Source: Nonomuraea helvata
Lineage (GTDB): Bacteria; Actinomycetota; Actinomycetes; Streptosporangiales; Streptosporangiaceae
Length of the DNA stretch: 64,000 nt
Reading direction: 5' to 3'
Assembly (NCBI RefSeq): GCF_039535785.1
Contig: NZ_BAAAXV010000001.1
Coordinates: 2,356,001-2,420,000, forward strand
Below, one piece after another: positions 1-64,000 of the stretch. Each line of letters begins with the position of its first letter. Within the stretch, counting starts at the first letter, position 1. The notes beneath the pieces are model-generated. The model was given only the letters and a program-made list of their open reading frames with translations, searched no databases and was not told where the DNA came from. Position numbers and translations under genes: made by a program.

Positions 1-901
1 GCCGCTTGTCGGCGTTCTCCGCCAGGACCGGGGTGTCGTACGGCTTGACCGTGTCCGCCCGCTCTTCGGGAGCCTTCTTGGCGGCCCTGGCCCGCTTCTT
101 GCCCGGCTCCCGGGGGGCGGGCTCGGCATGCCGCTCGAACAGCATGTGCCTGAGCTCGGCGAGCCGCTCCGGGATCCGGTGCACGGGGGTGGCGGTGATC
201 ACCAGCACGCCGAACCCGGACAGGAGCAGCAGCAGCGGGATCGTGATCCACGGCGGCAGGATGCTCATCGGCGGCGCCGACACGATGAAGCCGATCATGC
301 CGCCGGCCGCCGATATCTTGTCCATGCCCTGGCCCTCGCCGGCCGGGTAGGGGGTGCCGTTGGCGACGTGGATGACGCCCAGCACGCCGACCAGCAGCGC
401 GGCCCATCCGATCACCATGCGGCCGGTGTCGGCGTTCTGGTCGGGGTGTCGCAGGTAGCGCCAGGCCAGCAGGCCGAGCAGCAGCGGCAGCGCCCAGGCC
501 AGCGAGCCGAACACGCCGTGCACGGTCGCGTTCACCACGCTGGAGACGGCCCCGTCGGCGTTGCGCCACGTCATGGCCGCCAGCACGATCGCGCCCGCGA
601 GCACGGTCAGGCCTACACCGTCGCGCCGGTGCACGGGATCCAGCTCGCGGGCGTTCTTGCCCAGCGCGCGAGCCGTGCTGCCGATGCCGTTGGCAAGCAG
701 CATCCACAGACCGACGATCAGCTTGCCGATCATTGTGAAGACCCAGCTGATCGGGTCCTGGTGAGTCATCGAAGGCTTGCGGCCGGAGGCCGCCCTTGAG
801 CGCCCCGCCGACGAGGTCCCGCGCTTCGCGGGCGTCGAGCGGGACGAGGTCGACCGCTTCGCCGGCCCCTTCGATGCGCTTTTCGGCGTACGGGTGGCCA
901 T
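1..901 (-). CDS. ftsK: DNA translocase FtsK, N-terminal part (cut by window start)
   Basis: FtsK anchors at the division septum through an N-terminal membrane domain and pumps chromosomal DNA through a C-terminal ATPase motor. Only the first 300 residues are inside the window; the motor lies beyond base 1. The ATG at 899-901 opens a basic Ser/Lys/Arg-rich leader (MATRTPKSASKGPAKRS...), and a second ATG at 767-769 starts the membrane part. Four to five hydrophobic segments follow, for example around LTVLAGAIVLAAMTW, GSLAWALPLLLGLLAW, MVIGWAALLVGVLGVIHV and ITIPLLLLLSGFGVLVI. They match the FtsK 4TM domain, followed by the charged linker RKRARAAKKAPEER. In actinobacteria ftsK normally lies close downstream of rnj, as implied here, but about 20 kb of other genes separate them. 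Identification is by membrane topology and context because the motor is not visible. Confidence 0.85.
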   Translation of the reverse strand, partial: MATRTPKSASKGPAKRSTSSRSTPAKRGTSSAGRSRAASGRKPSMTHQDPISWVFTMIGKLIVGLWMLLANGIGSTARALGKNARELDPVHRRDGVGLTVLAGAIVLAAMTWRNADGAVSSVVNATVHGVFGSLAWALPLLLGLLAWRYLRHPDQNADTGRMVIGWAALLVGVLGVIHVANGTPYPAGEGQGMDKISAAGGMIGFIVSAPPMSILPPWITIPLLLLLSGFGVLVITATPVHRIPERLAELRHMLFERHAEPAPREPGKKRARAAKKAPEERADTVKPYDTPVLAENADKR

Positions 902-1050
902 GATGCCAAAGGTACGTCGGAGACACCGCGGAACGCGCGTAGGCACGCCGTACGGGGGCTCCAGCTCCACAACGGGAGGTATCGACGGCAAGGGTCTGCC
1001 ACTCTGAGAGTGACCGAACTAACACATCGAGTGATGTACTAGGACGCAGA

Positions 1051-3574
1051 GTGGACACGACCAGGGTGTCGAGCACCGCTTTCGACGGGACCCCCCCATG
1101 CCCCGGCACATGCGCGCAGGTTCGTCCGCCAGGTGCTCGGCGAATGGCAGCTGACCCATCTGGCCGAAGACGCCGTCCTCCTGACCAGCGAACTCGTCAC
1201 GAACGCCGTCGTGCACGCGGGCACCGGCATCGAGCTGACCTGCCGCCTGGACGTGGACGCCGACCCAGCGAAGCTGGAGATCGAGGTCGACGACCACCAC
1301 CCGACGCGGAAGATCCTGGAGGCCGAGCCCGCTCCCGACTCGACACGCACCTCCGGGCGCGGCTTAGCGCTCGCGGGCATGCTGGCCGACGCCTGGGGCG
1401 TCACCTACACCAGGACCGCCAAGCGCGTCTGGGTGCGCATGGAGCTCGCCGACGGCTACGACGCGCACGAGGCCACGCCGGCGCCGCCCCGTACCGCTCC
1501 CGTCGAGACGCTGCACGTCGGCGTCGTCGTCGCCGACCGCGACGGGCTGGTGCAGTCGTGGAATCCGGAGGCGGAGGAACTGCTCGGCTGGCGGGCCGAC
1601 CAGGCGATCGGCCGGCCGCTGGAGAAGCTGGTGGACTGGCGGGGCCACGGGCCGTACGCGCTGTCGCTGGCCGACACGCTCGACCTGGGCCGCTGGCGCG
1701 GCGAGGCACGCATGCGGCACAGTGACGGCAGCCTGCTCCCCGTCTACGTCTCCCACCTGCGTACGAAGGGGCAGCGATGCTCGATCTGGATGGTGGTGGC
1801 GCGTGAGCACGGCTATCTGCTGACGCCGCCGCTGCGCCGGGAGGCCGGTCGGCGCATCATGGACCTGCTCGACCAGGACATGCCGTTCGCGGAGCTGCTC
1901 GACACGATCGCCCAGATCGTGCAGATGTCCAGCGGCGGCGACGCCGCGTACGTGCTGCTGGCCGCGGACGGCGGCAACCGGTTCGGCGTGGCGGCAGGGG
2001 CGGGTGCGACGGCGGGGCTGGTGGGGGTGCTGGCCCCCGGCGTCTTCGGCGCGGAGCGCAGGACGCCCACGATGATCGAGGATCTCCTCGCCGTGGACGT
2101 CGAGCTGGCCCAGCAGCTGAACGCCAGGTCGCTGGCGTGCGCGCCGCTGCTCGTGAACGGCGAGCCGGCCGGCTACATCGTGGTGACGGCCGCCCAGCCG
2201 GGCCGCTTCGACGACGAGCTCACGGTCAGCCTCCAGCACATCGCCGGTCAGGTGGCCGGTCCGGTGCAACGCGAGCGGCTGGCCGAGCAGGACCGCGCGC
2301 ACCGGGGGCGGCTCTCGTTCCTGGCCGAGGCGGGCGAGCTGCTGGCGGGCGTACACGACGACGAGCTGATCGCGGCGCTGACCGCGCAGCTCGTCGTGCC
2401 CAAGATCGCCACCTGGGCAGCCGTCTACCTGACCGATCTGGCGGGCATGACCAGGCTCTCGCACGTCTGGCACAGCGAGGAGCGCCACAACTCCGACCTG
2501 CGCAAGTCGCTGCCCGCCATCCCGCGCACCGCGCTCGACGAGGTGAGCTGGCCGGTGGGGCCGGAGACCGTGCTGTCGTTCCCGCTGGCCACCCAGGGCA
2601 GGTCGTACGGCGCGCTGGTGATCGGCCGCGCCGAGCCGACGCTGCCGCTGGAGGTGGCCGACCTGCTGGCGGACCTGTGCCGCCTGGTCGCGCTCAACCT
2701 GCACACCGCCCTGCTCTATGCCAGGCAGGCCACCACCTCGCGGGTGCTGCAGCGGAGCCTGCTGCCCATGCGGGTGGCGCCCATGCCGGGCCTGGAGTCC
2801 GCGGTCGTCTACGAGCCCGCCGGCGAGGGCACGGACGTCGGGGGCGACTTCTACGACCTGTTCACGGTGGCCGATCACTGGTGCTTCGCGCTGGGCGACG
2901 TGTGCGGCTGCGGCCCGGAGGCGGCCGCGGTCACGGGGCTGGCCCGCCACGCCGTACGCCTGCTGGCCAAGGAGCACTACACGGTGGCCGACATCTTCGA
3001 CCGGCTCAACCACGCGCTGCTGGAGGAGGGCGAGGAGGGCAGGTTCCTCAGCCTGCTGTGCGGCGAGCTGACCCCGCTCCCCCAGGGCGGCGCGCTCTGC
3101 ACGATCGCCTCGGCCGGCCATCCGCCGCCGCTCCTGCTGCGGCCGGACGGCAGGGTCGAGGCGATGGCGGCCCCGCAGCTGCTGCTGGGCATCGAGGCCG
3201 GTGCCAGGTTCTACGTCGAGACGTTCGAGCTGGCGCCGGAGGAGGTGCTGCTGTGCGTCACCGACGGGGTGACCGAGCGGCGCAACGGCGACCGGCTGCT
3301 CGACGACGGCGACGGGCTGGCCGCGCTGCTGTCCGGCTGCAGGGGGCTGAGCGCCCACGCGGTGGCCGAACGCGTCCGGCACGCGGTCGACACGTTCGCC
3401 GAGGAGCCGTCGCAGGACGACGTGGCCCTGATGGTGATCAAGGCCTCCGCCGCCCTGCATCGCGAGGGAGCGCCGTCGCCTGGACTGAGGAGCGCCGGGA
3501 GCGGAGCGACCAGAGCGACGAGGGAAGGCGACGGCTTCTCAGCGACCGAGCCGCCTCACGAAGTGAGGCCATGA
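1051..3574 (+). CDS. ATPase-PAS-GAF-GAF-SpoIIE (PP2C) regulatory phosphatase, with an N-terminal frameshift
   Basis: This is a multidomain signalling phosphatase of the kind that controls anti-sigma/anti-anti-sigma partner switching. From 1133 the reading frame runs without interruption. In order it holds an RsbW-like ATP-binding domain (residues 1-100, LLTSELVTNAVVHAG N-box), a PAS domain (about 125-230), two GAF-like regions (about 250-390 and 405-540) and a SpoIIE/PP2C phosphatase domain (about 560-770). Key acidic motifs of the last are DVGGDFYDLF, GDVCGCG, VTDGVTER and SQDDVALMVIK. The GTG at 1133 falls inside the ATPase fold. Bases 1098-1132 encode HAPAHARRFVRQ in the same frame but lack a start codon. 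The natural start is GTG 1051, preceded by AGGA, in another frame (VDTTRVSSTAFDGTP). The two frames join if one C is removed from the C7 run at 1091-1097. The 3' end overlaps galM by 19 bases, tail to tail. Confidence 0.85.
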
Positions 3575-4515
3575 GCAGCAGTCGTGAACCTGTAGGCCGT
3601 GGTCGAGGTGCGGCGCTCGCCCGGCCTCAGCACGGTGGAGGGGAACTGCGGCTGGTTGGGCGAGTCGGGGAAGTGCTGGGTCTCCAGGCACAGCCCGGCG
3701 AAGGGCCCGTACGGCGTCGCGCCCCCGTCGAGCATGCTGCCCGTGTAGAACTGCACGCCCGGCTCGGTCGTCGTGACCTCCATGGTCAGGCCGCCGGCCG
3801 TCACCTTGCAGCCGTCACCGCTGAGCACGTAGCAGTGGTCGTACTGGCCGTCGTACCGCTCGGCCACGGCGTGCGGCTCGGTGAAGTCGAACGGCGTGCC
3901 CTTGACCGGCGCGAGCTCACCCGTGGGGATCTTGTGCTCGTCCACCGGCAGGTAGTGGTCGGCGGCCAGCTGCACGACGTGGTCCCGTACGTCGCCTTCG
4001 CCCTTGAGGTTGAAGTAGGAGTGGTTGGTCAGGTTGACCACGGTCGGGGCGTCGGCCTCCGTGGCGTAGTCGATGCGGAGCGCGTCGTCCTCGAGCGTGT
4101 ACGTGACCCAGGCCGTCAGCGTGCCCGGGTAGCCCTCGTCGCCGTCGGGGCTGACCAGCTTCAGCGTGACCGAGCCCTCGGTGCGTTCCTCGATGGACCA
4201 CACCCTCCTGTCGAAGCCCTCGATGCCGCCGTGCAGGCTGGCGGCGCCGTTGTTGAGCGGCAGCTCGTACTCGACGCCGTCCAGGGTGAAGCGGCCGTTC
4301 GCGATGCGGTTGCCGTACCGGCCGACGACCGCGCCGAAGTAGCGGCTGCGGGTCTGGTAGTCCTCCAGCGTGTCGAGGCCGAGCACGACGTTGCGGCCCG
4401 ACACCTCCAGCGAGCGCACGATGGCGCCGTACGTGAGGACCTCGGCGCGCAGCCGTCCCGACGACAGCTCCACCTGTTCGACGCTCTCCCCCGACGGCAG
4501 CGTTCCGAAGATCAT
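3556..4515 (-). CDS. galM: Aldose 1-epimerase (galactose mutarotase)
   Basis: This enzyme interconverts alpha and beta anomers of aldohexoses in the cytoplasm. The 319-residue protein starts MIFGTLPSGESVEQVEL and has the usual GalM length. Recognised motifs are NRIANGRF (substrate loop), NNGAASLHGG with the catalytic-region His, NLTNHSYFNLKG with the second conserved His, and PGVQFYTGSML near the catalytic Glu segment. The start ATG at 4513-4515 overlaps the stop of the upstream LacI regulator by four bases (ATGA), so the two are translationally coupled and probably controlled by the LacI operators at 5490-5557. The adjacent uronate pathway starts with a dehydrogenase acting on the cyclic sugar, so supplying the right anomer is a plausible link. 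That link is inference. Galactose mutarotation is the family function. Confidence 0.9.
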   Translation of the reverse strand: MIFGTLPSGESVEQVELSSGRLRAEVLTYGAIVRSLEVSGRNVVLGLDTLEDYQTRSRYFGAVVGRYGNRIANGRFTLDGVEYELPLNNGAASLHGGIEGFDRRVWSIEERTEGSVTLKLVSPDGDEGYPGTLTAWVTYTLEDDALRIDYATEADAPTVVNLTNHSYFNLKGEGDVRDHVVQLAADHYLPVDEHKIPTGELAPVKGTPFDFTEPHAVAERYDGQYDHCYVLSGDGCKVTAGGLTMEVTTTEPGVQFYTGSMLDGGATPYGPFAGLCLETQHFPDSPNQPQFPSTVLRPGERRTSTTAYRFTTAAHGLTS

Positions 4516-5474
4516 GTTTGGGCCCTTCCCGTGGACTCGCGGACTATGAGGGCGGTGTCGAGGGTCACTGTCGCGCCCTCGCCCCCCGACTGGAGCAGCA
4601 GGTCGACGGCCATCCTCCCGGCGGCCACGGCCGGCATGGCGACGGTGGTCAGCTTGGGCCGGTTGAGCCGCCCCGGAAGGATGTCGTCGAACCCGATGAC
4701 GCTTATCTTCTCTGGTACCCCAATCTCCATCGCGGACAGCCCCTCGATGAGGCCGAGCGCCACGAGGTCGTTGTACGCGAGCACCGCGGTCGCCCCGCAG
4801 GCCGCCACGTCCGCCGCCACCGACAGGCCGCCCGACTCGGTGGGCTGGTTGGGTCCGAAGAAGACGAGGTCGAGCCCGGGGGCCTCGGCGGCGGCGCCCT
4901 GCATCTCGTTGCTGGTCCACGAGCCGATGGGGCCCGACACGAGCGCGATCCTGCGGTGGCCGAGGCCGGCCAGGTGCTCCAGCGCGAGCTTGGCGCCCTG
5001 GGCGACGTTCATCAGCACGGCGGGCATGCCCTTGATCCGCCGGTTGATCACCACGAAGGGCACGTCCTCCGCCAGGCGCTCGATCATCTTGTTCGACAGC
5101 CGGGGGCTGCACAGCAGGACGCCGTCCACCTGCTTGGTGAACGTCCTGATCAGCTCCTCCTCCACCCGCGGGTCCTCGTCGGTGTCGGCCACGAACACGT
5201 GGTAGTCCCGGCCCCTGGCCTGCGCCTGGGCGGCCTTGATGAGCGGCGGGAAGAACGGGTTGGAGATGTCGGCCACGATCAGGCCCATGTTGAACGTGCG
5301 CCCGGTGGTGAGCGCCCTGGCCGCGCGGTTGGGGCGGTAGCCGAGGTCGTCGGCGGCGGCCAGCACGCGGCTCCTGGTGGCAGGATTGACCAGATGCGGC
5401 GCGGAGAAGGTGCGGGACACAGTGGACACGTGGACGCCGCAGGCACGCGCCACGTCCTTGATCGTCGCCGCCAT
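4512..5474 (-). CDS. LacI-family transcriptional repressor
   Basis: This 320-residue DNA-binding sugar sensor represses transcription until an effector binds. Residues 1-60 form the LacI helix-turn-helix and hinge (TIKDVARACGVHVSTVSRTFS, then LGYRPNRAARAL). The remainder is a periplasmic-binding-protein-like effector domain (GLIVADISNPFFPPLIKA, VDGVLLCSPRLS, GHRRIALVSGP, IGFDDILPGRLNRPKLTTV). A strong ribosome-binding site, GGGAGG, lies before the ATG at 5472-5474. The gene is first in an operon with galM (four-base overlap). Two GCAAnCGGTTGC-type palindromes immediately upstream fit autoregulation. The effector cannot be read from sequence; a galactose- or uronate-related sugar is a guess from context. 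Confidence 0.92.
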   Translation of the reverse strand: MAATIKDVARACGVHVSTVSRTFSAPHLVNPATRSRVLAAADDLGYRPNRAARALTTGRTFNMGLIVADISNPFFPPLIKAAQAQARGRDYHVFVADTDEDPRVEEELIRTFTKQVDGVLLCSPRLSNKMIERLAEDVPFVVINRRIKGMPAVLMNVAQGAKLALEHLAGLGHRRIALVSGPIGSWTSNEMQGAAAEAPGLDLVFFGPNQPTESGGLSVAADVAACGATAVLAYNDLVALGLIEGLSAMEIGVPEKISVIGFDDILPGRLNRPKLTTVAMPAVAAGRMAVDLLLQSGGEGATVTLDTALIVRESTGRAQT

Positions 5475-5489
5475 CGCCGTCCTCCCTTT

Positions 5490-5557
5490 GCAAACGGTTG
5501 CCAGACTAAACCTTGACCTTCATACCTTCGGTCGTCAAGGTTCTTGCAACCGGTTGC
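5490..5557. promoter_or_regulatory. Two LacI-type operators upstream of the lacI-galM pair
   Basis: GCAACCGGTTGC at 5546-5557 is a perfect 12-bp palindrome. GCAAACGGTTGC at 5490-5501 differs at one base. Both have the central CG and half-site typical of LacI/PurR-family operators. Centres are 56 bp apart, which would permit looping. Between them CCTTGAC (5511-5517) and GTCAAGG (5534-5540) form another inverted repeat that includes a TTGAC -35-like element on the minus strand. Confidence 0.75.
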
Positions 5558-5606
5558 TCCAAGGGCCGAGCGAAACGCCGCACCTCCCCGTACCGGCGGG
5601 GCGGGG

Positions 5607-6401
5607 TTACCAGCGCTCGCCCAGTGCGTTGAGGGTGAACACGCCTCCGGCGCGGTCGTGGAGCGGCTCCGAGAGGTCCGGTTCGCCCTGCTCGGCGATG
5701 AGGGCCGCGGCCATGGGCTCGGAGGAGTCGCGGGAGACGTACCCGATGGACTTGGCCTCCTCCAGCGACCACCACCGCCGCGCGTTGTCCGAGACGCCCC
5801 AGACCACGTGATACCCGGGCGCGGTCAGCGCCGCCTCGATCAAGCGGGTCAGGTCGTCGGCCGAGATCCAGGTGGCCAGGCCGCGCGTGTCGCCGGGGGC
5901 CTCGTTGCAGGTGCCGAGCCGGATCACGGTCACGTTCATGCCGAACCGGTCGTGGTAGAGACTCCCGAGCGCCTCCATGACGACCTTGCTCACCCCGTAA
6001 AAGGTGTCGGGCCGGGGAAAGGCGTAGTCGGGCAGCTCGGAGCCGTCGGCGGGGCGGGTCTGGAAGCCGGCCGCGTGGTGGCTGCCCATGAGCACCAGGT
6101 GCCGGACGCCTTCTTCGCGGGCGGCCTCAAGAAGCACTTGCATCCCGTTGACGTTGGCCTGCACTATGTCGGCCCAGGGAGCCTCCCGGCTCTCGCCACC
6201 GAGATGGATCACCGCGTCCACGCCCTTCATCGCCTCGGCCACCTGTGCCGGGTCGGCGAGGTCGGCCGTGACCCACTCCTCACCGGCGCCCGGCTCCACC
6301 GGGTGGAGGTCGGAAAGCCGCAGCGTGCGGCCGTCGCGGGCGAGCCGTGGGCGGAGCAGCGTGCCGACTTTTCCCGCGGCTCCGGTCATAAGAATGCGCA
6401 T
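5607..6401 (-). CDS. udh: NAD-dependent uronate dehydrogenase (SDR/epimerase fold)
   Basis: Uronate dehydrogenase oxidises D-glucuronate or D-galacturonate to the aldarolactone with NAD+, the first step of oxidative hexuronate catabolism. The 264-residue protein has the extended-SDR nucleotide motif TGAAGKVG at the N-terminus, DLADPAQVAEAMKGVDAVIHLGG, the catalytic YGVSK (Tyr-x3-Lys) and WISADDLTRLIEAAL. Length and layout match bacterial Udh (about 265 residues). The start at ATG 6399-6401 puts the nucleotide motif at the N-terminus. No ribosome-binding site is visible, and a TACATC -10-like box (6410-6415, minus strand) lies eight bases upstream, so the message may be nearly leaderless. Two putative IclR operators (6413-6447) overlap this promoter. 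A generic NAD-dependent epimerase is the alternative, but the flanking glucarate pathway genes make Udh likely. Confidence 0.8.
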   Translation of the reverse strand: MRILMTGAAGKVGTLLRPRLARDGRTLRLSDLHPVEPGAGEEWVTADLADPAQVAEAMKGVDAVIHLGGESREAPWADIVQANVNGMQVLLEAAREEGVRHLVLMGSHHAAGFQTRPADGSELPDYAFPRPDTFYGVSKVVMEALGSLYHDRFGMNVTVIRLGTCNEAPGDTRGLATWISADDLTRLIEAALTAPGYHVVWGVSDNARRWWSLEEAKSIGYVSRDSSEPMAAALIAEQGEPDLSEPLHDRAGGVFTLNALGERW

Positions 6402-6412
6402 GCATCCATGAT

Positions 6413-6447
6413 GTACACGATTCTGACTGAAATTCACATCCTTGAAT
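6413..6447. promoter_or_regulatory. Tandem 16-bp operator pair before udh (putative IclR sites)
   Basis: GTACACGATTCTGACT (6413-6428) and ATTCACATCCTTGAAT (6432-6447) fit the cluster-wide consensus RTYCANRTATNTGRAY with a few mismatches. Their centres are 19 bp apart, the same spacing as in the other three promoters of the cluster. The first overlaps the likely udh -10 region. Confidence 0.6.
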
Positions 6448-6489
6448 ATTGACCGTGAACCATGCAGCTAGTTACGTTCACAGGCACGA

Positions 6490-6524
6490 GTTCAAGTCCA
6501 CGACTCATGTCCACGTATGTGAAC
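6490..6524. promoter_or_regulatory. Tandem 16-bp operator pair before the sugar-binding protein gene (putative IclR sites)
   Basis: GTCCACGTATGTGAAC (6509-6524) is a clear inverted repeat and is close to the reverse complement of the site at 13024-13039. A degenerate partner, GTTCAAGTCCACGACT (6490-6505), keeps the left half-site at the same 19-bp spacing. The strong copy abuts the GGGAGG ribosome-binding site at 6525-6530. Confidence 0.65.
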
Positions 6525-6537
6525 GGGAGGCGGTCTG

Positions 6538-7845
6538 ATGTCACGTCGTCTGCTGGGGGTCGCGATCACGGCGACCCTGGCCGTAACGCTGACAGGCTGC
6601 GGTTCCGGGGGATCAGGTTCAGACAACGCGCTGGAGATCTGGATCAGGCAGGCGCCCGATTCCGACTCCGCCAAGACGGCGGTGAAACTCGCCGACGCAT
6701 TCACCAAGGCCAGCGGGGTGAAGACGAAAGTCGTCGCGCTATTCGACGACTTCGAGACCAAGCTGAACCAGCAGGCCGCCCAGAAGAAGCTTCCCGACAT
6801 CGTCATCAACGACACTGCCCAGCTCGGCAACATGCACTCGCAGGGCTGGCTCCGCGAGATCGACAAGGCCTCGCTCGCCGGCGGCGACAAGCTGTCCGAC
6901 CGCGCCTGGCAGGCCGCGACGGGGGCGGACGGCAAGTTCTACGGCACCCCGTTCTCCGCCCAGGCGTTCGCGCTCATCGTACGGAAGGACTGGCGCGAGA
7001 AGGTCGGCATGGAGCCGCCCAAGAGCTGGGACGACCTGGCCAAGCTGGCTCAGGCGTTCACCCAGAAGGACCCCGACGGCAACGGCAAGGCCGACACGGC
7101 GGGCTTCGTCATCCCCGCGGGCACCAAGCGCGGCTACGCCTCCTGGTACGCCTCCTCCTACATCTACGGCAACGGCGGCGACTTCATCAAGGGCACCGGC
7201 GGCGGCCACTTCCAGGCCACGGTCAACGACCCGAAGACGGTCGAGGCCGTCCAGTACCTGCAGGACCAGTTCTGCAAGGCCAAGACCGTCAACCCGGGCG
7301 CGGTCAGCAACGACACGACCGTCACGCACGAGGTCTTCGAGAAGGGCCAGGGCGGCATCTACCTGGTCGGCCCGTACGTGCTCGCGAGGTTCGTCAAGAG
7401 CATCGGCACCGACAAGATCGAGGTGCTGCCCCTGCCCAAGGGTCCGACCGGCGGCCCCGGCACGCTCGGCGAGGGCGAGAACGTCTACCTGATGGCCGGC
7501 TCCGACCAGCAGGACGCGCAGAAGAAGTTCGCCGAGTTCGCGATCTCCCCTGAGGGCCAGAAGATCGGCATGAACAAGGACGCCAACGGCGCCATCGTCC
7601 GCCTGCCCGTCAACACCCAGGTCGACATGGCCGGCGAGCGGCAGGACCCGCGGTGGAAGGTGTTCCAGGACGCCTACGCCAACGCCGTCTACGCCCCGCC
7701 CGTCCCGAACTGGGCGCCGATCCGCCAGGACTCCGCCGACTCCATCAACGCGGTCTGGGCCGACTGCTCCGCGAACGTCAAGACGGCGATGGACCAGCTG
7801 AACACCAAGCTCACGCAGGAACTCCAGAGCCAGAAAGCGTCATGA
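6538..7845 (+). CDS. Extracellular sugar-binding lipoprotein of an ABC importer
   Basis: This solute-binding protein captures the sugar or sugar acid outside the cell and delivers it to the two permeases encoded next. The 435-residue protein has a lipoprotein signal peptide (MSRRLLGVAITATLAVTLTGC) with lipobox Cys21, then a Gly/Ser linker and a bacterial extracellular solute-binding family 1 fold. Typical motifs are DIVINDTAQLGNMHSQGWL, YGTPFSAQAFALIVRKDW, KSWDDLAKLAQAF and EVFEKGQGGIYLVGPYV. GGGAGG eight bases upstream supports ATG 6538. The stop overlaps the first permease start (ATGA), so the importer genes form one operon. The position inside the uronate/glucarate cluster and the shared operators suggest a uronic or aldaric acid, or an oligosaccharide of it, as ligand. 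That is inference. Confidence 0.92.
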   Translation: MSRRLLGVAITATLAVTLTGCGSGGSGSDNALEIWIRQAPDSDSAKTAVKLADAFTKASGVKTKVVALFDDFETKLNQQAAQKKLPDIVINDTAQLGNMHSQGWLREIDKASLAGGDKLSDRAWQAATGADGKFYGTPFSAQAFALIVRKDWREKVGMEPPKSWDDLAKLAQAFTQKDPDGNGKADTAGFVIPAGTKRGYASWYASSYIYGNGGDFIKGTGGGHFQATVNDPKTVEAVQYLQDQFCKAKTVNPGAVSNDTTVTHEVFEKGQGGIYLVGPYVLARFVKSIGTDKIEVLPLPKGPTGGPGTLGEGENVYLMAGSDQQDAQKKFAEFAISPEGQKIGMNKDANGAIVRLPVNTQVDMAGERQDPRWKVFQDAYANAVYAPPVPNWAPIRQDSADSINAVWADCSANVKTAMDQLNTKLTQELQSQKAS

Positions 7846-8771
7846 CCTCCACACTCACCCCGGCTCCCGGCCGCACGGCGACCCCCCATCGCCGCACCAA
7901 GCGGGTGCGGTGGCGGGGGCCGCTGATGGCCTGGCTGTTCCTGGCGCCCGCTCTCCTGCTGTTCCTGTACTTCAAGTTCATCCCGATGTTCGTGGGCCTG
8001 TGGAAGAGCTTCTTCAAGGTCCAGACGTTCCTCGGTGACGAGTGGCTCGGCCTCGAGAACTACAAGACGATCATCAGCGACGCTGACTTCGCCGCGGCCA
8101 TCTGGCACAGCATCCTGCTGGCGCTGGGCACCACGATCGGCTCGCTCGTGCTGGGCCTCGGGTTCGCGCTGCTCATCGAGGGTCCCGCCCGCTATCTGTG
8201 GTTCGTACGGACTGCCGCCTTCCTGCCGGTCGTCACCACGATGGCGGCCGTGGCCGAGGTGTGGCGCATCATGTTCCACCCGGCCGACAGCGGGATGCTC
8301 AACACGATCATCGGCTGGGTCGGCGTCGATCCCCAGCCATGGCTGGCCAGCGAGCACTCCTCGCTCTGGTCGATCATGCTGATGAGCATCTGGCGCGGCA
8401 CGCCGTACGACATGATGATCTTCCTGGCGGGGCTGGTCGGCGTCGACCGCACGCTCTACGAGGCGGCGGCCGTGGACGGCGCCTCCACCTGGCACCGGCT
8501 GCGGCACATCACGCTGCCCGCCCTGCGGCCGGTGTTCTGGATCCTGTTCACGCTGGCGGCCATCCGCGGGCTGCGGGTCTTCGTCGAGGTGTACGTCCTG
8601 ACGAACGGCGGTCCGAACGGCTCGTCCGAGGTGCTGATGACGCTGATCTACAAGCTCGGGTTCCAGAAGAACGATCTGGGCGTGGCCTCGGCGGGCGGGA
8701 TCGTGCTGTTCCTGGCCACGCTGGCACTCACCCTGATCGCTCAGATGCTGCGCAGGAGGCAGGCGAGATGA
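7842..8771 (+). CDS. ABC sugar importer permease 1 (MalF type)
   Basis: This inner-membrane subunit forms half of the translocation channel of a CUT1-type carbohydrate ABC importer. The 309-residue protein has a basic cytoplasmic N-terminus and about six hydrophobic segments, beginning LMAWLFLAPALLLFLYF. The EAA loop that contacts the ATPase is EAAAVDGASTWHRLRHITLP at about residues 206-225. The start ATG 7842-7844 overlaps the binding-protein stop, and a longer upstream reading would run into that gene. The next permease overlaps its stop (ATGA at 8768-8771). No ATPase gene is present, so a shared MsmK-like ATPase elsewhere is likely, as is common in actinobacteria. Confidence 0.92.
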   Translation: MTSTLTPAPGRTATPHRRTKRVRWRGPLMAWLFLAPALLLFLYFKFIPMFVGLWKSFFKVQTFLGDEWLGLENYKTIISDADFAAAIWHSILLALGTTIGSLVLGLGFALLIEGPARYLWFVRTAAFLPVVTTMAAVAEVWRIMFHPADSGMLNTIIGWVGVDPQPWLASEHSSLWSIMLMSIWRGTPYDMMIFLAGLVGVDRTLYEAAAVDGASTWHRLRHITLPALRPVFWILFTLAAIRGLRVFVEVYVLTNGGPNGSSEVLMTLIYKLGFQKNDLGVASAGGIVLFLATLALTLIAQMLRRRQAR

Positions 8772-9628
8772 GGTTCGACAGCGCCCTGGGGCTGGAGTCG
8801 CGCAAGGGCCCCATGGCCGTTGCCGGAAAGGTCCTGATTTATGGCTTTATGGTGGTGGTTTTCACCGGGCCGCTGGTCGGACTGCTGGTGAGCGCGTTCA
8901 GCAAGACCCTGGACCCCACCTCCTTCTCCCTCTGGCCGGACGAGTTCACCCTGGAGAACTTCGTCCAGGCCAAGGAGAAGAACGTCTACCTCTATCTCCT
9001 GAACTCCTTCATCGTCGTGGGCTTCGGCCTGCTGCTGCAGATGCTCGTGAGCGTCTTCGCCGCGTACTCGCTGGCGCGCAAGAAGTTCCGCGGGATGACC
9101 TTCGTGCTGCTGCTCATGCTCACCACGATGATGCTGCCGGAGGAGATCATCGCGATCCCTCTCTCGCTCGTCCTGTCCGACATGCCGCTGCTGCACGTCA
9201 ACCTCATCGGCACGTACGCGGGCATGATCCTGCCGGTCGGCGCCTGGGGCTTCTCCATCCTGGTCATGACCGAGTTCATGAAGGAGGTGCCGGTAGAGCT
9301 GGAGGAGGCGGCCCGCATCGACGGCGCGGGTGAGCTGCGCATCTTCGCCACCATCATCGTGCCGCTGTGCCGTCCGGCGCTCGGCGTGATCGGGGTCTTC
9401 GGCTTCACCATGATCTGGGACCAGTACCTGCTGCCCCTGATCGTCGCGCCGGAGTCGAGCATGTGGACGCTGCCCATCGCGCTGCGGTCGCTCCGCTCCG
9501 ACGAGGAGGTGGGCATCGGCGTCCTGCTGGCGGCCTCGCTGCTGGCGCTGCTGCCGTCGATCATCGCGTTCCTGGCCTTCCAGCGGCAGTTCATGCGAGG
9601 TCTGACAAGCGGCGCCATCAAGGGTTAA
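8768..9628 (+). CDS. ABC sugar importer permease 2 (MalG type)
   Basis: This is the second membrane subunit of the same importer. The 286-residue protein has about six membrane helices, beginning GKVLIYGFMVVVFTGPLVGLLVSAF, and a C-terminal EAA loop (ELEEAARIDGAGELRIFATIIVPL) in the second half, as in MalG-type permeases. It ends RQFMRGLTSGAIKG, the usual QKYFVRGLTAGAVKG-like tail of CUT1 permeases. Start codon overlap with permease 1 shows translational coupling. It is the last gene of the importer operon; the iclR promoter with two operators follows after 61 bases. Confidence 0.92.
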   Translation: MRFDSALGLESRKGPMAVAGKVLIYGFMVVVFTGPLVGLLVSAFSKTLDPTSFSLWPDEFTLENFVQAKEKNVYLYLLNSFIVVGFGLLLQMLVSVFAAYSLARKKFRGMTFVLLLMLTTMMLPEEIIAIPLSLVLSDMPLLHVNLIGTYAGMILPVGAWGFSILVMTEFMKEVPVELEEAARIDGAGELRIFATIIVPLCRPALGVIGVFGFTMIWDQYLLPLIVAPESSMWTLPIALRSLRSDEEVGIGVLLAASLLALLPSIIAFLAFQRQFMRGLTSGAIKG

Positions 9629-9630
9629 GC

Positions 9631-9665
9631 GTCCATGTATCTGGACGCAATCCAATATTCTGGAT
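9631..9665. promoter_or_regulatory. Tandem 16-bp operator pair before the iclR-kdgD operon
   Basis: GTCCATGTATCTGGAC (9631-9646) and ATCCAATATTCTGGAT (9650-9665) are the best-preserved pair, both clearly palindromic at their outer five bases, with centres 19 bp apart. They lie 25 bases before the regulator's ATG, consistent with autorepression. Confidence 0.75.
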
Positions 9666-9689
9666 CTCCGAAGCCGCAGTCGAGATGGG

Positions 9690-10457
9690 ATGAGTATGGA
9701 GCCTCAGCTGGTCAAGTCCGCAGAGCGGACGGTACGCATCCTGGAGGCCCTGGCCGAGTCGCACAACCACCTGACGCTGTCGGAGCTCCAGCAGCGCACC
9801 GGCTTCCCGCGGAGCAGCCTGCACGCCCTCATGCGGACGCTGGTCGAGCTCAACTGGGTCGAGACCGACTCGGCGAGGTCGGCGTTCGGCATCGGGCCGC
9901 ACGCCCTGCTGACCGGCACCGCGTACCTCGACAAGGACCCCGCGCTGCCCTTCGCGCAGGAGACCCTGGAGGACCTGCGGGCGGAGGTCGGGCAGACCGC
10001 CCACTTCGCCCGCCGGGACGGCGCGCACGTCCTCTACCTGGCCACCCGCGAGTCGCGTGAGGCCGACCACGTGATCCCCAGGGTGGGCCGGCGTCTGCCC
10101 GCCCACGTCACGGCGCTCGGGCAGGTGCTGCTCGCCCAGCTCACGGACGACGAGGTGGTGGCGCTGCTGCCCGAGCCGCTGGACGGGCTGACCGAGCACT
10201 CGATCACCGATCTGAACAAGCTGACCGGCGAGCTCGACCAGGTCCGCACCCGGGGCTGGGCGTACGAACGCGAGCAGGGCACGCCCGGCCTGGCCTGCGT
10301 GGCCGTCGCGGTCGACTACCGCATTCCGGCCACGGACGCGATCAGCTGCGCCATGCCCGCGAGGCTCGGACCCGCCGAGGTCGAGCAGGTCACCGAGGCA
10401 GTGATCAAACACACCCGCAAGCTGGCTGCCACTCTCCGCAGGGAGGGCATCCGCTAG
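9690..10457 (+). CDS. IclR-family transcriptional regulator
   Basis: This 255-residue regulator has an N-terminal winged helix-turn-helix (SAERTVRILEALAESHNHLTLSELQ, TGFPRSSLHALMRTLVELNWVE) and a C-terminal IclR effector domain (HVIPRVGRRLPAHVTALGQVLLAQL, GWAYEREQGTPGLACVAVAV). KdgR-like members of this family control uronate and ketodeoxy-sugar acid genes. It sits in the middle of the pathway it probably regulates and is followed after 12 bases by the dehydratase gene. ATG 9690 or ATG 9696 could be used; GATGGGATGAG precedes the second. Repeated inverted sites at 6413-6447, 6490-6524, 9631-9665 and 13005-13039 are its likely targets. Confidence 0.93.
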   Translation: MSMEPQLVKSAERTVRILEALAESHNHLTLSELQQRTGFPRSSLHALMRTLVELNWVETDSARSAFGIGPHALLTGTAYLDKDPALPFAQETLEDLRAEVGQTAHFARRDGAHVLYLATRESREADHVIPRVGRRLPAHVTALGQVLLAQLTDDEVVALLPEPLDGLTEHSITDLNKLTGELDQVRTRGWAYEREQGTPGLACVAVAVDYRIPATDAISCAMPARLGPAEVEQVTEAVIKHTRKLAATLRREGIR

Positions 10458-10469
10458 AAAGGACTGTCG

Positions 10470-11375
10470 ATGCGGCTGGATGGTGTTCTCTTCTTTCCGG
10501 TGACCCCCTTCGACGCCGATGGCGACCTCGCCGAACCCGCTCTGGCCCGGCATGTCGCCGAGGGGGTCGCCGCAGGGGCGGGAGGGGTGTTCACCGCGTG
10601 CGGCACCGGCGAGTTCAACGCCCTCGACCTCGACGAATACACCCGCGTGGTGGCCGTCTCCGTGGCCTCCGCCGCGGGCCGCCTCCCCGTCTTCTCCGGC
10701 GCCGGCGGCCCGCTGCCCGCCGCCAGGGCCATCGCTCGCGCCGCCGCCGCGCAGGGCGCCGACGGGCTGCTGCTGATGCCTCCCTACCTGGTCAGCGGCC
10801 CTCCCGCCGGCCTGGTGCGCTATGTGCGCGAGGTGGCCGCGTCCGTCGACCTGCCGGTCGTCATCTACCAGCGCGGCACCGCCCGCTTCTCCCCCTCCGC
10901 CGTCGCCGAGCTGGCCGAACTGCCCAACGTCGTCGGTTTCAAGGACGGGCTGGGCGACTTCGACCTGCTTCAGCGGATCATCCTGACCGTACGGCGCTCG
11001 ACCCGGAAGGACTTCACCTTCTTCAACGGGCTGCCCACCGCCGAGCTGACCGTGCCGGCCTACCGAGGGCTCGGCGTGAGCCTGTACTCGAGCGCCGTGT
11101 TCGCGTTCGCGCCAGAGATCGCGCTGGCCTTCTACAAGGCGATCACGGGTGGGGACGAGGTGCTGACGCAACGGCTGTTGACCGAGTTCTACCTGCCGCT
11201 GGTGGAGCTGCGGGACCTCGTACCGGGGTACGCGGTCTCGCTGGTCAAGGCGGGGGTGCGGATGCGAGGGTTGGAGGTGGGAGGCGTACGGGCACCGCTG
11301 GTGGACCCGGCGCCCGAGCACCTGGAGTGCCTGGAACGGATCATTGCGAAAGGGCTGGAGATCGCCGGCGCCTGA
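10470..11375 (+). CDS. kdgD: 5-dehydro-4-deoxyglucarate dehydratase (DHDPS superfamily)
   Basis: This enzyme dehydrates and decarboxylates 5-dehydro-4-deoxy-D-glucarate to 2-oxoglutarate semialdehyde, the third chemical stage of the oxidative uronate route. The 301-residue TIM-barrel protein begins MRLDGVLFFPVTPFDADGDL. It shows ACGTGEFNAL where DapA has GTTGES, the general Tyr133 in VIYQRG and the Schiff-base Lys158 in VVGFKDGLGD. FFNGLPTAEL is also characteristic of the glucarate subfamily. It follows iclR by 12 bases with an AAAGGA ribosome-binding site. The downstream dehydrogenase is convergent across a strong hairpin at 11417-11451. Confidence 0.92.
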   Translation: MRLDGVLFFPVTPFDADGDLAEPALARHVAEGVAAGAGGVFTACGTGEFNALDLDEYTRVVAVSVASAAGRLPVFSGAGGPLPAARAIARAAAAQGADGLLLMPPYLVSGPPAGLVRYVREVAASVDLPVVIYQRGTARFSPSAVAELAELPNVVGFKDGLGDFDLLQRIILTVRRSTRKDFTFFNGLPTAELTVPAYRGLGVSLYSSAVFAFAPEIALAFYKAITGGDEVLTQRLLTEFYLPLVELRDLVPGYAVSLVKAGVRMRGLEVGGVRAPLVDPAPEHLECLERIIAKGLEIAGA

Positions 11376-11416
11376 CCCTCGCCGTCCGCGACTGGGTCCG
11401 CCCCGGGAAACCCGAC

Positions 11417-11451
11417 GGCTTTCGGGGCGAACCGGGTTCGCCCCGAAAGCC
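11417..11451. terminator. Bidirectional terminator hairpin between kdgD and the semialdehyde dehydrogenase gene
   Basis: A perfect 17-bp inverted repeat (11417-11433 with 11435-11451) has only one central base between the arms. It lies between two convergent genes. There is no T tract, as is usual for actinomycete terminators. Confidence 0.85.
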
Positions 11452-11475
11452 CAGCAGCCCCCGGGGCGAACCCGC

Positions 11476-12945
11476 TCACGCCTCCAGGCGGCCGTCCACC
11501 CTCCGCGGAATGGACAGCGGGTTGCCGTCCTTGAGCTCGTCGGGCAGCAGCGCCTGCGGCCAGTCCTGGTACGCCGTGGGCGCCAGCCACCGCTCGATCG
11601 CCGTGGCCCCGACAGACGTGGAGGTCGTGGTCGCGGCGGGCCAAGGACCACCGTGATGCATCGCCCAGCACACAGCCACTCCGGTCGGCCACCCGTTCCA
11701 GATGAGCCGGCCGGCCTTCCGCCCCAGAACCTCGGCGACCTCTCCGGCCTCGTCCGGGTCGGTGCCGTGGACGGTCGCGGTCAGCGACCCTTCCAGGCGC
11801 TCAAGCACCGGCCGCAAGTCAGAAATTTCCCGATACGTCACCACGATCGACGCCGGGCCGAAGCACTCCTCGGCGATACGCGGCAGCTTCTCCTCGAACG
11901 TGTCGACATCGGCGGTGAACACCTTGGGCGTGACCGCCCAGCTGCCCTCGCCCGGCTTGCCCTCGGCCAGCAGCCGCAGCTCGCCCAGCCGCTCGACGCC
12001 CCCGAGGTACCCGTCCCTGATCCGCTCGGCCAGCATGGGACCGCCAGTGGTGCCCTCGACCGCCTCGACGAGGGCGTCCCGCAGCTCGTCGCCCTCTGGC
12101 ACGAACATGAGCCCCGGGTTGGTGCAGAACTGCCCGACGCCCAGCGTCAGCGACCCGGCGAACCCCGCGGCCACCTCCTTGGCCGGCGCGGACGGCAGCA
12201 CGACGACGGGGTTGACGCTGCCCAGCTCACCGAAGAACGGGATCGGCACCTCGCGCTCGTCGATCAGCCGCTGGATGGCCTTGCCCCCGGCCACGGACCC
12301 GGTGAACCCGGCCGCGACCACACCGGGGTGCTGCACCAGGTCGGCCCCGGCCTGCATGCCCTGTACCAGACCCAGCAGGTCGGGATCGGGCAGCGCCTCG
12401 CGGACGATCTTCGCCACCCGCTCGGAGGTGTTCGGATGCCCAGGATGCGCCTTGACCACCACCGGACACCCCGCGGCCAGCGCGGACGCCGTGTCGCCTC
12501 CGGCCACCGAGAACGCGAACGGGAAGTTGCTGGCCGCGAAGACGGCGATCACACCCGGCAGCGGGTGCTTCATCCGCCGCACGTCGGGCCGGGGCGGCGC
12601 GAGGGAGGCATCGGCGTGATCGATGATGGCCTCGACATAACCGCCGTCCCTGAGGACCTGCGCGAAGAGCCGGAACTGCCCCGCCGTACGCGCGACCTCG
12701 CCGCGCAGCCGTACCTCGCCGAGCGCGGTCTCCTGGTCGGCGAGCTGCCACAGCTCGTCCACGTGCGCGGCGAGGGCGTCGGCGACGGCCTCGAGTGCGA
12801 GCGCCCGCTCAGCCGCCGGAGTCGCCCGCCAGGCCGTGCCGGCGGCGGCCGCGGCGGAAACGATCGTGTCGACCCCGGCGCTGTCGGTTTCGGACAGTGC
12901 GGCGCCAACGGTCTCGCCGGTCCTGGGGTCGTGTCCGTAGATCAT
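11476..12945 (-). CDS. 2-oxoglutarate semialdehyde (2,5-dioxovalerate) dehydrogenase
   Basis: This aldehyde dehydrogenase oxidises 2-oxoglutarate semialdehyde to 2-oxoglutarate with NAD(P)+, finishing the oxidative uronate/aldarate route. The 489-residue protein shows the oxyanion Asn140 in FAASNFPFAFS, the general base Glu240 in GELGSVNPVVV and the nucleophile Cys274 in GQFCTNPGLM. The short N-terminus and the C-terminal WNGWPTGVAVCWAMHHGGPWPA are typical of the KGSADH subgroup rather than betaine aldehyde dehydrogenases. The start is placed at the ATG of MIYGHDPRTGE, which has GGAAGG upstream; a GTG at 13029 would add 28 residues unlike the family. It diverges from glucarate dehydratase over a pair of shared operators. 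Confidence 0.9.
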   Translation of the reverse strand: MIYGHDPRTGETVGAALSETDSAGVDTIVSAAAAAGTAWRATPAAERALALEAVADALAAHVDELWQLADQETALGEVRLRGEVARTAGQFRLFAQVLRDGGYVEAIIDHADASLAPPRPDVRRMKHPLPGVIAVFAASNFPFAFSVAGGDTASALAAGCPVVVKAHPGHPNTSERVAKIVREALPDPDLLGLVQGMQAGADLVQHPGVVAAGFTGSVAGGKAIQRLIDEREVPIPFFGELGSVNPVVVLPSAPAKEVAAGFAGSLTLGVGQFCTNPGLMFVPEGDELRDALVEAVEGTTGGPMLAERIRDGYLGGVERLGELRLLAEGKPGEGSWAVTPKVFTADVDTFEEKLPRIAEECFGPASIVVTYREISDLRPVLERLEGSLTATVHGTDPDEAGEVAEVLGRKAGRLIWNGWPTGVAVCWAMHHGGPWPAATTTSTSVGATAIERWLAPTAYQDWPQALLPDELKDGNPLSIPRRVDGRLEA

Positions 12946-13004
12946 CGAAAGGCCCTTCCGAGCTTGACACTTCTTCAGCTTGATTCTTACAGTTGCGGCA
13001 ACTT

Positions 13005-13039
13005 GTCCACAAATCTGGCTATTGTTCACATATCTGGAC
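13005..13039. promoter_or_regulatory. Tandem 16-bp operator pair between semialdehyde dehydrogenase and glucarate dehydratase genes
   Basis: GTCCACAAATCTGGCT (13005-13020) and GTTCACATATCTGGAC (13024-13039), centres 19 bp apart, lie in the divergent promoter. The second copy ends ten bases before the ATG of the dehydratase. Its reverse complement closely matches the site at 6509-6524. Confidence 0.75.
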
Positions 13040-13049
13040 GGCGGGCTAA

Positions 13050-14306
13050 ATGATCATCAGGCAGATTGACGTCACTCCTGTCGCCTTCCGAGATCCGCCC
13101 CTTCTGAACGCCTCCGGAGTCCACGAGCCGTGGGCCCTCCGCACCATTGTCGAGGTCGTCACGGACGAAGGTCTGACCGGGCTGGGTGAGACCTATGGGG
13201 ACCTCGAGCATCTCGGCAAGGTACGCGAGTGCGCGGAAGCCCTGATCGGCCTCGACGTCCACGCCACGAACACGATGTACGCCCGGATCAGCGCGATAGT
13301 CGGCGAAACGGTCGCCGACCTGCACGGATTGACGGGCGCCGCCACCAAGGAGAAGAGCGTCGACCGGGTCTTCTCCCCCTTCGAGGTGGCTTGCCTGGAC
13401 ATTCGCGGCAAGGCGGCCGGAGTGCCGGTGGCGGAGCTCTTGGGCGGCCGCGTCAGGGACGCGGTGCCGTACAGCGCGTACCTCTTCTACAAATGGGCGG
13501 GTCACCCGGGCGAGGAGCCCGACCGGTTCGGCGCGGCCCTGGACGAAGCAGGTGTTGTCGAACAAGCGGCCCTCCTCATCAAGGAATACGGCTTCCAGTC
13601 CATCAAGCTCAAAGGCGGCGTCTTCCCCCCGGACCAGGAAGTAGCCGCGACCCGCGCCCTCCACGAGGCCTTCCCTGGAGTCCCCCTCCGGTTGGACCCG
13701 AACGCCGCCTGGTCGGTCGAGACCTCGATCCGCGTGGGCCGGGAGCTGGAAGGGACCCTCCAGTACCTGGAGGACCCCACGCCCGGCATTCCCGGAATGG
13801 CGGAGGTAGCCGCCGCCGTGCCCATGCCTCTCGCCACGAACATGTGCGTCGTCACCCATGAACATCTCCCTCCGGCAATCGCTTCCCGCGCGATCGGCGT
13901 GCTCCTCCTCGATCACCACTACTGGGGCGGACTCGTACGTTCCGCCCAGGTCGCCGCCCTGTGCGCCACGTTCGGCCTGGCGCTGTCCATGCACTCCAAC
14001 TCCCACCTCGGGATCAGCCTGGCCGCCATGACCCATCTGGCCGCCGCCACCCCCAACCTCACGTTCGCCTGCGACACGCACACGCCCTGGCAGGACGGAC
14101 AGGACGTGGTCGCGCCCGGCGTCCTCCGCTTCGTGGACGGCGCCGTCCCCGTGCCCACCGGCCCCGGCCTCGGTGTCGAACTGGACCGCGACGCGCTGGC
14201 CGTCATGCACGAGCAGTACGAGAAGTGCGGGATCATCGCCCGCGACGACACGAGTTACATGCAACGCTTCGCACCCACCTTTTCCGCGAGGAGACCGCGC
14301 TGGTGA
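13050..14306 (+). CDS. gudD: Glucarate dehydratase (enolase superfamily)
   Basis: This enzyme dehydrates D-glucarate (or a related aldarate) to 5-dehydro-4-deoxyglucarate. The 418-residue protein has the two-domain enolase-superfamily layout with the expected catalytic set. That set is the KxK motif (Lys186, Lys188 in SIKLKGG), metal ligands Asp216 (LRLDPNAAW), Glu241 (LEDPTPG) and Asn264 (ATNMCV), and the His of SMHSNSHLGIS. Its length (about 420-450 expected) and sequence fit glucarate dehydratase better than mandelate racemase. ATG 13050 has only a weak ribosome-binding site. The stop overlaps the next gene's GTG, so both are co-translated. The tandem operator pair at 13005-13039 should control it. 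Confidence 0.9.
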   Translation: MIIRQIDVTPVAFRDPPLLNASGVHEPWALRTIVEVVTDEGLTGLGETYGDLEHLGKVRECAEALIGLDVHATNTMYARISAIVGETVADLHGLTGAATKEKSVDRVFSPFEVACLDIRGKAAGVPVAELLGGRVRDAVPYSAYLFYKWAGHPGEEPDRFGAALDEAGVVEQAALLIKEYGFQSIKLKGGVFPPDQEVAATRALHEAFPGVPLRLDPNAAWSVETSIRVGRELEGTLQYLEDPTPGIPGMAEVAAAVPMPLATNMCVVTHEHLPPAIASRAIGVLLLDHHYWGGLVRSAQVAALCATFGLALSMHSNSHLGISLAAMTHLAAATPNLTFACDTHTPWQDGQDVVAPGVLRFVDGAVPVPTGPGLGVELDRDALAVMHEQYEKCGIIARDDTSYMQRFAPTFSARRPRW

Positions 14307-15577
14307 ACGTGGCCTATGTCTATCCCTGGGACATCGTCGGCGACCCCTCCGCCCCCGACCGCCTTGCCGGCCTGGGCGTGGAGGCGGTAGCGCTGGCAGC
14401 GAGCTACCACTCCACGCGAGCCGCCACGCCCTACCACCCGTCCCACCGCGTGCTGGACGTCCCCTATCCGGCCTTCTACCTCCCGATCCGCCCGTCATCC
14501 TGGTCGCGCCTCGTCCCTGCGGCCCCCACCTGGACCTCGGAGGACGCCTACCTCCAGGCCAGGGACGCGCTGAAGGCGGCAGGCCTCCAGGTGCACGCCT
14601 GGACCGTCCTCACCCACAACTCCCACCTGGGCACCGCCAACCCTGACCTGGTCGTACGCAACGCCTTCGGCGACCCGTACCCGTACGCGCTCTGCCCTGC
14701 GCACGAGGACGTCCTCGAATACTGCGAGCGCCTGGTGCAGGAGATCCTCACGGTCGGCGAGCCGGACGGCCTCATCCTGGAAGCCTGCGGCCCGATGGGC
14801 TTCGGCCACCAGAGCGTGCACGAGAAGACCTCCGGCGCGGACTGGACCTCTGTCGACGCCGACCTGCTCTCACTCTGCTTCTGTACGGCCTGCGCCGACC
14901 GCTACCCCGAAACCACCAGAGACACGGTCCGCGCAGCCATCGACCGCCACCCGGCACGTACCACGTCAACTCCCACGAGCGCCACCACGACTGGCGCAAC
15001 GGTCATGAGCACCACCACGACTGGCGCAACGGTCATGAGCACCACCACGAGCGGCGCAACGGTCATGAGCACCAACACCACGACTGACGCAACGGTCACG
15101 GGCACCCAACCACTCACCATCGACGAAGCCCTCGGCCGGCTGACCGACGAGGTCCGCAGCATCCGCGTAGAACTGTCCACCTCCCTACGCCATCGCCTGA
15201 TCGCCACTGCCCGAAGGACCGCTCCCAACGTCCCCATCACCCTGCACGCCAACCCGGACCCCTGGGCTGCAGGCGCCTTCGCCGCACTCCCCTCAGGCGA
15301 ACCCGGCGCGGACGCACTGGTCGCCAACTGCTGGGGCGACCCCGCCACGGACGCGGCCCGCCTCGCCCACCTCAAGGACCTGTCCACCCCAGGCCAGCGG
15401 ATAGGCGCCTACGTCCTGACGCTGCCACCCCGTCCAGCCGACGCCACGGTGCTGGCCGACCAACTCAGCACCTACGCCAAGGCAGGGGCAACGGAGTTCC
15501 ACCTGTACCACGCGGGCCTGGCCTCCCCTCAGCGCCTGGCCGCCCTCTCGGAGGCCCTTCGTCTTCACACCTCGTGA
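14303..15577 (+). CDS. Uncharacterised protein coupled to glucarate dehydratase, with internal Thr-rich repeats
   Basis: I do not recognise a named family. The 424-residue protein starts at GTG 14303, overlapping the glucarate dehydratase stop, so it is the last gene of that operon. It has no signal peptide and begins NVAYVYPWDIVGDPSAPDRLAGLGVEAVALAASYHS. Its alternating hydrophobic and short polar stretches, such as LQVHAWTVLTHNSHLG and PDGLILEACGP, look like a TIM-barrel hydrolase. The motifs CPAHEDVLEYCERLV and LCFCTACADRYPE contain clustered Cys residues. Residues about 227-267 are a Thr/Ser/Ala linker of 10-residue repeats inserted before the last third (LTIDEALGRLTDEVRSI). A sugar-acid hydrolase or lactonase role is possible from context only. 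Confidence 0.7.
   Translation: MNVAYVYPWDIVGDPSAPDRLAGLGVEAVALAASYHSTRAATPYHPSHRVLDVPYPAFYLPIRPSSWSRLVPAAPTWTSEDAYLQARDALKAAGLQVHAWTVLTHNSHLGTANPDLVVRNAFGDPYPYALCPAHEDVLEYCERLVQEILTVGEPDGLILEACGPMGFGHQSVHEKTSGADWTSVDADLLSLCFCTACADRYPETTRDTVRAAIDRHPARTTSTPTSATTTGATVMSTTTTGATVMSTTTSGATVMSTNTTTDATVTGTQPLTIDEALGRLTDEVRSIRVELSTSLRHRLIATARRTAPNVPITLHANPDPWAAGAFAALPSGEPGADALVANCWGDPATDAARLAHLKDLSTPGQRIGAYVLTLPPRPADATVLADQLSTYAKAGATEFHLYHAGLASPQRLAALSEALRLHTS
14981..15103 (+). repeat. In-frame 30-bp tandem repeats within the uncharacterised gene
   Basis: Three near-identical 30-bp units (14981-15010, 15011-15040, 15041-15070) and a fourth diverged 33-bp unit encode T-T-T-x-G-A-T-V-M-S. Each unit carries a small inverted repeat (GCGCCA...TGGCGC in the first). 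No spacer separates the units and all keep frame. Confidence 0.9.
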
Positions 15578-15598
15578 TCTGACCACCGGCGGATCAGC

Positions 15599-15839
15599 CA
15601 GGTCCGACGGTGGAACCAGCGGCGGGGTGAGGTAGCTCCGCCGGTGGAACCACCGGCGGGGTCAAGCAGGTCCGACGGTGGATCCTGCACGCGCGGGCTC
15701 GGTGACGTCGTCGCCACCAGGTCTGCCGGAGCCGACGGTGCTTGGGGCTGCGCCAGGTGCCGGCGAGGAGCTTTACCAGCCGTCTGACCACCTCGGCGAC
15801 GGGCCACCGACGACGGGCCACCGACGACGGGCCACCGAC
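15599..15839. repeat. Repeat-rich gap before the DUF402 gene
   Basis: The 340 bases between 15577 and 15918 hold imperfect tandem units of about 33-36 bp built on GTCCGACGGTGGA / GGCGGGGT (15599-15690). Three exact 14-bp units, GACGGGCCACCGAC, follow at 15798-15839. I see no convincing gene here, although the frame of the next gene remains open through it. Confidence 0.75.
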
Positions 15840-15917
15840 AAGCAGACCACGATCGCGGACTGCCGTACTAGACATCGGTCGGTGCGACCGCCGCTGAACG
15901 CGGATAAGTTGCCACAT

Positions 15918-16427
15918 GTGACCAACGTGCGGATCGTGTACCGGAAGTACGGCGGAGCATTGCACTGGAACCACCCAGGCCGACTGCTGGGCGAGGACGA
16001 GCATGGAGTCTGGGTGGATGTGCCCAGCGGGACAGTCGCCCGCAAAGGCGACGCCCCACCAATGACATGGAAGACCGCCGCAATCATGCTCTTCCCCCGA
16101 AACGCCTGGTGGACGGCGTCCTTCAACTCACTACCAAACCGGTGCGAGATCTACGTGGACGTCACAACTGTCCCGGAGTGGAGGGACGGCGAGGTGACGA
16201 TGCTGGACCTCGACCTCGACGTAATCAGAATGCGGGACGGGCGCCTCATCCTCGACGACGAAGACGAGTTCGCCGAGCATCAGGTCCTGCTGGGCTATCC
16301 AGCCGAACTGATCGCCCAAGCAGAAGCCACTGCCCAGTGGCTACTCGAAGCGGTGGGACACAGAAAGCAACCATTCGACGGCGCACATCTCGAGTGGCTA
16401 GCAATGAGCACCAAACAGATCACCTAG
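15918..16427 (+). CDS. DUF402-domain protein
   Basis: This 169-residue cytoplasmic protein begins VTNVRIVYRKYGGALHWNHPGRLLGEDEHGVWV. It has the DUF402 core: WWTASFNSLPNRCEIYVDVTTVPEW, then LDLDLDVIRMRDGRLILDDEDEFAEHQ. Characterised DUF402 proteins of Gram-positive bacteria hydrolyse nucleoside di- or triphosphates; that activity is assigned here only by family. The start at GTG 15918 has GGATAAG upstream. The frame is open back to 15678, but that part reads through simple repeats and is unlikely to be translated. The gene is convergent with the response regulator after 76 bases. Confidence 0.8.
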   Translation: MTNVRIVYRKYGGALHWNHPGRLLGEDEHGVWVDVPSGTVARKGDAPPMTWKTAAIMLFPRNAWWTASFNSLPNRCEIYVDVTTVPEWRDGEVTMLDLDLDVIRMRDGRLILDDEDEFAEHQVLLGYPAELIAQAEATAQWLLEAVGHRKQPFDGAHLEWLAMSTKQIT

Positions 16428-16503
16428 AAACAAGGTCTACTATCAGCAGCCAGCTCGCTCACTTCAGTGTAAAACAATTCAGCAGCCGATTCGGCCAACA
16501 ACT

Positions 16504-17145
16504 TCAGCCCGCAGCAGAAACCAATCCACTCTCGTACGCCGCGATAACAAGCTGCGCCCGGTCTCGAGCTTCCAACTTGGCCAGCAACCTGGTGATGTGA
16601 GTCTTCACCGTAGCCAGGCTGACCTGCAGATATTCCGCAATCTCCCCATTGGACAGCCCGCGGGCGATCAACATCAGTACCTCGCGTTCGCGCTCCGTAA
16701 CGCCGTCCAGCCCTTTCGCCCGGGGAAGGGCAGGGGTACGCGTGAACTCCTCGATCAACCTACGCGTAACCGTCGGCGCCAGCAACGCCTCTCCACCTGC
16801 GACCACCCGAATAGCGGCGAGCAACTCCGCAGGCGGCGTGTCCTTCAGCAAAAACCCACTGGCCCCAGCCCGAAGCGCATCATAAACATAAGCGTCAAGG
16901 TCGAACATGGTCACTACAAGGACCCGCGAAACATCTTTGATCCGGCGCGTAGCCTCAATCCCATCCATTTCCGGCATCCGTACGTCCATAAGCACCACGT
17001 CCGGCCGCTCCTCCAAAGCAACCGAAACCGCCTCGCCCCCGGTGGACGCCTCTCCCACTACGGTCAGGTCAGGCTCGGAGTCGACGAGCACGCGAAAGCT
17101 TCCCCTGAGCAACGCCTGATCGTCGGCGATAACCACGCGGATCAC
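16504..17145 (-). CDS. NarL/LuxR-family response regulator
   Basis: This is the output half of a two-component system. Residues 1-120 are a receiver domain with acidic pocket DD (8-9), phosphoacceptor Asp54 ([12 protein letters not shown]) and conserved Lys (FLLKDTPP). Residues about 145-213 are a LuxR-type helix-turn-helix ([25 protein letters not shown] form, [17 protein letters not shown]). The start overlaps the kinase stop by four bases. It probably controls the adjacent divergent ABC exporter operon, the usual arrangement for this class. Confidence 0.95.
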
Positions 17146-18491
17146 GAAACCTCCTCATACGGCAGCGCGGCGAAAACGCGGAACCCTCGACCGGGGAGGC
17201 TCCCGGCGTCGAACTCTCCGCCGTACATCATGACCCGCTCCCGCATGCCGATCAGGCCATGCCCGGTGCCCACAGAAGGCGCCGTACGTCTTCCAGGCCC
17301 GTCATCCACCACTTCGATCCGTACACACTTGCCATCGGCGACCACGGAAACCCGGCAACGAGCACGGGGGGCATGTTTGATGACGTTGGTGAGCGCCTCC
17401 TGCACGATGCGATAAGCCGACACCTCTACCCCCTCGGGCAACCGTCCCAGATCCCCGGCCTTGCCCTTACGCCGTTCACCGCTGCCCCCGACGCGCGCCT
17501 CACCGCCGATCCGCACCGCACCACCATCTTCGATCCCAGCGTTGCCACCGCCCCCGAGCCGAGCGTCACCGCTACTGCCGAGCCGCCACCCTGCATCGCC
17601 GTCCCCGATCCGTACCTCATCGCGGCCACCGATCCGCATCTGGAGCCGAACCTCGATCCCCGCCAGCCGAGCCTGCTCCACCAGGCCCTGGATCCCCGTC
17701 AGACCTGGTGCGGGAACGAGGTCGGGCTCAGACGTGGACCTCAGCACACCGAGCAAATGGCGCATCTCCACCAGCGCACTACGACTCGCCGTCTCGATGA
17801 CGCGCAACGCGTCATGCGCCTCGTCCGGTCTGGTCGCCATCACATGGTTGGCCACTCCCGCTTTGACCGCGATCAGCCCCACGCTGTGTGTGACCACGTC
17901 GTGCAGTTCGCGGGCGATCCGTAACCGTTCCTCGGTCACCGCCTGCGCCGCCAGCCGCTCAGTGTCGCGCGCCGCATAGAACCTGCGCTCCTGCATGGCC
18001 CGGCCCACCGTCCACGCACCGCCGAGCGCCGCGATCCCTATGAGCGGCTGGTCGAGATGCAGCAGCCATCCGGGCGCGCTCTCGCGTGGGGCACCTGCTG
18101 CAGTAAGGCCGAAGAGCGAGACAACGCTCAACCCGCCGACGATGGCCGACGTCGGGACGACAGCGCCGAGTCGGCCGGAGAGGGCGACGACATAGAGCGC
18201 GTACGCGGGCGCGAGATAAGCGAACTTAACAGCGTCGACCAGCGCGGCGAAGACGGCCACCACCAGGGTGAAGCAGAAGACGGGCAAGGGCCACAGCCTT
18301 CGCACGGCCAGCGGCAGCCCCAGCCCGAGAGGAATGGCGATCCTCATCCAGGGCGGCAGCGCGGTCGCGTTCACCGACACCGTCAATGATGTGAACGAGA
18401 AGCACATCCCCGCTGCCAGATCGAGCATGACCAGCTGGTGACGGCGCAGGCGCCTGGCGAAGAAGGGATGAGTGTCGTCCACGCGTTGCAC
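17142..18491 (-). CDS. Sensor histidine kinase (HisKA_3 type) with Gly-rich insertion
   Basis: This is a membrane sensor kinase partner of the NarL-type regulator. Residues 1-170 carry about five hydrophobic segments. The dimerisation/phosphoacceptor motif is ARELHDVVTHSVG with His197. The ATPase domain has the N-box EALTNVIKHAP, DDGPGR and GTGHGLIGMRERV. The kinase is usually about 380-400 residues in this family. Here about 65 extra residues (286-350) of imperfect R-I/L-G-G/D repeats separate the phosphoacceptor helix from the ATPase domain, just before LPEGVEVSAYRIVQEALTN. It diverges from the ABC transporter genes over about 100 bases. Confidence 0.93.
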   Translation of the reverse strand: MQRVDDTHPFFARRLRRHQLVMLDLAAGMCFSFTSLTVSVNATALPPWMRIAIPLGLGLPLAVRRLWPLPVFCFTLVVAVFAALVDAVKFAYLAPAYALYVVALSGRLGAVVPTSAIVGGLSVVSLFGLTAAGAPRESAPGWLLHLDQPLIGIAALGGAWTVGRAMQERRFYAARDTERLAAQAVTEERLRIARELHDVVTHSVGLIAVKAGVANHVMATRPDEAHDALRVIETASRSALVEMRHLLGVLRSTSEPDLVPAPGLTGIQGLVEQARLAGIEVRLQMRIGGRDEVRIGDGDAGWRLGSSGDARLGGGGNAGIEDGGAVRIGGEARVGGSGERRKGKAGDLGRLPEGVEVSAYRIVQEALTNVIKHAPRARCRVSVVADGKCVRIEVVDDGPGRRTAPSVGTGHGLIGMRERVMMYGGEFDAGSLPGRGFRVFAALPYEEVS

Positions 18492-18595
18492 GGTAGCCGC
18501 TACGGCGGCCGCCGCACGTCAACCCAGGGTCTGACCTTGAGATTCGAACCGTGGTCCGACGCGCCGGCGACCCGCGGTCCCGCATCCTTTACGCC

Positions 18596-19315
18596 GTGAT
18601 CGAACTCCAGCACCTCACAAAGCGCTACGGCGACACACTCGCCGTGGACGACCTGTCCTTCAAGGTCGAGCCGGGCCACGTGACCGGCTTCCTCGGCCCC
18701 AACGGCGCCGGCAAGTCCACCACCATGCGCCTGATCCTCGGCCTCGACGCCCCGACCTCAGGCCAGGCATTGGTCAACGGCCGCCGCTACATCTCGTTCA
18801 GCAAGCCCATGCGCGAGGTCGGCGCGCTCCTCGACGCGAGTGCCGTCCACGGCGGCCGCAGCGCCTACAATCACCTGCTCTCCCTGGCCCGCACCAACGA
18901 CATCGGCCCCACACGGGTGGCCGAGGTGCTCGACCAAGTCGGGCTGACAAGCGTGGCACGCAAACGGGTGAGCGGGTTCTCGCTCGGCATGAAACAGCGG
19001 CTCGGCATAGCGTCGGCGCTGCTCGGCGATCCAGGGGTGTTGATGTTCGACGAGCCGGTGAACGGCCTGGACCCCGACGGCGTGCGCTGGATCCGCGACC
19101 TCATGCGCTCGCTGGCCGCGGAAGGCCGCACGATCCTGCTCTCCAGCCATCTGATGAGCGAGATGGCCCTGACGGCCGAGCGCATCGTCATCGTCGGCCG
19201 CGGCAAGCTGATCACCGAGGCCACCGTCGCAGAGCTCACCGCGCGCTACCCGTCGCTCGAAGACGCCTACCTGGCCCTGACCGCCGACAGTGTGCAGTAC
19301 GGCGCGGTCCGGTGA
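18596..19315 (+). CDS. ABC transporter ATP-binding protein
   Basis: This is the motor subunit of an ABC-2-type exporter. The 239-residue protein has Walker A GPNGAGKST, a Q-loop region, the signature SGFSLGMKQRLGIASAL (SLGMK variant), Walker B VLMFDEPVNGLDPDG and the switch His in LLSSHLMSEM. The start is placed at GTG 18596 (VIELQHLTKRYGD), where the family begins; an earlier in-frame GTG at 18551 would add 15 atypical residues. The stop overlaps the next gene's GTG (19312). Regulation by the divergent two-component system is likely; this pairing is common for peptide-antibiotic resistance exporters. Confidence 0.95.
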   Translation: MIELQHLTKRYGDTLAVDDLSFKVEPGHVTGFLGPNGAGKSTTMRLILGLDAPTSGQALVNGRRYISFSKPMREVGALLDASAVHGGRSAYNHLLSLARTNDIGPTRVAEVLDQVGLTSVARKRVSGFSLGMKQRLGIASALLGDPGVLMFDEPVNGLDPDGVRWIRDLMRSLAAEGRTILLSSHLMSEMALTAERIVIVGRGKLITEATVAELTARYPSLEDAYLALTADSVQYGAVR

Positions 19316-20076
19316 AGGCCGTCGTCTCCTCCGAGTGGCTGAAGCTGCGCTCGGTGACCTCCACTTACCACACGCTGGGCACGGCAGCCATGACGGTGCT
19401 TCTCGGCGTGGTTTGGACCCTCTACGTGAGCGGCCTGGCCGACGAGCGGGGATCGCTGACTGCCGCAGCCCCTGAGCGCGGCTTCCTCCCACTCATTCAG
19501 ATCAGCCTGGCGGTGCTCGGAGTGCTTACGATCACCTCCGAGTACGCCACCGGAACGATCCGCACCAGCCTGACCGTCACCCCGAAACGCGGCACATTAC
19601 TTCTGGCCAAAGCGGGGATCGTGGGCCTGACCACGTTCATCGCCGCCAACGCGATCCTTCTGATCACCTACTCGACGAGCCGCCTGATAGCAAACGGTCA
19701 CGAGCTGGGCTTCAACGACACATCATTAGCCGACGACCTGGTGATGCTGCTCGCCTCCGGTCTCTCGGTGACCGCACTGGCACTGGTGGGTCTCGGCCTC
19801 GGCACCGCCCTCCGCTCAACGGCAGGAGCGATCGTCTCGGTCGTGGCGCTGCTGTTCGTGCTTCCGGGCGTCGTCAACTACTTGCCCCCACCCTGGAACG
19901 CCCGCGTGGCCACTCTGCTTCTACCGAACCTCGTCCCTCAAATAGCGGACCAGCGCCTCTCCTCACGCCTGGGCGACGGCTTCCTACCTCCCTGGGCCGC
20001 ACTGTCCATACTCCTCGCGTACCCGCTCATCGCCCTGGTCGTCGGCTATTACCAGCTCAACCGGAGAGACCCATGA
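19312..20076 (+). CDS. ABC-2 type exporter permease 1
   Basis: This 254-residue membrane protein has about six helices. It begins VVSSEWLKLRSVTSTYHTLG, the cytoplasmic signature SEW-K-RS-ST of this permease family. ITSEYATGTIRTSLTVTPKRG is the conserved loop before the third helix. It is translated from GTG 19312, overlapping the ATPase stop. It is a paralogue of the next permease, and the two may form a heterodimer with the shared ATPase. Confidence 0.9.
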   Translation: MKAVVSSEWLKLRSVTSTYHTLGTAAMTVLLGVVWTLYVSGLADERGSLTAAAPERGFLPLIQISLAVLGVLTITSEYATGTIRTSLTVTPKRGTLLLAKAGIVGLTTFIAANAILLITYSTSRLIANGHELGFNDTSLADDLVMLLASGLSVTALALVGLGLGTALRSTAGAIVSVVALLFVLPGVVNYLPPPWNARVATLLLPNLVPQIADQRLSSRLGDGFLPPWAALSILLAYPLIALVVGYYQLNRRDP

Positions 20077-20205
20077 GCACTCACTCCATGGTGCTCCCAT
20101 CCCACCAGAGCTTCACTCGACCCGATTCGATGGACACCGCATGAACGCACCCACCCCAGCGCCGCGCACTCATATGCACCGCCTCCGCCCTGAACGGAGG
20201 CAACC

Positions 20206-20982
20206 ATGAGCGTTCTCTCCTCAGAATGGCTGAAGGTCCGTTCCGTCCGCTCGACGTATCTGATCCTCGGCCTCAGCCTCGGCGCGGTACTCCTCGGATT
20301 CGGACTCGCCGTGATGGCCGCTCACATGTACGACAGCGCTCCCGCCGCCAAACGGCCAAGCGCCCGCATAGCAGACCTGGAGGAAGCGGTCGTGATCGTG
20401 CCCCAGCTGTGCATGGGCATTCTGGGCACACTCGCCATTACCTCCGAGTACGTAACCGGCCTAATCAGAACGAGCCTGACCGTCGTCCCCCGCCGCTGGC
20501 CCATACTCGCCGCCAAGTCCACGGTCATGGGCACACTGGGCCTGCTCGTCGGCTCAGCGGCGGTTTTCGGCACCTATTTCGTCACCCAATGGGTGCTGGG
20601 AGATCGTTTCTCCGGCGCGTACACCAGCGCCTTTCTGGACAGGCTGCCGCTCCTGACCACTCTCAGCCTCACCGTGCCGACGTTCGCACTGCTCGGCCTG
20701 GCCTTGGGCGCGCTGTTGCGCTCCGCCGCCGCGGCGATCGCCATCATGGTCGGCCTCGTGTACGTGATCCCCATCATCATCGGCAACATCCCGGAGCCGT
20801 GGAGCGACCGTCTCGGCTCGCTGATGATCGGCGCGCTCCCCCGCGAAATCACCGGCGACATCATCACCACGTCGGTCTATGGCTACCTCTTGCCGCCGGC
20901 GGTGGCTGCCGCGGCGCTCGTCGCCTACGCAGCAGTCCCTTTGGTGGTCGCAGGTTGGCTGGTACGCCGGAGGGACGCCTGA
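20206..20982 (+). CDS. ABC-2 type exporter permease 2
   Basis: This 258-residue paralogue of permease 1 shares the N-terminal VLSSEWLKVRSVRSTYLILG and the ITSEYVTGLIRTSLTVVPRR loop, with about six membrane helices and the C-terminal RRRDA. ATG 20206 has GGAGGCAACC upstream. A 129-base gap separates it from permease 1 and contains no gene. It is probably part of the same exporter complex. Confidence 0.9.
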   Translation: MSVLSSEWLKVRSVRSTYLILGLSLGAVLLGFGLAVMAAHMYDSAPAAKRPSARIADLEEAVVIVPQLCMGILGTLAITSEYVTGLIRTSLTVVPRRWPILAAKSTVMGTLGLLVGSAAVFGTYFVTQWVLGDRFSGAYTSAFLDRLPLLTTLSLTVPTFALLGLALGALLRSAAAAIAIMVGLVYVIPIIIGNIPEPWSDRLGSLMIGALPREITGDIITTSVYGYLLPPAVAAAALVAYAAVPLVVAGWLVRRRDA

Positions 20983-21062
20983 GATGTCCGCGGTCGGATA
21001 GGCGGCGCACAGGCCAGCGGCCAACGCGAGCCTCAAGGACCCAGGGCGCCTGAGGACCCCCG

Positions 21063-21094
21063 CGGTACGGCAGGCGAGAAGTCCTGCCGTACCG
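21063..21094. terminator. Hairpin terminator between permease 2 and rnj
   Basis: CGGTACGGCAGG (21063-21074) and CCTGCCGTACCG (21083-21094) form a perfect 12-bp stem with an 8-base loop between two convergent genes. Confidence 0.85.
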
Positions 21095-21103
21095 TCCGGA
21101 GAC

Positions 21104-22789
21104 TCAGACCTCGAGCACCACCGGGATGATCATGGGTCGGCGGCGGTAAGTGTCACTGACCCAGCGCCCCACCGTGCGGCGGACCACCCGGCGGATCTCC
21201 TGCATGTCGACCACGCCGTCCGCGGCCTTCTCCTCGAGGGCCCGCTGGATCTGCGGGATGAACTCGTCGAACTGGGCGGGATCGATGCCGGAACCCCGCG
21301 CGTGGATCTCCGGACCGGCAGTGAGCTTGCCCGTGTTGGAGTCCACCACGACGACCACGGAGATGAACCCCTCGTCGCCGAGGATCCGGCGGTCCTTCAA
21401 CGAGGTGTCGGTGATCTCGCCAACAGACGAGCCGTCGACGTAGACGTACCCGGCGTGAACCGCTCCGACGATCTTCGCCCGGCCGTCGACCAGGTCCACC
21501 ACGACCCCGTCCTCGGCGATCACGATGTGGTCCTCGGGCACGCCGGTGAGAGCGGCCAGCTTGGCGTGGGCACGCAGATGGCGCCATTCGCCGTGTACGG
21601 GCATGAAGTTCGACGGACGTGTCAGGTTCAGCACGTACAGGAGCTCGCCGGCGGCCGCGTGGCCGGAGACGTGCACCTTGGCGTTGCCCTTGTGTACGAC
21701 ACGGGCGCCCCACCTGGTCAGACCGTTGATCACCTTGTTGACCGCGGTCTCGTTCCCTGGCACCAGCGACGAGGCCAGGAGCACGGTGTCGCCTTCGGCG
21801 ATGCGGATCGGGTGATCGCGGTTGGCCATTCTGGACAGCGCCGCCATGGGCTCGCCCTGGGACCCGGTGCAGATCAGCACCACGTCCTCCGGCGGCCACT
21901 CCTCGATGTCGCGCGAGTCGACGATCAGCTCCGGCGGCACCTTGAGATATCCCAGGTCGCGGGCCACGCCCATGTTGCGCACCATCGAACGGCCGACCAG
22001 GGCGACCTTGCGACGGTGCTTGGCGGCGGCGTCCATCACCTGCTGGATGCGGTGCACGTGCGAGGCGAAGCTCGCCACGATGACCCGCTGCTCCGAGGTG
22101 CGGATCACTTCATCGATGACCGGCCCGATCTCGCGCTCGCTGGTGACAAATCCTGGCACCTCGGCGTTGGTGGAGTCGGACATCAGCAGGTCGACGCCCT
22201 CGGTGCCGAGCCTGGCGAAGCCGCCGAGGTCGGTGAGACGGCCATCGCTCGGCAGCTGGTCCATACGGAAGTCGCCGGTGTGCAGGACTATGCCGGCAGG
22301 CGTCCTGATGGCGACGGCCAGCGCGTCGGGGATCGAGTGGTTGACCGCGAGGAACTCGCAGTCGAAAGGCCCGAAGACGTGCCGTTCACCCTCGATGACT
22401 TCGACTTTGGTGGGTTGGATCCTGTGCTCGGTGAGCTTGGCCTCGATCAGCGCAAGCGTGAGCCTGGACCCGATGAGCGGAATGTTGCGCCGCTCGCGCA
22501 GCAGGTATGGCACCGCCCCGATGTGGTCTTCGTGGGCGTGCGTCAGCACCACGGCTTCGACGTCGTCGAGCCGGTCCCTGATGTATTCGAAGTCGGGCAG
22601 GATGAGGTCGACGCCCGGCTGCTCGGGCTCGGGGAAGAGCACCCCGCAGTCGACGATCAGCAGACGGCCGTCATATTCGAAGACGGCCATGTTCCTGCCG
22701 ATCTCCCCCAACCCGCCGAGCGCGACGATGCGCAGGCCGCCATCAGGCAGCGTGGGCGGGGGGCCAAGCTCAGGATGCGGATGGCTCAT
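21104..22789 (-). CDS. rnj: Ribonuclease J
   Basis: This metallo-beta-lactamase/beta-CASP ribonuclease has 5'-exo and endonuclease activity in mRNA decay and rRNA maturation. The 561-residue protein carries the zinc motif HAHEDHIG, HTGDFRMD, SDSTNA, the beta-CASP motif ASFASHVHRIQQV, VHVSGHAAAGEL and FMPVHGEWRHL. All catalytic residues are present. ATG 22787-22789 follows shortly after dapA on the same strand, the standard actinobacterial dapA-rnj pair. In many relatives ftsK follows soon after; here it lies about 20 kb away. Confidence 0.97.
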   Translation of the reverse strand: MSHPHPELGPPPTLPDGGLRIVALGGLGEIGRNMAVFEYDGRLLIVDCGVLFPEPEQPGVDLILPDFEYIRDRLDDVEAVVLTHAHEDHIGAVPYLLRERRNIPLIGSRLTLALIEAKLTEHRIQPTKVEVIEGERHVFGPFDCEFLAVNHSIPDALAVAIRTPAGIVLHTGDFRMDQLPSDGRLTDLGGFARLGTEGVDLLMSDSTNAEVPGFVTSEREIGPVIDEVIRTSEQRVIVASFASHVHRIQQVMDAAAKHRRKVALVGRSMVRNMGVARDLGYLKVPPELIVDSRDIEEWPPEDVVLICTGSQGEPMAALSRMANRDHPIRIAEGDTVLLASSLVPGNETAVNKVINGLTRWGARVVHKGNAKVHVSGHAAAGELLYVLNLTRPSNFMPVHGEWRHLRAHAKLAALTGVPEDHIVIAEDGVVVDLVDGRAKIVGAVHAGYVYVDGSSVGEITDTSLKDRRILGDEGFISVVVVVDSNTGKLTAGPEIHARGSGIDPAQFDEFIPQIQRALEEKAADGVVDMQEIRRVVRRTVGRWVSDTYRRRPMIIPVVLEV

Positions 22790-22843
22790 GCCTGGCCCCC
22801 ACGGTCAGATCGTGTTCTCAAAACTTCTGGTTCCTCCCCGTTC

Positions 22844-23761
22844 CTATGTGTCTGTCAACTTCACCCCGCCGGCTACCAGGCAAGCACGCAGCTCGGCGAT
22901 TTGCTTCTCTGTCGCGTCCACGAGCGGCAGCCGTACCGGCCCCGCTGGGACGCCCACCATGCTCAGTGCCGCCTTCGCCATGATCGCGCCACCCGCGCGG
23001 AGCATGATCCCGTCCACCACGGGGGCCACCTGGCTGTGGATGGCCAGGGCTTGGGCGACGTCGCCATTCTTGTGCAAGTGGATCATGCTTGCCAGCTCGG
23101 CGCCCACCACGTGTCCGACGACGCTGACGAACCCCGCCGCACCGAGGGAGAGCCAGGCGAGATTGAGCAGGTCGTCGCCGGAGTAGAAGGCGAGATCGGT
23201 CGCGCTCATCACCTGGCTGGCGGCGAAGAGGTCCCCCTTCGCGTCCTTTACGGCCACGATGCGTTCGTGCTGCGCCAGCCGGAGCAAGGTCTCCGTCTTG
23301 ATCGGCACGCCGCTGCGTCCCGGAATGTCGTACAGCATAACCGGAAGGCCGGTCGCGTCGGCGACGGCGGTGAAGTGCTGATACAGCCCCTCTTGCGGAG
23401 GCTTGTTGTAATAGGGCGTCACCAGCAGCAGGCCGTGCGCGCCGGCGCGTGCCGCCTGCTTCGCGAGCTCGACACTGTGGCGGGTGTCGTTGGTGCCCGC
23501 CCCTGCCACCACGGTCGCGCGATCGCCTACCGCCTCGAGGACGGCGCTGACGATGCGCTGCTTCTCCTCATCCGTGGTGGTGGGCGACTCACCGGTCGTC
23601 CCGTTGACGATCAGGCCGTCGTTGTGCTGCTCGTCCACCAGATACGTGGCAAGACGTCGCACAGCCGCATAATCAACCTCGCCGTCAGGAGTGAACGGCG
23701 TGACCATCGCGGTCAGCATGCGGCCGAAGGGCGCGTCTGTGGTTCCAGTTGGCGATGCCAT
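22844..23761 (-). CDS. dapA: 4-hydroxy-tetrahydrodipicolinate synthase
   Basis: This enzyme condenses pyruvate with aspartate semialdehyde in lysine and diaminopimelate biosynthesis. The 305-residue TIM barrel starts MASPTGTTDAPFGRMLTAMVTPFTPDGEVD and has GTTGESPTTTDEEK, the catalytic Tyr in MLYDIPGRSG and the Schiff-base Lys in VAVKDAKGD. It ends with the usual helical domain. An upstream GTG-type start would add 27 residues unlike the family. Its pathway partner dapB lies about 30 kb away (53984-54721) on the same strand; the two are usually close neighbours. Confidence 0.96.
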   Translation of the reverse strand: MASPTGTTDAPFGRMLTAMVTPFTPDGEVDYAAVRRLATYLVDEQHNDGLIVNGTTGESPTTTDEEKQRIVSAVLEAVGDRATVVAGAGTNDTRHSVELAKQAARAGAHGLLLVTPYYNKPPQEGLYQHFTAVADATGLPVMLYDIPGRSGVPIKTETLLRLAQHERIVAVKDAKGDLFAASQVMSATDLAFYSGDDLLNLAWLSLGAAGFVSVVGHVVGAELASMIHLHKNGDVAQALAIHSQVAPVVDGIMLRAGGAIMAKAALSMVGVPAGPVRLPLVDATEKQIAELRACLVAGGVKLTDT

Positions 23762-24148
23762 AGTGCGAACGCTACCTGGATTCAGAAATTCCTTGGACGC
23801 CGCCACCCCGCTTTGCCTGCCCGGAGGCGCCTTTTGCCCCATTTCACGGGCATCTCGGAGGCTTCCCTCAAGACGACACCCTCCTCACCTAGACCCTTCG
23901 GCCGCAGCCAGGCATTTCATACGAATCACGCCGTGTCCCTACCCAGAAGATCCGCTCATACGTCGGCTACCACCGTTGCCGAGCGACCGTACGCGTACAA
24001 GACCACTCAAGCCATCGACTGGCGACGCCACGCCACCCATAGGCGTGGGGGTGGCAGCCGCTGCACTCGGCGGGGCCTGGAAGGGCGGGCCCCCGACGCA
24101 CATAAGATCGCGCCACACCTCACGGACGTTGCCGAAGAGCTCGAGTCC
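23762..24148. other. Intergenic region, no gene seen
   Basis: These 387 bases hold the dapA promoter side and the tail of the acetyltransferase gene's downstream region. Open frames here lack coding features, and I see no strong repeat or RNA fold. Confidence 0.5.
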
Positions 24149-24595
24149 CTAGCGTGGCAGTTCGATCTGGTACCGGATGAAGCCCCGATTCTCGGCCACT
24201 TTGTCGTACAAGCTGCGGGCTGTGGTGTTGGACTCGTGCGTGTTCCAGTACACGCGGGAGCAGCCGCGTTCGCGGGCCCAGTCGGTCACGGCTTCGATCA
24301 ACGCGCGGCCCACGCCTTTGCCTCGGGCCTCTGAAGCGGTGAACAGATCCTGGAGATAGCACACGTCGGTGTCAGGGGCGGAGGTGTTCGCGTGGGTGAA
24401 GAAGTGGGTGATGCCCACGAGTTTGCCGTCCAGCTTCGCGCCGAAGGCGTGCATGCGGGTGTTCGCTTGGAACTCCTGCCATGCGCGGTCGTACATCTCG
24501 TCCGGCTCTACCCGCTGGTAGAAGTCGATGTACGCGCGGAACAAGCCTTCCCAAGCGTCTCGGTCAGACGGAAGGAGCTTGCCGATGTCAATCAT
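24149..24595 (-). CDS. GNAT-family N-acetyltransferase
   Basis: This 148-residue acetyl-CoA-dependent acetyltransferase starts MIDIGKLLPSDRDAWEGLFRAYIDFY. Motif A is LQDLFTASEARGKGVGRALIEAV (RGKGVG binds the CoA pyrophosphate), followed by VYWNTHESNTTARSLYDKVAENRGFIRYQ. GAGGAAA lies before ATG 24593-24595. The longer open frame upstream lacks family similarity. The substrate is unknown. It is the first gene of the accessory block next to dapA. Confidence 0.9.
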   Translation of the reverse strand: MIDIGKLLPSDRDAWEGLFRAYIDFYQRVEPDEMYDRAWQEFQANTRMHAFGAKLDGKLVGITHFFTHANTSAPDTDVCYLQDLFTASEARGKGVGRALIEAVTDWARERGCSRVYWNTHESNTTARSLYDKVAENRGFIRYQIELPR

Positions 24596-25277
24596 GAGAT
24601 TTCCTCTTGCTTGCTTGTGCAACCCGAAGTGAGCGCAGGTAGGGACTGTGGGATGGCTCGGCGATTCGGGGAGATGTTCCGATGGGAGTCGACGCCACAA
24701 CCTAGGAGAAAGTGGCCCTCCGAGGTACGGCCACTATGCGGCCAGATCAGGGGACCACTGGTGTGCGCCCGGTGTCGCCGGGGTCAGGTCGTGTCACGAG
24801 GCGGCGGCGACGTGCGTACTGCGGGGGCTCCGATGCATACGCGGACGTCCGTCGCCGATTGCCTCCAAGGGAGTGGGCGGACGGCTGGCCCGAGCGGGCA
24901 GGGGCGCCCTTGGGGAAACGGCCACGAGCGGGGCGGCGGCATCCGGCGTGGTCAGCGGCCCCATGCTCGAGTGGCTGTGCAGAAGGGCTCGCCGTACCGA
25001 TCAAGAACCGCCCAGACCAGCTCTGATACGCGGCCCAAGCACCACGGAAACCCCAACCAGCACACATTGGAAGAGGCCGCCGATATGTGCTCGGGGGTAC
25101 ACACATCGACGACCTCTATCGGAGAATCGGCACCCCTTACACCGGCGTTACAGGGTTTCTCCGATAATTTTCTGCCATCGCAAAGTTGGGGCTCCAACAG
25201 CCTTCGATGACGGTCGGTTACCTGCCGAATACGGCAACATGGGGCAACGCCTCACACGAACCCCCAGGGATGGACTA
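24596..25277. other. 682-base divergent intergenic region
   Basis: The region lies between the acetyltransferase and the GntR/UTRA regulator. Open frames on both strands are G/C-rich shadows without recognisable domains. A locally AT-richer stretch at about 25130-25200 may hold the regulator promoter. Confidence 0.4.
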
Positions 25278-25994
25278 GTGGCCACCTCAGATCCGGTCTA
25301 CCTGCGTGTCGTCGAAGACATTCGGCGACAGATCACCGACGGCGCCCTTCCCCCCGGCGCGCCGATCCCATCGCGGGCGCAGCTGACCCGTAAATATCAG
25401 GTCGGCGAGACAGCAGCCCGGCACGCGCTACGCGTGCTCGCGGGCGAAGGCCTCATCATCGGCCGCGTAGGCTCGGGTCATTACGTCAGGGAACGTCCTG
25501 ACCTGACAGCCCTCTACCGATGGCGGTTTCTCGATCACCCCGCCCCCTTCGCGGCCGACCTGCAGTCTCAGGGCAGGCGCGTGACGTGGGACTGGCACAG
25601 CGAGCCGACCGAAGCCGGACCCGACATCGCCAGACGCCTGCGCCTCAGCGAGTCGACCACGCTGACCAAGACGCACTACATCTTTCGCGGCGAGGGCAAA
25701 CCCCTGCAGCTCGCCACCTCGTACGAGCCGCTGGAGTTCGCCCCCCATTCGGAGGAGGAGCGGCGGAGCCTGGTCGCGCGGATGTTCGCGCACGGCGTGA
25801 AGATCACCGAGGTCGTCGAGAGCGTGCACACCCGCGTTCCCCGCCCGGTGGAGAGCGACGCGCTCGATCTGGCGGCCGGCGTCCACGTCCTGCACATCGA
25901 ACGCACCCACTGGGCCGGCGACCGTCCCGTGGAGACGAGCGACATCGTCATCCCAGGCGACCGCTTCAGAGTCACGTACAGCATGCCCGTCTAG
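25278..25994 (+). CDS. GntR/HutC-family regulator with UTRA domain
   Basis: This 238-residue repressor has an N-terminal GntR winged helix (VYLRVVEDIRRQITDGALPPG, SRAQLTRKYQVGETAARHALRVLAGEGLI) and a C-terminal UTRA ligand-binding domain (LRLSESTTLTKTHYIFRGEGKPLQLATSYEP, VTYSMPV end). GTG 25278 has AGGGA seven bases upstream; an ATG at 25239 is a possible alternative. The next stretch on the minus strand is a decayed dehydrogenase, perhaps a former target. The ligand cannot be read from sequence. Confidence 0.92.
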   Translation: MATSDPVYLRVVEDIRRQITDGALPPGAPIPSRAQLTRKYQVGETAARHALRVLAGEGLIIGRVGSGHYVRERPDLTALYRWRFLDHPAPFAADLQSQGRRVTWDWHSEPTEAGPDIARRLRLSESTTLTKTHYIFRGEGKPLQLATSYEPLEFAPHSEEERRSLVARMFAHGVKITEVVESVHTRVPRPVESDALDLAAGVHVLHIERTHWAGDRPVETSDIVIPGDRFRVTYSMPV

Positions 25995-26039
25995 CCCGAA
26001 ACACCCCGGCTCCGGGCGAATCCGCTGTCCCCCACCGCC

Positions 26040-26880
26040 TGGAGCCGACCACGCCTGCCCGGCCACGACGGCAATGACCTGCTCGCCGAGAGCTCGGCCG
26101 GTCTCGACGGCGCGATAAGCCTCGCCGAGGCTCTTTTGCGATAGATCCGCTCCATGACCGGGCGGACCTTGTCTTGCCCGACAGATCGGGCGAGCGTGCG
26201 AAGGTCCGCCTGGCGCGAGCGGAACATCATCATGCCTGCCCTCGGTCTAAGGTCAGAGCGAGCGCACGGCGCGAGCGGGACGCCATCACGCTTATGCACA
26301 GTCTGAGGCCAGCGCGCTCATCCAGCCGCGCGGTTGCGCAGGGCCGACAGCAGCGTGAGCGTCGTCCGGTCGACGGGCGTGGCCACCGTCCTGTTCCCGT
26401 AACGGAGCAGGACCGTAGGTGTTGAGCGGACCGTCGGAATTGTCGAGGTTCACGTCGAACTTACCGCTGGTCCCAACCCTGCGGGCGCACTGGAAGGCTG
26501 CGTACGAGACCGCCCGCCCCCATCCGCGTGGCCGACCAAGCGGGTGGCGCCGAGTTAGCGGCATAATCCGGCATTCACGGCGCTGATCGCGGCGGCGCCC
26601 TCGGCGGCAATGACCTGATACCTGCGTCAATGGCCTGGGGAATCGACGGCCCTGGCCTGGCCGAGGTGGATCGCGATGCCGACCACCCCGCCCGTTGCCG
26701 CTGCCGAAGATGAGCACGTCTTCGCCCGTCTGCTGACTCCATCCACACGATGACTGGAGCACAGGCGGCCGTTGTCGCCGTACGAGATCGCACCGGAGAC
26801 GGACGCCGGCCTCCGCAGTAATCGTCGAAGCCAGCCACCCGCCAAGCCGACCTCCCGCACGCACGACCACAAAAAGAACA
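26040..26880 (-). pseudogene. Decayed MDR-family zinc-type alcohol dehydrogenase/quinone reductase
   Basis: Fragments of one medium-chain dehydrogenase are recognisable on the minus strand in successive frames. ATTAACAPVIVWME is followed in another frame by QQTGEDVLIFGSGNG (nucleotide-binding Gly motif), which continues in a further frame as GGVVGIAIHLGQARAV. The C-terminal part reads SRQADLRTLARSVGQDKVRPVMERIY, then after a shift LGEAYRAVETGRALGEQVIAVVAG, the usual MDR tail. At least three frameshifts separate the pieces, so no full-length protein can be made. The order and spacing of fragments match one original gene. Boundaries are approximate. Confidence 0.65.
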
Positions 26881-26941
26881 CCTGTTCGCCCAGGTCAGAG
26901 ATTGTCGGTGCGCGTTGATAGAACGGGTGCGGAGGTTGCCG

Positions 26942-27598
26942 ATGCGAGTTAAAGACCTGTCCGCGAGCGACCGGCCGCGCGAACGGCTCATGTCCAGCGG
27001 TGCCGCCGCGCTGGCAGACCGTGAGCTGCTGGCCGTGCTGCTCGGCTCGGGATTTCGCGGGACGAGTGCCCTGGACCTGGCCAGCCAGGTGATCAAGCAT
27101 TGCGGGGATCTCGACGGCCTCCGCCGTTCGGACCCGCATCGGTTACTCGCCGTGCCCGGGGTGGGTCCGGCCAAGGCCGCCAGAGTCGCCGCGGCCTTTC
27201 ATCTCGTACGCCGCGCGGACGCCTGGCCGGAGCGCGAACGGATCACCAGCACCTCCGACCTCGCCAACCACTGCGCGCCACTGCTCCGCGGCCGTAGGCA
27301 TGAGCGGCTCGTCATGGTGGTGTGCGACACCCGCGGCAGGGTGCTGAAGCATTCCGTCCTGACCGAAGGCGCGTCCGACCACACGCCCGTGCCGATCCGG
27401 GAGGTGATCACGGAAGTGCTCACCTCGGGCGGTGCGGTGTTCGGCCTTGCCCACAACCATCCGGGCGGCTCCTTGGAGCCGAGCCCGGCCGACCTGGAGG
27501 CCACGGCCCAGCTCGTCCAGGCCGCCGAGACGGTCGGCCTCCGCCTGCTCGACCACCTGATCATCACGGACGCTGCTTGGCGGCGAATCCCCACATAA
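26942..27598 (+). CDS. radC: RadC-family (JAB1/MPN domain) protein
   Basis: This 218-residue RadC family member begins MRVKDLSASDRPRERLMSSGAAALADRELLAVLLGSG. It has a helix-hairpin-helix segment (LLAVPGVGPAKAARVAAAFHL) and a C-terminal metal-binding MPN domain with HNHPGGSLEPSPADLEAT, the JAMM-type H-x-H...D motif. GGAGG lies seven bases before ATG 26942. Despite the name, a role in recombination repair is not established for the family, and copies are often found on mobile or accessory DNA. It follows the decayed dehydrogenase after about 60 bases. Confidence 0.95.
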   Translation: MRVKDLSASDRPRERLMSSGAAALADRELLAVLLGSGFRGTSALDLASQVIKHCGDLDGLRRSDPHRLLAVPGVGPAKAARVAAAFHLVRRADAWPERERITSTSDLANHCAPLLRGRRHERLVMVVCDTRGRVLKHSVLTEGASDHTPVPIREVITEVLTSGGAVFGLAHNHPGGSLEPSPADLEATAQLVQAAETVGLRLLDHLIITDAAWRRIPT

Positions 27599-28394
27599 AT
27601 CGATTCCACTAGGGAGCATGGACCCACTGGACAACAAAGGGAATCATCCTGTGCATAGCGCCGAACAGCCGTTTTCCAAGTGACGACCATGAGAGCCTAA
27701 TAACCGCGGGTAGGCCGTTACGGACGTCAGCCGGCCATTACTCGCCGTGGCATGGCCCCGTGCCTCCGGAGGGCGCGAGACCATGCCCGTCATACGCACC
27801 GATCCCAGGCGAAGCCCATCGCCCCTCACCGGGCTGTGGGCAGGCGCGTCGCCTGGGGTCACACAGGTGCGCCCCCGATGGCACACTCCCGTGCCATCAC
27901 CTGGGGTGTCCGGTTCGCGCGCTCGGCGGCCAAGCGCGGACCGGACACCCGTCTCCTCTCAGCTCTCACGGGCCTGCGGTATGCATTAGCGCCGGTACAG
28001 GATGCGACACGACGCCATACCCTTCCAAGCGAAGTTGTCGAACGACATGCCGCCCTACCACGCGAACTTCAGCGTGGAGACGACGCCCGGGGCCGCCAGC
28101 AGCAGACGCCCAGCGAAGGTCGTGGCGGCGGGCGTCAGACCGAAACCCTCCCTATACGATCGGGCCGGGAAGGCCACGTGATGCACGAGACCAGCCTGGT
28201 CGCTAACGTGGCAGCATGAAATGGCGGCGGCCATTGCTTGGCCTTCGATAGCAAAGGCCAGGTTCGGGAGAGACACGCGACAGACGCGGGCAACAGCGCG
28301 GCGTCTTCATAAGAGCCGGCGCCGTAGCAGCCATCGAGTGGATGGTCTCCACCCATTGCCCTACACGGCTACCTGCAGCGCGCGTGTATTGCGA
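27599..28394. other. 796-base region without a clear gene; inverted repeat at 27904-27950
   Basis: No frame here has family features. GGGTGTCCGGT (27904-27914) and ACCGGACACCC (27940-27950) form an 11-bp inverted repeat with a 25-base spacer. The core GGGTGTCCGG recurs in the hairpin at 28859-28900. A 59-codon frame from ATG 28002 exists but lacks a spaced ribosome-binding site. Confidence 0.5.
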
Positions 28395-28604
28395 TCAGCG
28401 TACTGCCCCCTCCAGCAATCTCCTCCAAGTAACCAGCGCTCTGGCATGAATGGTCCGGACAGTTTGCTCGATCAGCACTTCGTCGCCAATACGTCGAGTC
28501 CTGCGAATGAAGTACTCACCGCCGCTCTGGCACAGCTCGTAGAACGTCGGCAAGCACGCGCACGTGTACTCCTTGACCTGCACTCGTTCGGCGTGCGGCC
28601 GCAT
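28395..28604 (-). CDS. Small Cys-containing hypothetical protein
   Basis: This 69-residue protein begins MRPHAERVQVKEYTCACLPTFYELCQSGGEYFIRRT and ends RALVTWRRLLEGAVR. The pattern EYxCxC...YELCxxGG-x-x-x-IRRT...W-x-x-L-L-x-G-x-x-R resembles small uncharacterised proteins I associate with Streptosporangiaceae. That resemblance is from memory and unverified. ATG 28602-28604 has GGTGGGA upstream on the minus strand. A longer version could start at 28694 but has no ribosome-binding site. It diverges from the array of dual GntR genes, with an inverted repeat between them. Confidence 0.5.
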   Translation of the reverse strand: MRPHAERVQVKEYTCACLPTFYELCQSGGEYFIRRTRRIGDEVLIEQTVRTIHARALVTWRRLLEGAVR

Positions 28605-28744
28605 CGGATCCCACCTGATGGCTTTGTGACCAGGGAGGGGATCCGGTACATGCGGCGCAAGGTGACAGCAGGGCAGCTCAAGATGTTTGGGCATGGCAGA
28701 AAGATACGTCTAGTTGTCTCCTTCTGTCTAGCGATAGAGACCGC

Positions 28745-28798
28745 TCTGTCTAAACAGACAGAACGATATGGGCGGTCTTGCACCTGTTGGTCTAAGTT
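28745..28798 (+). promoter_or_regulatory. Inverted repeat and -10-like box before the first dual GntR gene
   Basis: TCTGTCT (28745-28751) and AGACAGA (28756-28762) form a 7-bp inverted repeat with a 4-base spacer, a plausible GntR-type operator. TAAGTT at 28793-28798 is six bases before GTG 28805, fitting a leaderless start. Confidence 0.45.
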
Positions 28799-28804
28799 GC
28801 AAAC

Positions 28805-29281
28805 GTGCTGGACTACGACGGGGACACCCACATCTACCTCCAGATCGCCGAGATCCCCCGGCACAGGGTGTCCGGACTTGCGTCCGGACACCCTGTGCCG
28901 AGCGAGGCGGACATTCAGCAGGAGTTCGGGGTCGCCAGGACCACCGCCAGGCGGGCGGTTCATGTGCTTCGCGAGGAAGGGCTCATCTACACCGTTCAGG
29001 GCGAAGGGACCTTCGTCGGCGGACCAGACGAAGCCCCACGCAAGCAGCGGAAAGTGCCGATGTACCAGCAGATCGCGACGGACATCGCCGAGCAGATCAA
29101 GGCGGGGCAGTTTTCGCCGCGACGGCCCATACCGGGCGAGTCAACGCTGGTGGAGCAGTACGGCGTGGCCCGGGAGACGGTAAGGCGGGCCATGGCGCTC
29201 CTACGGGAGCAGGGATGGATCTACACCGTCGCCCAGCGGGGCAGTTACGTGTCGCCAGAGGAGTCGTGGCCCCAGCTCTGA
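28805..29281 (+). CDS. Dual winged-helix GntR-type protein A
   Basis: This 158-residue protein consists of two GntR DNA-binding domains and no effector domain. Domain 1 (about 9-72) reads HIYLQIAEI...PSEADIQQEFGVARTTARRAVHVLREEGLIYTVQGEGTFVG. Domain 2 (about 85-150) reads VPMYQQIATDIAEQIKAGQF...GESTLVEQYGVARETVRRAMALLREQGWIYTVAQRGSYVS. GTG 28805 opens MLDYDG, as in the two following paralogues. A -10-like TAAGTT lies six bases upstream and there is no ribosome-binding site. Helix 1 of domain 1 is abnormal (EIPRHRVSGLASGHPVP) because a perfect 19-bp hairpin (28859-28900) occupies its codons. Confidence 0.85.
   Translation: MLDYDGDTHIYLQIAEIPRHRVSGLASGHPVPSEADIQQEFGVARTTARRAVHVLREEGLIYTVQGEGTFVGGPDEAPRKQRKVPMYQQIATDIAEQIKAGQFSPRRPIPGESTLVEQYGVARETVRRAMALLREQGWIYTVAQRGSYVSPEESWPQL
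28859..28900. repeat. Perfect 19-bp intragenic inverted repeat
   Basis: The arms CGGCACAGGGTGTCCGGAC (28859-28877) and GTCCGGACACCCTGTGCCG (28882-28900) are exact reverse complements separated by TTGC. The repeat lies entirely inside dual GntR gene A and encodes RHRVSGL-A-SGHPVP. Confidence 0.95.
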
Positions 29282-29322
29282 CTCTACTCGACTGCTTGTA
29301 TCCAGACGTCTAGGCTATGAGC

Positions 29323-29811
29323 ATGCTCGATCGTGATGGGCCCGTCCCGATCTACGTGCAGATCGCCGATGCGATCCAGGCACAGATCAGCGAGGGGCGG
29401 TTGCGAGCCGGCGAGGCTCTGCCGAGCGAGGCGGCTCTGGAAGCGGCGTTCGGCATTGCGAGAACGACCGCGCGCAATGTGGTTCGAGAGTTGCGCGAGC
29501 GTCAGCTTGTCCACACCGTACAAGGGGAAGGCACATATGTCGGACCCATGGGTGTTCCACGGATAAAGCAGTCGAAGTGCCTTTACCTGGAAATCGCCAG
29601 TGATATCGCCACGAGAATCCAGCATGGCGAGTTTCGGCCGAACCGCTCGATATCGAGCGAGAAGACTTTGATGATGCGGCACGGGGTCGCAAAGGTCACA
29701 GTCCGGAAGGCGGTTGCACATCTCAGACAGCAGGGCTGGGTGTTCACGGTACCTTATAGAGGGACATATGTGAATGAGCCAGAAAAGTGGCCCACGAATA
29801 GGGGTGCTTAA
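29323..29811 (+). CDS. Dual winged-helix GntR-type protein B
   Basis: This is the second of three tandem paralogues, 162 residues from ATG 29323 (an in-frame ATG at 29317 is possible). Domain 1 is IYVQIADAIQAQISEGRLRAGEALPSEAALEAAFGIARTTARNVVRELRERQLVHTVQGEGTYVG. Domain 2 is the more diverged LYLEIASDIATRIQHGEF...SSEKTLMMRHGVAKVTVRKAVAHLRQQGWVFTVPYRGTYV. No ligand-binding domain is present. TAGGCT (29311-29316) precedes ATG 29323 by exactly six bases, suggesting transcription starts at the start codon. A palindromic AGACGTCT lies just upstream (29304-29311). Confidence 0.85.
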   Translation: MLDRDGPVPIYVQIADAIQAQISEGRLRAGEALPSEAALEAAFGIARTTARNVVRELRERQLVHTVQGEGTYVGPMGVPRIKQSKCLYLEIASDIATRIQHGEFRPNRSISSEKTLMMRHGVAKVTVRKAVAHLRQQGWVFTVPYRGTYVNEPEKWPTNRGA

Positions 29812-29851
29812 CGGTCCTCCCTTTGACCGTTGGCTTGTATATCCTTGAGGG

Positions 29852-30325
29852 GTGCTGGATCGCTCGGGTGGCACCTACCTCTACGTTCAGATCAGCGAAG
29901 TCCTCAAGACGCGCATCATGGAGGGGCTCTCCCCGGGAGATGTCCTGATCAGCGAAGCAGGGATCCAGCGGGAGTTCCGCGTCGCACGCACGACCGCGCG
30001 CAGGGCGATTCGCCTGCTGCGGAATCAAGGGCTGGTCCACACGCGCCAGGGCGGTGGCACGTTCGTGAGCGCTCCCGGAGAGTCAGCGGACGGCCAGGTC
30101 CCGCTGTACCGGCAGATCGCCGAGCGGATCCGGAAGCGGATCGAGGCGGGAGAGCTGCCCGCGCACCGTCCGCTTCCGACCGAGGTCACGCTGGTGCGTC
30201 AGTACGGTGCCGCACGTGAGACCGTACGGCGGGCCATAGCGCTGCTTCGTGAGCAGGGGTGGGTCTTCACCATCCCGCATCGCGGCAGCTTTGTCTCTCC
30301 TGAGGAGCAGCGGCCTTCTTCCTGA
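29852..30325 (+). CDS. Dual winged-helix GntR-type protein C
   Basis: This is the third paralogue, 157 residues from GTG 29852 (MLDRSGG). Domain 1 is LYVQISEVLKTRIMEGLSPGDVLISEAGIQREFRVARTTARRAIRLLRNQGLVHTRQGGGTFVS. Domain 2 is LYRQIAERIRKRIEAGELPAHRPLPTEVTLVRQYGAARETVRRAIALLREQGWVFTIPHRGSFVS. Like A and B it is two DNA-binding domains with a short linker. TATCCT at 29840-29845 is six bases before the start codon. It is convergent with the ASCH gene. Confidence 0.85.
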   Translation: MLDRSGGTYLYVQISEVLKTRIMEGLSPGDVLISEAGIQREFRVARTTARRAIRLLRNQGLVHTRQGGGTFVSAPGESADGQVPLYRQIAERIRKRIEAGELPAHRPLPTEVTLVRQYGAARETVRRAIALLREQGWVFTIPHRGSFVSPEEQRPSS

Positions 30326-30383
30326 CCGGCCGCACGATCCTCCGCACCAACTGTCCCGAGCGTCCGGACGGTCGTCCGAACGT

Positions 30384-30800
30384 TCACCGACCGCCCCGAC
30401 CCTCCTGACCGGCCAGGCGGAACCACAGGCAGACCACCGTCGTCGAGTCGTCCACCTCGTACCCCTGGCCGGCCCAGTAGTGCCGGTGGGTTTCGCGCCA
30501 GTGGTCGATCGAGCGGAAGCCCTCGCCTTCCGCCTCGGCGAACTCCCAGGGAACTTCCGCGAACGACGTCAGCTCCACCTTCGCGATCTCGATCTCCGCC
30601 ACCTTCGCGCCCAAGGAGTCCACCACGGCCAGACGCTCGCCGACGTGCTCCACCGCCTCACCCTCGGCGTGATAATCCAGCGCCAGGAGGCCGGCTGTGG
30701 CCGTTTTCGAGCCTGACAGGACCAGCCCGGTCAGCCAGGCGCGGAGTTCGCCGGACGTGCCGAACTCCATGGCTCTCATTCCGTCGATACGCGGCCACAT
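30384..30800 (-). CDS. ASCH-domain protein
   Basis: This 138-residue protein of the ASCH superfamily (PUA-like beta-barrel) shows LSGSKTATAGLL, the expected G-x-K-x-x-T/S motif, then VVDSLGAKVAEIEIAKVELTSFAEV, EGFRSIDHWRETHRHYW and TTVVCLWFRLA. Members bind RNA or modified nucleosides, and some are amidohydrolases of acylated cytidine. The exact role here is unknown. ATG 30798-30800 is nine bases after the stop of the diiron protein gene, so the two share a transcript. Confidence 0.88.
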   Translation of the reverse strand: MWPRIDGMRAMEFGTSGELRAWLTGLVLSGSKTATAGLLALDYHAEGEAVEHVGERLAVVDSLGAKVAEIEIAKVELTSFAEVPWEFAEAEGEGFRSIDHWRETHRHYWAGQGYEVDDSTTVVCLWFRLAGQEGRGGR

Positions 30801-30809
30801 GGCAGCAGA

Positions 30810-31832
30810 CTAGAAGACCGGAATGATGTCCTCCGGGTCGATGAAGTCCACCTCCACGCCTTCCAGGTCCAGCTCGGGAATGGCAGGGAAGGCGATCCCC
30901 CAGCGCTCCACGATGGCGCGGATCCGGGCCATGGCCACGCGCCAGTTCTCCGCCTGCTCCTCGTACGACAGCACACCGAGGCCCGCCTGCCTGGCATGGT
31001 CCATCAGGACGCGGTGGTTGGCCAGGAAGTACGGCGGCAGCTCCCAGAAGCCTTCCGGCGGCTCCCAGAGGATCATGCTGAGGAAGACGAAACCGGCCCT
31101 GAGCTGGCGGGTGATGAGCACACGGGTCTCGTCGGTGAGCCCCGGCCATTCGTTCTCCAGAATCGTCATGCAGATCTGGAGATGGCGGGACTCGTCGCGC
31201 CCTATTCGCTGGAACATCTCACCGAAGACGGGGTGCCGGGTGCCGGAGGCCATGCCCCTGAAGAGCGTCGAGGCGGCCATTTCCCCCATCATGAAACTGG
31301 TGAAGAGCACGGGCAGCGAATACTTGCCCACGGCCGAGTTGTAGCCGTTCCAGTAGCGGCCCCCGTTGTGGTAGAGCCACCCGATGTTGTTGTGCGCCGC
31401 TGATTCGAGGTCGTCGGACGGGGTCCAGTTGAGCGGGCCGCCGGGCCAGAGTCTGGCGATGGTGCGCTGGCAGCACTCCTCGTGGTTCATCTCGTCCCGG
31501 GTGATCGAGAAGAAGCACTTCCTGACCGGGTCCTCTTCGTGCTTCTCGAAGGCCTGGATGGTGGCGCGGGCGAACACGGCCGGTCCGGACGCGTCGAAGT
31601 TCGCGAGGACCGCGAACCAGTACATGATGCCCAGGCGCTGCTCCCGGGTGAAGTCGTCCGGGTCCAGGCCGTCCCAGGGCAGGTCGGCCGGGTTCCAGAC
31701 CACGCGCTTGGACTTTTCGTAGATGGCGGCGAGTTTCTCGGTCTCGACCCGCCATTCCATGGGATAGATGTTGGGCTGCGGGATCTCCGGCGCGGGCCAG
31801 AAGCCGCCCTCTGGAATCGTGAGGTCCGCCAT
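30810..31832 (-). CDS. R2-like diiron (ferritin-superfamily) protein
   Basis: This 340-residue helical protein has six residues spaced like the metal ligands of class I ribonucleotide reductase R2: Asp80 (ANFDASG), Glu114 and His117 (RDEMNHEE), Glu184 (MMGEMAAS), Glu214 and His217 (RDESRHLQ). The position of the radical Tyr, four residues after the first His, is Cys121, so it is unlikely to be a standard R2. An oxidase or N-oxygenase of the R2-like/AurF type is more plausible, but the substrate is unknown. GGAGGAGGTG precedes ATG 31830-31832. It is the first gene of an operon with the ASCH gene. Confidence 0.75.
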   Translation of the reverse strand: MADLTIPEGGFWPAPEIPQPNIYPMEWRVETEKLAAIYEKSKRVVWNPADLPWDGLDPDDFTREQRLGIMYWFAVLANFDASGPAVFARATIQAFEKHEEDPVRKCFFSITRDEMNHEECCQRTIARLWPGGPLNWTPSDDLESAAHNNIGWLYHNGGRYWNGYNSAVGKYSLPVLFTSFMMGEMAASTLFRGMASGTRHPVFGEMFQRIGRDESRHLQICMTILENEWPGLTDETRVLITRQLRAGFVFLSMILWEPPEGFWELPPYFLANHRVLMDHARQAGLGVLSYEEQAENWRVAMARIRAIVERWGIAFPAIPELDLEGVEVDFIDPEDIIPVF

Positions 31833-31878
31833 TGTTGTGACACCTCCTCCCCCATCCTGCTGGGCGGCGTCACGGCTT

Positions 31879-32775
31879 TCAAGTACGGGCGCGCTGGGTG
31901 ATGGCCACGCAGACGAGCACGGCCAGGGCCGCGACCACCGTGGCCGGCCCGAATCGCTCGCCCAGCAGGACCCAGGCCCAGACGAGGGTGAGGAGGGGCT
32001 GGGTGAGCTGGGTCTGGCCCGCTCTGGCGATGCCGCCCTTCGCCAGGCCCGCGTACCAGGGGAAGAAGCCGAGGAACATCGAGATCAGCGACACGTACGC
32101 GAAGCCGGCCATCGCCTGCGGGGTGGCGTTGATGGGGGTGGCGAGGGCTATCGCCGTGGCTGTCGGGGCGGTCAGAGGCAGGGAGAGGACGAGCACGCGG
32201 GAGATCACCTGCCAGCCCGGAGTGTTCCGGGACAGGCGGCCTCCTTCGGTGTAGCCGATCGCCGCCGAGATCAGGGCGCCGACCAGAAGAAGGTCGGGCC
32301 AGGAGGTCTTCATCTCATGCTGGGTGAGGGTGAAGGCCGTGATGGCGACCGCGCCGGCCGCGCAGGCCACCCAGAAGAGGGGACGGGGCCGTTCGGCCGC
32401 CCTCAGGACGGCGCAGGCGGCGGTGGCTGCGGGCAGGAGCGCGATCACCACCGCGGCATGTGACGTGCTGGCGCCCAGGGCGAGGGCCAGGCCGCTGAAG
32501 ACGGGGAAGCCGAAGACCACCCCCAAGGAGATCAGAGCGTACGACGACCACTCCCTCCTCGAGGGGATCAGCGGCTTCCTGGCGACCTTCAGGCAGACCA
32601 GGGCCACCACCCCGGCTACGGCCGCCCGGCCGATCGCGGCCAGCCACGGGTCGACCCCCTGCATGGCGTAGACGGTGGCCGGGAACGAGCCGGAGAACGC
32701 CAGGACGCCCAGGAAGGCCAGCGCGGTGCCCTGACGTGCCTGCGCTCCCGGACGAGGGAGCGCTACTCCGTCCAT
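31879..32775 (-). CDS. EamA/DMT-family transporter
   Basis: This 298-residue membrane protein has about ten helices and two EamA repeats. The first begins TALAFLGVLAFSGSFPATVYAMQGVDPWLAAIGRAAVAGVVAL; the second ends QTQLTQPLLTLVWAWVLLGERFGPATVVAALAVLVCVAI, the typical EamA C-terminal motif. Members export amino acids, vitamins or related metabolites. Its ATG (32773-32775) faces the mocR ATG (32801) across 25 bases containing a palindrome, so the MocR regulator almost certainly controls it. Substrate unknown; a PLP-related or amino-acid compound is a context guess. Confidence 0.9.
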   Translation of the reverse strand: MDGVALPRPGAQARQGTALAFLGVLAFSGSFPATVYAMQGVDPWLAAIGRAAVAGVVALVCLKVARKPLIPSRREWSSYALISLGVVFGFPVFSGLALALGASTSHAAVVIALLPAATAACAVLRAAERPRPLFWVACAAGAVAITAFTLTQHEMKTSWPDLLLVGALISAAIGYTEGGRLSRNTPGWQVISRVLVLSLPLTAPTATAIALATPINATPQAMAGFAYVSLISMFLGFFPWYAGLAKGGIARAGQTQLTQPLLTLVWAWVLLGERFGPATVVAALAVLVCVAITQRART

Positions 32776-32793
32776 GAGAGTAGCGCTATTCTC
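32759..32793. promoter_or_regulatory. Operator in the eamA-mocR divergent promoter
   Basis: GAGAGTAGCGCTATTCTC (32776-32793) is an 18-bp near-perfect palindrome filling most of the 25-base gap between the two start codons. AGCGCTACTC (32759-32768) is an inverted copy of GAGTAGCGCT (32778-32787). Such overlapping sites suit MocR autoregulation. Confidence 0.7.
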
Positions 32794-32800
32794 AATTTTC

Positions 32801-34198
32801 ATGAACAACGATAGCAGTATCGCCCAAGTCGCCGCGATGCTGCGCGAAGAGGCCACGCGGCTCGGCCCCGGGGCACGGCTGCCGTCCAACCGGGAGATCA
32901 TGCGGCGGCACAACGTCAGCCCCGTCACCGTGTCCCGGGCCATCGGGCAGTTGGCCGCCGAGGGACGGGTGGTCGCGAAGCCGGGCAGTGGGGTGTTCGT
33001 GACGCCGCAGGTCACCGGAGGACGGGACGCCGCCGACCTCTCCTGGCAGACCGTGGCGCTCGGCGACAGGGTCGTGGACGGGGACCCCGTGGCGACCTTG
33101 CTGGCGGGGGCCGCCGAAGGGGTGGTGCCCATGACCGGCGGATATCTGCGGGCGGGGCTGCGGCCGGACAAGCAGCTGGCGGCCGCGGCGGCGCGTGCCG
33201 TGCGGAGGCCGGACGCCTGGGCCATGCCGCCCCTGGCGGGCCTGCTCGAGCTGCGGAGGTGGTTCGCGCGGCAGGCCGGAGGCGACATGACCGCGGCCGA
33301 CGCGTTGATCGTGAGCGGCGGCCAGGCGGCGCTCACGCATGCCTTCAGGGCGCTGGCGGCCCCGGGCACGCCGGTGCTGGTCGAGACGCCCACCTATCCG
33401 GGGGCGCTGGCGGCGGCCAGGGCGGCCGGGCTGCGGGCCACGGCCGTCCCCATGGACAGGGACGGCGTACGTCTTGAGCTCCTGGCCGAGGCGTTCGCCG
33501 TCACCGGGGCGCGGGTCTTCTTCTGCCAGCCCACCCTGCACAACCCGTCGGGAGCCACCCTGACGGTCGAGCGCAGGGAGCAGGTGCTGCAGGTCGCCAG
33601 GGCGGCGGGGGCGTTCGTGATCGAGGATGACTTCGCCTGTTATCTGACCGAGCAGGCGCCCCCTTCCCTGGCGTCCATGGATCAGCACGGGACCGTCGTC
33701 CATGTGAAGTCGCTGACGAAGATCCTGTCACCGAGCATGCGGGTGGCGGCCGTCATCGCCAGAGGCCCCGCCGCCCACCGGCTGCGGGCGAGCCAGCTCG
33801 TGGAGTCGTTCTTCGTGGCACGGCCGCTGCAGGAGACGGCGCTGGAGTTCGTGGGATCGCCGGCCTGGCCGCGGCATCTGACGGCCGTGCACGCCGAGAT
33901 CAGGACCAGGCGCGACGCGCTGGCGACCGCTCTGGCCGCCCGCATGCCGCAGGCGGAGGTGCATCTGCTGCCCATCGGCGGGATGCACCTGTGGGTCCGG
34001 CTGCCCGCAGAGGTCGACGAGAACACCCTGGTCGAGGCCGCGAGGCGCAACGGGGTGCTGGTGAGCCCGGGCCGGATGTACTACCCGTCCGAGCCACCGG
34101 GTCCCAGGATCCGGCTGACCCACATGGCCGCCGCCCATCTCGCGGAGCTGCACGAAGGAGTCCGGCGGCTCGCCCAGACGCTGACCGCGATCTTGTAG
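32801..34198 (+). CDS. MocR-family regulator (GntR helix-turn-helix plus aminotransferase-like domain)
   Basis: This 465-residue regulator starts MNNDSSIAQVAAMLREEATRLGPG. Residues about 5-72 form a GntR winged helix (LPSNREIMRRHNVSPVTVSRAIGQLAAEGRVV). Residues about 100-465 form a fold-type I PLP aminotransferase-like domain (VSGGQAALTHAFRALAAPGTPVLVETPTYPGAL, HNPSGATL) with the PLP Lys in HVKSLTKILSPSMRVA. MocR proteins usually sense PLP-linked amino compounds and regulate a divergent neighbour, here the EamA transporter. The short AT-rich start region has no ribosome-binding site. Confidence 0.93.
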   Translation: MNNDSSIAQVAAMLREEATRLGPGARLPSNREIMRRHNVSPVTVSRAIGQLAAEGRVVAKPGSGVFVTPQVTGGRDAADLSWQTVALGDRVVDGDPVATLLAGAAEGVVPMTGGYLRAGLRPDKQLAAAAARAVRRPDAWAMPPLAGLLELRRWFARQAGGDMTAADALIVSGGQAALTHAFRALAAPGTPVLVETPTYPGALAAARAAGLRATAVPMDRDGVRLELLAEAFAVTGARVFFCQPTLHNPSGATLTVERREQVLQVARAAGAFVIEDDFACYLTEQAPPSLASMDQHGTVVHVKSLTKILSPSMRVAAVIARGPAAHRLRASQLVESFFVARPLQETALEFVGSPAWPRHLTAVHAEIRTRRDALATALAARMPQAEVHLLPIGGMHLWVRLPAEVDENTLVEAARRNGVLVSPGRMYYPSEPPGPRIRLTHMAAAHLAELHEGVRRLAQTLTAIL

Positions 34199-34314
34199 CC
34201 GACACGCCGCTTAAGAGCCGTGAAGCGGGGTTCGCGTCGTCTCCAAGGGTCAAACACCGATACGGTGTAACTCGTGCCTTGAGGCATGAACGGCAGGCGA
34301 AGGAGCGGGCCGAG

Positions 34315-34923
34315 ATGGCAGACGTAGGCGTCCGGGCGGCCCGGCGCGAGGACGTGCTCCAGGTTGCGAATTGTCAGATCCGCGCCTGGCGCTACGGCTA
34401 TCGGGATTTCCTCCCCGAGGGCCCCCTCGAGCAGATGACAGGCCCGGCAGCCGAGAAGATGTGGCTCCGTCAGTGGGACGAGGCGATCGTCGCCCCGCCC
34501 ACCCCCAGGCACAGGGTCCTGGTGGCGGTGGAGACCATCCTGGACACCGAGGGCTTTCCCGCCCTCGGCGCGGGCGGCAGCGCCGCCCTGACCACCCCCC
34601 GGGGGGGCGAACGCGTGGTGGGGCTGGCCTCACACGCTCCCGCCGAGGATCCCGACCTGGATCCCACCGTGGCGGCCGAGATGCTGACGTTGCTGGTCGA
34701 CCCCGATTTCGTACGGAGGGGTCACGGCAGCCGCCTGCTCAACGCGACCGTCGACTACCTGCGCGACGACGGCTTCCGGCAGATCGTCACCTGGGTGTTC
34801 GCCGACAACTACGCGGTGCTCGGTTTCCTGGAGTCGGCGGGCTGGGGCGAGGACATGGCCGAGCGCGTGCTGGACATGGGCCGCCCGATCAGGATGGTCA
34901 GGCTCACCACGGACATCAGCTAG
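34315..34923 (+). CDS. GNAT-family N-acetyltransferase
   Basis: This 202-residue acetyltransferase begins MADVGVRAARREDVLQVANCQIRAWRYGYRDFLP. The CoA-binding motif is LTLLVDPDFVRRGHGSRLLNATVDYL, followed by VTWVFADNYAVLGFLESAGWGEDMAERVLDM. AGGAG lies nine bases before ATG 34315. The MenA gene follows after 14 bases on the same strand, so they may be co-transcribed. Substrate unknown. Confidence 0.88.
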   Translation: MADVGVRAARREDVLQVANCQIRAWRYGYRDFLPEGPLEQMTGPAAEKMWLRQWDEAIVAPPTPRHRVLVAVETILDTEGFPALGAGGSAALTTPRGGERVVGLASHAPAEDPDLDPTVAAEMLTLLVDPDFVRRGHGSRLLNATVDYLRDDGFRQIVTWVFADNYAVLGFLESAGWGEDMAERVLDMGRPIRMVRLTTDIS

Positions 34924-34937
34924 AGGACGAACGACAT

Positions 34938-35813
34938 ATGGCAACCCCCGGCCAGTGGATCGCCGGCGCACGCCCGCGTACCCTCGCGAACGCCGTCGTG
35001 CCCGTCATGGTGGGCACCGGAGTGGCGATCGGGCAAGGCGGATTCGTGTGGTGGCGGGCGGTCCTGGCACTGCTCGTGGCGCTCTCGCTGCAGATCGGCG
35101 TCAACTACGCCAACGACTACAGCGACGGCATCCGCGGCACCGACGACCAGCGGGTCGGCCCGATGCGGCTGGTGGGCTCGCGCGTGGCCCCGCCGCGGCA
35201 GGTGCTGACCGCCGCGCTGACCTGTTTCGGGGTCGCGGCGGTGCTGGGGCTGGTCCTGGTGGTCGTCACGCGGGCGTGGTGGATCCTGGTGGTGGGCGCC
35301 GCGTGCATCGCCGCCGCCTGGTTCTACACGGGCGGCAAGCGCCCGTACGGCTACCGCGGGCTGGGCGAGCTGGCCGTGTTCGTGTTCTTCGGCGTCGTCC
35401 CCGTGATGGGCACGGCGTACGTGCAGACCGAGTCGCTGAGCTGGCCCGCCTTCTTCGCGTCGATTCCGGTCGGGCTGCTCTCGTGCTCGATGCTCGTGGT
35501 CAACAACCTGCGCGACATCGGGACGGACACCCAGTCGGGCAAGCGCACGCTGGCCGTGATGCTGGGGGCCGAGCGCACCCGTGCGCTCTATGTGGCCTGC
35601 CAGGTGGTGCCGTTCGTGGTGGCGCTGGGGATGGTCGTGATCACGCCGTGGACCGCGCTCGCCCTGCTCGCCGTGCCGCTGGCGATCCCCGCGATCAAAA
35701 CCGTGCTGGCCAAGGCCGTGGGCCCGGCGCTGATCGCGGTGCTGCAGCAGACGGGCAAGCTGCAGATGGCGTACGGGCTCCTGTTCGCGGTGGGACTCGC
35801 GATCATCTTCTAG
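34938..35813 (+). CDS. menA: 1,4-dihydroxy-2-naphthoate polyprenyltransferase
   Basis: This integral membrane prenyltransferase attaches the isoprenoid tail to the menaquinone head group. The 291-residue UbiA-family protein has about eight helices. The first Asp-rich motif is NYANDYSDGIRGTDD and the second is NLRDIGTDTQSGKRTLAVMLG, both needed for Mg-prenyl diphosphate binding. GAGGACGA lies before ATG 34938. It is followed after ten bases by the adenosine deaminase-like gene. A MenA homologue can serve either the classical or another naphthoquinone route; the pathway cannot be decided here. Confidence 0.93.
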   Translation: MATPGQWIAGARPRTLANAVVPVMVGTGVAIGQGGFVWWRAVLALLVALSLQIGVNYANDYSDGIRGTDDQRVGPMRLVGSRVAPPRQVLTAALTCFGVAAVLGLVLVVVTRAWWILVVGAACIAAAWFYTGGKRPYGYRGLGELAVFVFFGVVPVMGTAYVQTESLSWPAFFASIPVGLLSCSMLVVNNLRDIGTDTQSGKRTLAVMLGAERTRALYVACQVVPFVVALGMVVITPWTALALLAVPLAIPAIKTVLAKAVGPALIAVLQQTGKLQMAYGLLFAVGLAIIF

Positions 35814-35823
35814 GCTGAGTCGG

Positions 35824-36846
35824 GTGAAGGACTTCATCGCCGGACTCCCCAAGTGCGAGCTGCACCTGCACATCGAGGGCACGCTGGAGCCCGAGCTCAA
35901 GTTCGAGCTCGCCGAACGCAACGGCCTGGAGCTGCCGTACGCCTCCGTCGAGGAGATGCGGGCCGCCTATGACTTCGACGACCTGCCCTCCTTCCTCAGG
36001 ATCTACTACGAGGGCATGCAGGTGCTCCGCACCGAGCCCGACTTCTACGACCTGGCCATGGCCTACTTGCGCAAGGCCGCCGAGCAGAACGTCCGCTACG
36101 CGGAGATCTTCTTCGACCCACAGGCCCACACCTCGCGAGGCGTGTCCTTTGACGTGGTGATCAGGGGCCTGCGGCGGGCGCTGATGGACGCCGAGGCGCG
36201 GCTCGGGGTGCGGGCGCAGCTCATCATGTGCTTCCTGCGCGACTTCCAGGCCGAGTACGCGATGGCGACGCTGCTGGAGTCGCTGCCGTACAAGGAGTAG
36301 ATCGTGGGCGTGGGGCTCGACTCCGACGAGAAGGGCAACCCGCCGGTCAAGTTCGCGGCGGTCTACGAGCGCGCCAGGCAGGAGGGCTACCTGCTCACCA
36401 TGCACTGCGACGTCGACCAGGACGACTCGATCGAGCACATCCGCCAGGCCGTCGAGGACATCGGCGTCAACCGCGTCGACCACGGCGTCAACATCCTGGA
36501 GGACCAGCGACTGGTCCAGGTGGTGCTGGAGCGGGGCATGGGGCTGACCTGCTGTCCGATCTCCAACGGCTACGTCACCGACTCGATGAAGGCCGAGGGC
36601 ATCCGCACGCTGATGGACCTGGGCGTGCGGGTGACGATCAACTCCGACGACCCCGCCTATTTCGCGAGTTACGTCGGCGAGAACCTCGAGGCGCTCCAGG
36701 AGGCCCTCGAGCTCACCCACGAGGAGCTGGCCCAGCTCGAACGGAACGCCTTCGAGATCACCTGGCTGCCCCGCCATCTCAAGGACGCCTACCTGGCCGA
36801 GGTCGACGCATATCTCCAGTCGCGAGGCGATATCACAGTTCGATAA
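35824..36846 (+). pseudogene. add: Adenosine deaminase-family gene interrupted by one in-frame amber codon
   Basis: If the TAG at 36298-36300 is read through, one continuous frame gives a 340-residue adenosine/aminodeoxyfutalosine deaminase-like zinc enzyme of normal length. The N-terminal half holds the zinc motif ELHLHIEGT (His14, His16). The half after the stop begins IVGVGLDSDEKGNPP and holds TMHCD, VDHGVNIL and INSDDPAYF with the remaining zinc and catalytic residues. Split at residue 159, neither half can make the active site. A GTG at 36304 could start the second half but would not restore function. A single C-to-T change of a CAG codon would create the stop. Start GTG 35824 follows menA closely. 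Confidence 0.85.
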
Positions 36847-36896
36847 CCCGCGATATTCGGCGATGCCGACGATGCATCCTCTTACTAGGGGGAATC

Positions 36897-38147
36897 ATGC
36901 CCGATATCGCGATGCTCTCGGACGCGCCGGTGGATTGGCGCGGGGACCTTCTCCAGTTCCGGCGGTACGTCGACCCGCTCGTTTCGGTCATTACCAATCC
37001 GCGCACCCAGACGCCGTTCACGATCGGCGTTTTCGGCGCGTGGGGAAGCGGTAAATCGACCCTGCTGCACATGGTCGACCAGCGGCTCCTCGACCGGCAC
37101 GGCGCGGAGTTCGTACGCGTGCATTTCAACCCCTGGGTGCACCGCCGCGAGCCCGAGATGCTCCTCCCCCTCCTGAACGCCCTGCACACGGCGCTGGACC
37201 AGGACCCCGCGCACCGCTTCGCCGACAGCGTCAAGCGGCTCGGCGTCATCATGCTGAACCTCGCCGCCGACGAGCTGCTGAAGCGGATCAACGTGGGCTC
37301 GGCGAGCGTGGAGAAGATCGGCAAGCTCGCGCAGCAGTACGCCGAGATCCGCGGCCAGGTCGACAGCCAGACCGGCCGTCTGCGCGGGCTCCTGCAGGAG
37401 GAGGCCGACCGCCTGGCCGGAAAGGGCAGGAAAATCATCTTCTTCGTTGACGACCTCGACAGGTGCGAGCCCGACCAGATCATCGACGTGCTGGAGTCGA
37501 TCAAGCTCTTCCTCGACCTCAAGAACGTCTTCGTGATGATCGCGCTCTCCAAGGACGTGGTCGACCGCGGGGTGTCGGTGAAGTACAAGCCGTTCGGCTT
37601 CCCCGATCACGCCGTCATCGCCGACGACTACCTCGACAAGATGATCCAGCTCCCGCTGCACCTCTACCCGATCGGCTCCGCGGAGGTGGGCGGCTTCATC
37701 CGCGGCTCGCTCCTGGGCGACCTGGCGGGTAAGCACGTCGCGACGCTGGAGAGGATCGTCGCGCCGAATCCGAGAAAGATCAAACGCGTGCTCAACCTGC
37801 TGCGGGTGACGGAGGCCATCATCGAGGGCACGCCGCGCCTCGCCGGGTTACAGCCCGACCTGGTCGTGCGCCTGGTGGTGCTGCGCGTGCAGAGCCCCGA
37901 GCTGTTCATGGACGTGGTGCGGCAGCCGGCGCTGCTGGTGGCTCTGGAGCTGGTCCACCAGGACAAGCTGGCCACCGACGCGCTCCAGGGCTTCCAGCTG
38001 CGCTTCGGCGCGCGGGCCGAGGAGATCCAGGCCTTGACGAAGGCGTACCACGGCAGGCACGACTTCCTCGCGCCGCTGTTCACCGGCTCGGCGTTCGAGC
38101 CGGCCGCCGCCGAGCTGCCCGACTACCTGACCATGATCGGTGGATGA
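36897..38147 (+). CDS. KAP-family P-loop NTPase
   Basis: This 416-residue ATPase has Walker A GVFGAWGSGKSTLLHMV (Lys53), the KAP hallmark FVRVHFNPWVHRREPEML, and Walker B RKIIFFVDDLDRCEPDQIIDVLESIKLFLDLKNVFVMIALSKDVV. NPRKIKRVLNLLRV is the sensor region. KAP NTPases act as membrane-associated regulatory ATPases and recur in bacterial conflict systems. No transmembrane helix pair interrupts the domain here. AGGGGG lies six bases before ATG 36897. Its end overlaps the next gene by eight bases, starting a coupled three-gene ATPase operon upstream of fxsB. Confidence 0.9.
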   Translation: MPDIAMLSDAPVDWRGDLLQFRRYVDPLVSVITNPRTQTPFTIGVFGAWGSGKSTLLHMVDQRLLDRHGAEFVRVHFNPWVHRREPEMLLPLLNALHTALDQDPAHRFADSVKRLGVIMLNLAADELLKRINVGSASVEKIGKLAQQYAEIRGQVDSQTGRLRGLLQEEADRLAGKGRKIIFFVDDLDRCEPDQIIDVLESIKLFLDLKNVFVMIALSKDVVDRGVSVKYKPFGFPDHAVIADDYLDKMIQLPLHLYPIGSAEVGGFIRGSLLGDLAGKHVATLERIVAPNPRKIKRVLNLLRVTEAIIEGTPRLAGLQPDLVVRLVVLRVQSPELFMDVVRQPALLVALELVHQDKLATDALQGFQLRFGARAEEIQALTKAYHGRHDFLAPLFTGSAFEPAAAELPDYLTMIGG

Positions 38148-39129
38148 GATGCACCCCGCCGACGCCCGCTACGAGCTCTACGGCCTGGAGGAGAACCCCT
38201 ACGCCGTCAGGCCTCTGGACGCCGTCGCCTGCGACTCCGACCGCGAGCTGCTGCTCGAGCTGGCCGGCATCCGCCTGCGGGCGATCGAGGAGGCCGTCCG
38301 GCGGGCGGTCGCCAGGAGGCGGCCCGCTTTCTTCCTGATCACCGGTGTGGGCAAGAGCGGCCGGACCTCGCTGGCCAACCACGTGATGCGCCTCTACAGG
38401 GACGCCTGCGACAGGCCGGACTACACGTTCGTGACCCATGAGGCCGAGCCGGAGGACATGACGCACGACGCGTACGCGCAGATGTGCTCCACGCTGCTCG
38501 ACCTGCGCAACAAGATGAACGAGTGCGCGATCAGGATCCCCGACGAGCTGCGCGCCCGCTTCACCGAGCTGAGCCGCCGCAGCAGCACGGACCCGATGAA
38601 CGAGTACGACCTGCAGGAGATCGCCGGGTTCGCCGGCGCCACCTTCGCCGCCGCGAACGTCGGCTTCGGCATCCGGTACGAGAGCGTGCCGACCAAGAAG
38701 CTGATCTGGCTGGCCACCAAGGTGTTCGAGAGCACGAGCACGGTCGTCGTCTTCATCGTGGACGCCTACGACCACGCCAACACCGCCCAGCTGACCATGG
38801 CCGACCGGGAGCGGTTCGCCACGCGGGGGCAGATCGTGGACCTGGGCACCCTGACGCCGGAGCAGATCGCCGAGCTGGCCCGCCGCCGGTGGAACGGCAG
38901 GCCGCCCCCGCCCTTCCACGACGAGGGGCTCAGGGACGCCCTGAGCGGTCGCACGTACACCGTGGGCCAGGCCATGCGGCGGCTGGAGCTGCTGCTCGAG
39001 TTCCGCCTCAGAGAGTACGAGAAGGACGACCCGTGGCCGACGGCCGACCTGCACATGCCCGAGAACTGGCTGCGGCTGAGGATCTGGCAGGGCGACAGAT
39101 GGAACGGGCTTGGAGGCATCCATGGCTGA
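38140..39129 (+). CDS. AAA-type ATPase-like protein with altered Walker A
   Basis: This 329-residue protein starts at GTG 38140, eight bases inside the preceding gene. It has the N-terminal YELYGLEENPYAVRPL seen in conflict-associated AAA proteins. The P-loop-like FFLITGVGKSGRTSLANHV has Arg where the canonical Lys of GxxxxGK should be. Walker B is STVVVFIVDAYDHAN. LTPEQIAELARRRWNG follows as a C-terminal lid-like region. ATP hydrolysis may be weak or absent, which would suit an adaptor or sensor subunit. It again overlaps the next gene by eight bases. Confidence 0.75.
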   Translation: MDEMHPADARYELYGLEENPYAVRPLDAVACDSDRELLLELAGIRLRAIEEAVRRAVARRRPAFFLITGVGKSGRTSLANHVMRLYRDACDRPDYTFVTHEAEPEDMTHDAYAQMCSTLLDLRNKMNECAIRIPDELRARFTELSRRSSTDPMNEYDLQEIAGFAGATFAAANVGFGIRYESVPTKKLIWLATKVFESTSTVVVFIVDAYDHANTAQLTMADRERFATRGQIVDLGTLTPEQIAELARRRWNGRPPPPFHDEGLRDALSGRTYTVGQAMRRLELLLEFRLREYEKDDPWPTADLHMPENWLRLRIWQGDRWNGLGGIHG

Positions 39130-41791
39130 CTACCCGCGGCGCAACCCCTTCCCGGCCCGGGGCACCTCCAGCGCGGAGGAGACCTCCCTGCCCGGCTTCC
39201 TGAGCGACTGGTCGCGCCAGACCCCCACCGCGATCCTCCCTGGCGTGCGCGGCGCCGTGCGGGTGGCAAGGGCGTACCTCGAGGGCTTCCCTCGCGACGG
39301 CGCGCTCAGCTGCGTGTACGGCGCCCACGGCACCGGCAAGACACACGCCGCCCGCCACATGATGGCGTTCGTCCACAGTGAGAACCCCGAGGCGATCCAG
39401 GTCTACCTGCGCTTCCAGGAGGACGACTTCGTCGCCGCCTACCGCCGCCTGGTCTCCCAGCTGCCGCAGACGCTGCTCGCCGACCTGAGCCTGAGCTACC
39501 TGGGCACGATCGAGGACGACCTGGCCGCCAGAGCGGCTGTCCCCGCCGCGGGCGAGCCGATGGAGCTGCTCGGCGCCGACCAGGTCGAGACCGGGGAGGT
39601 GCTGGAGGAACAGGCCAAGGAGATCGCCGCCGTGGCCGGCGACGCGCCGAGGTTCCAGCGGGCGCTGTCGTACCTGATCAGGCCCGGCTACTCCGAGGCC
39701 GCCTACGACTGGCTGTGCGGCAGGCCGATCAGCGCCGAGGCCGCGGCCGCGATCGGGGTCGGCGGCCGGATCGACGACCCCGTGACCTGCCGCTACGGCC
39801 TGCAGCTGCTGACCACGCTGGTGACCAGGGGCGGGCGGCCGTTCGTGGTGGTGCTCGACCAGTGCGAGAAGTTCCTGCTGGAGGACGGCGAGCCGGTGCC
39901 CGCCAACGCCGGTCTCCTTCAGGGCCTGGTCGAGGTGATCCCGCGGGCCCGCGGGCTGCTGCTGCTCGTGACCAGCGAGAGCGGATGGGACGCCATGCCG
40001 CAGGACCTGCGCCAGCGGCTCGGCGCCGGAGCCTGTCACCTGCTGCCGCTCACGCCGGACGAGGCGCGGCAGGTGCTGGCGGCGTACATCGGCGCCGCTT
40101 CCAAGGGCTCCTCCGACGGCATCCGGCCGTTCACCGAGAAGGGCCTGCTGGAGCTGCTGCGCCACAGCAGCGGCAACATCCGCCTGCTGCTGCAGTTCGC
40201 CTGGTCGAGCTTCGAGGACGCGGCGCCGCGATCGTCGCCGATCGACGCCGGAGTGGTCGCTCGTGCCGCGGCCCGCCACAGCCGCTCCCCCAGCCTCGCC
40301 CGTCTGGCGATGCTCGTCGAGAACGAGCTGCACGCGGGCGGGCTCAGCGCGGAACGGGTCGAGGAGAACGGCCGGATCATGTCGTTCCGGCTGCCCGACC
40401 GGGGCGAGCCACGAGTGGTGATCAAGCTGTCCGAGGCGGTGTTCTTCGACGACGAGGCGCTGAACGCGACCGAGCTCGTCGGCTCCACCGCCCGCTCGAC
40501 CTTCACGGCGCTGCTGGTCACGGGGTACGTCAGCCCGCTGGTGCTGGACGTGCTGCGTGGCGCGCTGCACGCGGTGCTGGTGGCCGACGGCTCCGCCGGC
40601 TTCGCCCGCGAGCTGCACGGGCTCGTCGAGCGGATCGCCTCCATGCCCGCACGGAACGCCCGGTGGGGCGAGTTCGACCTGACCGCGCGAGCACGCCTTG
40701 AGGAGCTGTACGCCGACCGGCTCGGCGAGGCGGCGACGCTGCGCCACGAGCTCGCCAAGCTGGCCGAGCGGCTGGAGGACGACCAGCGCAGACCGCGTCC
40801 CGGCTGGCCCGCCCGGCGCGCGGACCTGGTGGAGCGCGTCTCCCAGGCCAGGGCCGAGCGCGCCGCGGCCGACTGGGAGGAGTTCCGCAGGAGCCGCACC
40901 GACGTCGTCAACCAGCGGGAGACGCTGCTCGGCTGGCTGGCCGTGGCCGTCGGCGCGACGGCGGTGCTGACCGTCATCGCCCTGGCGACCGCCTCGCTCC
41001 ACACGATCCCGTTGAGCGCGGCGCTGGTGGCGGGAGCGCTCGGCGCGGCGGTCGGCGCCGTGCTCGCCCAGAGGAGACTGGCCGCGGTCAGGGTGGGCCA
41101 TCCGAAGGCGGTCCTGCGGTCCGAGCGCGACCTCGACCGGCTCGCCCGCGAGACCGTGCCCGACGCCCGCTCCGTCGATCCGCTCAGGCGCTACGCCTAC
41201 GCGCTCAAGGAGGACCCGGACGAGGCCTATCCCCAGCTGGCGGAGGCCCTGCTGCGGGAGTCGCTGCCCCTCGTCAGGCAGGCCATGGGGCACCGCCTGG
41301 CCGCTTCCACCCGCCTGGCCGCGGACTGCGTGCCCGAGGTGCTGCGCGGGCGGCGCGAGGGCGTGCCCGAGATCCTGCTGCTGCTGACGCGCAGGCAGCG
41401 GCGCGCCGAGTCGGGGCCGCCGCGCGCGCTCCGCGACCTGCCACCCGAGCTGCGCGTGCTCCTCGCGCTCGCCAACCCGGACGCGCTCGAACTGGCCGAC
41501 GGCGCCCTCACGCAGCAACCCGCCGACCTGGCGCTGGAGGCGCTCGGCGTGCGCGGGCCGCAGCACCTGCTCGCGCTGGCCTTCCGCGGCGGCGTGCCTC
41601 AGACCGCGCCGATCGAGATCCCGCCGACCGCGCTCAGAGCCACCGCGCACCTGCTGTCCCCACTGGAACGCGACGGGCTCGGCACATACGACTGGCTCCC
41701 GGTGATCACGAAAATAGATGATCTATACCTATTTTTCGAGGAATTGCTCTATTACCAAGAGGAAATTCGCTCTAGCAGCCATAAATCTTGA
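39122..41791 (+). CDS. Large membrane-anchored P-loop ATPase
   Basis: This 889-residue protein starts at ATG 39122 with GGAGG upstream. The N-terminal ATPase has Walker A CVYGAHGTGKTHAARHM (about residue 65) and Walker B RPFVVVLDQCEKFLLED (about 240), and a winged-helix-like segment follows. Two adjacent hydrophobic segments, LLGWLAVAVGATAVLTVIALATASL and PLSAALVAGALGAAVGAVLA (about 620-665), should anchor it as a hairpin. The C-terminal 220 residues are helical and repeat-like. The last 30 codons and the 96-base gap after them are notably AT-richer than the rest. I do not know a named family; it completes a three-ATPase operon. Confidence 0.75.
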   Translation: MADYPRRNPFPARGTSSAEETSLPGFLSDWSRQTPTAILPGVRGAVRVARAYLEGFPRDGALSCVYGAHGTGKTHAARHMMAFVHSENPEAIQVYLRFQEDDFVAAYRRLVSQLPQTLLADLSLSYLGTIEDDLAARAAVPAAGEPMELLGADQVETGEVLEEQAKEIAAVAGDAPRFQRALSYLIRPGYSEAAYDWLCGRPISAEAAAAIGVGGRIDDPVTCRYGLQLLTTLVTRGGRPFVVVLDQCEKFLLEDGEPVPANAGLLQGLVEVIPRARGLLLLVTSESGWDAMPQDLRQRLGAGACHLLPLTPDEARQVLAAYIGAASKGSSDGIRPFTEKGLLELLRHSSGNIRLLLQFAWSSFEDAAPRSSPIDAGVVARAAARHSRSPSLARLAMLVENELHAGGLSAERVEENGRIMSFRLPDRGEPRVVIKLSEAVFFDDEALNATELVGSTARSTFTALLVTGYVSPLVLDVLRGALHAVLVADGSAGFARELHGLVERIASMPARNARWGEFDLTARARLEELYADRLGEAATLRHELAKLAERLEDDQRRPRPGWPARRADLVERVSQARAERAAADWEEFRRSRTDVVNQRETLLGWLAVAVGATAVLTVIALATASLHTIPLSAALVAGALGAAVGAVLAQRRLAAVRVGHPKAVLRSERDLDRLARETVPDARSVDPLRRYAYALKEDPDEAYPQLAEALLRESLPLVRQAMGHRLAASTRLAADCVPEVLRGRREGVPEILLLLTRRQRRAESGPPRALRDLPPELRVLLALANPDALELADGALTQQPADLALEALGVRGPQHLLALAFRGGVPQTAPIEIPPTALRATAHLLSPLERDGLGTYDWLPVITKIDDLYLFFEELLYYQEEIRSSSHKS

Positions 41792-41887
41792 CTAGCCCTC
41801 GAAGTCGTGAGACATAGGGACCGGGGCCAGCGCCGTTCCCGCTCGATCGAGCCCAGGATGGGGCGCACGACGCATAAGGGGTAGCCG

Positions 41888-43120
41888 TTGTTAGGAAGCC
41901 CTGATTCGCAGCCGCTGCTCACCGGGGGATTCCCCGAATTACTCGACGTCGAGGCGCTGCTGGCGGGCGGCTGGAAACCGCTGGCGTTCCAGCAGTTCAT
42001 TCTGAAGATCCACAGCCGCTGCGATCTCGCCTGCCGCCACTGCTACGTGTACGAGATGGCGGACCAGGGCTGGCGCGACCAGCCCCGCCGAATGTCCGAC
42101 GCCATCGCCGACCGGGCCATCGAGCGGATCGCGGAGCACGCCACCCGGCACGACCTGCCGGAGATCGACGTCGTCCTGCACGGCGGCGAGCCGCTGCTCG
42201 CGGGTCCCGGCCTCATCTCCCGGCTCGTACGCGGCATCCGGGGCGCGGTCAAGACCGGCACCCGGGTCAACGTGAACATCCAGACCAACGCGGTCCGGCT
42301 CGACGAGGAGTACCTGCGGCTGTTCGAGTCGCTGGAGATCCGCGTCGGGGTGAGCATGGACGGCTACGCGGAGGGGCACGACCGGCACCGGCGCTTCGCC
42401 AACGGGCGCGGCAGCCACGCCCTGGTCAGCGAGTCGCTGCGGCGGCTGACCGCGGGGCCGTACCATCACCTGTTCAGCGGGATCCTGTGCACGGTGGACG
42501 TGCGTAACGATCCGCTGCGCACGTACGAGGCGCTGCTGGAGCACGACCCGCCCGCGGTCGATTTCCTGCTCCCGCATGGCAACTGGGCGACGCCCCCGCC
42601 CTTCCGCGTGCCGGGCTCCCCCGAGACGCCGTACGCCGACTGGCTGATCACGGTCTTCGACCGCTGGTACGACAGCCCGGTCCTGCAGACCGAGATCCGG
42701 CTGTTCCGCGAGATCATGCGCCTGCTGATGGGCGGCCACTCCCGGGCGGAGTCCGTCGGGCTGTCGCCGATACGCATGATCGTGATCGAGACCAACGGCA
42801 GCATCGAGCAGTCGGACATCCTGAAGAGCGCCTACCACGGCGCGCCCGAGACCCGGCTGCACATCCTGCGGGACCCGCTGGACGCGGCGCTGCGGCATCC
42901 GTCGATCGTCGCACGGCAGATCGGCGAGCTGGCGCTCTCCCCCGACTGCCGCCGCTGCGAACTCGTGTCCACCTGCGGCGGCGGCCTCTACGCCCACCGC
43001 TACAGCCCGGATGCCGGCTTCTCCGAGCGCTCGGTCTACTGTCCCGACCTGTACCGGCTGATCTCGTACATCGGCGCGCGGTGCGAGCGCGACCTCGCCC
43101 GGCTGCGGGGAGCGGGATGA
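41888..43120 (+). CDS. fxsB: Radical SAM/SPASM peptide maturase FxsB
   Basis: FxsB is the radical SAM enzyme of Fxs RiPP systems, modifying the C-terminal FxSxx motif of a small precursor. The 410-residue protein has the 4Fe-4S motif CDLACRHC (Cys45, Cys49, Cys52), VLHGGEPLL for SAM binding and a C-terminal SPASM-like cluster region CRRCELVSTCGGGLYAHRYS. Start TTG 41888 has AAGGGG upstream. From memory of the family, Fxs maturases form a three-residue cyclophane between Phe and Ser. The cognate substrate is FxsA at 48622-48780. The stop overlaps the HEXXH gene start (ATGA). Confidence 0.92.
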   Translation: MLGSPDSQPLLTGGFPELLDVEALLAGGWKPLAFQQFILKIHSRCDLACRHCYVYEMADQGWRDQPRRMSDAIADRAIERIAEHATRHDLPEIDVVLHGGEPLLAGPGLISRLVRGIRGAVKTGTRVNVNIQTNAVRLDEEYLRLFESLEIRVGVSMDGYAEGHDRHRRFANGRGSHALVSESLRRLTAGPYHHLFSGILCTVDVRNDPLRTYEALLEHDPPAVDFLLPHGNWATPPPFRVPGSPETPYADWLITVFDRWYDSPVLQTEIRLFREIMRLLMGGHSRAESVGLSPIRMIVIETNGSIEQSDILKSAYHGAPETRLHILRDPLDAALRHPSIVARQIGELALSPDCRRCELVSTCGGGLYAHRYSPDAGFSERSVYCPDLYRLISYIGARCERDLARLRGAG

Positions 43121-44388
43121 GCCCGTCTCCGCACCTGATCTCCCGTAGGTCGTTCTCCGGGCTGGCCACCGGCGAGGGCGGCGCGAAGGCGGTGGAGGAG
43201 CTCTGCGCCGCGCAGGAGAGCAAGCACCGGCTGCTGGTGGCGCTGCTCGTGGACGAGGCCGGAGCGCACCGGCACGCAGCCCTCGTGGCCCGCGCCTCCG
43301 AGGCGCTGGATGAGATGGAGGCGGACGCCCCCGAGGAGGTCGGCCGCCTGCTGCGCCACCCCGCGGTGGGCGCGTGGGCGCTGAGCGCGTGCCGGGGCCG
43401 CGCGGACCCCGGGCGGCTGGCGGCGGTCGCCCTGGCCGCGGCCGTGCTCACGCGTACCGCCTGCCGCCTGGACGTGCCGGTCGGTGGCCGCATCATGCTG
43501 CCCTCCGTGGGCCTGCTGAGCCTGCCCGGCGGGCTGCCGGAGGTGGCCGAGGTGTCGGTCGAGCCCGTGGACGGCGGGGCCGAGCTGCGGGTCGGCGGCC
43601 GTACGTACCGGGTGGACGTGGCGGGCGACCGGCCGGGCTGGCAGGTGCTCCATCGGGTCCCCGTCGCGCCCGGCGTGACGATGACCATCGACGACCTCGA
43701 CCCGTACCGCTGGCCTGGGGACGACGCCGACGGCCGCCTGAGCGGCGAACGGCGGCGCACGTGGGTCGCCCGCCTGCGCGAGGCGTGGGAGATCCTGGGC
43801 GCGCGCCACCGGACGGTGGCGAGTGAGGTGGCCGCCGCGGTCTCGGTGCTCACGCCCGTGGTCGCCCGGACGACCGACCAGTACAGCGCCTCGGCGCGGG
43901 TCACGTTCGGCACGATCGCGCTGTCCGACCCGATCGACGGCCTGGGCATGGCGCTGACCCTCGCCCACGAGCTCCAGCACGCCAAGCTGGACGCGCTCAG
44001 CGCGGTGGTGGAGCTGACCCTGCCCGACGACGGGCGCCGCTTCTACGCGCCCTGGCGCCCGGACCCGCGCCCGCTCTTCAGCCTGCTGCACGGCGTGTAC
44101 GCGCACGCGGGCGTGGCCGGGTTCTGGCGGCGGCACACTCAGGACGCCGAGCACGGCACGCGGGCCCAGGTCGAGTTCGCCCACTGGCGCGAGGCGGCGT
44201 ACCAGGCGAGCCGGACGCTCCTCGACAGCGACGGGCTGACCGAGGCCGGCACCCACTTCGTGGCCACGCTCCGCGACACGCTGGGGCGCTGGCGGGCCGA
44301 GCCGGTGACACCTGCCGCCGCCGCCCAGGCCCGCCTGCGGTCCGAGCACCACAGGGAGGCCTGGGTCAGGACGAACACCCAGGTCTAG
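43117..44388 (+). CDS. HEXXH motif-containing peptide-modification protein
   Basis: This 423-residue protein begins MSPSPHLISRRSFSGLATGEGG and carries the metalloprotease-like motif HELQH (His284-His288) in LAHELQHAKLDAL. The domain normally accompanies, or is fused to, FxsB-type maturases, and its catalytic role is not established. The ATG overlaps the fxsB stop, so the two are made together. The stop TAG (44386-44388) lies in the left copy of a 10-bp target duplication of the adjacent IS. Before insertion it shared CTAG with the fxsT stop. Confidence 0.9.
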   Translation: MSPSPHLISRRSFSGLATGEGGAKAVEELCAAQESKHRLLVALLVDEAGAHRHAALVARASEALDEMEADAPEEVGRLLRHPAVGAWALSACRGRADPGRLAAVALAAAVLTRTACRLDVPVGGRIMLPSVGLLSLPGGLPEVAEVSVEPVDGGAELRVGGRTYRVDVAGDRPGWQVLHRVPVAPGVTMTIDDLDPYRWPGDDADGRLSGERRRTWVARLREAWEILGARHRTVASEVAAAVSVLTPVVARTTDQYSASARVTFGTIALSDPIDGLGMALTLAHELQHAKLDALSAVVELTLPDDGRRFYAPWRPDPRPLFSLLHGVYAHAGVAGFWRRHTQDAEHGTRAQVEFAHWREAAYQASRTLLDSDGLTEAGTHFVATLRDTLGRWRAEPVTPAAAAQARLRSEHHREAWVRTNTQV

Positions 44389-44391
44389 ATG

Positions 44392-45898
44392 CAATGCCGC
44401 TTAGTTAAGGGCTTGGGCTGAGAGTCAAGGGTCTGTGATGAGGATGTCGATGCTGATGGTGGCCTTGTAGCTGGTCCGATCGACGGTGCCCTTGGCGTTG
44501 TACTTGGAGATCGCACGTTTGACGACGCGGGGTCGGGTGCGGACCCGCCGGGCGGGCATGAGGTCGGCCAGGATGTGGCTGCCGATGGTGCCGACCAGGT
44601 CGATGACGGTGTCGGCGATGATGCCCGCGGCTTGGATAACCAGGTCGCGGGCGGTGTGCAGGGCGATGGTGAAGCTGGCCCGGTCGGGGTCGATCCCGTG
44701 CTGGGTGCTGGTGGCGTCGGCCATCGCCAGGCGCAGGAGCTGGTAGGTGAGCAGCAGGGCGTACATCTCCTGGTCGAGGCCGTCGGGGGTGCGGGCGCGC
44801 AGCACGCGTCCGCCGAGGATGGTGGATTTCACCTCCAGATAGGCCGTCTCGATCTCCCACCGCTCGTGGTAGAGCGCGATCAGCTCGGCGGCGGGATGGG
44901 TGCGGTGCTCGGTCAGGGTGGTGACCAGCCGGTACAGGCCGGTACAGGCCGGTGCGGCGGCCGGTGGCCGTGGCGATGGCGATCTCGCAGTCGATGACGC
45001 GGACCGCGACCGGGCCGAGCATCGACAGGTAAGAGCCGTCGGCCAGGCGGCGCAGCACCGGCAGCCGGCGGCCGTTCTTGACCCGGACCAGCGTCTGGGC
45101 ACCGGTCGCCGCGATCGCACTCACCAGCGCCTGGGCGGCAAAGTTCCGGTCCAGCAGCACGATCATGCCCGCGTGCAGGCTGCGTACCAGTCGCGGCGCG
45201 TATGTCGTCTCCCCATCGGTGGTCGTGCCGAACACCGCGTCCAGCAGGGTGCGGGTGCCGCAGGAAATCAGCACCAGCAGCCGGATCTGCGGATACCCCG
45301 AGCTGCCGTGGTTGCAGCGCTGCCGGGACAAGACCCTCAGATTCGCCGCGGTGTCGGGCACCGCGATCGTGGTGCCGTCGATCGCGCAGACCCGCCATCC
45401 CCGCCACCACACGCCCGGGGTGGCGATCCCCGCGGCCGGGCCGCGCAGCAGCTCCCACAGCCACCGCACCGGCTCGACCCCCACCCGTCGGCGGGCCTGC
45501 ACCAGCGCACTGGCCGTCGGAACGGCGACCTTCAGCCCGGTCAGCCCGGCCGTCAGTCTCTGCCATACCTGCCGCCAGCCCAGCTCCGGAAACAAGCACC
45601 CGGCCAGCAGTAGGTACACCACCACTCGCGAGGGTAGATCTCGCACGCGCGTCTGCGTCCTGCCCGTCTGCGCCAGCGCCTCATCGACCATCTCGAACGG
45701 GATGAGCCGGGTCAGCTCACCCAGATGACCGGGCGCGAACGCTCCTGCGGCAACCACCACATCACGACGCATGACAGACTGGACATCCAACGGAGCTCCT
45801 GCCGAACAGTGATCTTGGTCGACACCGTTCTAGCAGGCGCTCCGTTGCTGTCTCCGCTGGCTTGACCGACTCGTCACAACGCTAACTAAGCGGCATTG
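44392..45898. mobile_element. IS4-like insertion sequence, 1507 bp, with 16-bp terminal repeats
   Basis: The ends CAATGCCGCTTAGTTA (44392-44407) and its exact reverse complement TAACTAAGCGGCATTG (45883-45898) are terminal inverted repeats. The same 10 bp, GGTCTAGATG, flanks both ends (44382-44391 and 45899-45908), a perfect target duplication of IS4-family size. One transposase gene occupies almost the whole element. A second internal inverted repeat near the transposase start (45788-45802 with 45833-45847, one mismatch) could block read-through transcription. Confidence 0.95.
44425..45790 (-). pseudogene. IS4-family DDE transposase, frameshifted
   Basis: The N-terminal part from TTG 45790 (or ATG 45772) contains the first catalytic Asp in CAIDGTTIAVPDTAAN and the second in IVLLDRNFAAQALV. 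The C-terminal part in another frame holds the IS4 signature YHERWEIETAYLEVK, which fits Y-x2-R-x3-E-x6-K and carries the catalytic Glu, and ends ISIDILITDP. The frames change at 44931-44950, where GGTACAGGCC occurs twice in tandem. Removing one 10-bp copy joins TGRRTGLYR to LVTTLTEHRTHPAAEL in a single frame of normal length. As it stands the product lacks its third catalytic residue. Confidence 0.9.
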
Positions 45899-45901
45899 GG
45901 T

Positions 45902-48421
45902 CTAGATGGGCGGCGGATCGAAGTCGCTGTGGAGCCGCTCGCCGGCGAGCACCGACAGGGTCTCGGGGTGGTCGCGCCCGAGGACCGTGTCCAGCCGCCG
46001 CGTCGTGTCCGCCAGCAACCGCTCGGCCTCCCTCTCGCTGCCCGTGGCCCGCAGGTCGAAGCTCAGGTTGGCGGCGCACACGAGGCTGAGGTAGTGGTCG
46101 GGGCCGAAGGCCGCCTGGATGCGCCGGTGGTTCTCCTCGCCCAGGCTGCGGGCCTCGTCGTGCCGGCCGAGCGCGGCCAGGTCGTTCTGCAGGTTGATGG
46201 CGCAGCTCACGGTGTAGTCGTGGTCGGCGCCGAGCCGCTCGGTGAGGCCGGCCAGGGCCCGTTCGCTGATCTGGCGTGCCTTGACGGGGTCGCCGTTCAG
46301 GCGCGTGAGCAGCGCCAGGTTGATGCTGCACGCGTGGGTGAACGGGTGGTCAGGGCCGAACACGTTGGGATAGTGGTCGAGCCCGCGCTTCGCCAGCTGC
46401 AGCGCCTCCGCGACGTCGCCGTCGGCGCGCAGGGCGTTGGACAGGCCGAGGGCCGCGGCCATCGTGTCGGCGTGCACGTCCCCGTACAGCCGCTCCAGAC
46501 GGGTGTGGGTGTCCCTCAGGAGCTCCAGGGCCTCGGGGAGCCGCCCGCTCCGGCGCAGGGAGATCGCGTAGTCCTTGGCCGCCAGCAGGGCGATGGGGTG
46601 GTCGTCGCCGAGCTGCGCCACGCCGTACTGGTACGCCTCCTCGGCCATGTCGGTGGCGATCTGGACCTGGCCGCCGAGCCGCACGGCTCGGCTCAGGTTG
46701 GTCCAGGTGGAGAGCAGGACGCGGCGCCCGACGCCTTCCGCGCTGCTCCGCTGCAGGTAGACGTCCTGGAGCAGCCTCCCGGCCGCGTCGTAGTCGCTCG
46801 TCAGCGCGTAGTCGATCGCCAGGTTGTTACGGGCTTGCAGGGTTTCGCCGGACTGAGGGCCGGTCACCCGCTCGTACGCCTCGAGCAGCTCCTGGTCGCT
46901 CTGCCGTGCCTGGAAGAACTCACCGCGGCCGCGGAGCGCTCCCGCGTTGCCGTTCTTCGCCCAGAGCGCCTCCAGGCGCTCCGGGCCGATCGTCTCGATC
47001 ATCCCCTTCAAGGACTCCGACATGAGCTCATAGGCCCTGGTGTAGAAGGTCAGGCCCAGGTAGACGATGCCGAGGTGGACGCGGGCGACCAGCACGTCGA
47101 CATGCTGGGCGCCACTGGCCTCGGTCCACTTCGCGATGTACTGGTTCAGCAGCGCCTCCGCCTGCCGGTAGCTGCCTCGCACGTACAGGTAGCGCACCAA
47201 GTCGAGGGCGAACGTGCGCACGGACGGCACCGTGCAGTCGATGACGCCGGAAGGCTCGAGGTGGGCGGCCAGCTCCTCGAACCGGGGCCACCTGGCCGTG
47301 TCGTCGGGGTCGCTCGGCGCGGTGCCCGCCAGCAGCATGTGCACCTCGTGGCGCAGCTCCTCGCGGTCCTCTGGGCTGGTCTCGTCGCGAAGCAGCGCCT
47401 GGTTGAGCCGGTGGACCTGGAGGGTACGGGTGGACGGCTCCACCTTGACCAGGGCGAGGCGCTCGAGATTGCTCAGCGCGTTGGTGAGCATGATCGGGTC
47501 GGACAGGATCTTCCCCAGGCGCGGGCCCACCGCCCGGTTGCCCCGCCGGAACACGTCGCGCGGGATGGGCTCGGGGCCGAAGAACGCGCAGCAGCGCAGC
47601 AGCTCGACCGCCTGCGGCACGCGGTCCTCCAGCTGCGAGACCGACACCTGCCACGCCGCCGTCATGGACTGCGGATAGGTCGGCGACTTCTCCAGGCTGA
47701 GCACGGCGCCCGTCCGCTTCTTCACCAGGCCGACGTACTCGTCGACCGACATCAGCGTGCGCAGCAACAGGGCGGCGGCCTGCTCGAGCGCGAGCGGAAG
47801 GTCGCCGAGCACCTCCGCCACCAGGTTGGCCTCCGACTCGGTCATCGCACTGCCCAGGCGCTTGAGCAGGAACGCCATGCTCTCCTCGCGCTTGAACACG
47901 TCGACCGCGACCGTGTCCTCGTAGTCGCTCCAGCGCGAGTTGCGTGAGGTGATGATGACGTGGCCCGGCCCCCGGGGGATGTAGTCCTTGACCAGGTCGG
48001 GTTCCTCGGCGTTGTCGAAGATCACCAGCCAGCTGCGGTAGGGCACCCCGCTCTGCAACGCGCGCAGCACCGACTGCGCCGCCTGCTCCACTCCGGTGCT
48101 GGTGGCGGGCGGCAGGCCGAGCGCCGTGGCCATCGCGGCCAGCGACGACGGGACGAGCATGGGCTGGTCGGCCGAGACCCACCAGACCAGGTCGTAATGG
48201 GTGCGGTACTGCCAGGCGTACTCGACGGCCAGCTGGGTCTTACCCACGCCGCCGAGGCCCTGCAGCGCCATGGGCTGCGCCACCACGGCGGTCACGGGGC
48301 TGATGCTCTTCCTCAGGGAGAGCAGCAGGTCCGCGCGACCGGTGAAGTTCGGATTGCGCTTCGGGACCCGTTCCCAGACCTGTGGCGCGCGCGCCGCCAT
48401 GGAGTGCGAGTTTTCCGACAC
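45902..48421 (-). CDS. fxsT: FxSxx-COOH system NB-ARC/tetratricopeptide protein FxsT
   Basis: This 839-residue STAND protein is associated with Fxs peptide systems. The P-loop LQGLGGVGKTQLAVEYAW (about residue 55), Walker B SWLVIFDNAEEPDLV, RNBS-like GHVIITSRNSRW and LPLALEQAAALL form an NB-ARC switch ATPase (about 30-330). From about 400 onward there are at least eight tetratricopeptide-like repeats (for example HPIALLAAKDYAISLRRSGRLPEALELL, HPFTHACSINLALLTRLNGD). The start is GTG 48419-48421. It reads toward the IS, and before that insertion ran directly into the convergent HEXXH gene. A sensing role for the modified peptide is inference. Confidence 0.92.
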   Translation of the reverse strand: MSENSHSMAARAPQVWERVPKRNPNFTGRADLLLSLRKSISPVTAVVAQPMALQGLGGVGKTQLAVEYAWQYRTHYDLVWWVSADQPMLVPSSLAAMATALGLPPATSTGVEQAAQSVLRALQSGVPYRSWLVIFDNAEEPDLVKDYIPRGPGHVIITSRNSRWSDYEDTVAVDVFKREESMAFLLKRLGSAMTESEANLVAEVLGDLPLALEQAAALLLRTLMSVDEYVGLVKKRTGAVLSLEKSPTYPQSMTAAWQVSVSQLEDRVPQAVELLRCCAFFGPEPIPRDVFRRGNRAVGPRLGKILSDPIMLTNALSNLERLALVKVEPSTRTLQVHRLNQALLRDETSPEDREELRHEVHMLLAGTAPSDPDDTARWPRFEELAAHLEPSGVIDCTVPSVRTFALDLVRYLYVRGSYRQAEALLNQYIAKWTEASGAQHVDVLVARVHLGIVYLGLTFYTRAYELMSESLKGMIETIGPERLEALWAKNGNAGALRGRGEFFQARQSDQELLEAYERVTGPQSGETLQARNNLAIDYALTSDYDAAGRLLQDVYLQRSSAEGVGRRVLLSTWTNLSRAVRLGGQVQIATDMAEEAYQYGVAQLGDDHPIALLAAKDYAISLRRSGRLPEALELLRDTHTRLERLYGDVHADTMAAALGLSNALRADGDVAEALQLAKRGLDHYPNVFGPDHPFTHACSINLALLTRLNGDPVKARQISERALAGLTERLGADHDYTVSCAINLQNDLAALGRHDEARSLGEENHRRIQAAFGPDHYLSLVCAANLSFDLRATGSEREAERLLADTTRRLDTVLGRDHPETLSVLAGERLHSDFDPPPI

Positions 48422-48521
48422 GTCGATCCTCCGCTCCGCGCCCCGAACAGGTTCTTATATCTCTATGGCCCTATCGTAAAGGTTGATTAGTCGGCCGGTT
48501 TATCACAGAATTAATACACAT

Positions 48522-48553
48522 AAAAAATCTTGCTCGGCCCGGTCGGGCAAGAT
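48522..48553 (-). terminator. Hairpin with T-tract in the fxsT leader (possible attenuator)
   Basis: On the minus strand the arms 48553-48541 and 48539-48527 pair over 13 positions (two G-T wobbles), followed by a run of six T. It points toward fxsT and ends about 100 bases before its GTG. T-tract terminators are uncommon in this GC range. Confidence 0.55.
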
Positions 48554-48621
48554 CTGTGCGCACGCTCATAAGCGCCCACATGTCACCCGATATCCGGGTG
48601 ACCGAAAAGGACGGAGTGCAC

Positions 48622-48780
48622 ATGCGTGACGGGCAGTATGGTTCGGGCAAGCTGATCGACGTGACAGCCGTGTCCCTGCGCAAGCTCCACGAGATGGACA
48701 GCGCCGCGCTCCGGGATGTGCTGACCGCGTGCCTGACCGACGACAAGGAGCAAATGGCGCGTTTCCAGAGCTCCATCTAA
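48622..48780 (+). CDS. fxsA: FxSxx-COOH precursor peptide FxsA
   Basis: This ribosomal peptide precursor is 52 residues from ATG 48622 with GGAG upstream (in-frame GTG 48616 is a near alternative). The leader is polar (MRDGQYGSGKLIDVTAVSLRK...DSAALRDVLTACLTDD). The protein ends KEQMARFQSSI: Phe-Gln-Ser-Ser-Ile at the extreme C-terminus is the F-x-S-x-x-COOH signature processed by FxsB. LIDVTAVSL is the conserved recognition-like segment. It is divergent from fxsT and lies upstream of an nSTAND ATPase gene. No transporter or leader protease is adjacent. Confidence 0.92.
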   Translation: MRDGQYGSGKLIDVTAVSLRKLHEMDSAALRDVLTACLTDDKEQMARFQSSI

Positions 48781-48944
48781 GACATACTCCGCATATCCCA
48801 CCAGCGGACCTGAAACCGGGCGACCGGCGAACAATTCATCTCCGCGGTGGGTGTGCCGGCCGCGCCGGACGTGCAAGGATTATCGATCTCCTTGACCGTC
48901 ACGCAGGAAAAGTGCGATGAAACGCGGCTGCGGAGGGAATCGCC

Positions 48945-51008
48945 ATGACGACTTCCGGCATGGGTACGCAGGCGGCGCCGGGACCGTACCGGGGCTCGCG
49001 CGCATTTCGCGCCGAGGACCGCCACCGATTCTTCGGGCGCGGCGCCGAATCCCACGAAGTACGCAAGCTGTGGCGGGAGCAGCGGCTGACCGTCCTGTAC
49101 GGCGCCTCGGGGATCGGGAAGACCTCGCTCCTCCAGGCGGGTGTCATGCCGCTGTTCAGCCCCGGCGCGTCCGACATCCTTCCGCTCGGCCGGGTGACCT
49201 ACGGGTCGTCTTTCCCGCAGGCCGCGCTGCCTGACCACAATCCGTACGTTCTCGCGCTGCTGATGTCGTGGACTCCGCCGGCGCCGCCCACCGGCCTGGT
49301 GGGCATGACGATTGCGGCGTTCCTCCGCTCCCGGCCGGTCAAGCGTGACGCCTTCGGTGAGCCGACGCCGATCCTGATGGCCATCGACCAGGTCGAGGAG
49401 CTGTTCACCGGCGGGCAGGGGCAGCAGCCGTACCGGCGCTGGTTCTTCGGCCAGCTCGCCGAGGCGCTCCGCGACAACCCCCGCCTCCGCCTGCTGCTGT
49501 CGATCCGCGCGGACCGGCTCCCCGACCTCATGAAGTACGAGCGCGAGCTCGCCAAGATCCTCAAGGACGACCGCGAAGTCGCCGACGCCCCGGAGGACGA
49601 ACGCGAGCCCGGCGACCCGGGTCCGGAGCGCTACGCCCTGGAGGCGCTGGGCTTCGACGGCGCGCTGGAAGCGGTCACCAGGCCGGTGGAGGGCACGGGG
49701 CGCGCGTTCGCCGAGGGCGCGGCCGAGCAGGTGGCGCGGGACCTCATCGCGATCAGGGCGCGAGCGGGTAGCCGGCAGCGGGACCAGGCGGTGGAGCCGG
49801 CCCACCTGCAGGTGGTCTGCGAGTCGCTGTGGCGTTCCCTGCCTCCGGAGACCACCGAGATCAGGCGGAGCGACGTGCTCAGGTACGCCGACCAGGCGCT
49901 GTCCGAGCACTACGCCAGAGAGCTCAGGGAAATCGCCGTCGAACGCTGCAACGGCGACGTCCGCCTGCTCACCACCTGGCTGCGGCTGGCCTTCCCCGGC
50001 CGGGCCGGTGGCGGGCCGCAGGCCGTCCGGCAGAGCGCGATCAGGTCGGCGGGGGTCGGCCAGAGCGTGGTCGCCCTGCTGGTGAAGCGCCGTCTCCTCC
50101 GGGCCGACGAGCAGCTGGGCGAGAGCTCGTACGAGCTGGCGTACGACCGGCTGCTCCAGCCGGTCGAACAGGACGAGCAGAGTGTGGAGGCCATCCCCGT
50201 CGAGCTGCGCTCCGAGGACTGCCTCCGCGAGGCGGAAGGCGCGCTGCGCGAAGGCGATCTCTTCCTGGCCGCCCGGCTCGGCGAGGAGGCGCTGGCCCGG
50301 GCGCAGGAGCACGACCTCACACTGCGCGCGCAGATCGAGTCGCTGCTCGGCAACGTCGCCCATCAGCGCAAAGAACTGGACACGGCCATCGCCCACTACG
50401 CCACGGCCGCCAGGAGCTTCGAGACCGCCGGCGCGGCGGCCGCCGTCGGCCCGCTGCTCACGGCCATCGGAAGGCTGCGGCTGGCACAGGGCTCACCCGC
50501 GGCGGCCGTACGCGAGCTGCACGCCGCGATGATCCGTGTGCCGGCGGACCTGACGATCCAGACGGAGCTGGCCTGGGCGCTGTGGCAAGGCGGGCATCCT
50601 GACGCGGCCGTGGACGTGCTCAACGGCGTGCTCGACAGGCAGGGCAACAACATCGACGCCCTGCTCGGCCGCGGCCAGATCCTGGCCGGTATGGGTCGGC
50701 CGCAGGCCGCGCTCCGCGATCTCGAGCGGGTGGGGCCGCTGCGCCGGCCGTTCGCCAAGGTCGCGCACGCGCTCGCGCTCGCGCTCGCGCAGAGCGAGCG
50801 TGTGCAGGAGGCCCAGCAGGAGATGGTGGAGGCGCTGGCCGAAGCCGTGGATCACGGGCCGGTGCTGCTGTACGCGGCGCGCGTGGAGGAGCTGGCGGGC
50901 AAGACCTCCTCGGCCGCGGTGCTGGCCCAGCAGGCCATCGCGGCCTCGGCCCCCGCGATACCCGAGCACATGACCAGGGACGCCCGGCGGCTGGCCGGCG
51001 TCGGGTGA
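48945..51008 (+). CDS. nSTAND1 ATPase with tetratricopeptide repeats
   Basis: This 687-residue protein begins PYRGSRAFRAEDRHRFFGRGAESHEVRKLW, the typical entry of nSTAND1 NTPases. Walker A is LYGASGIGKTSLLQAGV (about residue 55), Walker B PILMAIDQVEELFTG, and the sensor region LRLLLSIRADRLPDL. Residues about 425-680 are helical tetratricopeptide repeats (for example LGNVAHQRKELDTAIAHYATAARSFE). STAND proteins are switch ATPases that oligomerise on ligand sensing. Start ATG 48945 is 164 bases after fxsA on the same strand. Whether it serves the Fxs system is inferred from position. Confidence 0.88.
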   Translation: MTTSGMGTQAAPGPYRGSRAFRAEDRHRFFGRGAESHEVRKLWREQRLTVLYGASGIGKTSLLQAGVMPLFSPGASDILPLGRVTYGSSFPQAALPDHNPYVLALLMSWTPPAPPTGLVGMTIAAFLRSRPVKRDAFGEPTPILMAIDQVEELFTGGQGQQPYRRWFFGQLAEALRDNPRLRLLLSIRADRLPDLMKYERELAKILKDDREVADAPEDEREPGDPGPERYALEALGFDGALEAVTRPVEGTGRAFAEGAAEQVARDLIAIRARAGSRQRDQAVEPAHLQVVCESLWRSLPPETTEIRRSDVLRYADQALSEHYARELREIAVERCNGDVRLLTTWLRLAFPGRAGGGPQAVRQSAIRSAGVGQSVVALLVKRRLLRADEQLGESSYELAYDRLLQPVEQDEQSVEAIPVELRSEDCLREAEGALREGDLFLAARLGEEALARAQEHDLTLRAQIESLLGNVAHQRKELDTAIAHYATAARSFETAGAAAAVGPLLTAIGRLRLAQGSPAAAVRELHAAMIRVPADLTIQTELAWALWQGGHPDAAVDVLNGVLDRQGNNIDALLGRGQILAGMGRPQAALRDLERVGPLRRPFAKVAHALALALAQSERVQEAQQEMVEALAEAVDHGPVLLYAARVEELAGKTSSAAVLAQQAIAASAPAIPEHMTRDARRLAGVG

Positions 51009-51047
51009 GGGCCGCGCGGCTTCGGATGAAGGCACGGCCGTCGGACG

Positions 51048-52325
51048 TCAGGCGGCGCTTCCGGGAGAGGCCGGCACCAGGTACGCGCGCAGCACCCGCA
51101 TGCGGGTGGCCGGCACCGCCACGCCGAGCATCGCGAGGAGCAGCACGAAGGAGCCGCCCGCCACCCCGAACCAGGTCACCAGGAAGCCGCCCAGAGGCGC
51201 CGCGAGACAGATCGCGCCGTGGGACGTCAGCCGGGAGACGCCGACCACGCGGGCCAGCGTCTTCGGCGGGATGCACTCCACCTCGATGGCCCTGATGCAC
51301 ACGTTGCTCACCGCCCCGCCGAAGCCCGTGATGAACAGCGCCATGGCGAAGAAGACCGCCCGGATCTCCAGCATCGCGCCGAGGGCCGCGGTGGACAGCG
51401 CCGCGACCCAGATCCACATGTGAACGAACAGGATCGAACGCATCGGCCGCCTGAGATAAGGCGTCAGTGCCGCTCCGACGGCTCCCCCGACGCCGGCGGA
51501 GGCCAGCACGAGCCCCACCGTCAACGACGTGAGGCCGCTGGAACCGGCCACGAAAATCATGATCATCGCATTCACCATCAAATTGGTGATGGCGATGAGC
51601 GCGACCGAAGCACGGAGAAACGGCTGGTGCTTGAGCGCCCGGAATCCGGCCAGCAGGTCGCGCTGCCACGGCGGACGTGCCGGCAATCGGCTGGGACCCG
51701 TGCGCATCCCCAGGAACAGCAGGAACGACATGCCGAAGAGCACCGCGTTGACCGCGAAAGGCATCAGGTATCCCAGCCCGAACAGGTAGCCGCCGAGCGG
51801 CTTGCCCGCGAGCGAGGCCAGATGGCTGGCGCTCTCCGTCCTCGCCAGCGCGTACCGCAGCCCGGTCCGCTCCACCAGGGACGGCAGCAAAGACATCTCC
51901 GCCAGCATGTAGAGCACCCACATGGCACCCTCCACGAACGCGGCCAGGATCACGTGCGGCAGCCACACGTGATGGAAGAACACCAGCGCCACGCACACAC
52001 TCGCCACGGTCAGCCCGCGCACCGATTCGGCGAAGAGCACAATCGAACGGGGCGGTATCCGGTCGACCAGAATCCCACCGGGAACATAGAGGATCAGAAT
52101 TGGGAGCGTCAGGGCAAATCCGGTCCAACCCGCCGCAGCGGGTGACCCCGTTACCGCAAGCGCCAGAAGGGGATAAACCACACCGAGAGTGCGGGTGCCG
52201 ATCGTGGAGATGGCCGAGCCGGCCCAGACTCGGACGAAGTCCGGCGTCCAAGGAGGCGGCGAGCCGCGCCGTGCCGCGTAAGTTCCTTCCACGCCCCCGC
52301 CCCAGCCGCTTCCCTCGGGCCGCAT
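51048..52325 (-). CDS. MFS transporter
   Basis: This 425-residue secondary transporter has about twelve membrane segments, beginning DFVRVWAGSAISTIGTRTLGVVYPLLALAVTGSPAAAGWTGFAL. The first is typical of the MFS_3 exporter branch (enterobactin- or drug-exporter-like). LPSLVERTGLRYALARTESASHLASLAGKPLGGYL is the conserved cytoplasmic loop. The ATG at 52323-52325 is chosen because the longer open frame upstream is unlike the family. It diverges from an AAC(3)-type acetyltransferase gene, so both may serve antibiotic self-protection. Substrate unknown. Confidence 0.9.
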   Translation of the reverse strand: MRPEGSGWGGGVEGTYAARRGSPPPWTPDFVRVWAGSAISTIGTRTLGVVYPLLALAVTGSPAAAGWTGFALTLPILILYVPGGILVDRIPPRSIVLFAESVRGLTVASVCVALVFFHHVWLPHVILAAFVEGAMWVLYMLAEMSLLPSLVERTGLRYALARTESASHLASLAGKPLGGYLFGLGYLMPFAVNAVLFGMSFLLFLGMRTGPSRLPARPPWQRDLLAGFRALKHQPFLRASVALIAITNLMVNAMIMIFVAGSSGLTSLTVGLVLASAGVGGAVGAALTPYLRRPMRSILFVHMWIWVAALSTAALGAMLEIRAVFFAMALFITGFGGAVSNVCIRAIEVECIPPKTLARVVGVSRLTSHGAICLAAPLGGFLVTWFGVAGGSFVLLLAMLGVAVPATRMRVLRAYLVPASPGSAA

Positions 52326-52540
52326 GACCTCTGCGGCATCAATACGCGTGGGAACAGCGACATAGTGCTTGCAACGGGATGCACGGGAAAACGTCGACCC
52401 ACATATTGGCACTGCAACCCGTTGAAGTATAGCCAGGTAACGTGCAGGTAGGAGGCATTCTGGCTCTCCCAATTCCGTACGTTTACTGACCAAATCGCAC
52501 TGTTTACGGTAACTATCGCATAATAAGGCGATCAGGAGTA

Positions 52541-53356
52541 ATGACCGCTCGGATGGTGACCTCACACCTTATGATCAACAATGCCCGGTTATCACGCGAC
52601 CTCGCCGCCTTGGGGATCGGACCCGGGCAGGTCGTGCTCATGCATTCCTCGCTCAGCCGCCTGGGCCACGTCGAGAGCGGCGCCGGCACAGTGGTCGCCG
52701 TGCTGCGCGAACTGCTCGGCGGCGACGGCACTCTCACCGTCCCGACCGGCACCTCGGCCAACTCCGACACCTCACCGCACTACCGCGGCGCCACCGCTGG
52801 GATGAGCCCGGACGAGATCGCCCGCTACCGCTCCGCGATGCCGGCCTACGATCCCCGTACCACTCCGTCCACGTCGATGGGCGTGATCGCCGAGTGCGTA
52901 CGCACCTTGCCCGGCGCCCTCCGCAGCGCCCACCCGCAGACGTCCTTCGCCGCCATCGGACCACGGGCTGCGGCGATCACCGGCGGGCACGCCCGCGACT
53001 GCCTCCTCGGCGAGCGCTCGCCGCTCGCCCGGCTCTACGACGCCGGAGCTCTGATCCTGCTGCTCGGCGTCGGCTACGACAAGTGCACCGCGTTCCACCT
53101 GGCCGAATACCGCTACACCAGCGACCCGCCGCGGCGCGGCTACCGCGCCGTGGTCGACGACGGGCAGGGGCCCCGGTGGTGCGAGTTCGTGGACGTGGAC
53201 GTGGACGTGAGCGACTTCGAGGCTCTGGGCGCGGACTTCGACGGGACCGGCGCGGTGCGGCGCGGACGGGTCGGCGCGGCCGAGGCCCGTCTGTTCCCGC
53301 TGATCGCCGCCGTGGACTACGCCGTCGACTGGTTCGCCACCCACCGCAGGCGCTAG
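52541..53356 (+). CDS. Aminoglycoside 3-N-acetyltransferase family (AAC(3)-type) protein
   Basis: This 271-residue member of the antibiotic N-acetyltransferase family transfers acetyl from acetyl-CoA to an amino group, classically N3 of aminoglycosides. Motifs are VLMHSSLSRLGHVESGA, DGTLTVPTGTSANSD, PSTSMGVIAECVRTLPGALRSAHPQTSFAAIGPRA with the catalytic-region His, LLLGVGYDKCTAFHLAEYR, and the C-terminal FPLIAAVDYAVDWFATHR. AGGAG sits only two bases before ATG 52541, so GTG/ATG codons at 52553-52571 could be the actual start. It overlaps the convergent GNAT gene by four bases at CTAG. Confidence 0.9.
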   Translation: MTARMVTSHLMINNARLSRDLAALGIGPGQVVLMHSSLSRLGHVESGAGTVVAVLRELLGGDGTLTVPTGTSANSDTSPHYRGATAGMSPDEIARYRSAMPAYDPRTTPSTSMGVIAECVRTLPGALRSAHPQTSFAAIGPRAAAITGGHARDCLLGERSPLARLYDAGALILLLGVGYDKCTAFHLAEYRYTSDPPRRGYRAVVDDGQGPRWCEFVDVDVDVSDFEALGADFDGTGAVRRGRVGAAEARLFPLIAAVDYAVDWFATHRRR

Positions 53357-53826
53357 CGGCGCATCACCACGCGGGGCGCGACCTCGATCCCCAGCTCGCG
53401 CTCGTGCTCCACCACCGCGCGCAGCTCCGGCCCCCACTCCTCCTCGGGCATCACCGAGAAACCGTGCCGCGCGTACCACGGCGCGTTCCAGGGCACGTCC
53501 CGGTACGTCGTCAGCGTCACGGCCGGCGCCCCGGCGGCACCCGCGTGGTCGATGACCGCCGCCATCAGCCGCCCGCCGATGCCCTGACGCATGCTCCGCG
53601 GATGCACGGCCAGCTGCTCCAGGTGCAGATTGCCGTCCACCCATCCGATCATCGCGAACCCGGCCGGAGGAGCGCCCTCCACCAGGACGGCTCCGGGATC
53701 GTCCACCTCTTCGATCATGGTCGTGCCGGGCGGGAAGACGATGCCCACCTGCTCGAACAGCCCGTCCGCCGCCAGCTCCACAGCGACCAGCCCGGACAGC
53801 TCGTCCGTCTCCGCCCATCGCACCAT
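53353..53826 (-). CDS. GNAT-family N-acetyltransferase
   Basis: This 157-residue acetyltransferase starts MVRWAETDELSGLVAVELAADGLFEQVG. The CoA site is LHLEQLAVHPRSMRQGIGGRLMAAVIDHA (RQGIGG), followed by VTLTTYRDVPWNAPWYARHGFSVMPEEEW. That last motif is typical of small-molecule or amino-acid GNATs. It is tail-to-tail with the AAC(3) gene (four-base overlap). GNATs of this group often sit beside dapB in relatives, so this may mark the edge of the backbone. Substrate unknown. Confidence 0.9.
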   Translation of the reverse strand: MVRWAETDELSGLVAVELAADGLFEQVGIVFPPGTTMIEEVDDPGAVLVEGAPPAGFAMIGWVDGNLHLEQLAVHPRSMRQGIGGRLMAAVIDHAGAAGAPAVTLTTYRDVPWNAPWYARHGFSVMPEEEWGPELRAVVEHERELGIEVAPRVVMRR

Positions 53827-53918
53827 GCCGACACGATCTCATGTTTCAGGCGGATCTCGCCGTTCGTATTAGTGTTTGTGCTCGTAGGTTCGGCTGTGCG
53901 GAGCCGAGACCCTCTCCT

Positions 53919-53958
53919 CACGGCGTGCCCACGACCGTACGGTGGTGGGCACGCCGTG
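53919..53958 (-). terminator. Hairpin terminator downstream of dapB
   Basis: CACGGCGTGCCCAC (53919-53932) pairs perfectly with GTGGGCACGCCGTG (53945-53958), a 14-bp stem. The 12-base loop itself contains ACCGTACGGT. It lies 26 bases past the dapB stop. Confidence 0.85.
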
Positions 53959-53983
53959 TGCGGCCAGAGGTCGCACACCGGCC

Positions 53984-54730
<747 letters not shown>

Positions 54731-56041
54731 TTATCGAATGGCGTCGGAGAAGTCCTTGTCGCCGTACGGGCCGATCACGGCGAGCGTGAGAGGCCGTTCG
54801 AGCACGTCCCTGGCCACCTCGTCGATCTCGTCGGGGGTGACCGCCTCGATGCGGGACAGCACCTCGTCCACCGACATCAACTCGTCGTAGACCAGCTCGT
54901 TCTTGCCGATGCGCGACATGCGCGAGCCGGTGTCCTCCAGGCCGAGCACGAGCCCGCCGCGCATCTGCCCCTTGCCGCGCATGATCTCGTCGGCGCTCAG
55001 GCCCTCGGCCACCACCCTGGACACCTCGTCCCGGCAGATCTTGAGCACGTCGTCGATCTTCGACGGCAGGCAGCCCACGTAGATGCCGAACTGGCCGGTG
55101 TCCGCGTAGGCCGAGGTGTAGCTGTAGGCGGAGTAGGCCAGGCCGCGCTTCTCCCTGATCTCCTGGAAGAGCCTGGACGACATGCCGCCGCCCAGCGCCG
55201 CGTTGAGCACGCCGAACGCGAACCTGCGGTCGTCCGTACGGGACAGACCGGTCGTGCCGAGCACCAGGTTGGCCTGCTCGGTCGGCCGGTCGAGCACCCG
55301 CACGCCGGAGCGCGTCTCCGCCCCGGGGCCGCTGGTGCGCGGCGCGGAGAACTCGGCGGGGCCGCCCAGCGCGCCCGCCCGCTCATACGCCCTGGTGACC
55401 AGCTCGACGACCTCTTCGTGCCGTACGTTGCCCGCGACGGACACGACGGTGCGGCGAGGCTGGTAGTAGCGGTGGTAGTACTCGGCGATCCGGTCGCGGC
55501 CGAGCGCGTTGATCGAGTCGACGGTGCCGAGAATGGGCCGGCCGATCGGCGAGTCGCCGTAGAGCGCGGCGGCGAACTGCTCGTGCACCACGTCGGAGGG
55601 GTCGTCGTCGTGCATGGCGATCTCCTCGAGGATCACGCCGCGCTCGGACTCGACGTCCTGCTCCGTGACGAGTGAGCTGGTCACCACGTCGGCGAGCACG
55701 TCCACAGCGATCGGCAGGTCCTCGTCGAGCACGCGTGCGTAGTAGCACGTGTACTCCTTGGCGGTGAAGGCGTTGATCTCACCGCCGATGCCCTCGATGG
55801 AGGCGGAGATCTCCATCGCGTCGCGCGTGGGGGTGCCCTTGAACAGCAGGTGCTCAAGGAAGTGGGTGGCCCCCATGTGCTCGGGGGCCTCGTCGCGCGA
55901 GCCGATGCCGACCCACATGCCGACCGCGACACTGCGCACGGTCGGCATGGTCTCGGTCACCACGCGGAGCCCACCGGGGAGGACGGTGCGCCTCACCACC
56001 CCGGCGCCATCTCTGCCGGGGTGCAGCGTGGTCGTACTCAC
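54731..56041 (-). CDS. M16-family zinc metallopeptidase
   Basis: This 436-residue pitrilysin-family peptidase resembles the mitochondrial processing peptidase beta subunit. It carries the inverted zinc motif HFLEH (His60, Glu63, His64) in GATHFLEHLLFKGT and a downstream Glu in ESERGVILEEIAMHDDDP. The second half includes the Gly-rich NAALGGGMSSRLFQEIREKRGLAYS. Conserved next to pnp in actinobacteria; its physiological substrate is not known. Confidence 0.95.
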   Translation of the reverse strand: MSTTTLHPGRDGAGVVRRTVLPGGLRVVTETMPTVRSVAVGMWVGIGSRDEAPEHMGATHFLEHLLFKGTPTRDAMEISASIEGIGGEINAFTAKEYTCYYARVLDEDLPIAVDVLADVVTSSLVTEQDVESERGVILEEIAMHDDDPSDVVHEQFAAALYGDSPIGRPILGTVDSINALGRDRIAEYYHRYYQPRRTVVSVAGNVRHEEVVELVTRAYERAGALGGPAEFSAPRTSGPGAETRSGVRVLDRPTEQANLVLGTTGLSRTDDRRFAFGVLNAALGGGMSSRLFQEIREKRGLAYSAYSYTSAYADTGQFGIYVGCLPSKIDDVLKICRDEVSRVVAEGLSADEIMRGKGQMRGGLVLGLEDTGSRMSRIGKNELVYDELMSVDEVLSRIEAVTPDEIDEVARDVLERPLTLAVIGPYGDKDFSDAIR

Positions 56042-56080
56042 AGGGCCTCCGAGGTGCCGCCGCGTCGTCCGGTGAGACCG

Positions 56081-56111
56081 GTCGTGAGCCCCTCCGCGAG
56101 GGGCTCACGAC
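56081..56111 (-). terminator. Hairpin terminator downstream of pnp
   Basis: A perfect 14-bp stem (56081-56094 with 56098-56111; GAGCCCCTC core) with the 3-base loop CGC, located 19 bases past the pnp stop. Confidence 0.85.
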
Positions 56112-56129
56112 CGAGGTTCGTCAGATCTC

Positions 56130-58478
56130 TCACGAGTTCCGGTCGTCCCCGTCGCTGCCGCTGCCGCGGGTGCGGACGCGGGTCCGGGTGCGGCGGGGCC
56201 GCTCCGACTTCTCCTCGCCGGCCGGCTCGGCGGCGGCCTCCTCAGCAGGCGCAGCCTCGTCGGACTCGGCTGCCCCACCGACGGCCTTCGCCTCCTTCTC
56301 GGCGGCCTCCTTCTCGATGACCTCGACGGGCACCAGCGAGAGCTTGCCCCGGGCGTCGATCTCGGCGATCTCGACCTGGATCTTCTCGCCGACGCTCATC
56401 ACGTCCTCGACGTTCTCGATGCGCTTGCCGCCGTGCAGCTTGCGGATCTGCGAGACGTGCAGCAGACCGTCCTTGCCGGGCAGCAGCGAGACGAACGCGC
56501 CGAAGGCCGCGATCTTGACGACCGTGCCGATGTAGCGCTCACCGACCTCCGGCATGTGCGGGTTGGCGATGGCGTTGATCGCCGAACGGGCCGCCTCTGC
56601 GGACGGGCCGTCGGTGGCGCCGATGTAGATCGTGCCGTCGTCCTCGATGGTGATCTCGGCGCCCGTGTCGTCCTGGATCTGGTTGATCATCTTGCCCTTC
56701 GGGCCGATGACCTCGCCGATCTTGTCGACCGGGACCTTGATGGTGATGATGCGCGGCGCGGTCGGGTTCATCTCGGCCGGGGAGGCGATCGCCTCCTGCA
56801 TCACGTCGAGGATCGCCAGGCGGGCGCCCTTGGCCTGCTTCAGCGCGCCGGCCAGCACGCTCGCCGGGATGCCGTCGAGCTTGGTGTCGAGCTGCAGCGC
56901 GGTGATGACGTCCTTGGTGCCGGCGACCTTGAAGTCCATGTCGCCCATGGCGTCCTCGGCGCCGAGGATGTCGGTCAGGGTGACGTACGTGTCGCCCTCG
57001 CCGATCAGGCCCATCGCGATGCCCGCGACCATCTCCTTCAGCGGCACACCGGCGTCCAGCAGCGCCATCGTGGACGCGCAGACCGAGCCCATCGAGGTGG
57101 AGCCGTTGGAGCCGAGCGCCTCGGAGACCTGGCGGATGGCGTACGGGAACTCCTCGCGGGTCGGGAGCACCGGGATCAGCGCCCGCTCGGCCAGCGCGCC
57201 GTGACCGATCTCGCGGCGCTTGGGCGAGCCCACCCGGCCGGTCTCGCCGGTGGAGTAGGGCGGGAAGTTGTAGTTGTGCATGTAGCGCTTGGTCCGCTCA
57301 GGGTTGAGCGTGTCGATGACCTGCTCCATGCGGAGCATGTTGAGCGTGGTGATGCCCAGGATCTGGGTCTCGCCGCGCTCGAACAGCGCCGAGCCGTGCA
57401 CCCGGGGCACCACGTGGACCTCGGCCGACAGGGCGCGGATGTCCTTGGTGCCGCGGCCGTCGATGCGGACGCCCTCCTTGATGACCCGCTCGCGCATGAG
57501 CTTCTTCATCACCGAGCGGTAGGCGGCGGAGATCTCCTTCTCGCGCCCCTCGAACTCGGGCAGGAGCTTCTCGGCGGCCAGCGCCTTGACCTTCTCCAGC
57601 TCGTTCTCGCGCTCCTGCTTGCCCGCGATCGTCAGCGCGGCGGCCAGCTCCGTCTTCACCGCGGCCTCGACCGCGTTGTAGACGTCCTCCTGGTAGTCGA
57701 GGAAGACGGGGTATTCGGCCGTCTCCTTGGCGGCGACCTGCGCGATGCGCGACTGCGCCTCGCACAGCACCTTGATGAACGGCTTGGCCGCCTCCAGGCC
57801 CTGCGCGACGGTCTCCTCGGTGGGCGCGACGGCGCCCTCGGCGACCAGCTTGAGCGTGTCCCTGGTGGACTCGGCCTCGACCATCATGATCGCGACGTCG
57901 CCGTCGGCGAGCACGCGGCCCGCCACGACCATGTCGAACGTGGCCCGCTCCAGCTCGGGATGGGTCGGGAACGCCACCCACTGACCGTCGATCAGCGCGA
58001 CGCGCACCCCGCCGATCGGGCCCGAGAACGGCAGCCCGGCGAGCTGGGTGGACAGCGACGCGGCGTTGATCGCGACGACGTCGTAGAGGTGATCGGGGTT
58101 GAGCGCCATCACGGTGGCGACGACCTGGATCTCGTTACGCAGGCCCTTCACGAACGACGGGCGCAGCGGCCGGTCGATCAGCCGGCAGGTGAGGATCGCG
58201 TCCTCGGAGGGACGGCCCTCGCGCCGGAAGAACGAGCCGGGGATGCGGCCCGCGGCGTACATGCGCTCTTCGACGTCGACCGTGAGCGGGAAGAAGTCGA
58301 AGTTCTCCTTGGGCGCCTTCGACGCGGTGGTGGCTGAGAGCACCATGGTGTCGCTGTCGAGGTAGGCGACGGCGGAGCCCGCCGCCTGGCGCGCGAGACG
58401 ACCGGTCTCGAACCGGATCGTGCGTGTGCCGAATGCGCCGTTGTCTATGACGGCTTCAGCGGTGTGGACACCCTCCAC
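56130..58478 (-). CDS. pnp: Polynucleotide phosphorylase
   Basis: This 3'-5' phosphorolytic exoribonuclease and polymerase acts in RNA turnover. The 782-residue protein has two RNase PH-type domains (N-terminal from [27 protein letters not shown]; second with [31 protein letters not shown] and [22 protein letters not shown]). KH ([23 protein letters not shown]) and S1 ([30 protein letters not shown]) domains follow. The acidic C-terminal tail ends with an Arg-rich extension. GTG 58476-58478 has a perfect AAGGAGGT upstream. rpsO lies 303 bases upstream on the same strand. Confidence 0.98.
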
Positions 58479-58781
58479 GGGGGACCTCCTTGTGGTCGGT
58501 CTCCCGCGCCCTTTTTCTCACCGGCACCCTCGTTAGGTGCAGCGCCGGTCTTCGATCGAAGCGCCCGGTCAAGTCACTGTCAAGTTCTACCGGAAGCCAC
58601 TACCGAGGACCGGCCCGCAGGCGTCGCGGGTCGCATGGTGCTGAGCGGACGCGGGGGCTGTGTGTCTCGGATCTTCAGTTGTACGTCAGGCGCGACGGCG
58701 TTTCCACACCGCCACGCGCCCGACCCATATGGCTCTACCCATATGAGAAGGGGAGCGGCGCGTTCGCCGCTCCCCTTCATG
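58479..58781 (-). other. rpsO-pnp intergenic region with hairpin at 58747-58778
   Basis: The 303 bases hold the pnp leader. GAAGGGGAGCGGCG (58747-58760) pairs exactly with CGCCGCTCCCCTTC (58765-58778) over 14 bp with a 4-base loop, three bases past the rpsO stop. It is a terminator/attenuator or processing stem as in other rpsO-pnp operons. A short CATATG...CATATG repeat lies just beyond it. Confidence 0.7.
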
Positions 58782-59051
58782 CTATCGGCGCAGGCCGAGC
58801 CGCTCGATGAGCGACCGGTAGCGCTGGATGTCGACCTTCTGCAGGTACTTCAGCAGGCGACGCCGGCGACCGACGAGCAGAAGCAGGCCACGACGGCTGT
58901 GGTGGTCGTGCTTGTGCGTCTTCAGGTGCTCGGTGAGCTCGCTGATGCGCTTGCTCAGCAGCGCGATCTGCACCTCGGGCGACCCGGTGTCGCCTTCGGC
59001 CGTCGCATACTCGCCGATGATGGACTTCTTGGCAGCGGTGTCGAGGGACAC
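58782..59051 (-). CDS. rpsO: 30S ribosomal protein S15
   Basis: S15 is a primary 16S rRNA-binding protein of the small subunit. Its 89 residues match the family length exactly, starting at GTG 59049-59051 with AAAGGAGA upstream ([32 protein letters not shown]). Characteristic segments are [32 protein letters not shown] and the C-terminal [12 protein letters not shown] longer open frame upstream is not part of the protein. Confidence 0.98.
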
Positions 59052-59213
59052 GGCTCTCCTTTGAGCTACGGGCACGCGCGAATGAAATGAAGAGTGCGAA
59101 CGACCGTGCGTGCCTACAGTCGCCGCGGTGAAGGCCGTCATGGGCAGCGCGCAGCGCCGCCGCTACAGAGCCGACATGCAAGGTTACCACCTCACGTGGA
59201 GTACTCGGACGAC

Positions 59214-60152
59214 TCAGCTTGTGAGGCGGCGGGTGGCCTCCACGTCGGCGTGGATCTGGGCGATCAGCGCGTCGATGGACTCGAAGCGCGTGTTGCCGCG
59301 CAGGCGGGCGGCGAACTCGACCGCCACGTGCACCCCGTACAGCTCCAGGTCGTCCCGGTCCAGCGCATAGGCCTCGACCGTCCGCGGCACCCCCTCGAAC
59401 GTCGGATTGGTGCCGACCGAGATCGCCGCCGGCCACCGCTCGCCCACGTAGAGCGCGGGCAGGTTGGCCACCGGCACGCACTCCAGCCACCCCGCGTAGA
59501 CCCCGTCGGCCGGGATGGCCGTGTGCTGCGGCGTCTCGACGTTCGCGGTCGGGAAGCCCAGCTGGCGTCCCCGCTGGTAGCCGCGTACGACCACGCCCTC
59601 CACCCGGTGCGGCCGGCCGAGCTGCTCGCGCGCGCCCTCGACGTCGCCCTCGACGAGCCGTTCGCGGATGGCGCTCGATGAGATGGGGTCCAGGCCTTCT
59701 GACAGCAGGGGGACGATCTCCACCTCGAAATCGTACTTATCGCCCAGCGTCCGCAATGTCTCGACGTCGCCGCTCGCCTGGTGCCCGAACACGAAGTTCT
59801 CCCCCACCACCACGACGGCCGCCCGCAGCCGCTCGGCCAGCACGTTCTGGGCGAAGTCGTCCGGGCCCGTCCGCGACACGTCGAGCGTGAACTCCACCAC
59901 GTCGATCTCGTCCACACCCAGGCCTGCCAGCAGCTCGGCCCTGCGCCGCGGGCTGGTGAGCCGCTGGGGGTGCGACCCGGGCCGCACCACCTCCTCGGGA
60001 TGCGGCTCGAACGTGACGGCCACGCTGCGCAGCCCCCGCTCACGGGCGACGGCGACGGCCCGCTCGACCACCCGCTGGTGCCCGCGGTGGACCCCGTCGT
60101 ACACGCCTATGGTGACGACAGACCTTCCCGAACCCTGCACGCTAGGCCCCAT
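59214..60152 (-). CDS. ribF: Bifunctional riboflavin kinase / FMN adenylyltransferase
   Basis: RibF makes FMN and FAD from riboflavin. The 312-residue protein has an N-terminal nucleotidyltransferase domain (SVVTIGVYDGVHRGHQRVVERA, with H-x-G-H; VTFEPHPEEVVRP; VVGENFVFGHQASGD; ISSSAIRERLVEG). The C-terminal riboflavin kinase domain has YQRGRQLGFPTANVE, GVYAGWLE, ISVGTNPTF and a VEAYALDRDDLELYG-type strand. The start is placed at ATG 60150-60152, 14 residues before the conserved core. No good ribosome-binding site is visible. Confidence 0.95.
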   Translation of the reverse strand: MGPSVQGSGRSVVTIGVYDGVHRGHQRVVERAVAVARERGLRSVAVTFEPHPEEVVRPGSHPQRLTSPRRRAELLAGLGVDEIDVVEFTLDVSRTGPDDFAQNVLAERLRAAVVVVGENFVFGHQASGDVETLRTLGDKYDFEVEIVPLLSEGLDPISSSAIRERLVEGDVEGAREQLGRPHRVEGVVVRGYQRGRQLGFPTANVETPQHTAIPADGVYAGWLECVPVANLPALYVGERWPAAISVGTNPTFEGVPRTVEAYALDRDDLELYGVHVAVEFAARLRGNTRFESIDALIAQIHADVEATRRLTS

Positions 60153-60234
60153 TCGCTTGTGGCGGATCAATCCGAGACAAGCCTGCCACGCGTGCCAGTA
60201 TTCCTTCCAATTGATGGAGATAGGATCGGGCATC

Positions 60235-61254
60235 ATGCCTCGTTACGCGCTTCTGATCCTGCCTGCATTCAACCGGGTCTACGGGGAGAGCTCCGTCCGG
60301 TTGACCCGGAACGAGCTGGCCGTGTTCGACGCGCGCGGGCTGGGCGGCAAGGTGGTGGACAGCGCGGAGACCACCATCGGCGGTGTGCCGTATGTGACGT
60401 TCGAGACGTCAGCGGACCTGAGCGAGTCGGATATCTCGCTTTTGTCCAATCTTTCCTCTGTTTATGCGATTTTTGGCATCGAAGGTACGCTGCTCCGGCC
60501 GCTCACGATGAGCTCGCTCGACCGGCTGAGCACCGACCTGATCACCATCCAGAAGTACGCGGGAAAGACCAACGAGCACTTCACCAAGCTGCTCCTCAAC
60601 GTCACCGCGCTGGCCGGCGACAAGGGCCTCGGCGAGCGGCTGGCGGTGTTCGACCCGCTGTGCGGGCGCGGCACGACGCTCAACCAGGCCCTCATGTACG
60701 GCTACGACGCCTACGGGCTCGACGTCGACGGCAAGGACTTCGAGGCCTACGCCGGGTTCATCAAGACGTGGCTGCGTAACAAGCGGCTCAAGCACACCGC
60801 CGAGACCGTGCCGGTGCGGCGCGAGCGGGCCCTGGTGGGACGGCGGCTGAACGTGACGTTCGGGCTGTCGAAGGAGGCCGTCAAGGCCGGTGACGTGCAG
60901 CACCTGGCCATGGTGAACGCCGACACGCTCAAGAGCAGGGAGTTCTTCAAGCCGCGCTCGTTCGACGTCCTGGTGACCGACACGCCCTACGGCGTCCAGC
61001 ACGGCAGCAAGGGCGGCAGCGGGCTGTCGCGGAGCCCTCTGGAGCTGCTGAGGCAGGCCGTGCCGGTCTGGGCCGAGCTGCTGCGTCCGGGCGGCGCGAT
61101 GGGCATCTCCTGGAACACCTACGGGGGCAAGAGCTCCGAGCTGGCCCAGATCCTCACCGGGGCGGGGCTCGAGGTGATGGACTACCCCGACTTCGAGCAC
61201 TGGGTGGACCAGGCGATCGTCCGCGACATCATCGTCGCCCGCAGACCCGCCTAG
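60235..61254 (+). CDS. TRM11-like SAM-dependent methyltransferase
   Basis: This 339-residue protein begins MPRYALLILPAFNRVYGESSVRLTRNEL, an N-terminal region resembling a THUMP-like RNA-binding part. A Rossmann methyltransferase follows with DPLCGRGTTLNQALMYGYDAYGLDVD (SAM site, D-P-x-C-G-x-G-T) and the catalytic-type VLVTDTPYGVQHG (D-x-P-Y). These motifs fit N2-guanosine tRNA methyltransferases of the TRM11 group, though the substrate is not proven. It is the only plus-strand gene in the backbone segment and overlaps truB tail-to-tail by four bases. Confidence 0.85.
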   Translation: MPRYALLILPAFNRVYGESSVRLTRNELAVFDARGLGGKVVDSAETTIGGVPYVTFETSADLSESDISLLSNLSSVYAIFGIEGTLLRPLTMSSLDRLSTDLITIQKYAGKTNEHFTKLLLNVTALAGDKGLGERLAVFDPLCGRGTTLNQALMYGYDAYGLDVDGKDFEAYAGFIKTWLRNKRLKHTAETVPVRRERALVGRRLNVTFGLSKEAVKAGDVQHLAMVNADTLKSREFFKPRSFDVLVTDTPYGVQHGSKGGSGLSRSPLELLRQAVPVWAELLRPGGAMGISWNTYGGKSSELAQILTGAGLEVMDYPDFEHWVDQAIVRDIIVARRPA

Positions 61255-62123
61255 GGGACGAAGACGGCGATGGGCTTGGCCACCCGGCCCTGCTCCTCCA
61301 TCAGCGCCAGCAGCTCACCCTCGGGCCCGAACACGCCGATCGGCCCCTTCCCCAGCCCGACGGCGCCCAGGCGCCCTCCATGCCCGATGACCCGCGCCTC
61401 CTCGGCCGTCACATCGCGGCGCGGGAACGCCGCCGCCACCGCCTCGCCGATGGGCAGGATCAGGCACTCCTCGGCGAGCTGCTCGATGGTCCTGGCCAGC
61501 GACAGGTCGTAAGGCCCGACGCGGGTGCGCCGCAGCCGCGTCAGATGTCCCCCGACGCCGAGCGCCGCCCCCAGGTCGCGGGCCAGCGCGCGGATGTAGG
61601 TGCCGCTGGAGCAGGTCACCACCGCGTCGACGTCGACGACGTCATCGTGGGCCCGGATGTCGAGCACCTCGAACGTCCGCACGGTGACGGGCCGGGCCAG
61701 CAGCTCGACCTCCTCGCCCGCGCGTGCCTTCTTGTAGGCGCGCTGCCCGTTCACCTTGATCGCGCTCACCTGCGGCGGGACCTGCATGATCTCGCCCGTC
61801 AGGGCGGCGACACCCTTGTGGATCTCGGCGGCGGTCACTCCCGAGGCCGGCGCCGAGGCGGTGACCTCGCCCTCGGCGTCGTCGGTGTTCGTGCTCACGC
61901 CGAGCCGGATCGTGGCCTCGTACACCTTCTCGGTCAGCGTCAGGTGCCCCAGCAGCCTGGTGGCCTTCTCCACACCCACGACGAGCACGCCCGTCGCCAT
62001 CGGGTCGAGCGTGCCCGCATGCCCCACACGGCGGGTGCCAGCGATGCGCCGCATCTTGGCCACCACGTCGTGGGACGTCCAGTCGCCCGGCTTGTCGACG
62101 ATGATCAAACCGCTCTCGGCCAT
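61251..62123 (-). CDS. truB: tRNA pseudouridine-55 synthase
   Basis: TruB converts U55 in the T loop of tRNAs to pseudouridine. The 290-residue protein starts [26 protein letters not shown] and has the catalytic Asp40 in GHAGTLDPMATGVLVV, then KVYEATIRLG, QVPPQVSAIKVNGQRAYKKAR and CSSGTYIRALARDLG. The C-terminal domain ends VAKPIAVFVP. The start codon overlaps the stop of the DHH gene by one base (TGATG). Longer open frames upstream are shadows. Confidence 0.97.
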   Translation of the reverse strand: MAESGLIIVDKPGDWTSHDVVAKMRRIAGTRRVGHAGTLDPMATGVLVVGVEKATRLLGHLTLTEKVYEATIRLGVSTNTDDAEGEVTASAPASGVTAAEIHKGVAALTGEIMQVPPQVSAIKVNGQRAYKKARAGEEVELLARPVTVRTFEVLDIRAHDDVVDVDAVVTCSSGTYIRALARDLGAALGVGGHLTRLRRTRVGPYDLSLARTIEQLAEECLILPIGEAVAAAFPRRDVTAEEARVIGHGGRLGAVGLGKGPIGVFGPEGELLALMEEQGRVAKPIAVFVP

Positions 62124-63154
62124 CAGACCTTCCCCAGCTCGCGCCGGAACGCGGCCATCGTCTTCTCCACACTGTCGTACGAGGTGTATCCGGCCGCGTT
62201 GTGGTGCCCGCCGCCGCCCAGCGCCGCGCACACGGCTCCCACGTCCGCCTTGCCCTTGGAGCGGGTCGACACCTGCCAGTGGCCGTGGTCGTCCTCCTTG
62301 AGCACGACCGCGACCTCGGCCTCGTCGGTACGCCGCACGATGTCGATGATGCCCTCCAGCTCCGCGTACGGCAGCCCCTGCGCGGCCCGGTCGACCCGCG
62401 TCACGTAGGTCCACACCAGCCCGCTCTCCAGCACCGCCCGGTCCAGCGCGGCGGCCAGCACCTTCAGGTAACCGAACGGCGAGCGGTCCCACAGCTCGCG
62501 GGCGATCTCATCGGTACGCAGCCCGGTCGCGACGAGCCTGCCCGCCATCTGGTGCACGGCGGGCGTCGTCGACGAGTGCCTGAACGACCCCGTGTCGGTC
62601 ACCAGCCCCGCGTACAGGCAGGTGGCGATGTCGCGGTCGAGCCGCCCGCCGAGCCGGTAGATGAGCTGCTCGGCCAGCATGGCCGTGGCGGCCGCCGTGG
62701 AGTCGATGAGGCTGAGCGTGCCGAACCCCTCGTTGGAGGGGTGGTGGTCCAGCACGATGACCTCGCGCGCCCTGGCGGTGTTGTCGCGCAGCAGACCCAG
62801 GCGCTCGAACGTCGAGGCGTCGAAGGTCATCATCAGCGAGGGCGCGGCCGGATAGTCCTCCGGCGGCACCAGCATCTCCTGCCCGGGCAGGAACCGCAGC
62901 AGGCGTGGCACCACGAAGTGATGGTCACCGAACGACGCCACGACCCGCTTGCCCATCGACCGCAGCGCGAACCCGACGGCCAGCATCGAGCCGAGCGCGT
63001 CGCCGTCCGGTGTGACATGGCAGGCGAGCGCGATCTCCTCGGCCTGGCCGATCAGCCGCACCGCGCGGTCCCAGGCGGCCTCAGGGACCGCCGTGCCTGT
63101 CCGGGAGTTCGCGCGGTGCGGACGGCCGGCCCTGTCGCGTACGTCGGGCGTCAC
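62123..63154 (-). CDS. nrnA: DHH-family phosphoesterase (NrnA-like nanoRNase/pAp phosphatase)
   Basis: This 343-residue protein degrades short oligoribonucleotides and 3',5'-bisphosphate nucleotides in related bacteria. DHH motifs are [34 protein letters not shown] and [16 protein letters not shown]. The DHHA1 domain has the terminal [12 protein letters not shown]. The start lies within the four-base overlap with rbfA, and the stop touches truB, giving the coupled rbfA-nrnA-truB unit normal for actinobacteria. Confidence 0.95.
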
Positions 63155-63591
63155 TCCTCGTCGTCCTCACCCTCGTCGGGCTTCCTGTAGGGGTCGGCCT
63201 CACCGGCGTAGGCAGCGTTCTCCGCCTGCCGTGCGACCTCGGCGTCCCGCGCCCTGGCGGCGAGGATCAGGTCGTCGAGGTGGCGCGCGCTGTCAGGCAG
63301 CGGGTCGTGCTTGAACGTCAGCGTCGGGGCGAAGCGGACACCGGTCTGGCGGCCCACCTCGGAGCGGATGATCCCCTTGGCGCTCTCGAGGGCGGCCGCG
63401 CTGTCGGCCCGCTCGGCCTCGGAGCCGAACACCGTGTAGAACACCGTGGCCTCGCGCAGGTCGGGCGTGACACGGGCGTCGGTCACGGTGACGAAGCCCA
63501 GGCGCGGGTCCTTGATCCGGCGTTCCAGCATCTCGGCGACGATCTGCTGGATGCGGTCGGCGAGCTTGCGCGCTCGTGCGGCATCCACCAT
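63151..63591 (-). CDS. rbfA: 30S ribosome-binding factor A
   Basis: RbfA assists late 16S rRNA maturation and cold adaptation. The 146-residue protein begins [56 protein letters not shown]. This is the family KH-like core, ending with [23 protein letters not shown] and an acidic tail ([14 protein letters not shown]). ATG 63589-63591. It lies 39 bases after DUF503 and overlaps nrnA by four. Confidence 0.96.
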
Positions 63592-63630
63592 GTTCGCTCC
63601 CCCTCACGCACGACCTGGCCGTGCAGTCGT

Positions 63631-63927
63631 TCAATCTTCGTCGTTGTAGAGCCGTTGCCTGGCGGACAGCAGCTCGATCTCAGGGCGGAAGGCCACCATC
63701 CGCTCGCAGGCGTCCAGCACCTCTTTGCAGTTTCCCGCGGAGGCGGAGACCACGGCGATGCCGACCTCGGCCCTGCGGTGCAGGTCGAGATGGCCGGTCT
63801 CAGCCACCGCGATGCTGGGGTAACGGCGCTGCAGCTCGGCGATCAGCGGCCGTACGACAGAGCGCTTCTGCTTCAGCGACCTGACGTCGCCGAGCAGGAT
63901 GTCCAGGGTCAGAGCACCCACATACAT
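63631..63927 (-). CDS. DUF503-family small protein (YlxP-like)
   Basis: This 98-residue protein starts MYVGALTLDILLGDVRSLKQKRSVVRPLIAELQRRYPSIAVAETGHLDLHRRAEVGIAVVSA, the typical DUF503 sequence, and ends LLSARQRLYNDED. The family sits between infB and rbfA across Gram-positive bacteria and is linked to ribosome or translation-factor functions without a defined activity. The start ATG 63925-63927 is preferred; a longer frame would add 12 residues. The last 73 bases of the window upstream of it show no recognisable gene end. Confidence 0.93.
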   Translation of the reverse strand: MYVGALTLDILLGDVRSLKQKRSVVRPLIAELQRRYPSIAVAETGHLDLHRRAEVGIAVVSASAGNCKEVLDACERMVAFRPEIELLSARQRLYNDED

Positions 63928-64000
63928 CGTTGGCAACCACCGCTTGACCTGGTGTGAACGCACGACCGGCCTGCTGCGGTGGGGACCAGGCCTGGGCGTG

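What the first reader, a model, noticed from the sequence alone, without database searches (positions are those of the whole stretch)
36897..51008. Fxs RiPP system embedded among five P-loop switch ATPases
A KAP NTPase, an AAA-like protein and a large two-helix membrane ATPase, coupled by eight-base overlaps, precede fxsB and its HEXXH partner. fxsT (NB-ARC/TPR), fxsA and an nSTAND-TPR ATPase follow. Fxs components with FxsT are a known association. The upstream ATPase trio and downstream nSTAND look like an added sensing or effector layer, resembling conflict or immunity loci more than a secreted-peptide cluster, since no exporter or leader protease is present. The modified FxSxx tail may be an intracellular signal recognised by the STAND proteins.
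Basis: partly seen in the sequence, partly recalled or inferred. Interest (0 to 1): 0.75.

Follow-up and report, generated by a model that had tools for sequence, protein, structure and literature searches.

The report
Peptide-making locus joined by ATPase trio
A soil bacterium carries a conserved gene locus predicted to make a cross-linked small peptide, packed with immune-switch-like proteins; three of them form a module that its lineage appears to have added, which hints that the peptide may work with a membrane-bound switch.

Summary
The locus is real and conserved. Nonomuraea window 36897-53356 holds KAP, an ORC/Cdc6-fold AAA+ protein (P2), a two-TM ORC/Cdc6-fold ATPase (P3), fxsB, HExxH gene, fxsT, fxsA (48622-48780, tail FQSSI), nSTAND1-TPR, an MFS permease and an AAC(3)-family gene. 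In the 54 Nonomuraea genomes held, 17 carry this fxsB clade; 13 of 17 have P3 52-117 bp upstream, and 13 of 14 close P3 genes lie there. Planotetraspora has the whole locus. Trees suggest one gain and one or two losses of the trio. A related AAA+ protein (P3d) lies 5-8 kb from fxsB in 15 of 24 other genomes.

A linked MFS permease exists (21 of 40). An IS4 element splits the locus without breaking a gene. fxsB has its own conserved promoter-like motif, older than the trio. P2 has Arg for the Walker A Lys.

FxSxx peptide systems coupled to AP-ATPase-TPR proteins are already proposed as conflict systems (PMC7159879). This is a new variant; a working link between trio and peptide is inferred.

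The parts
36897..38147 (+). KAP NTPase, first gene of the trio
   Evidence: PF07693 E 1.3e-36; conserved start MPDIAMLSDAP in relatives
38140..39129 (+). P2, ORC/Cdc6-fold AAA+ protein with Arg for the Walker A Lys
   Evidence: alignment; model and fold search
39110..41791 (+). P3, ORC/Cdc6-fold ATPase with two-helix membrane hairpin (start may be ATG 39122)
41787..41816 (+). conserved promoter-like motif of fxsB, CTTGACT-N17-GAGACATA, overlapping the P3 stop
   Evidence: 0 of 1440 control windows
41888..43120 (+). fxsB radical SAM/SPASM maturase
   Evidence: TIGR04269 456 bits, cut-off 370
43081..44388 (+). HExxH (aKG-HExxH beta-hydroxylase type)
   Evidence: TIGR04267 153 bits, cut-off 40
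44392..45898 (-). IS4-family insertion element, not part of the system
45902..48421 (-). fxsT, NB-ARC-TPR protein
   Evidence: NF040586 963 bits, cut-off 300
48622..48780 (+). fxsA precursor, 52 aa, tail FQSSI
   Evidence: TIGR04268 19.8 bits, below the 28-bit cut-off
48945..51008 (+). nSTAND1-TPR protein
   Evidence: PF20703 E 2.1e-32 and TPR families; 28 of 40 standalone fxsB loci
51048..52565 (-). MFS permease, candidate exporter
   Evidence: PF07690 E 6.3e-20
52541..53356 (+). AAC(3)-family (Antibiotic_NAT) enzyme, candidate peptide acyltransferase
   Evidence: PF02522 E 1.9e-77, 173 of 270 bits for AAC_3

Best explanation
One conserved Fxs (FxSxx-COOH) RiPP locus, about 36897-53356, with three layers. 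(a) Core: FxsA precursor; FxsB, which by family should make a Phe-to-Ser (or Phe-to-Asn) three-residue cyclophane in the last five residues; an optional HExxH hydroxylase; FxsT (NB-ARC-TPR); an MFS permease; an AAC(3)-fold acyltransferase. (b) A widespread switch, nSTAND1-TPR. (c) A lineage-specific trio: KAP NTPase, P2 (ORC/Cdc6-fold AAA+ with a disabled-looking Walker A) and P3 (ORC/Cdc6-fold ATPase with a membrane hairpin). Shown: anatomy, recurrence, one gain and one or two losses of the trio on these trees, and a promoter-like motif of fxsB found also in trio-less systems. Inferred: the mature peptide is a regulated signal or toxin; FxsT and nSTAND read it or its consequence through their TPRs; KAP, P2 and P3 assemble at the membrane as a nucleotide-gated complex in which P2 does not hydrolyse ATP and the P3 hairpin with its C-terminal domain is the output. 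The trio is a conflict-type module recruited to the peptide system rather than a part of peptide synthesis.
Against: No functional data. fxsB-HExxH has its own promoter-like motif, so the trio need not be co-expressed. The trio was lost once or twice while the Fxs core stayed, and occurs without fxsB in the fetched 20-23 kb in G227, G172, G219, G212, N. typhae (L117/L150) and, as P2-P3, Catellatospora. KAP is a 44-residue remnant in N. cypriaca, HExxH is missing in 4 of 18 clade loci. P3 and fxsB+fxsT trees share only 2 of 10 splits (both 100%; label shuffles gave mean 0.17, at most 3 in 2000), and one grouping supported at 100 in each tree conflicts, so partner swapping is possible. In L146 and L147 (no trio, no nSTAND) the FxsA tail runs on past the motif, perhaps decay. 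In the fxsB-ascertained sample only 1 of 40 standalone and 0 of 20 fused loci had P3d.
Confidence: 0.45

Rival explanations
1. Ordinary secreted-peptide cluster: FxsA is matured, perhaps acylated by the AAC(3)-fold enzyme, and exported by the MFS permease as an antibiotic or signal; the STAND-type proteins are regulators of the AfsR kind or self-protection, and the trio is accessory.
For: MFS in 21 of 40 standalone fxsB loci and 17 of 18 clade loci; AAC(3)-family gene in 15 of 18 clade loci and beside fused fxsBH in 7 of 20 loci, 0 of 20 controls, though 0 of 40 in the standalone sample. A core without nSTAND and trio persists in L145-L147. FxsT matches AfsR weakly (62 bits, cut-off 1430).
Against: No protease family among the ten proteins scanned. 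MFS is lost in N. antri (L114) while fxsA, fxsB, fxsT and AAC(3) stay. Five switch-type proteins are more than a usual RiPP cluster holds (general knowledge).
Confidence: 0.3
2. The trio is an unrelated defence or stress module that lies upstream of fxsB and is inherited with the chromosomal site.
For: Promoter-like motif of fxsB that is older than the trio; trio without Fxs in several genomes; loss or losses that leave Fxs intact; a stable site UbiA ... DapB in the genus.
Against: Of 14 Nonomuraea genomes with a close P3, 13 have it directly before a clade fxsB and none before any of the 49 other listed fxsB copies. A homologous ATPase is near fxsB in a second architecture in 15 of 24 genomes. 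P3 has the two-TM C-terminus in the Fxs context and not in G227.
Confidence: 0.25

Closest known systems
FxSxx peptide-processing systems coupled to AP-ATPase-TPR proteins (Kaur et al. 2020, PMC7159879)
   Same: FxSxx precursor, radical SAM/SPASM enzyme, zincin-like HExxH gene and an AP-ATPase protein with TPRs; the authors propose a peptide toxin or signal in conflict (section 24 read).
   Different: The main text holds no 'KAP' as a word, no 'Cdc6' and no 'MFS'. The standalone systems there have an AP-ATPase with an added MinD/ParA-like domain; window FxsT showed no such domain at E<=0.01. Here nSTAND1, MFS, an AAC(3)-family gene and the trio are present. The paper calls the HExxH protein a peptidase; NCBIfam names the family a peptide beta-hydroxylase.
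Triceptides and 3-CyFE radical SAM enzymes (XncB, OscB, MscB, YhhB)
   Same: FxsB is in the cyclophane-forming SPASM group; F-x-S (MscB) and F-x-N (XncB, OscB) are known cross-link sites (PMC11002830, passages).
   Different: The motif sits at the extreme C-terminus of FxsA and the locus carries ATPase switches.
Qat anti-phage system (QatA, a KAP-type ATPase)
   Same: KAP protein matches the QatA profile (112.7 bits).
   Different: Far below the 600-bit cut-off; the nine other proteins scanned match no Qat model.
BREX BrxC/BrxD ATPases
   Different: 30.7 of a 350-bit cut-off; no other BREX model among the ten proteins scanned.

Membership tests
Fxs (FxSxx-COOH) RiPP system | FxsB radical SAM/SPASM maturase | tested here: met
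   TIGR04269 456 bits, cut-off 370
Fxs (FxSxx-COOH) RiPP system | Short precursor ending FxSxx | tested here: met
   52-aa ORF 48622-48780 ends FQSSI; but TIGR04268 gives 19.8 bits, under its 28-bit cut-off; N. ceibae orthologue 28.7
Fxs (FxSxx-COOH) RiPP system | FxsT TPR protein | tested here: met
   NF040586 963 bits, cut-off 300
Fxs (FxSxx-COOH) RiPP system | aKG-HExxH partner | tested here: met
   TIGR04267 153 bits, cut-off 40; not detected in 4 of 18 clade loci
Fxs (FxSxx-COOH) RiPP system | Cyclophane actually formed on FxsA | not testable with these tools
   needs mass spectrometry and NMR
VMAP ternary conflict system (Kaur 2020) | MoxR AAA+ and vWA pair | tested here: not met
   No MoxR or vWA model among the ten locus proteins scanned with Pfam at E<=0.01
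Qat anti-phage system | QatA at family cut-off plus Qat partners | tested here: not met
   112.7 of 600 bits; no other Qat model in the ten proteins scanned
BREX | BrxC/BrxD at cut-off with BREX partners | tested here: not met
   30.7 of 350 bits for BrxD; no partner model in the ten proteins scanned
ORC/Cdc6-type AAA+ fold (P2 and P3) | Fold match over the AAA+ module | tested here: met
Regular Walker A NTPase (P2) | Walker A lysine | tested here: not met
   Arg in 13 of 13 aligned P2 proteins

The most novel reading that the evidence does not exclude
A cyclophane peptide acts inside the cell as a ligand that licenses assembly of a membrane-anchored heteromeric ring of ORC/Cdc6-type AAA+ proteins (P3 with an ATP-locked pseudo-ATPase P2, and KAP), beside two STAND-TPR switches. 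Fxs peptides would then be a peptide counterpart of nucleotide second messengers, and the pairing of a P2/P3-type ATPase pair with Fxs would have arisen in two architectures (KAP-P2-P3 and X-Y-P3d).
Probability: 0.17. Interest if true: 0.85.

Novelty: new variant of a known kind. Interest (0 to 1): 0.52.

Why it matters
FxSxx systems are common in this family (TIGR04269 in 122 of 200 genomes), and no paper found in my searches tells what the peptide does. The natural presence or absence of trio, nSTAND, HExxH, MFS and AAC(3) at one chromosomal site in Nonomuraea gives a ready set of variants to separate synthesis, export and switching. If the peptide gates the ATPases, modified peptides become a class of intracellular immune signal; if not, the trio is a portable ORC-like module worth study by itself.

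Tried and rejected

Papers: searches (listings). Read: section 24 and passages of PMC7159879, passages of PMC8195603 and PMC11002830. Published work on fused FxsB/HExxH enzymes is recalled, not seen here. That the trio-Fxs link is unpublished rests only on these searches of open-licence papers; supplementary files could not be opened.

Controls were 20 loci at round coordinates in sampled genomes. Gene calls are homology- or GC3-based. The P3d profile A6 came from 7 Fxs-linked and 3 unlinked loci. Contigs of L106 and L108 end inside the locus.
Full report
WHAT IS THERE. The window lies in an 11.26-Mb, 12-contig genome. Left to right: adenosine deaminase, KAP NTPase (36897-38147), P2 (38140-39129), P3 (39110-41791), fxsB (41888-43120), HExxH gene (43081-44388), an IS4-family element (44392-45898), fxsT on the minus strand (45902-48421), fxsA (48622-48780), nSTAND1-TPR (48945-51008), MFS permease on the minus strand (51048-52565) and an AAC(3)-family gene (52541-53356; PF02522 E 1.9e-77, but 173 of 270 bits for the AAC_3 equivalog, so drug resistance is not implied). 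Sources. FxsB carries a CxxxCxxC motif (CDLACRHC).

CONSERVATION. The same order and orientation, without the IS element, occurs in N. ceibae (L027/L107), G100 (L028) and Planotetraspora thailandica (L029/L115), at 72-79% identity for KAP, 51-68% for P2 and 49-60% for P3. A pattern scan of genome contigs (84,980 species) with a P3 alignment confirmed 13 loci: ten Nonomuraea and Planotetraspora with trio plus Fxs, and Nonomuraea typhae and Catellatospora with trio parts but no fxsB in the fetched 21-23 kb. Exceptions among the ten: L108 starts inside P2, L111 keeps a KAP remnant, L109 and L110 lack HExxH, L114 lacks nSTAND and MFS.

TWO-WAY TEST IN THE GENUS. The 54 Nonomuraea genomes held were searched with window FxsB and P3. 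FxsB at 76% identity or more: 17 genomes, then a gap to 61% (49 further listed copies at E<=1e-120). P3 at 53% or more: 14 genomes; three more have a divergent P3 (39-43%). Thirteen close P3 genes lie 52-117 bp upstream of a clade fxsB on the same strand. Four clade fxsB genomes lack the trio (G232, G218, G241, G141), and one close-P3 genome (G227) has KAP-P2-P3 with a 524-residue P3 and no Fxs gene in 20 kb. The trio-less loci sit at the same site, between UbiA and GNAT/DapB. On the FxsB+FxsT tree they nest within trio loci: 3 changes, 2 forced by supported branches; a 100/100 branch unites L144-L147 with four trio loci. With L068, L073, L074 and L083 as outgroup, one gain and one or two losses is the simplest reading (the printed root is a midpoint). 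P2 was found in no other genome of 394 drawn from the class.

WHICH PARTS ARE STANDARD. Sixty fxsB loci of the family were fetched. Standalone (40): fxsT 37, HExxH 35, nSTAND 28, MFS 21, KAP 3, P3d 1, P2 0, P3 0, AAC(3) 0. Fused (20): fxsT 19, AAC(3) 7, MFS 1, nSTAND 0. Random controls (20): 0 for every gene. So nSTAND and MFS belong to the standalone Fxs type, and an AAC(3)-family gene recurs beside fused fxsBH. The three KAP cases are larger proteins beside MFS and nSTAND; the one scanned (L138) is a KAP-NACHT fusion. In 18 clade loci, chosen by fxsB or P3: fxsB 18, fxsT 18, MFS 17, AAC(3) 15 (one contig ends early), HExxH 14, nSTAND 14, P3 14, P2 14, KAP 12.

PROMOTER. Alignment of ten P3-fxsB gaps shows CTTGACT and GA-ATA blocks kept while the rest varies. 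The pattern [CA]TTGAC-N17-22-ANATA lies upstream of fxsB in 11 of 13 trio loci (L113 shows it; L114 lacks it), in 4 of 43 fxsB of the standalone sample, these four lying next to the trio clade on the tree, in 0 of 20 fused and 0 of 8 P3d-type fxsB, and in 0 of 1440 control windows. L144 has it and L145-L147 show variants. In the window it spans 41787-41816 and overlaps the P3 stop codon. The trio thus seems to have come in upstream of an existing fxsB promoter.

PEPTIDE. FxsA tails in the clade: FQSSI (window, Planotetraspora), FSSSI, FQSAI, FSNSI, FQNSI, FNNSI, FANSI, FSNTI, FDNFI in L144 and, in L146/L147, a run-on after FGNSL/FDNSL. Asn stands at the motif Ser in most of them; both F-x-S and F-x-N are cross-linked by known 3-CyFEs.

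STRUCTURE. P2: AAA+ of ORC/Cdc6 type. P3: ORC/Cdc6-type AAA+ (1-400), a small alpha/beta part, long helices with the TM hairpin, helical C-terminus; beyond residue 400 barely tested. STAND NTPases are placed in the CDC6/Orc clade, and KAP can take their place in conflict systems (PMC8195603, passages).

VERDICT. Real, conserved and partly new: a known predicted conflict-type RiPP system with an added ORC/KAP ATPase trio. The mechanism remains inferred.

Noticed in passing
44392-45898: IS4-family element with 16-bp terminal inverted repeats and a 10-bp target duplication GGTCTAGATG, inserted at the overlapping CTAG stop codons of convergent HExxH and fxsT; a second, 100% identical copy (1441 bases compared) is at G000:C9:2201231-2202671. 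The transposase reading is split between two frames.
   Followed up: partly
35824-36846: Adenosine deaminase homologue is interrupted by an in-frame TAG at 36298-36300; the relative in L105 (5874-6872) is one open frame.
   Followed up: partly
L105:6906-7688 and L144:9300-10013: A GAF-ANTAR protein gene lies left of KAP (L105) or of fxsB (L144; similar frames in L145-L147); in the window KAP follows adenosine deaminase directly.
   Followed up: partly
L073 and L083: Two Fxs systems stand head to head with divergent fxsB genes in two genera.
   Followed up: no
L086, L093, L096, L097, L099, L103, L104: AAC(3)-family gene match beside fused fxsBH: a candidate RiPP acyltransferase rather than a resistance gene.
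   Followed up: partly
L030:9497-13603: P3 N-terminal ATPase fused to a NACHT domain in a KAP-P2-P3 operon without fxsB in the fetched 20 kb (G172); 1653-1726-residue open frames with a P3 N-terminus in G219, G240, G212, whose C-termini were not scanned.
   Followed up: partly
L148:4378-7343: Two genes with no Pfam hit at E<=0.01 precede the Fxs-free trio of G227.
   Followed up: partly
L109, L110, L144, L155: HExxH gene not detected although fxsB and fxsT are kept.
   Followed up: no
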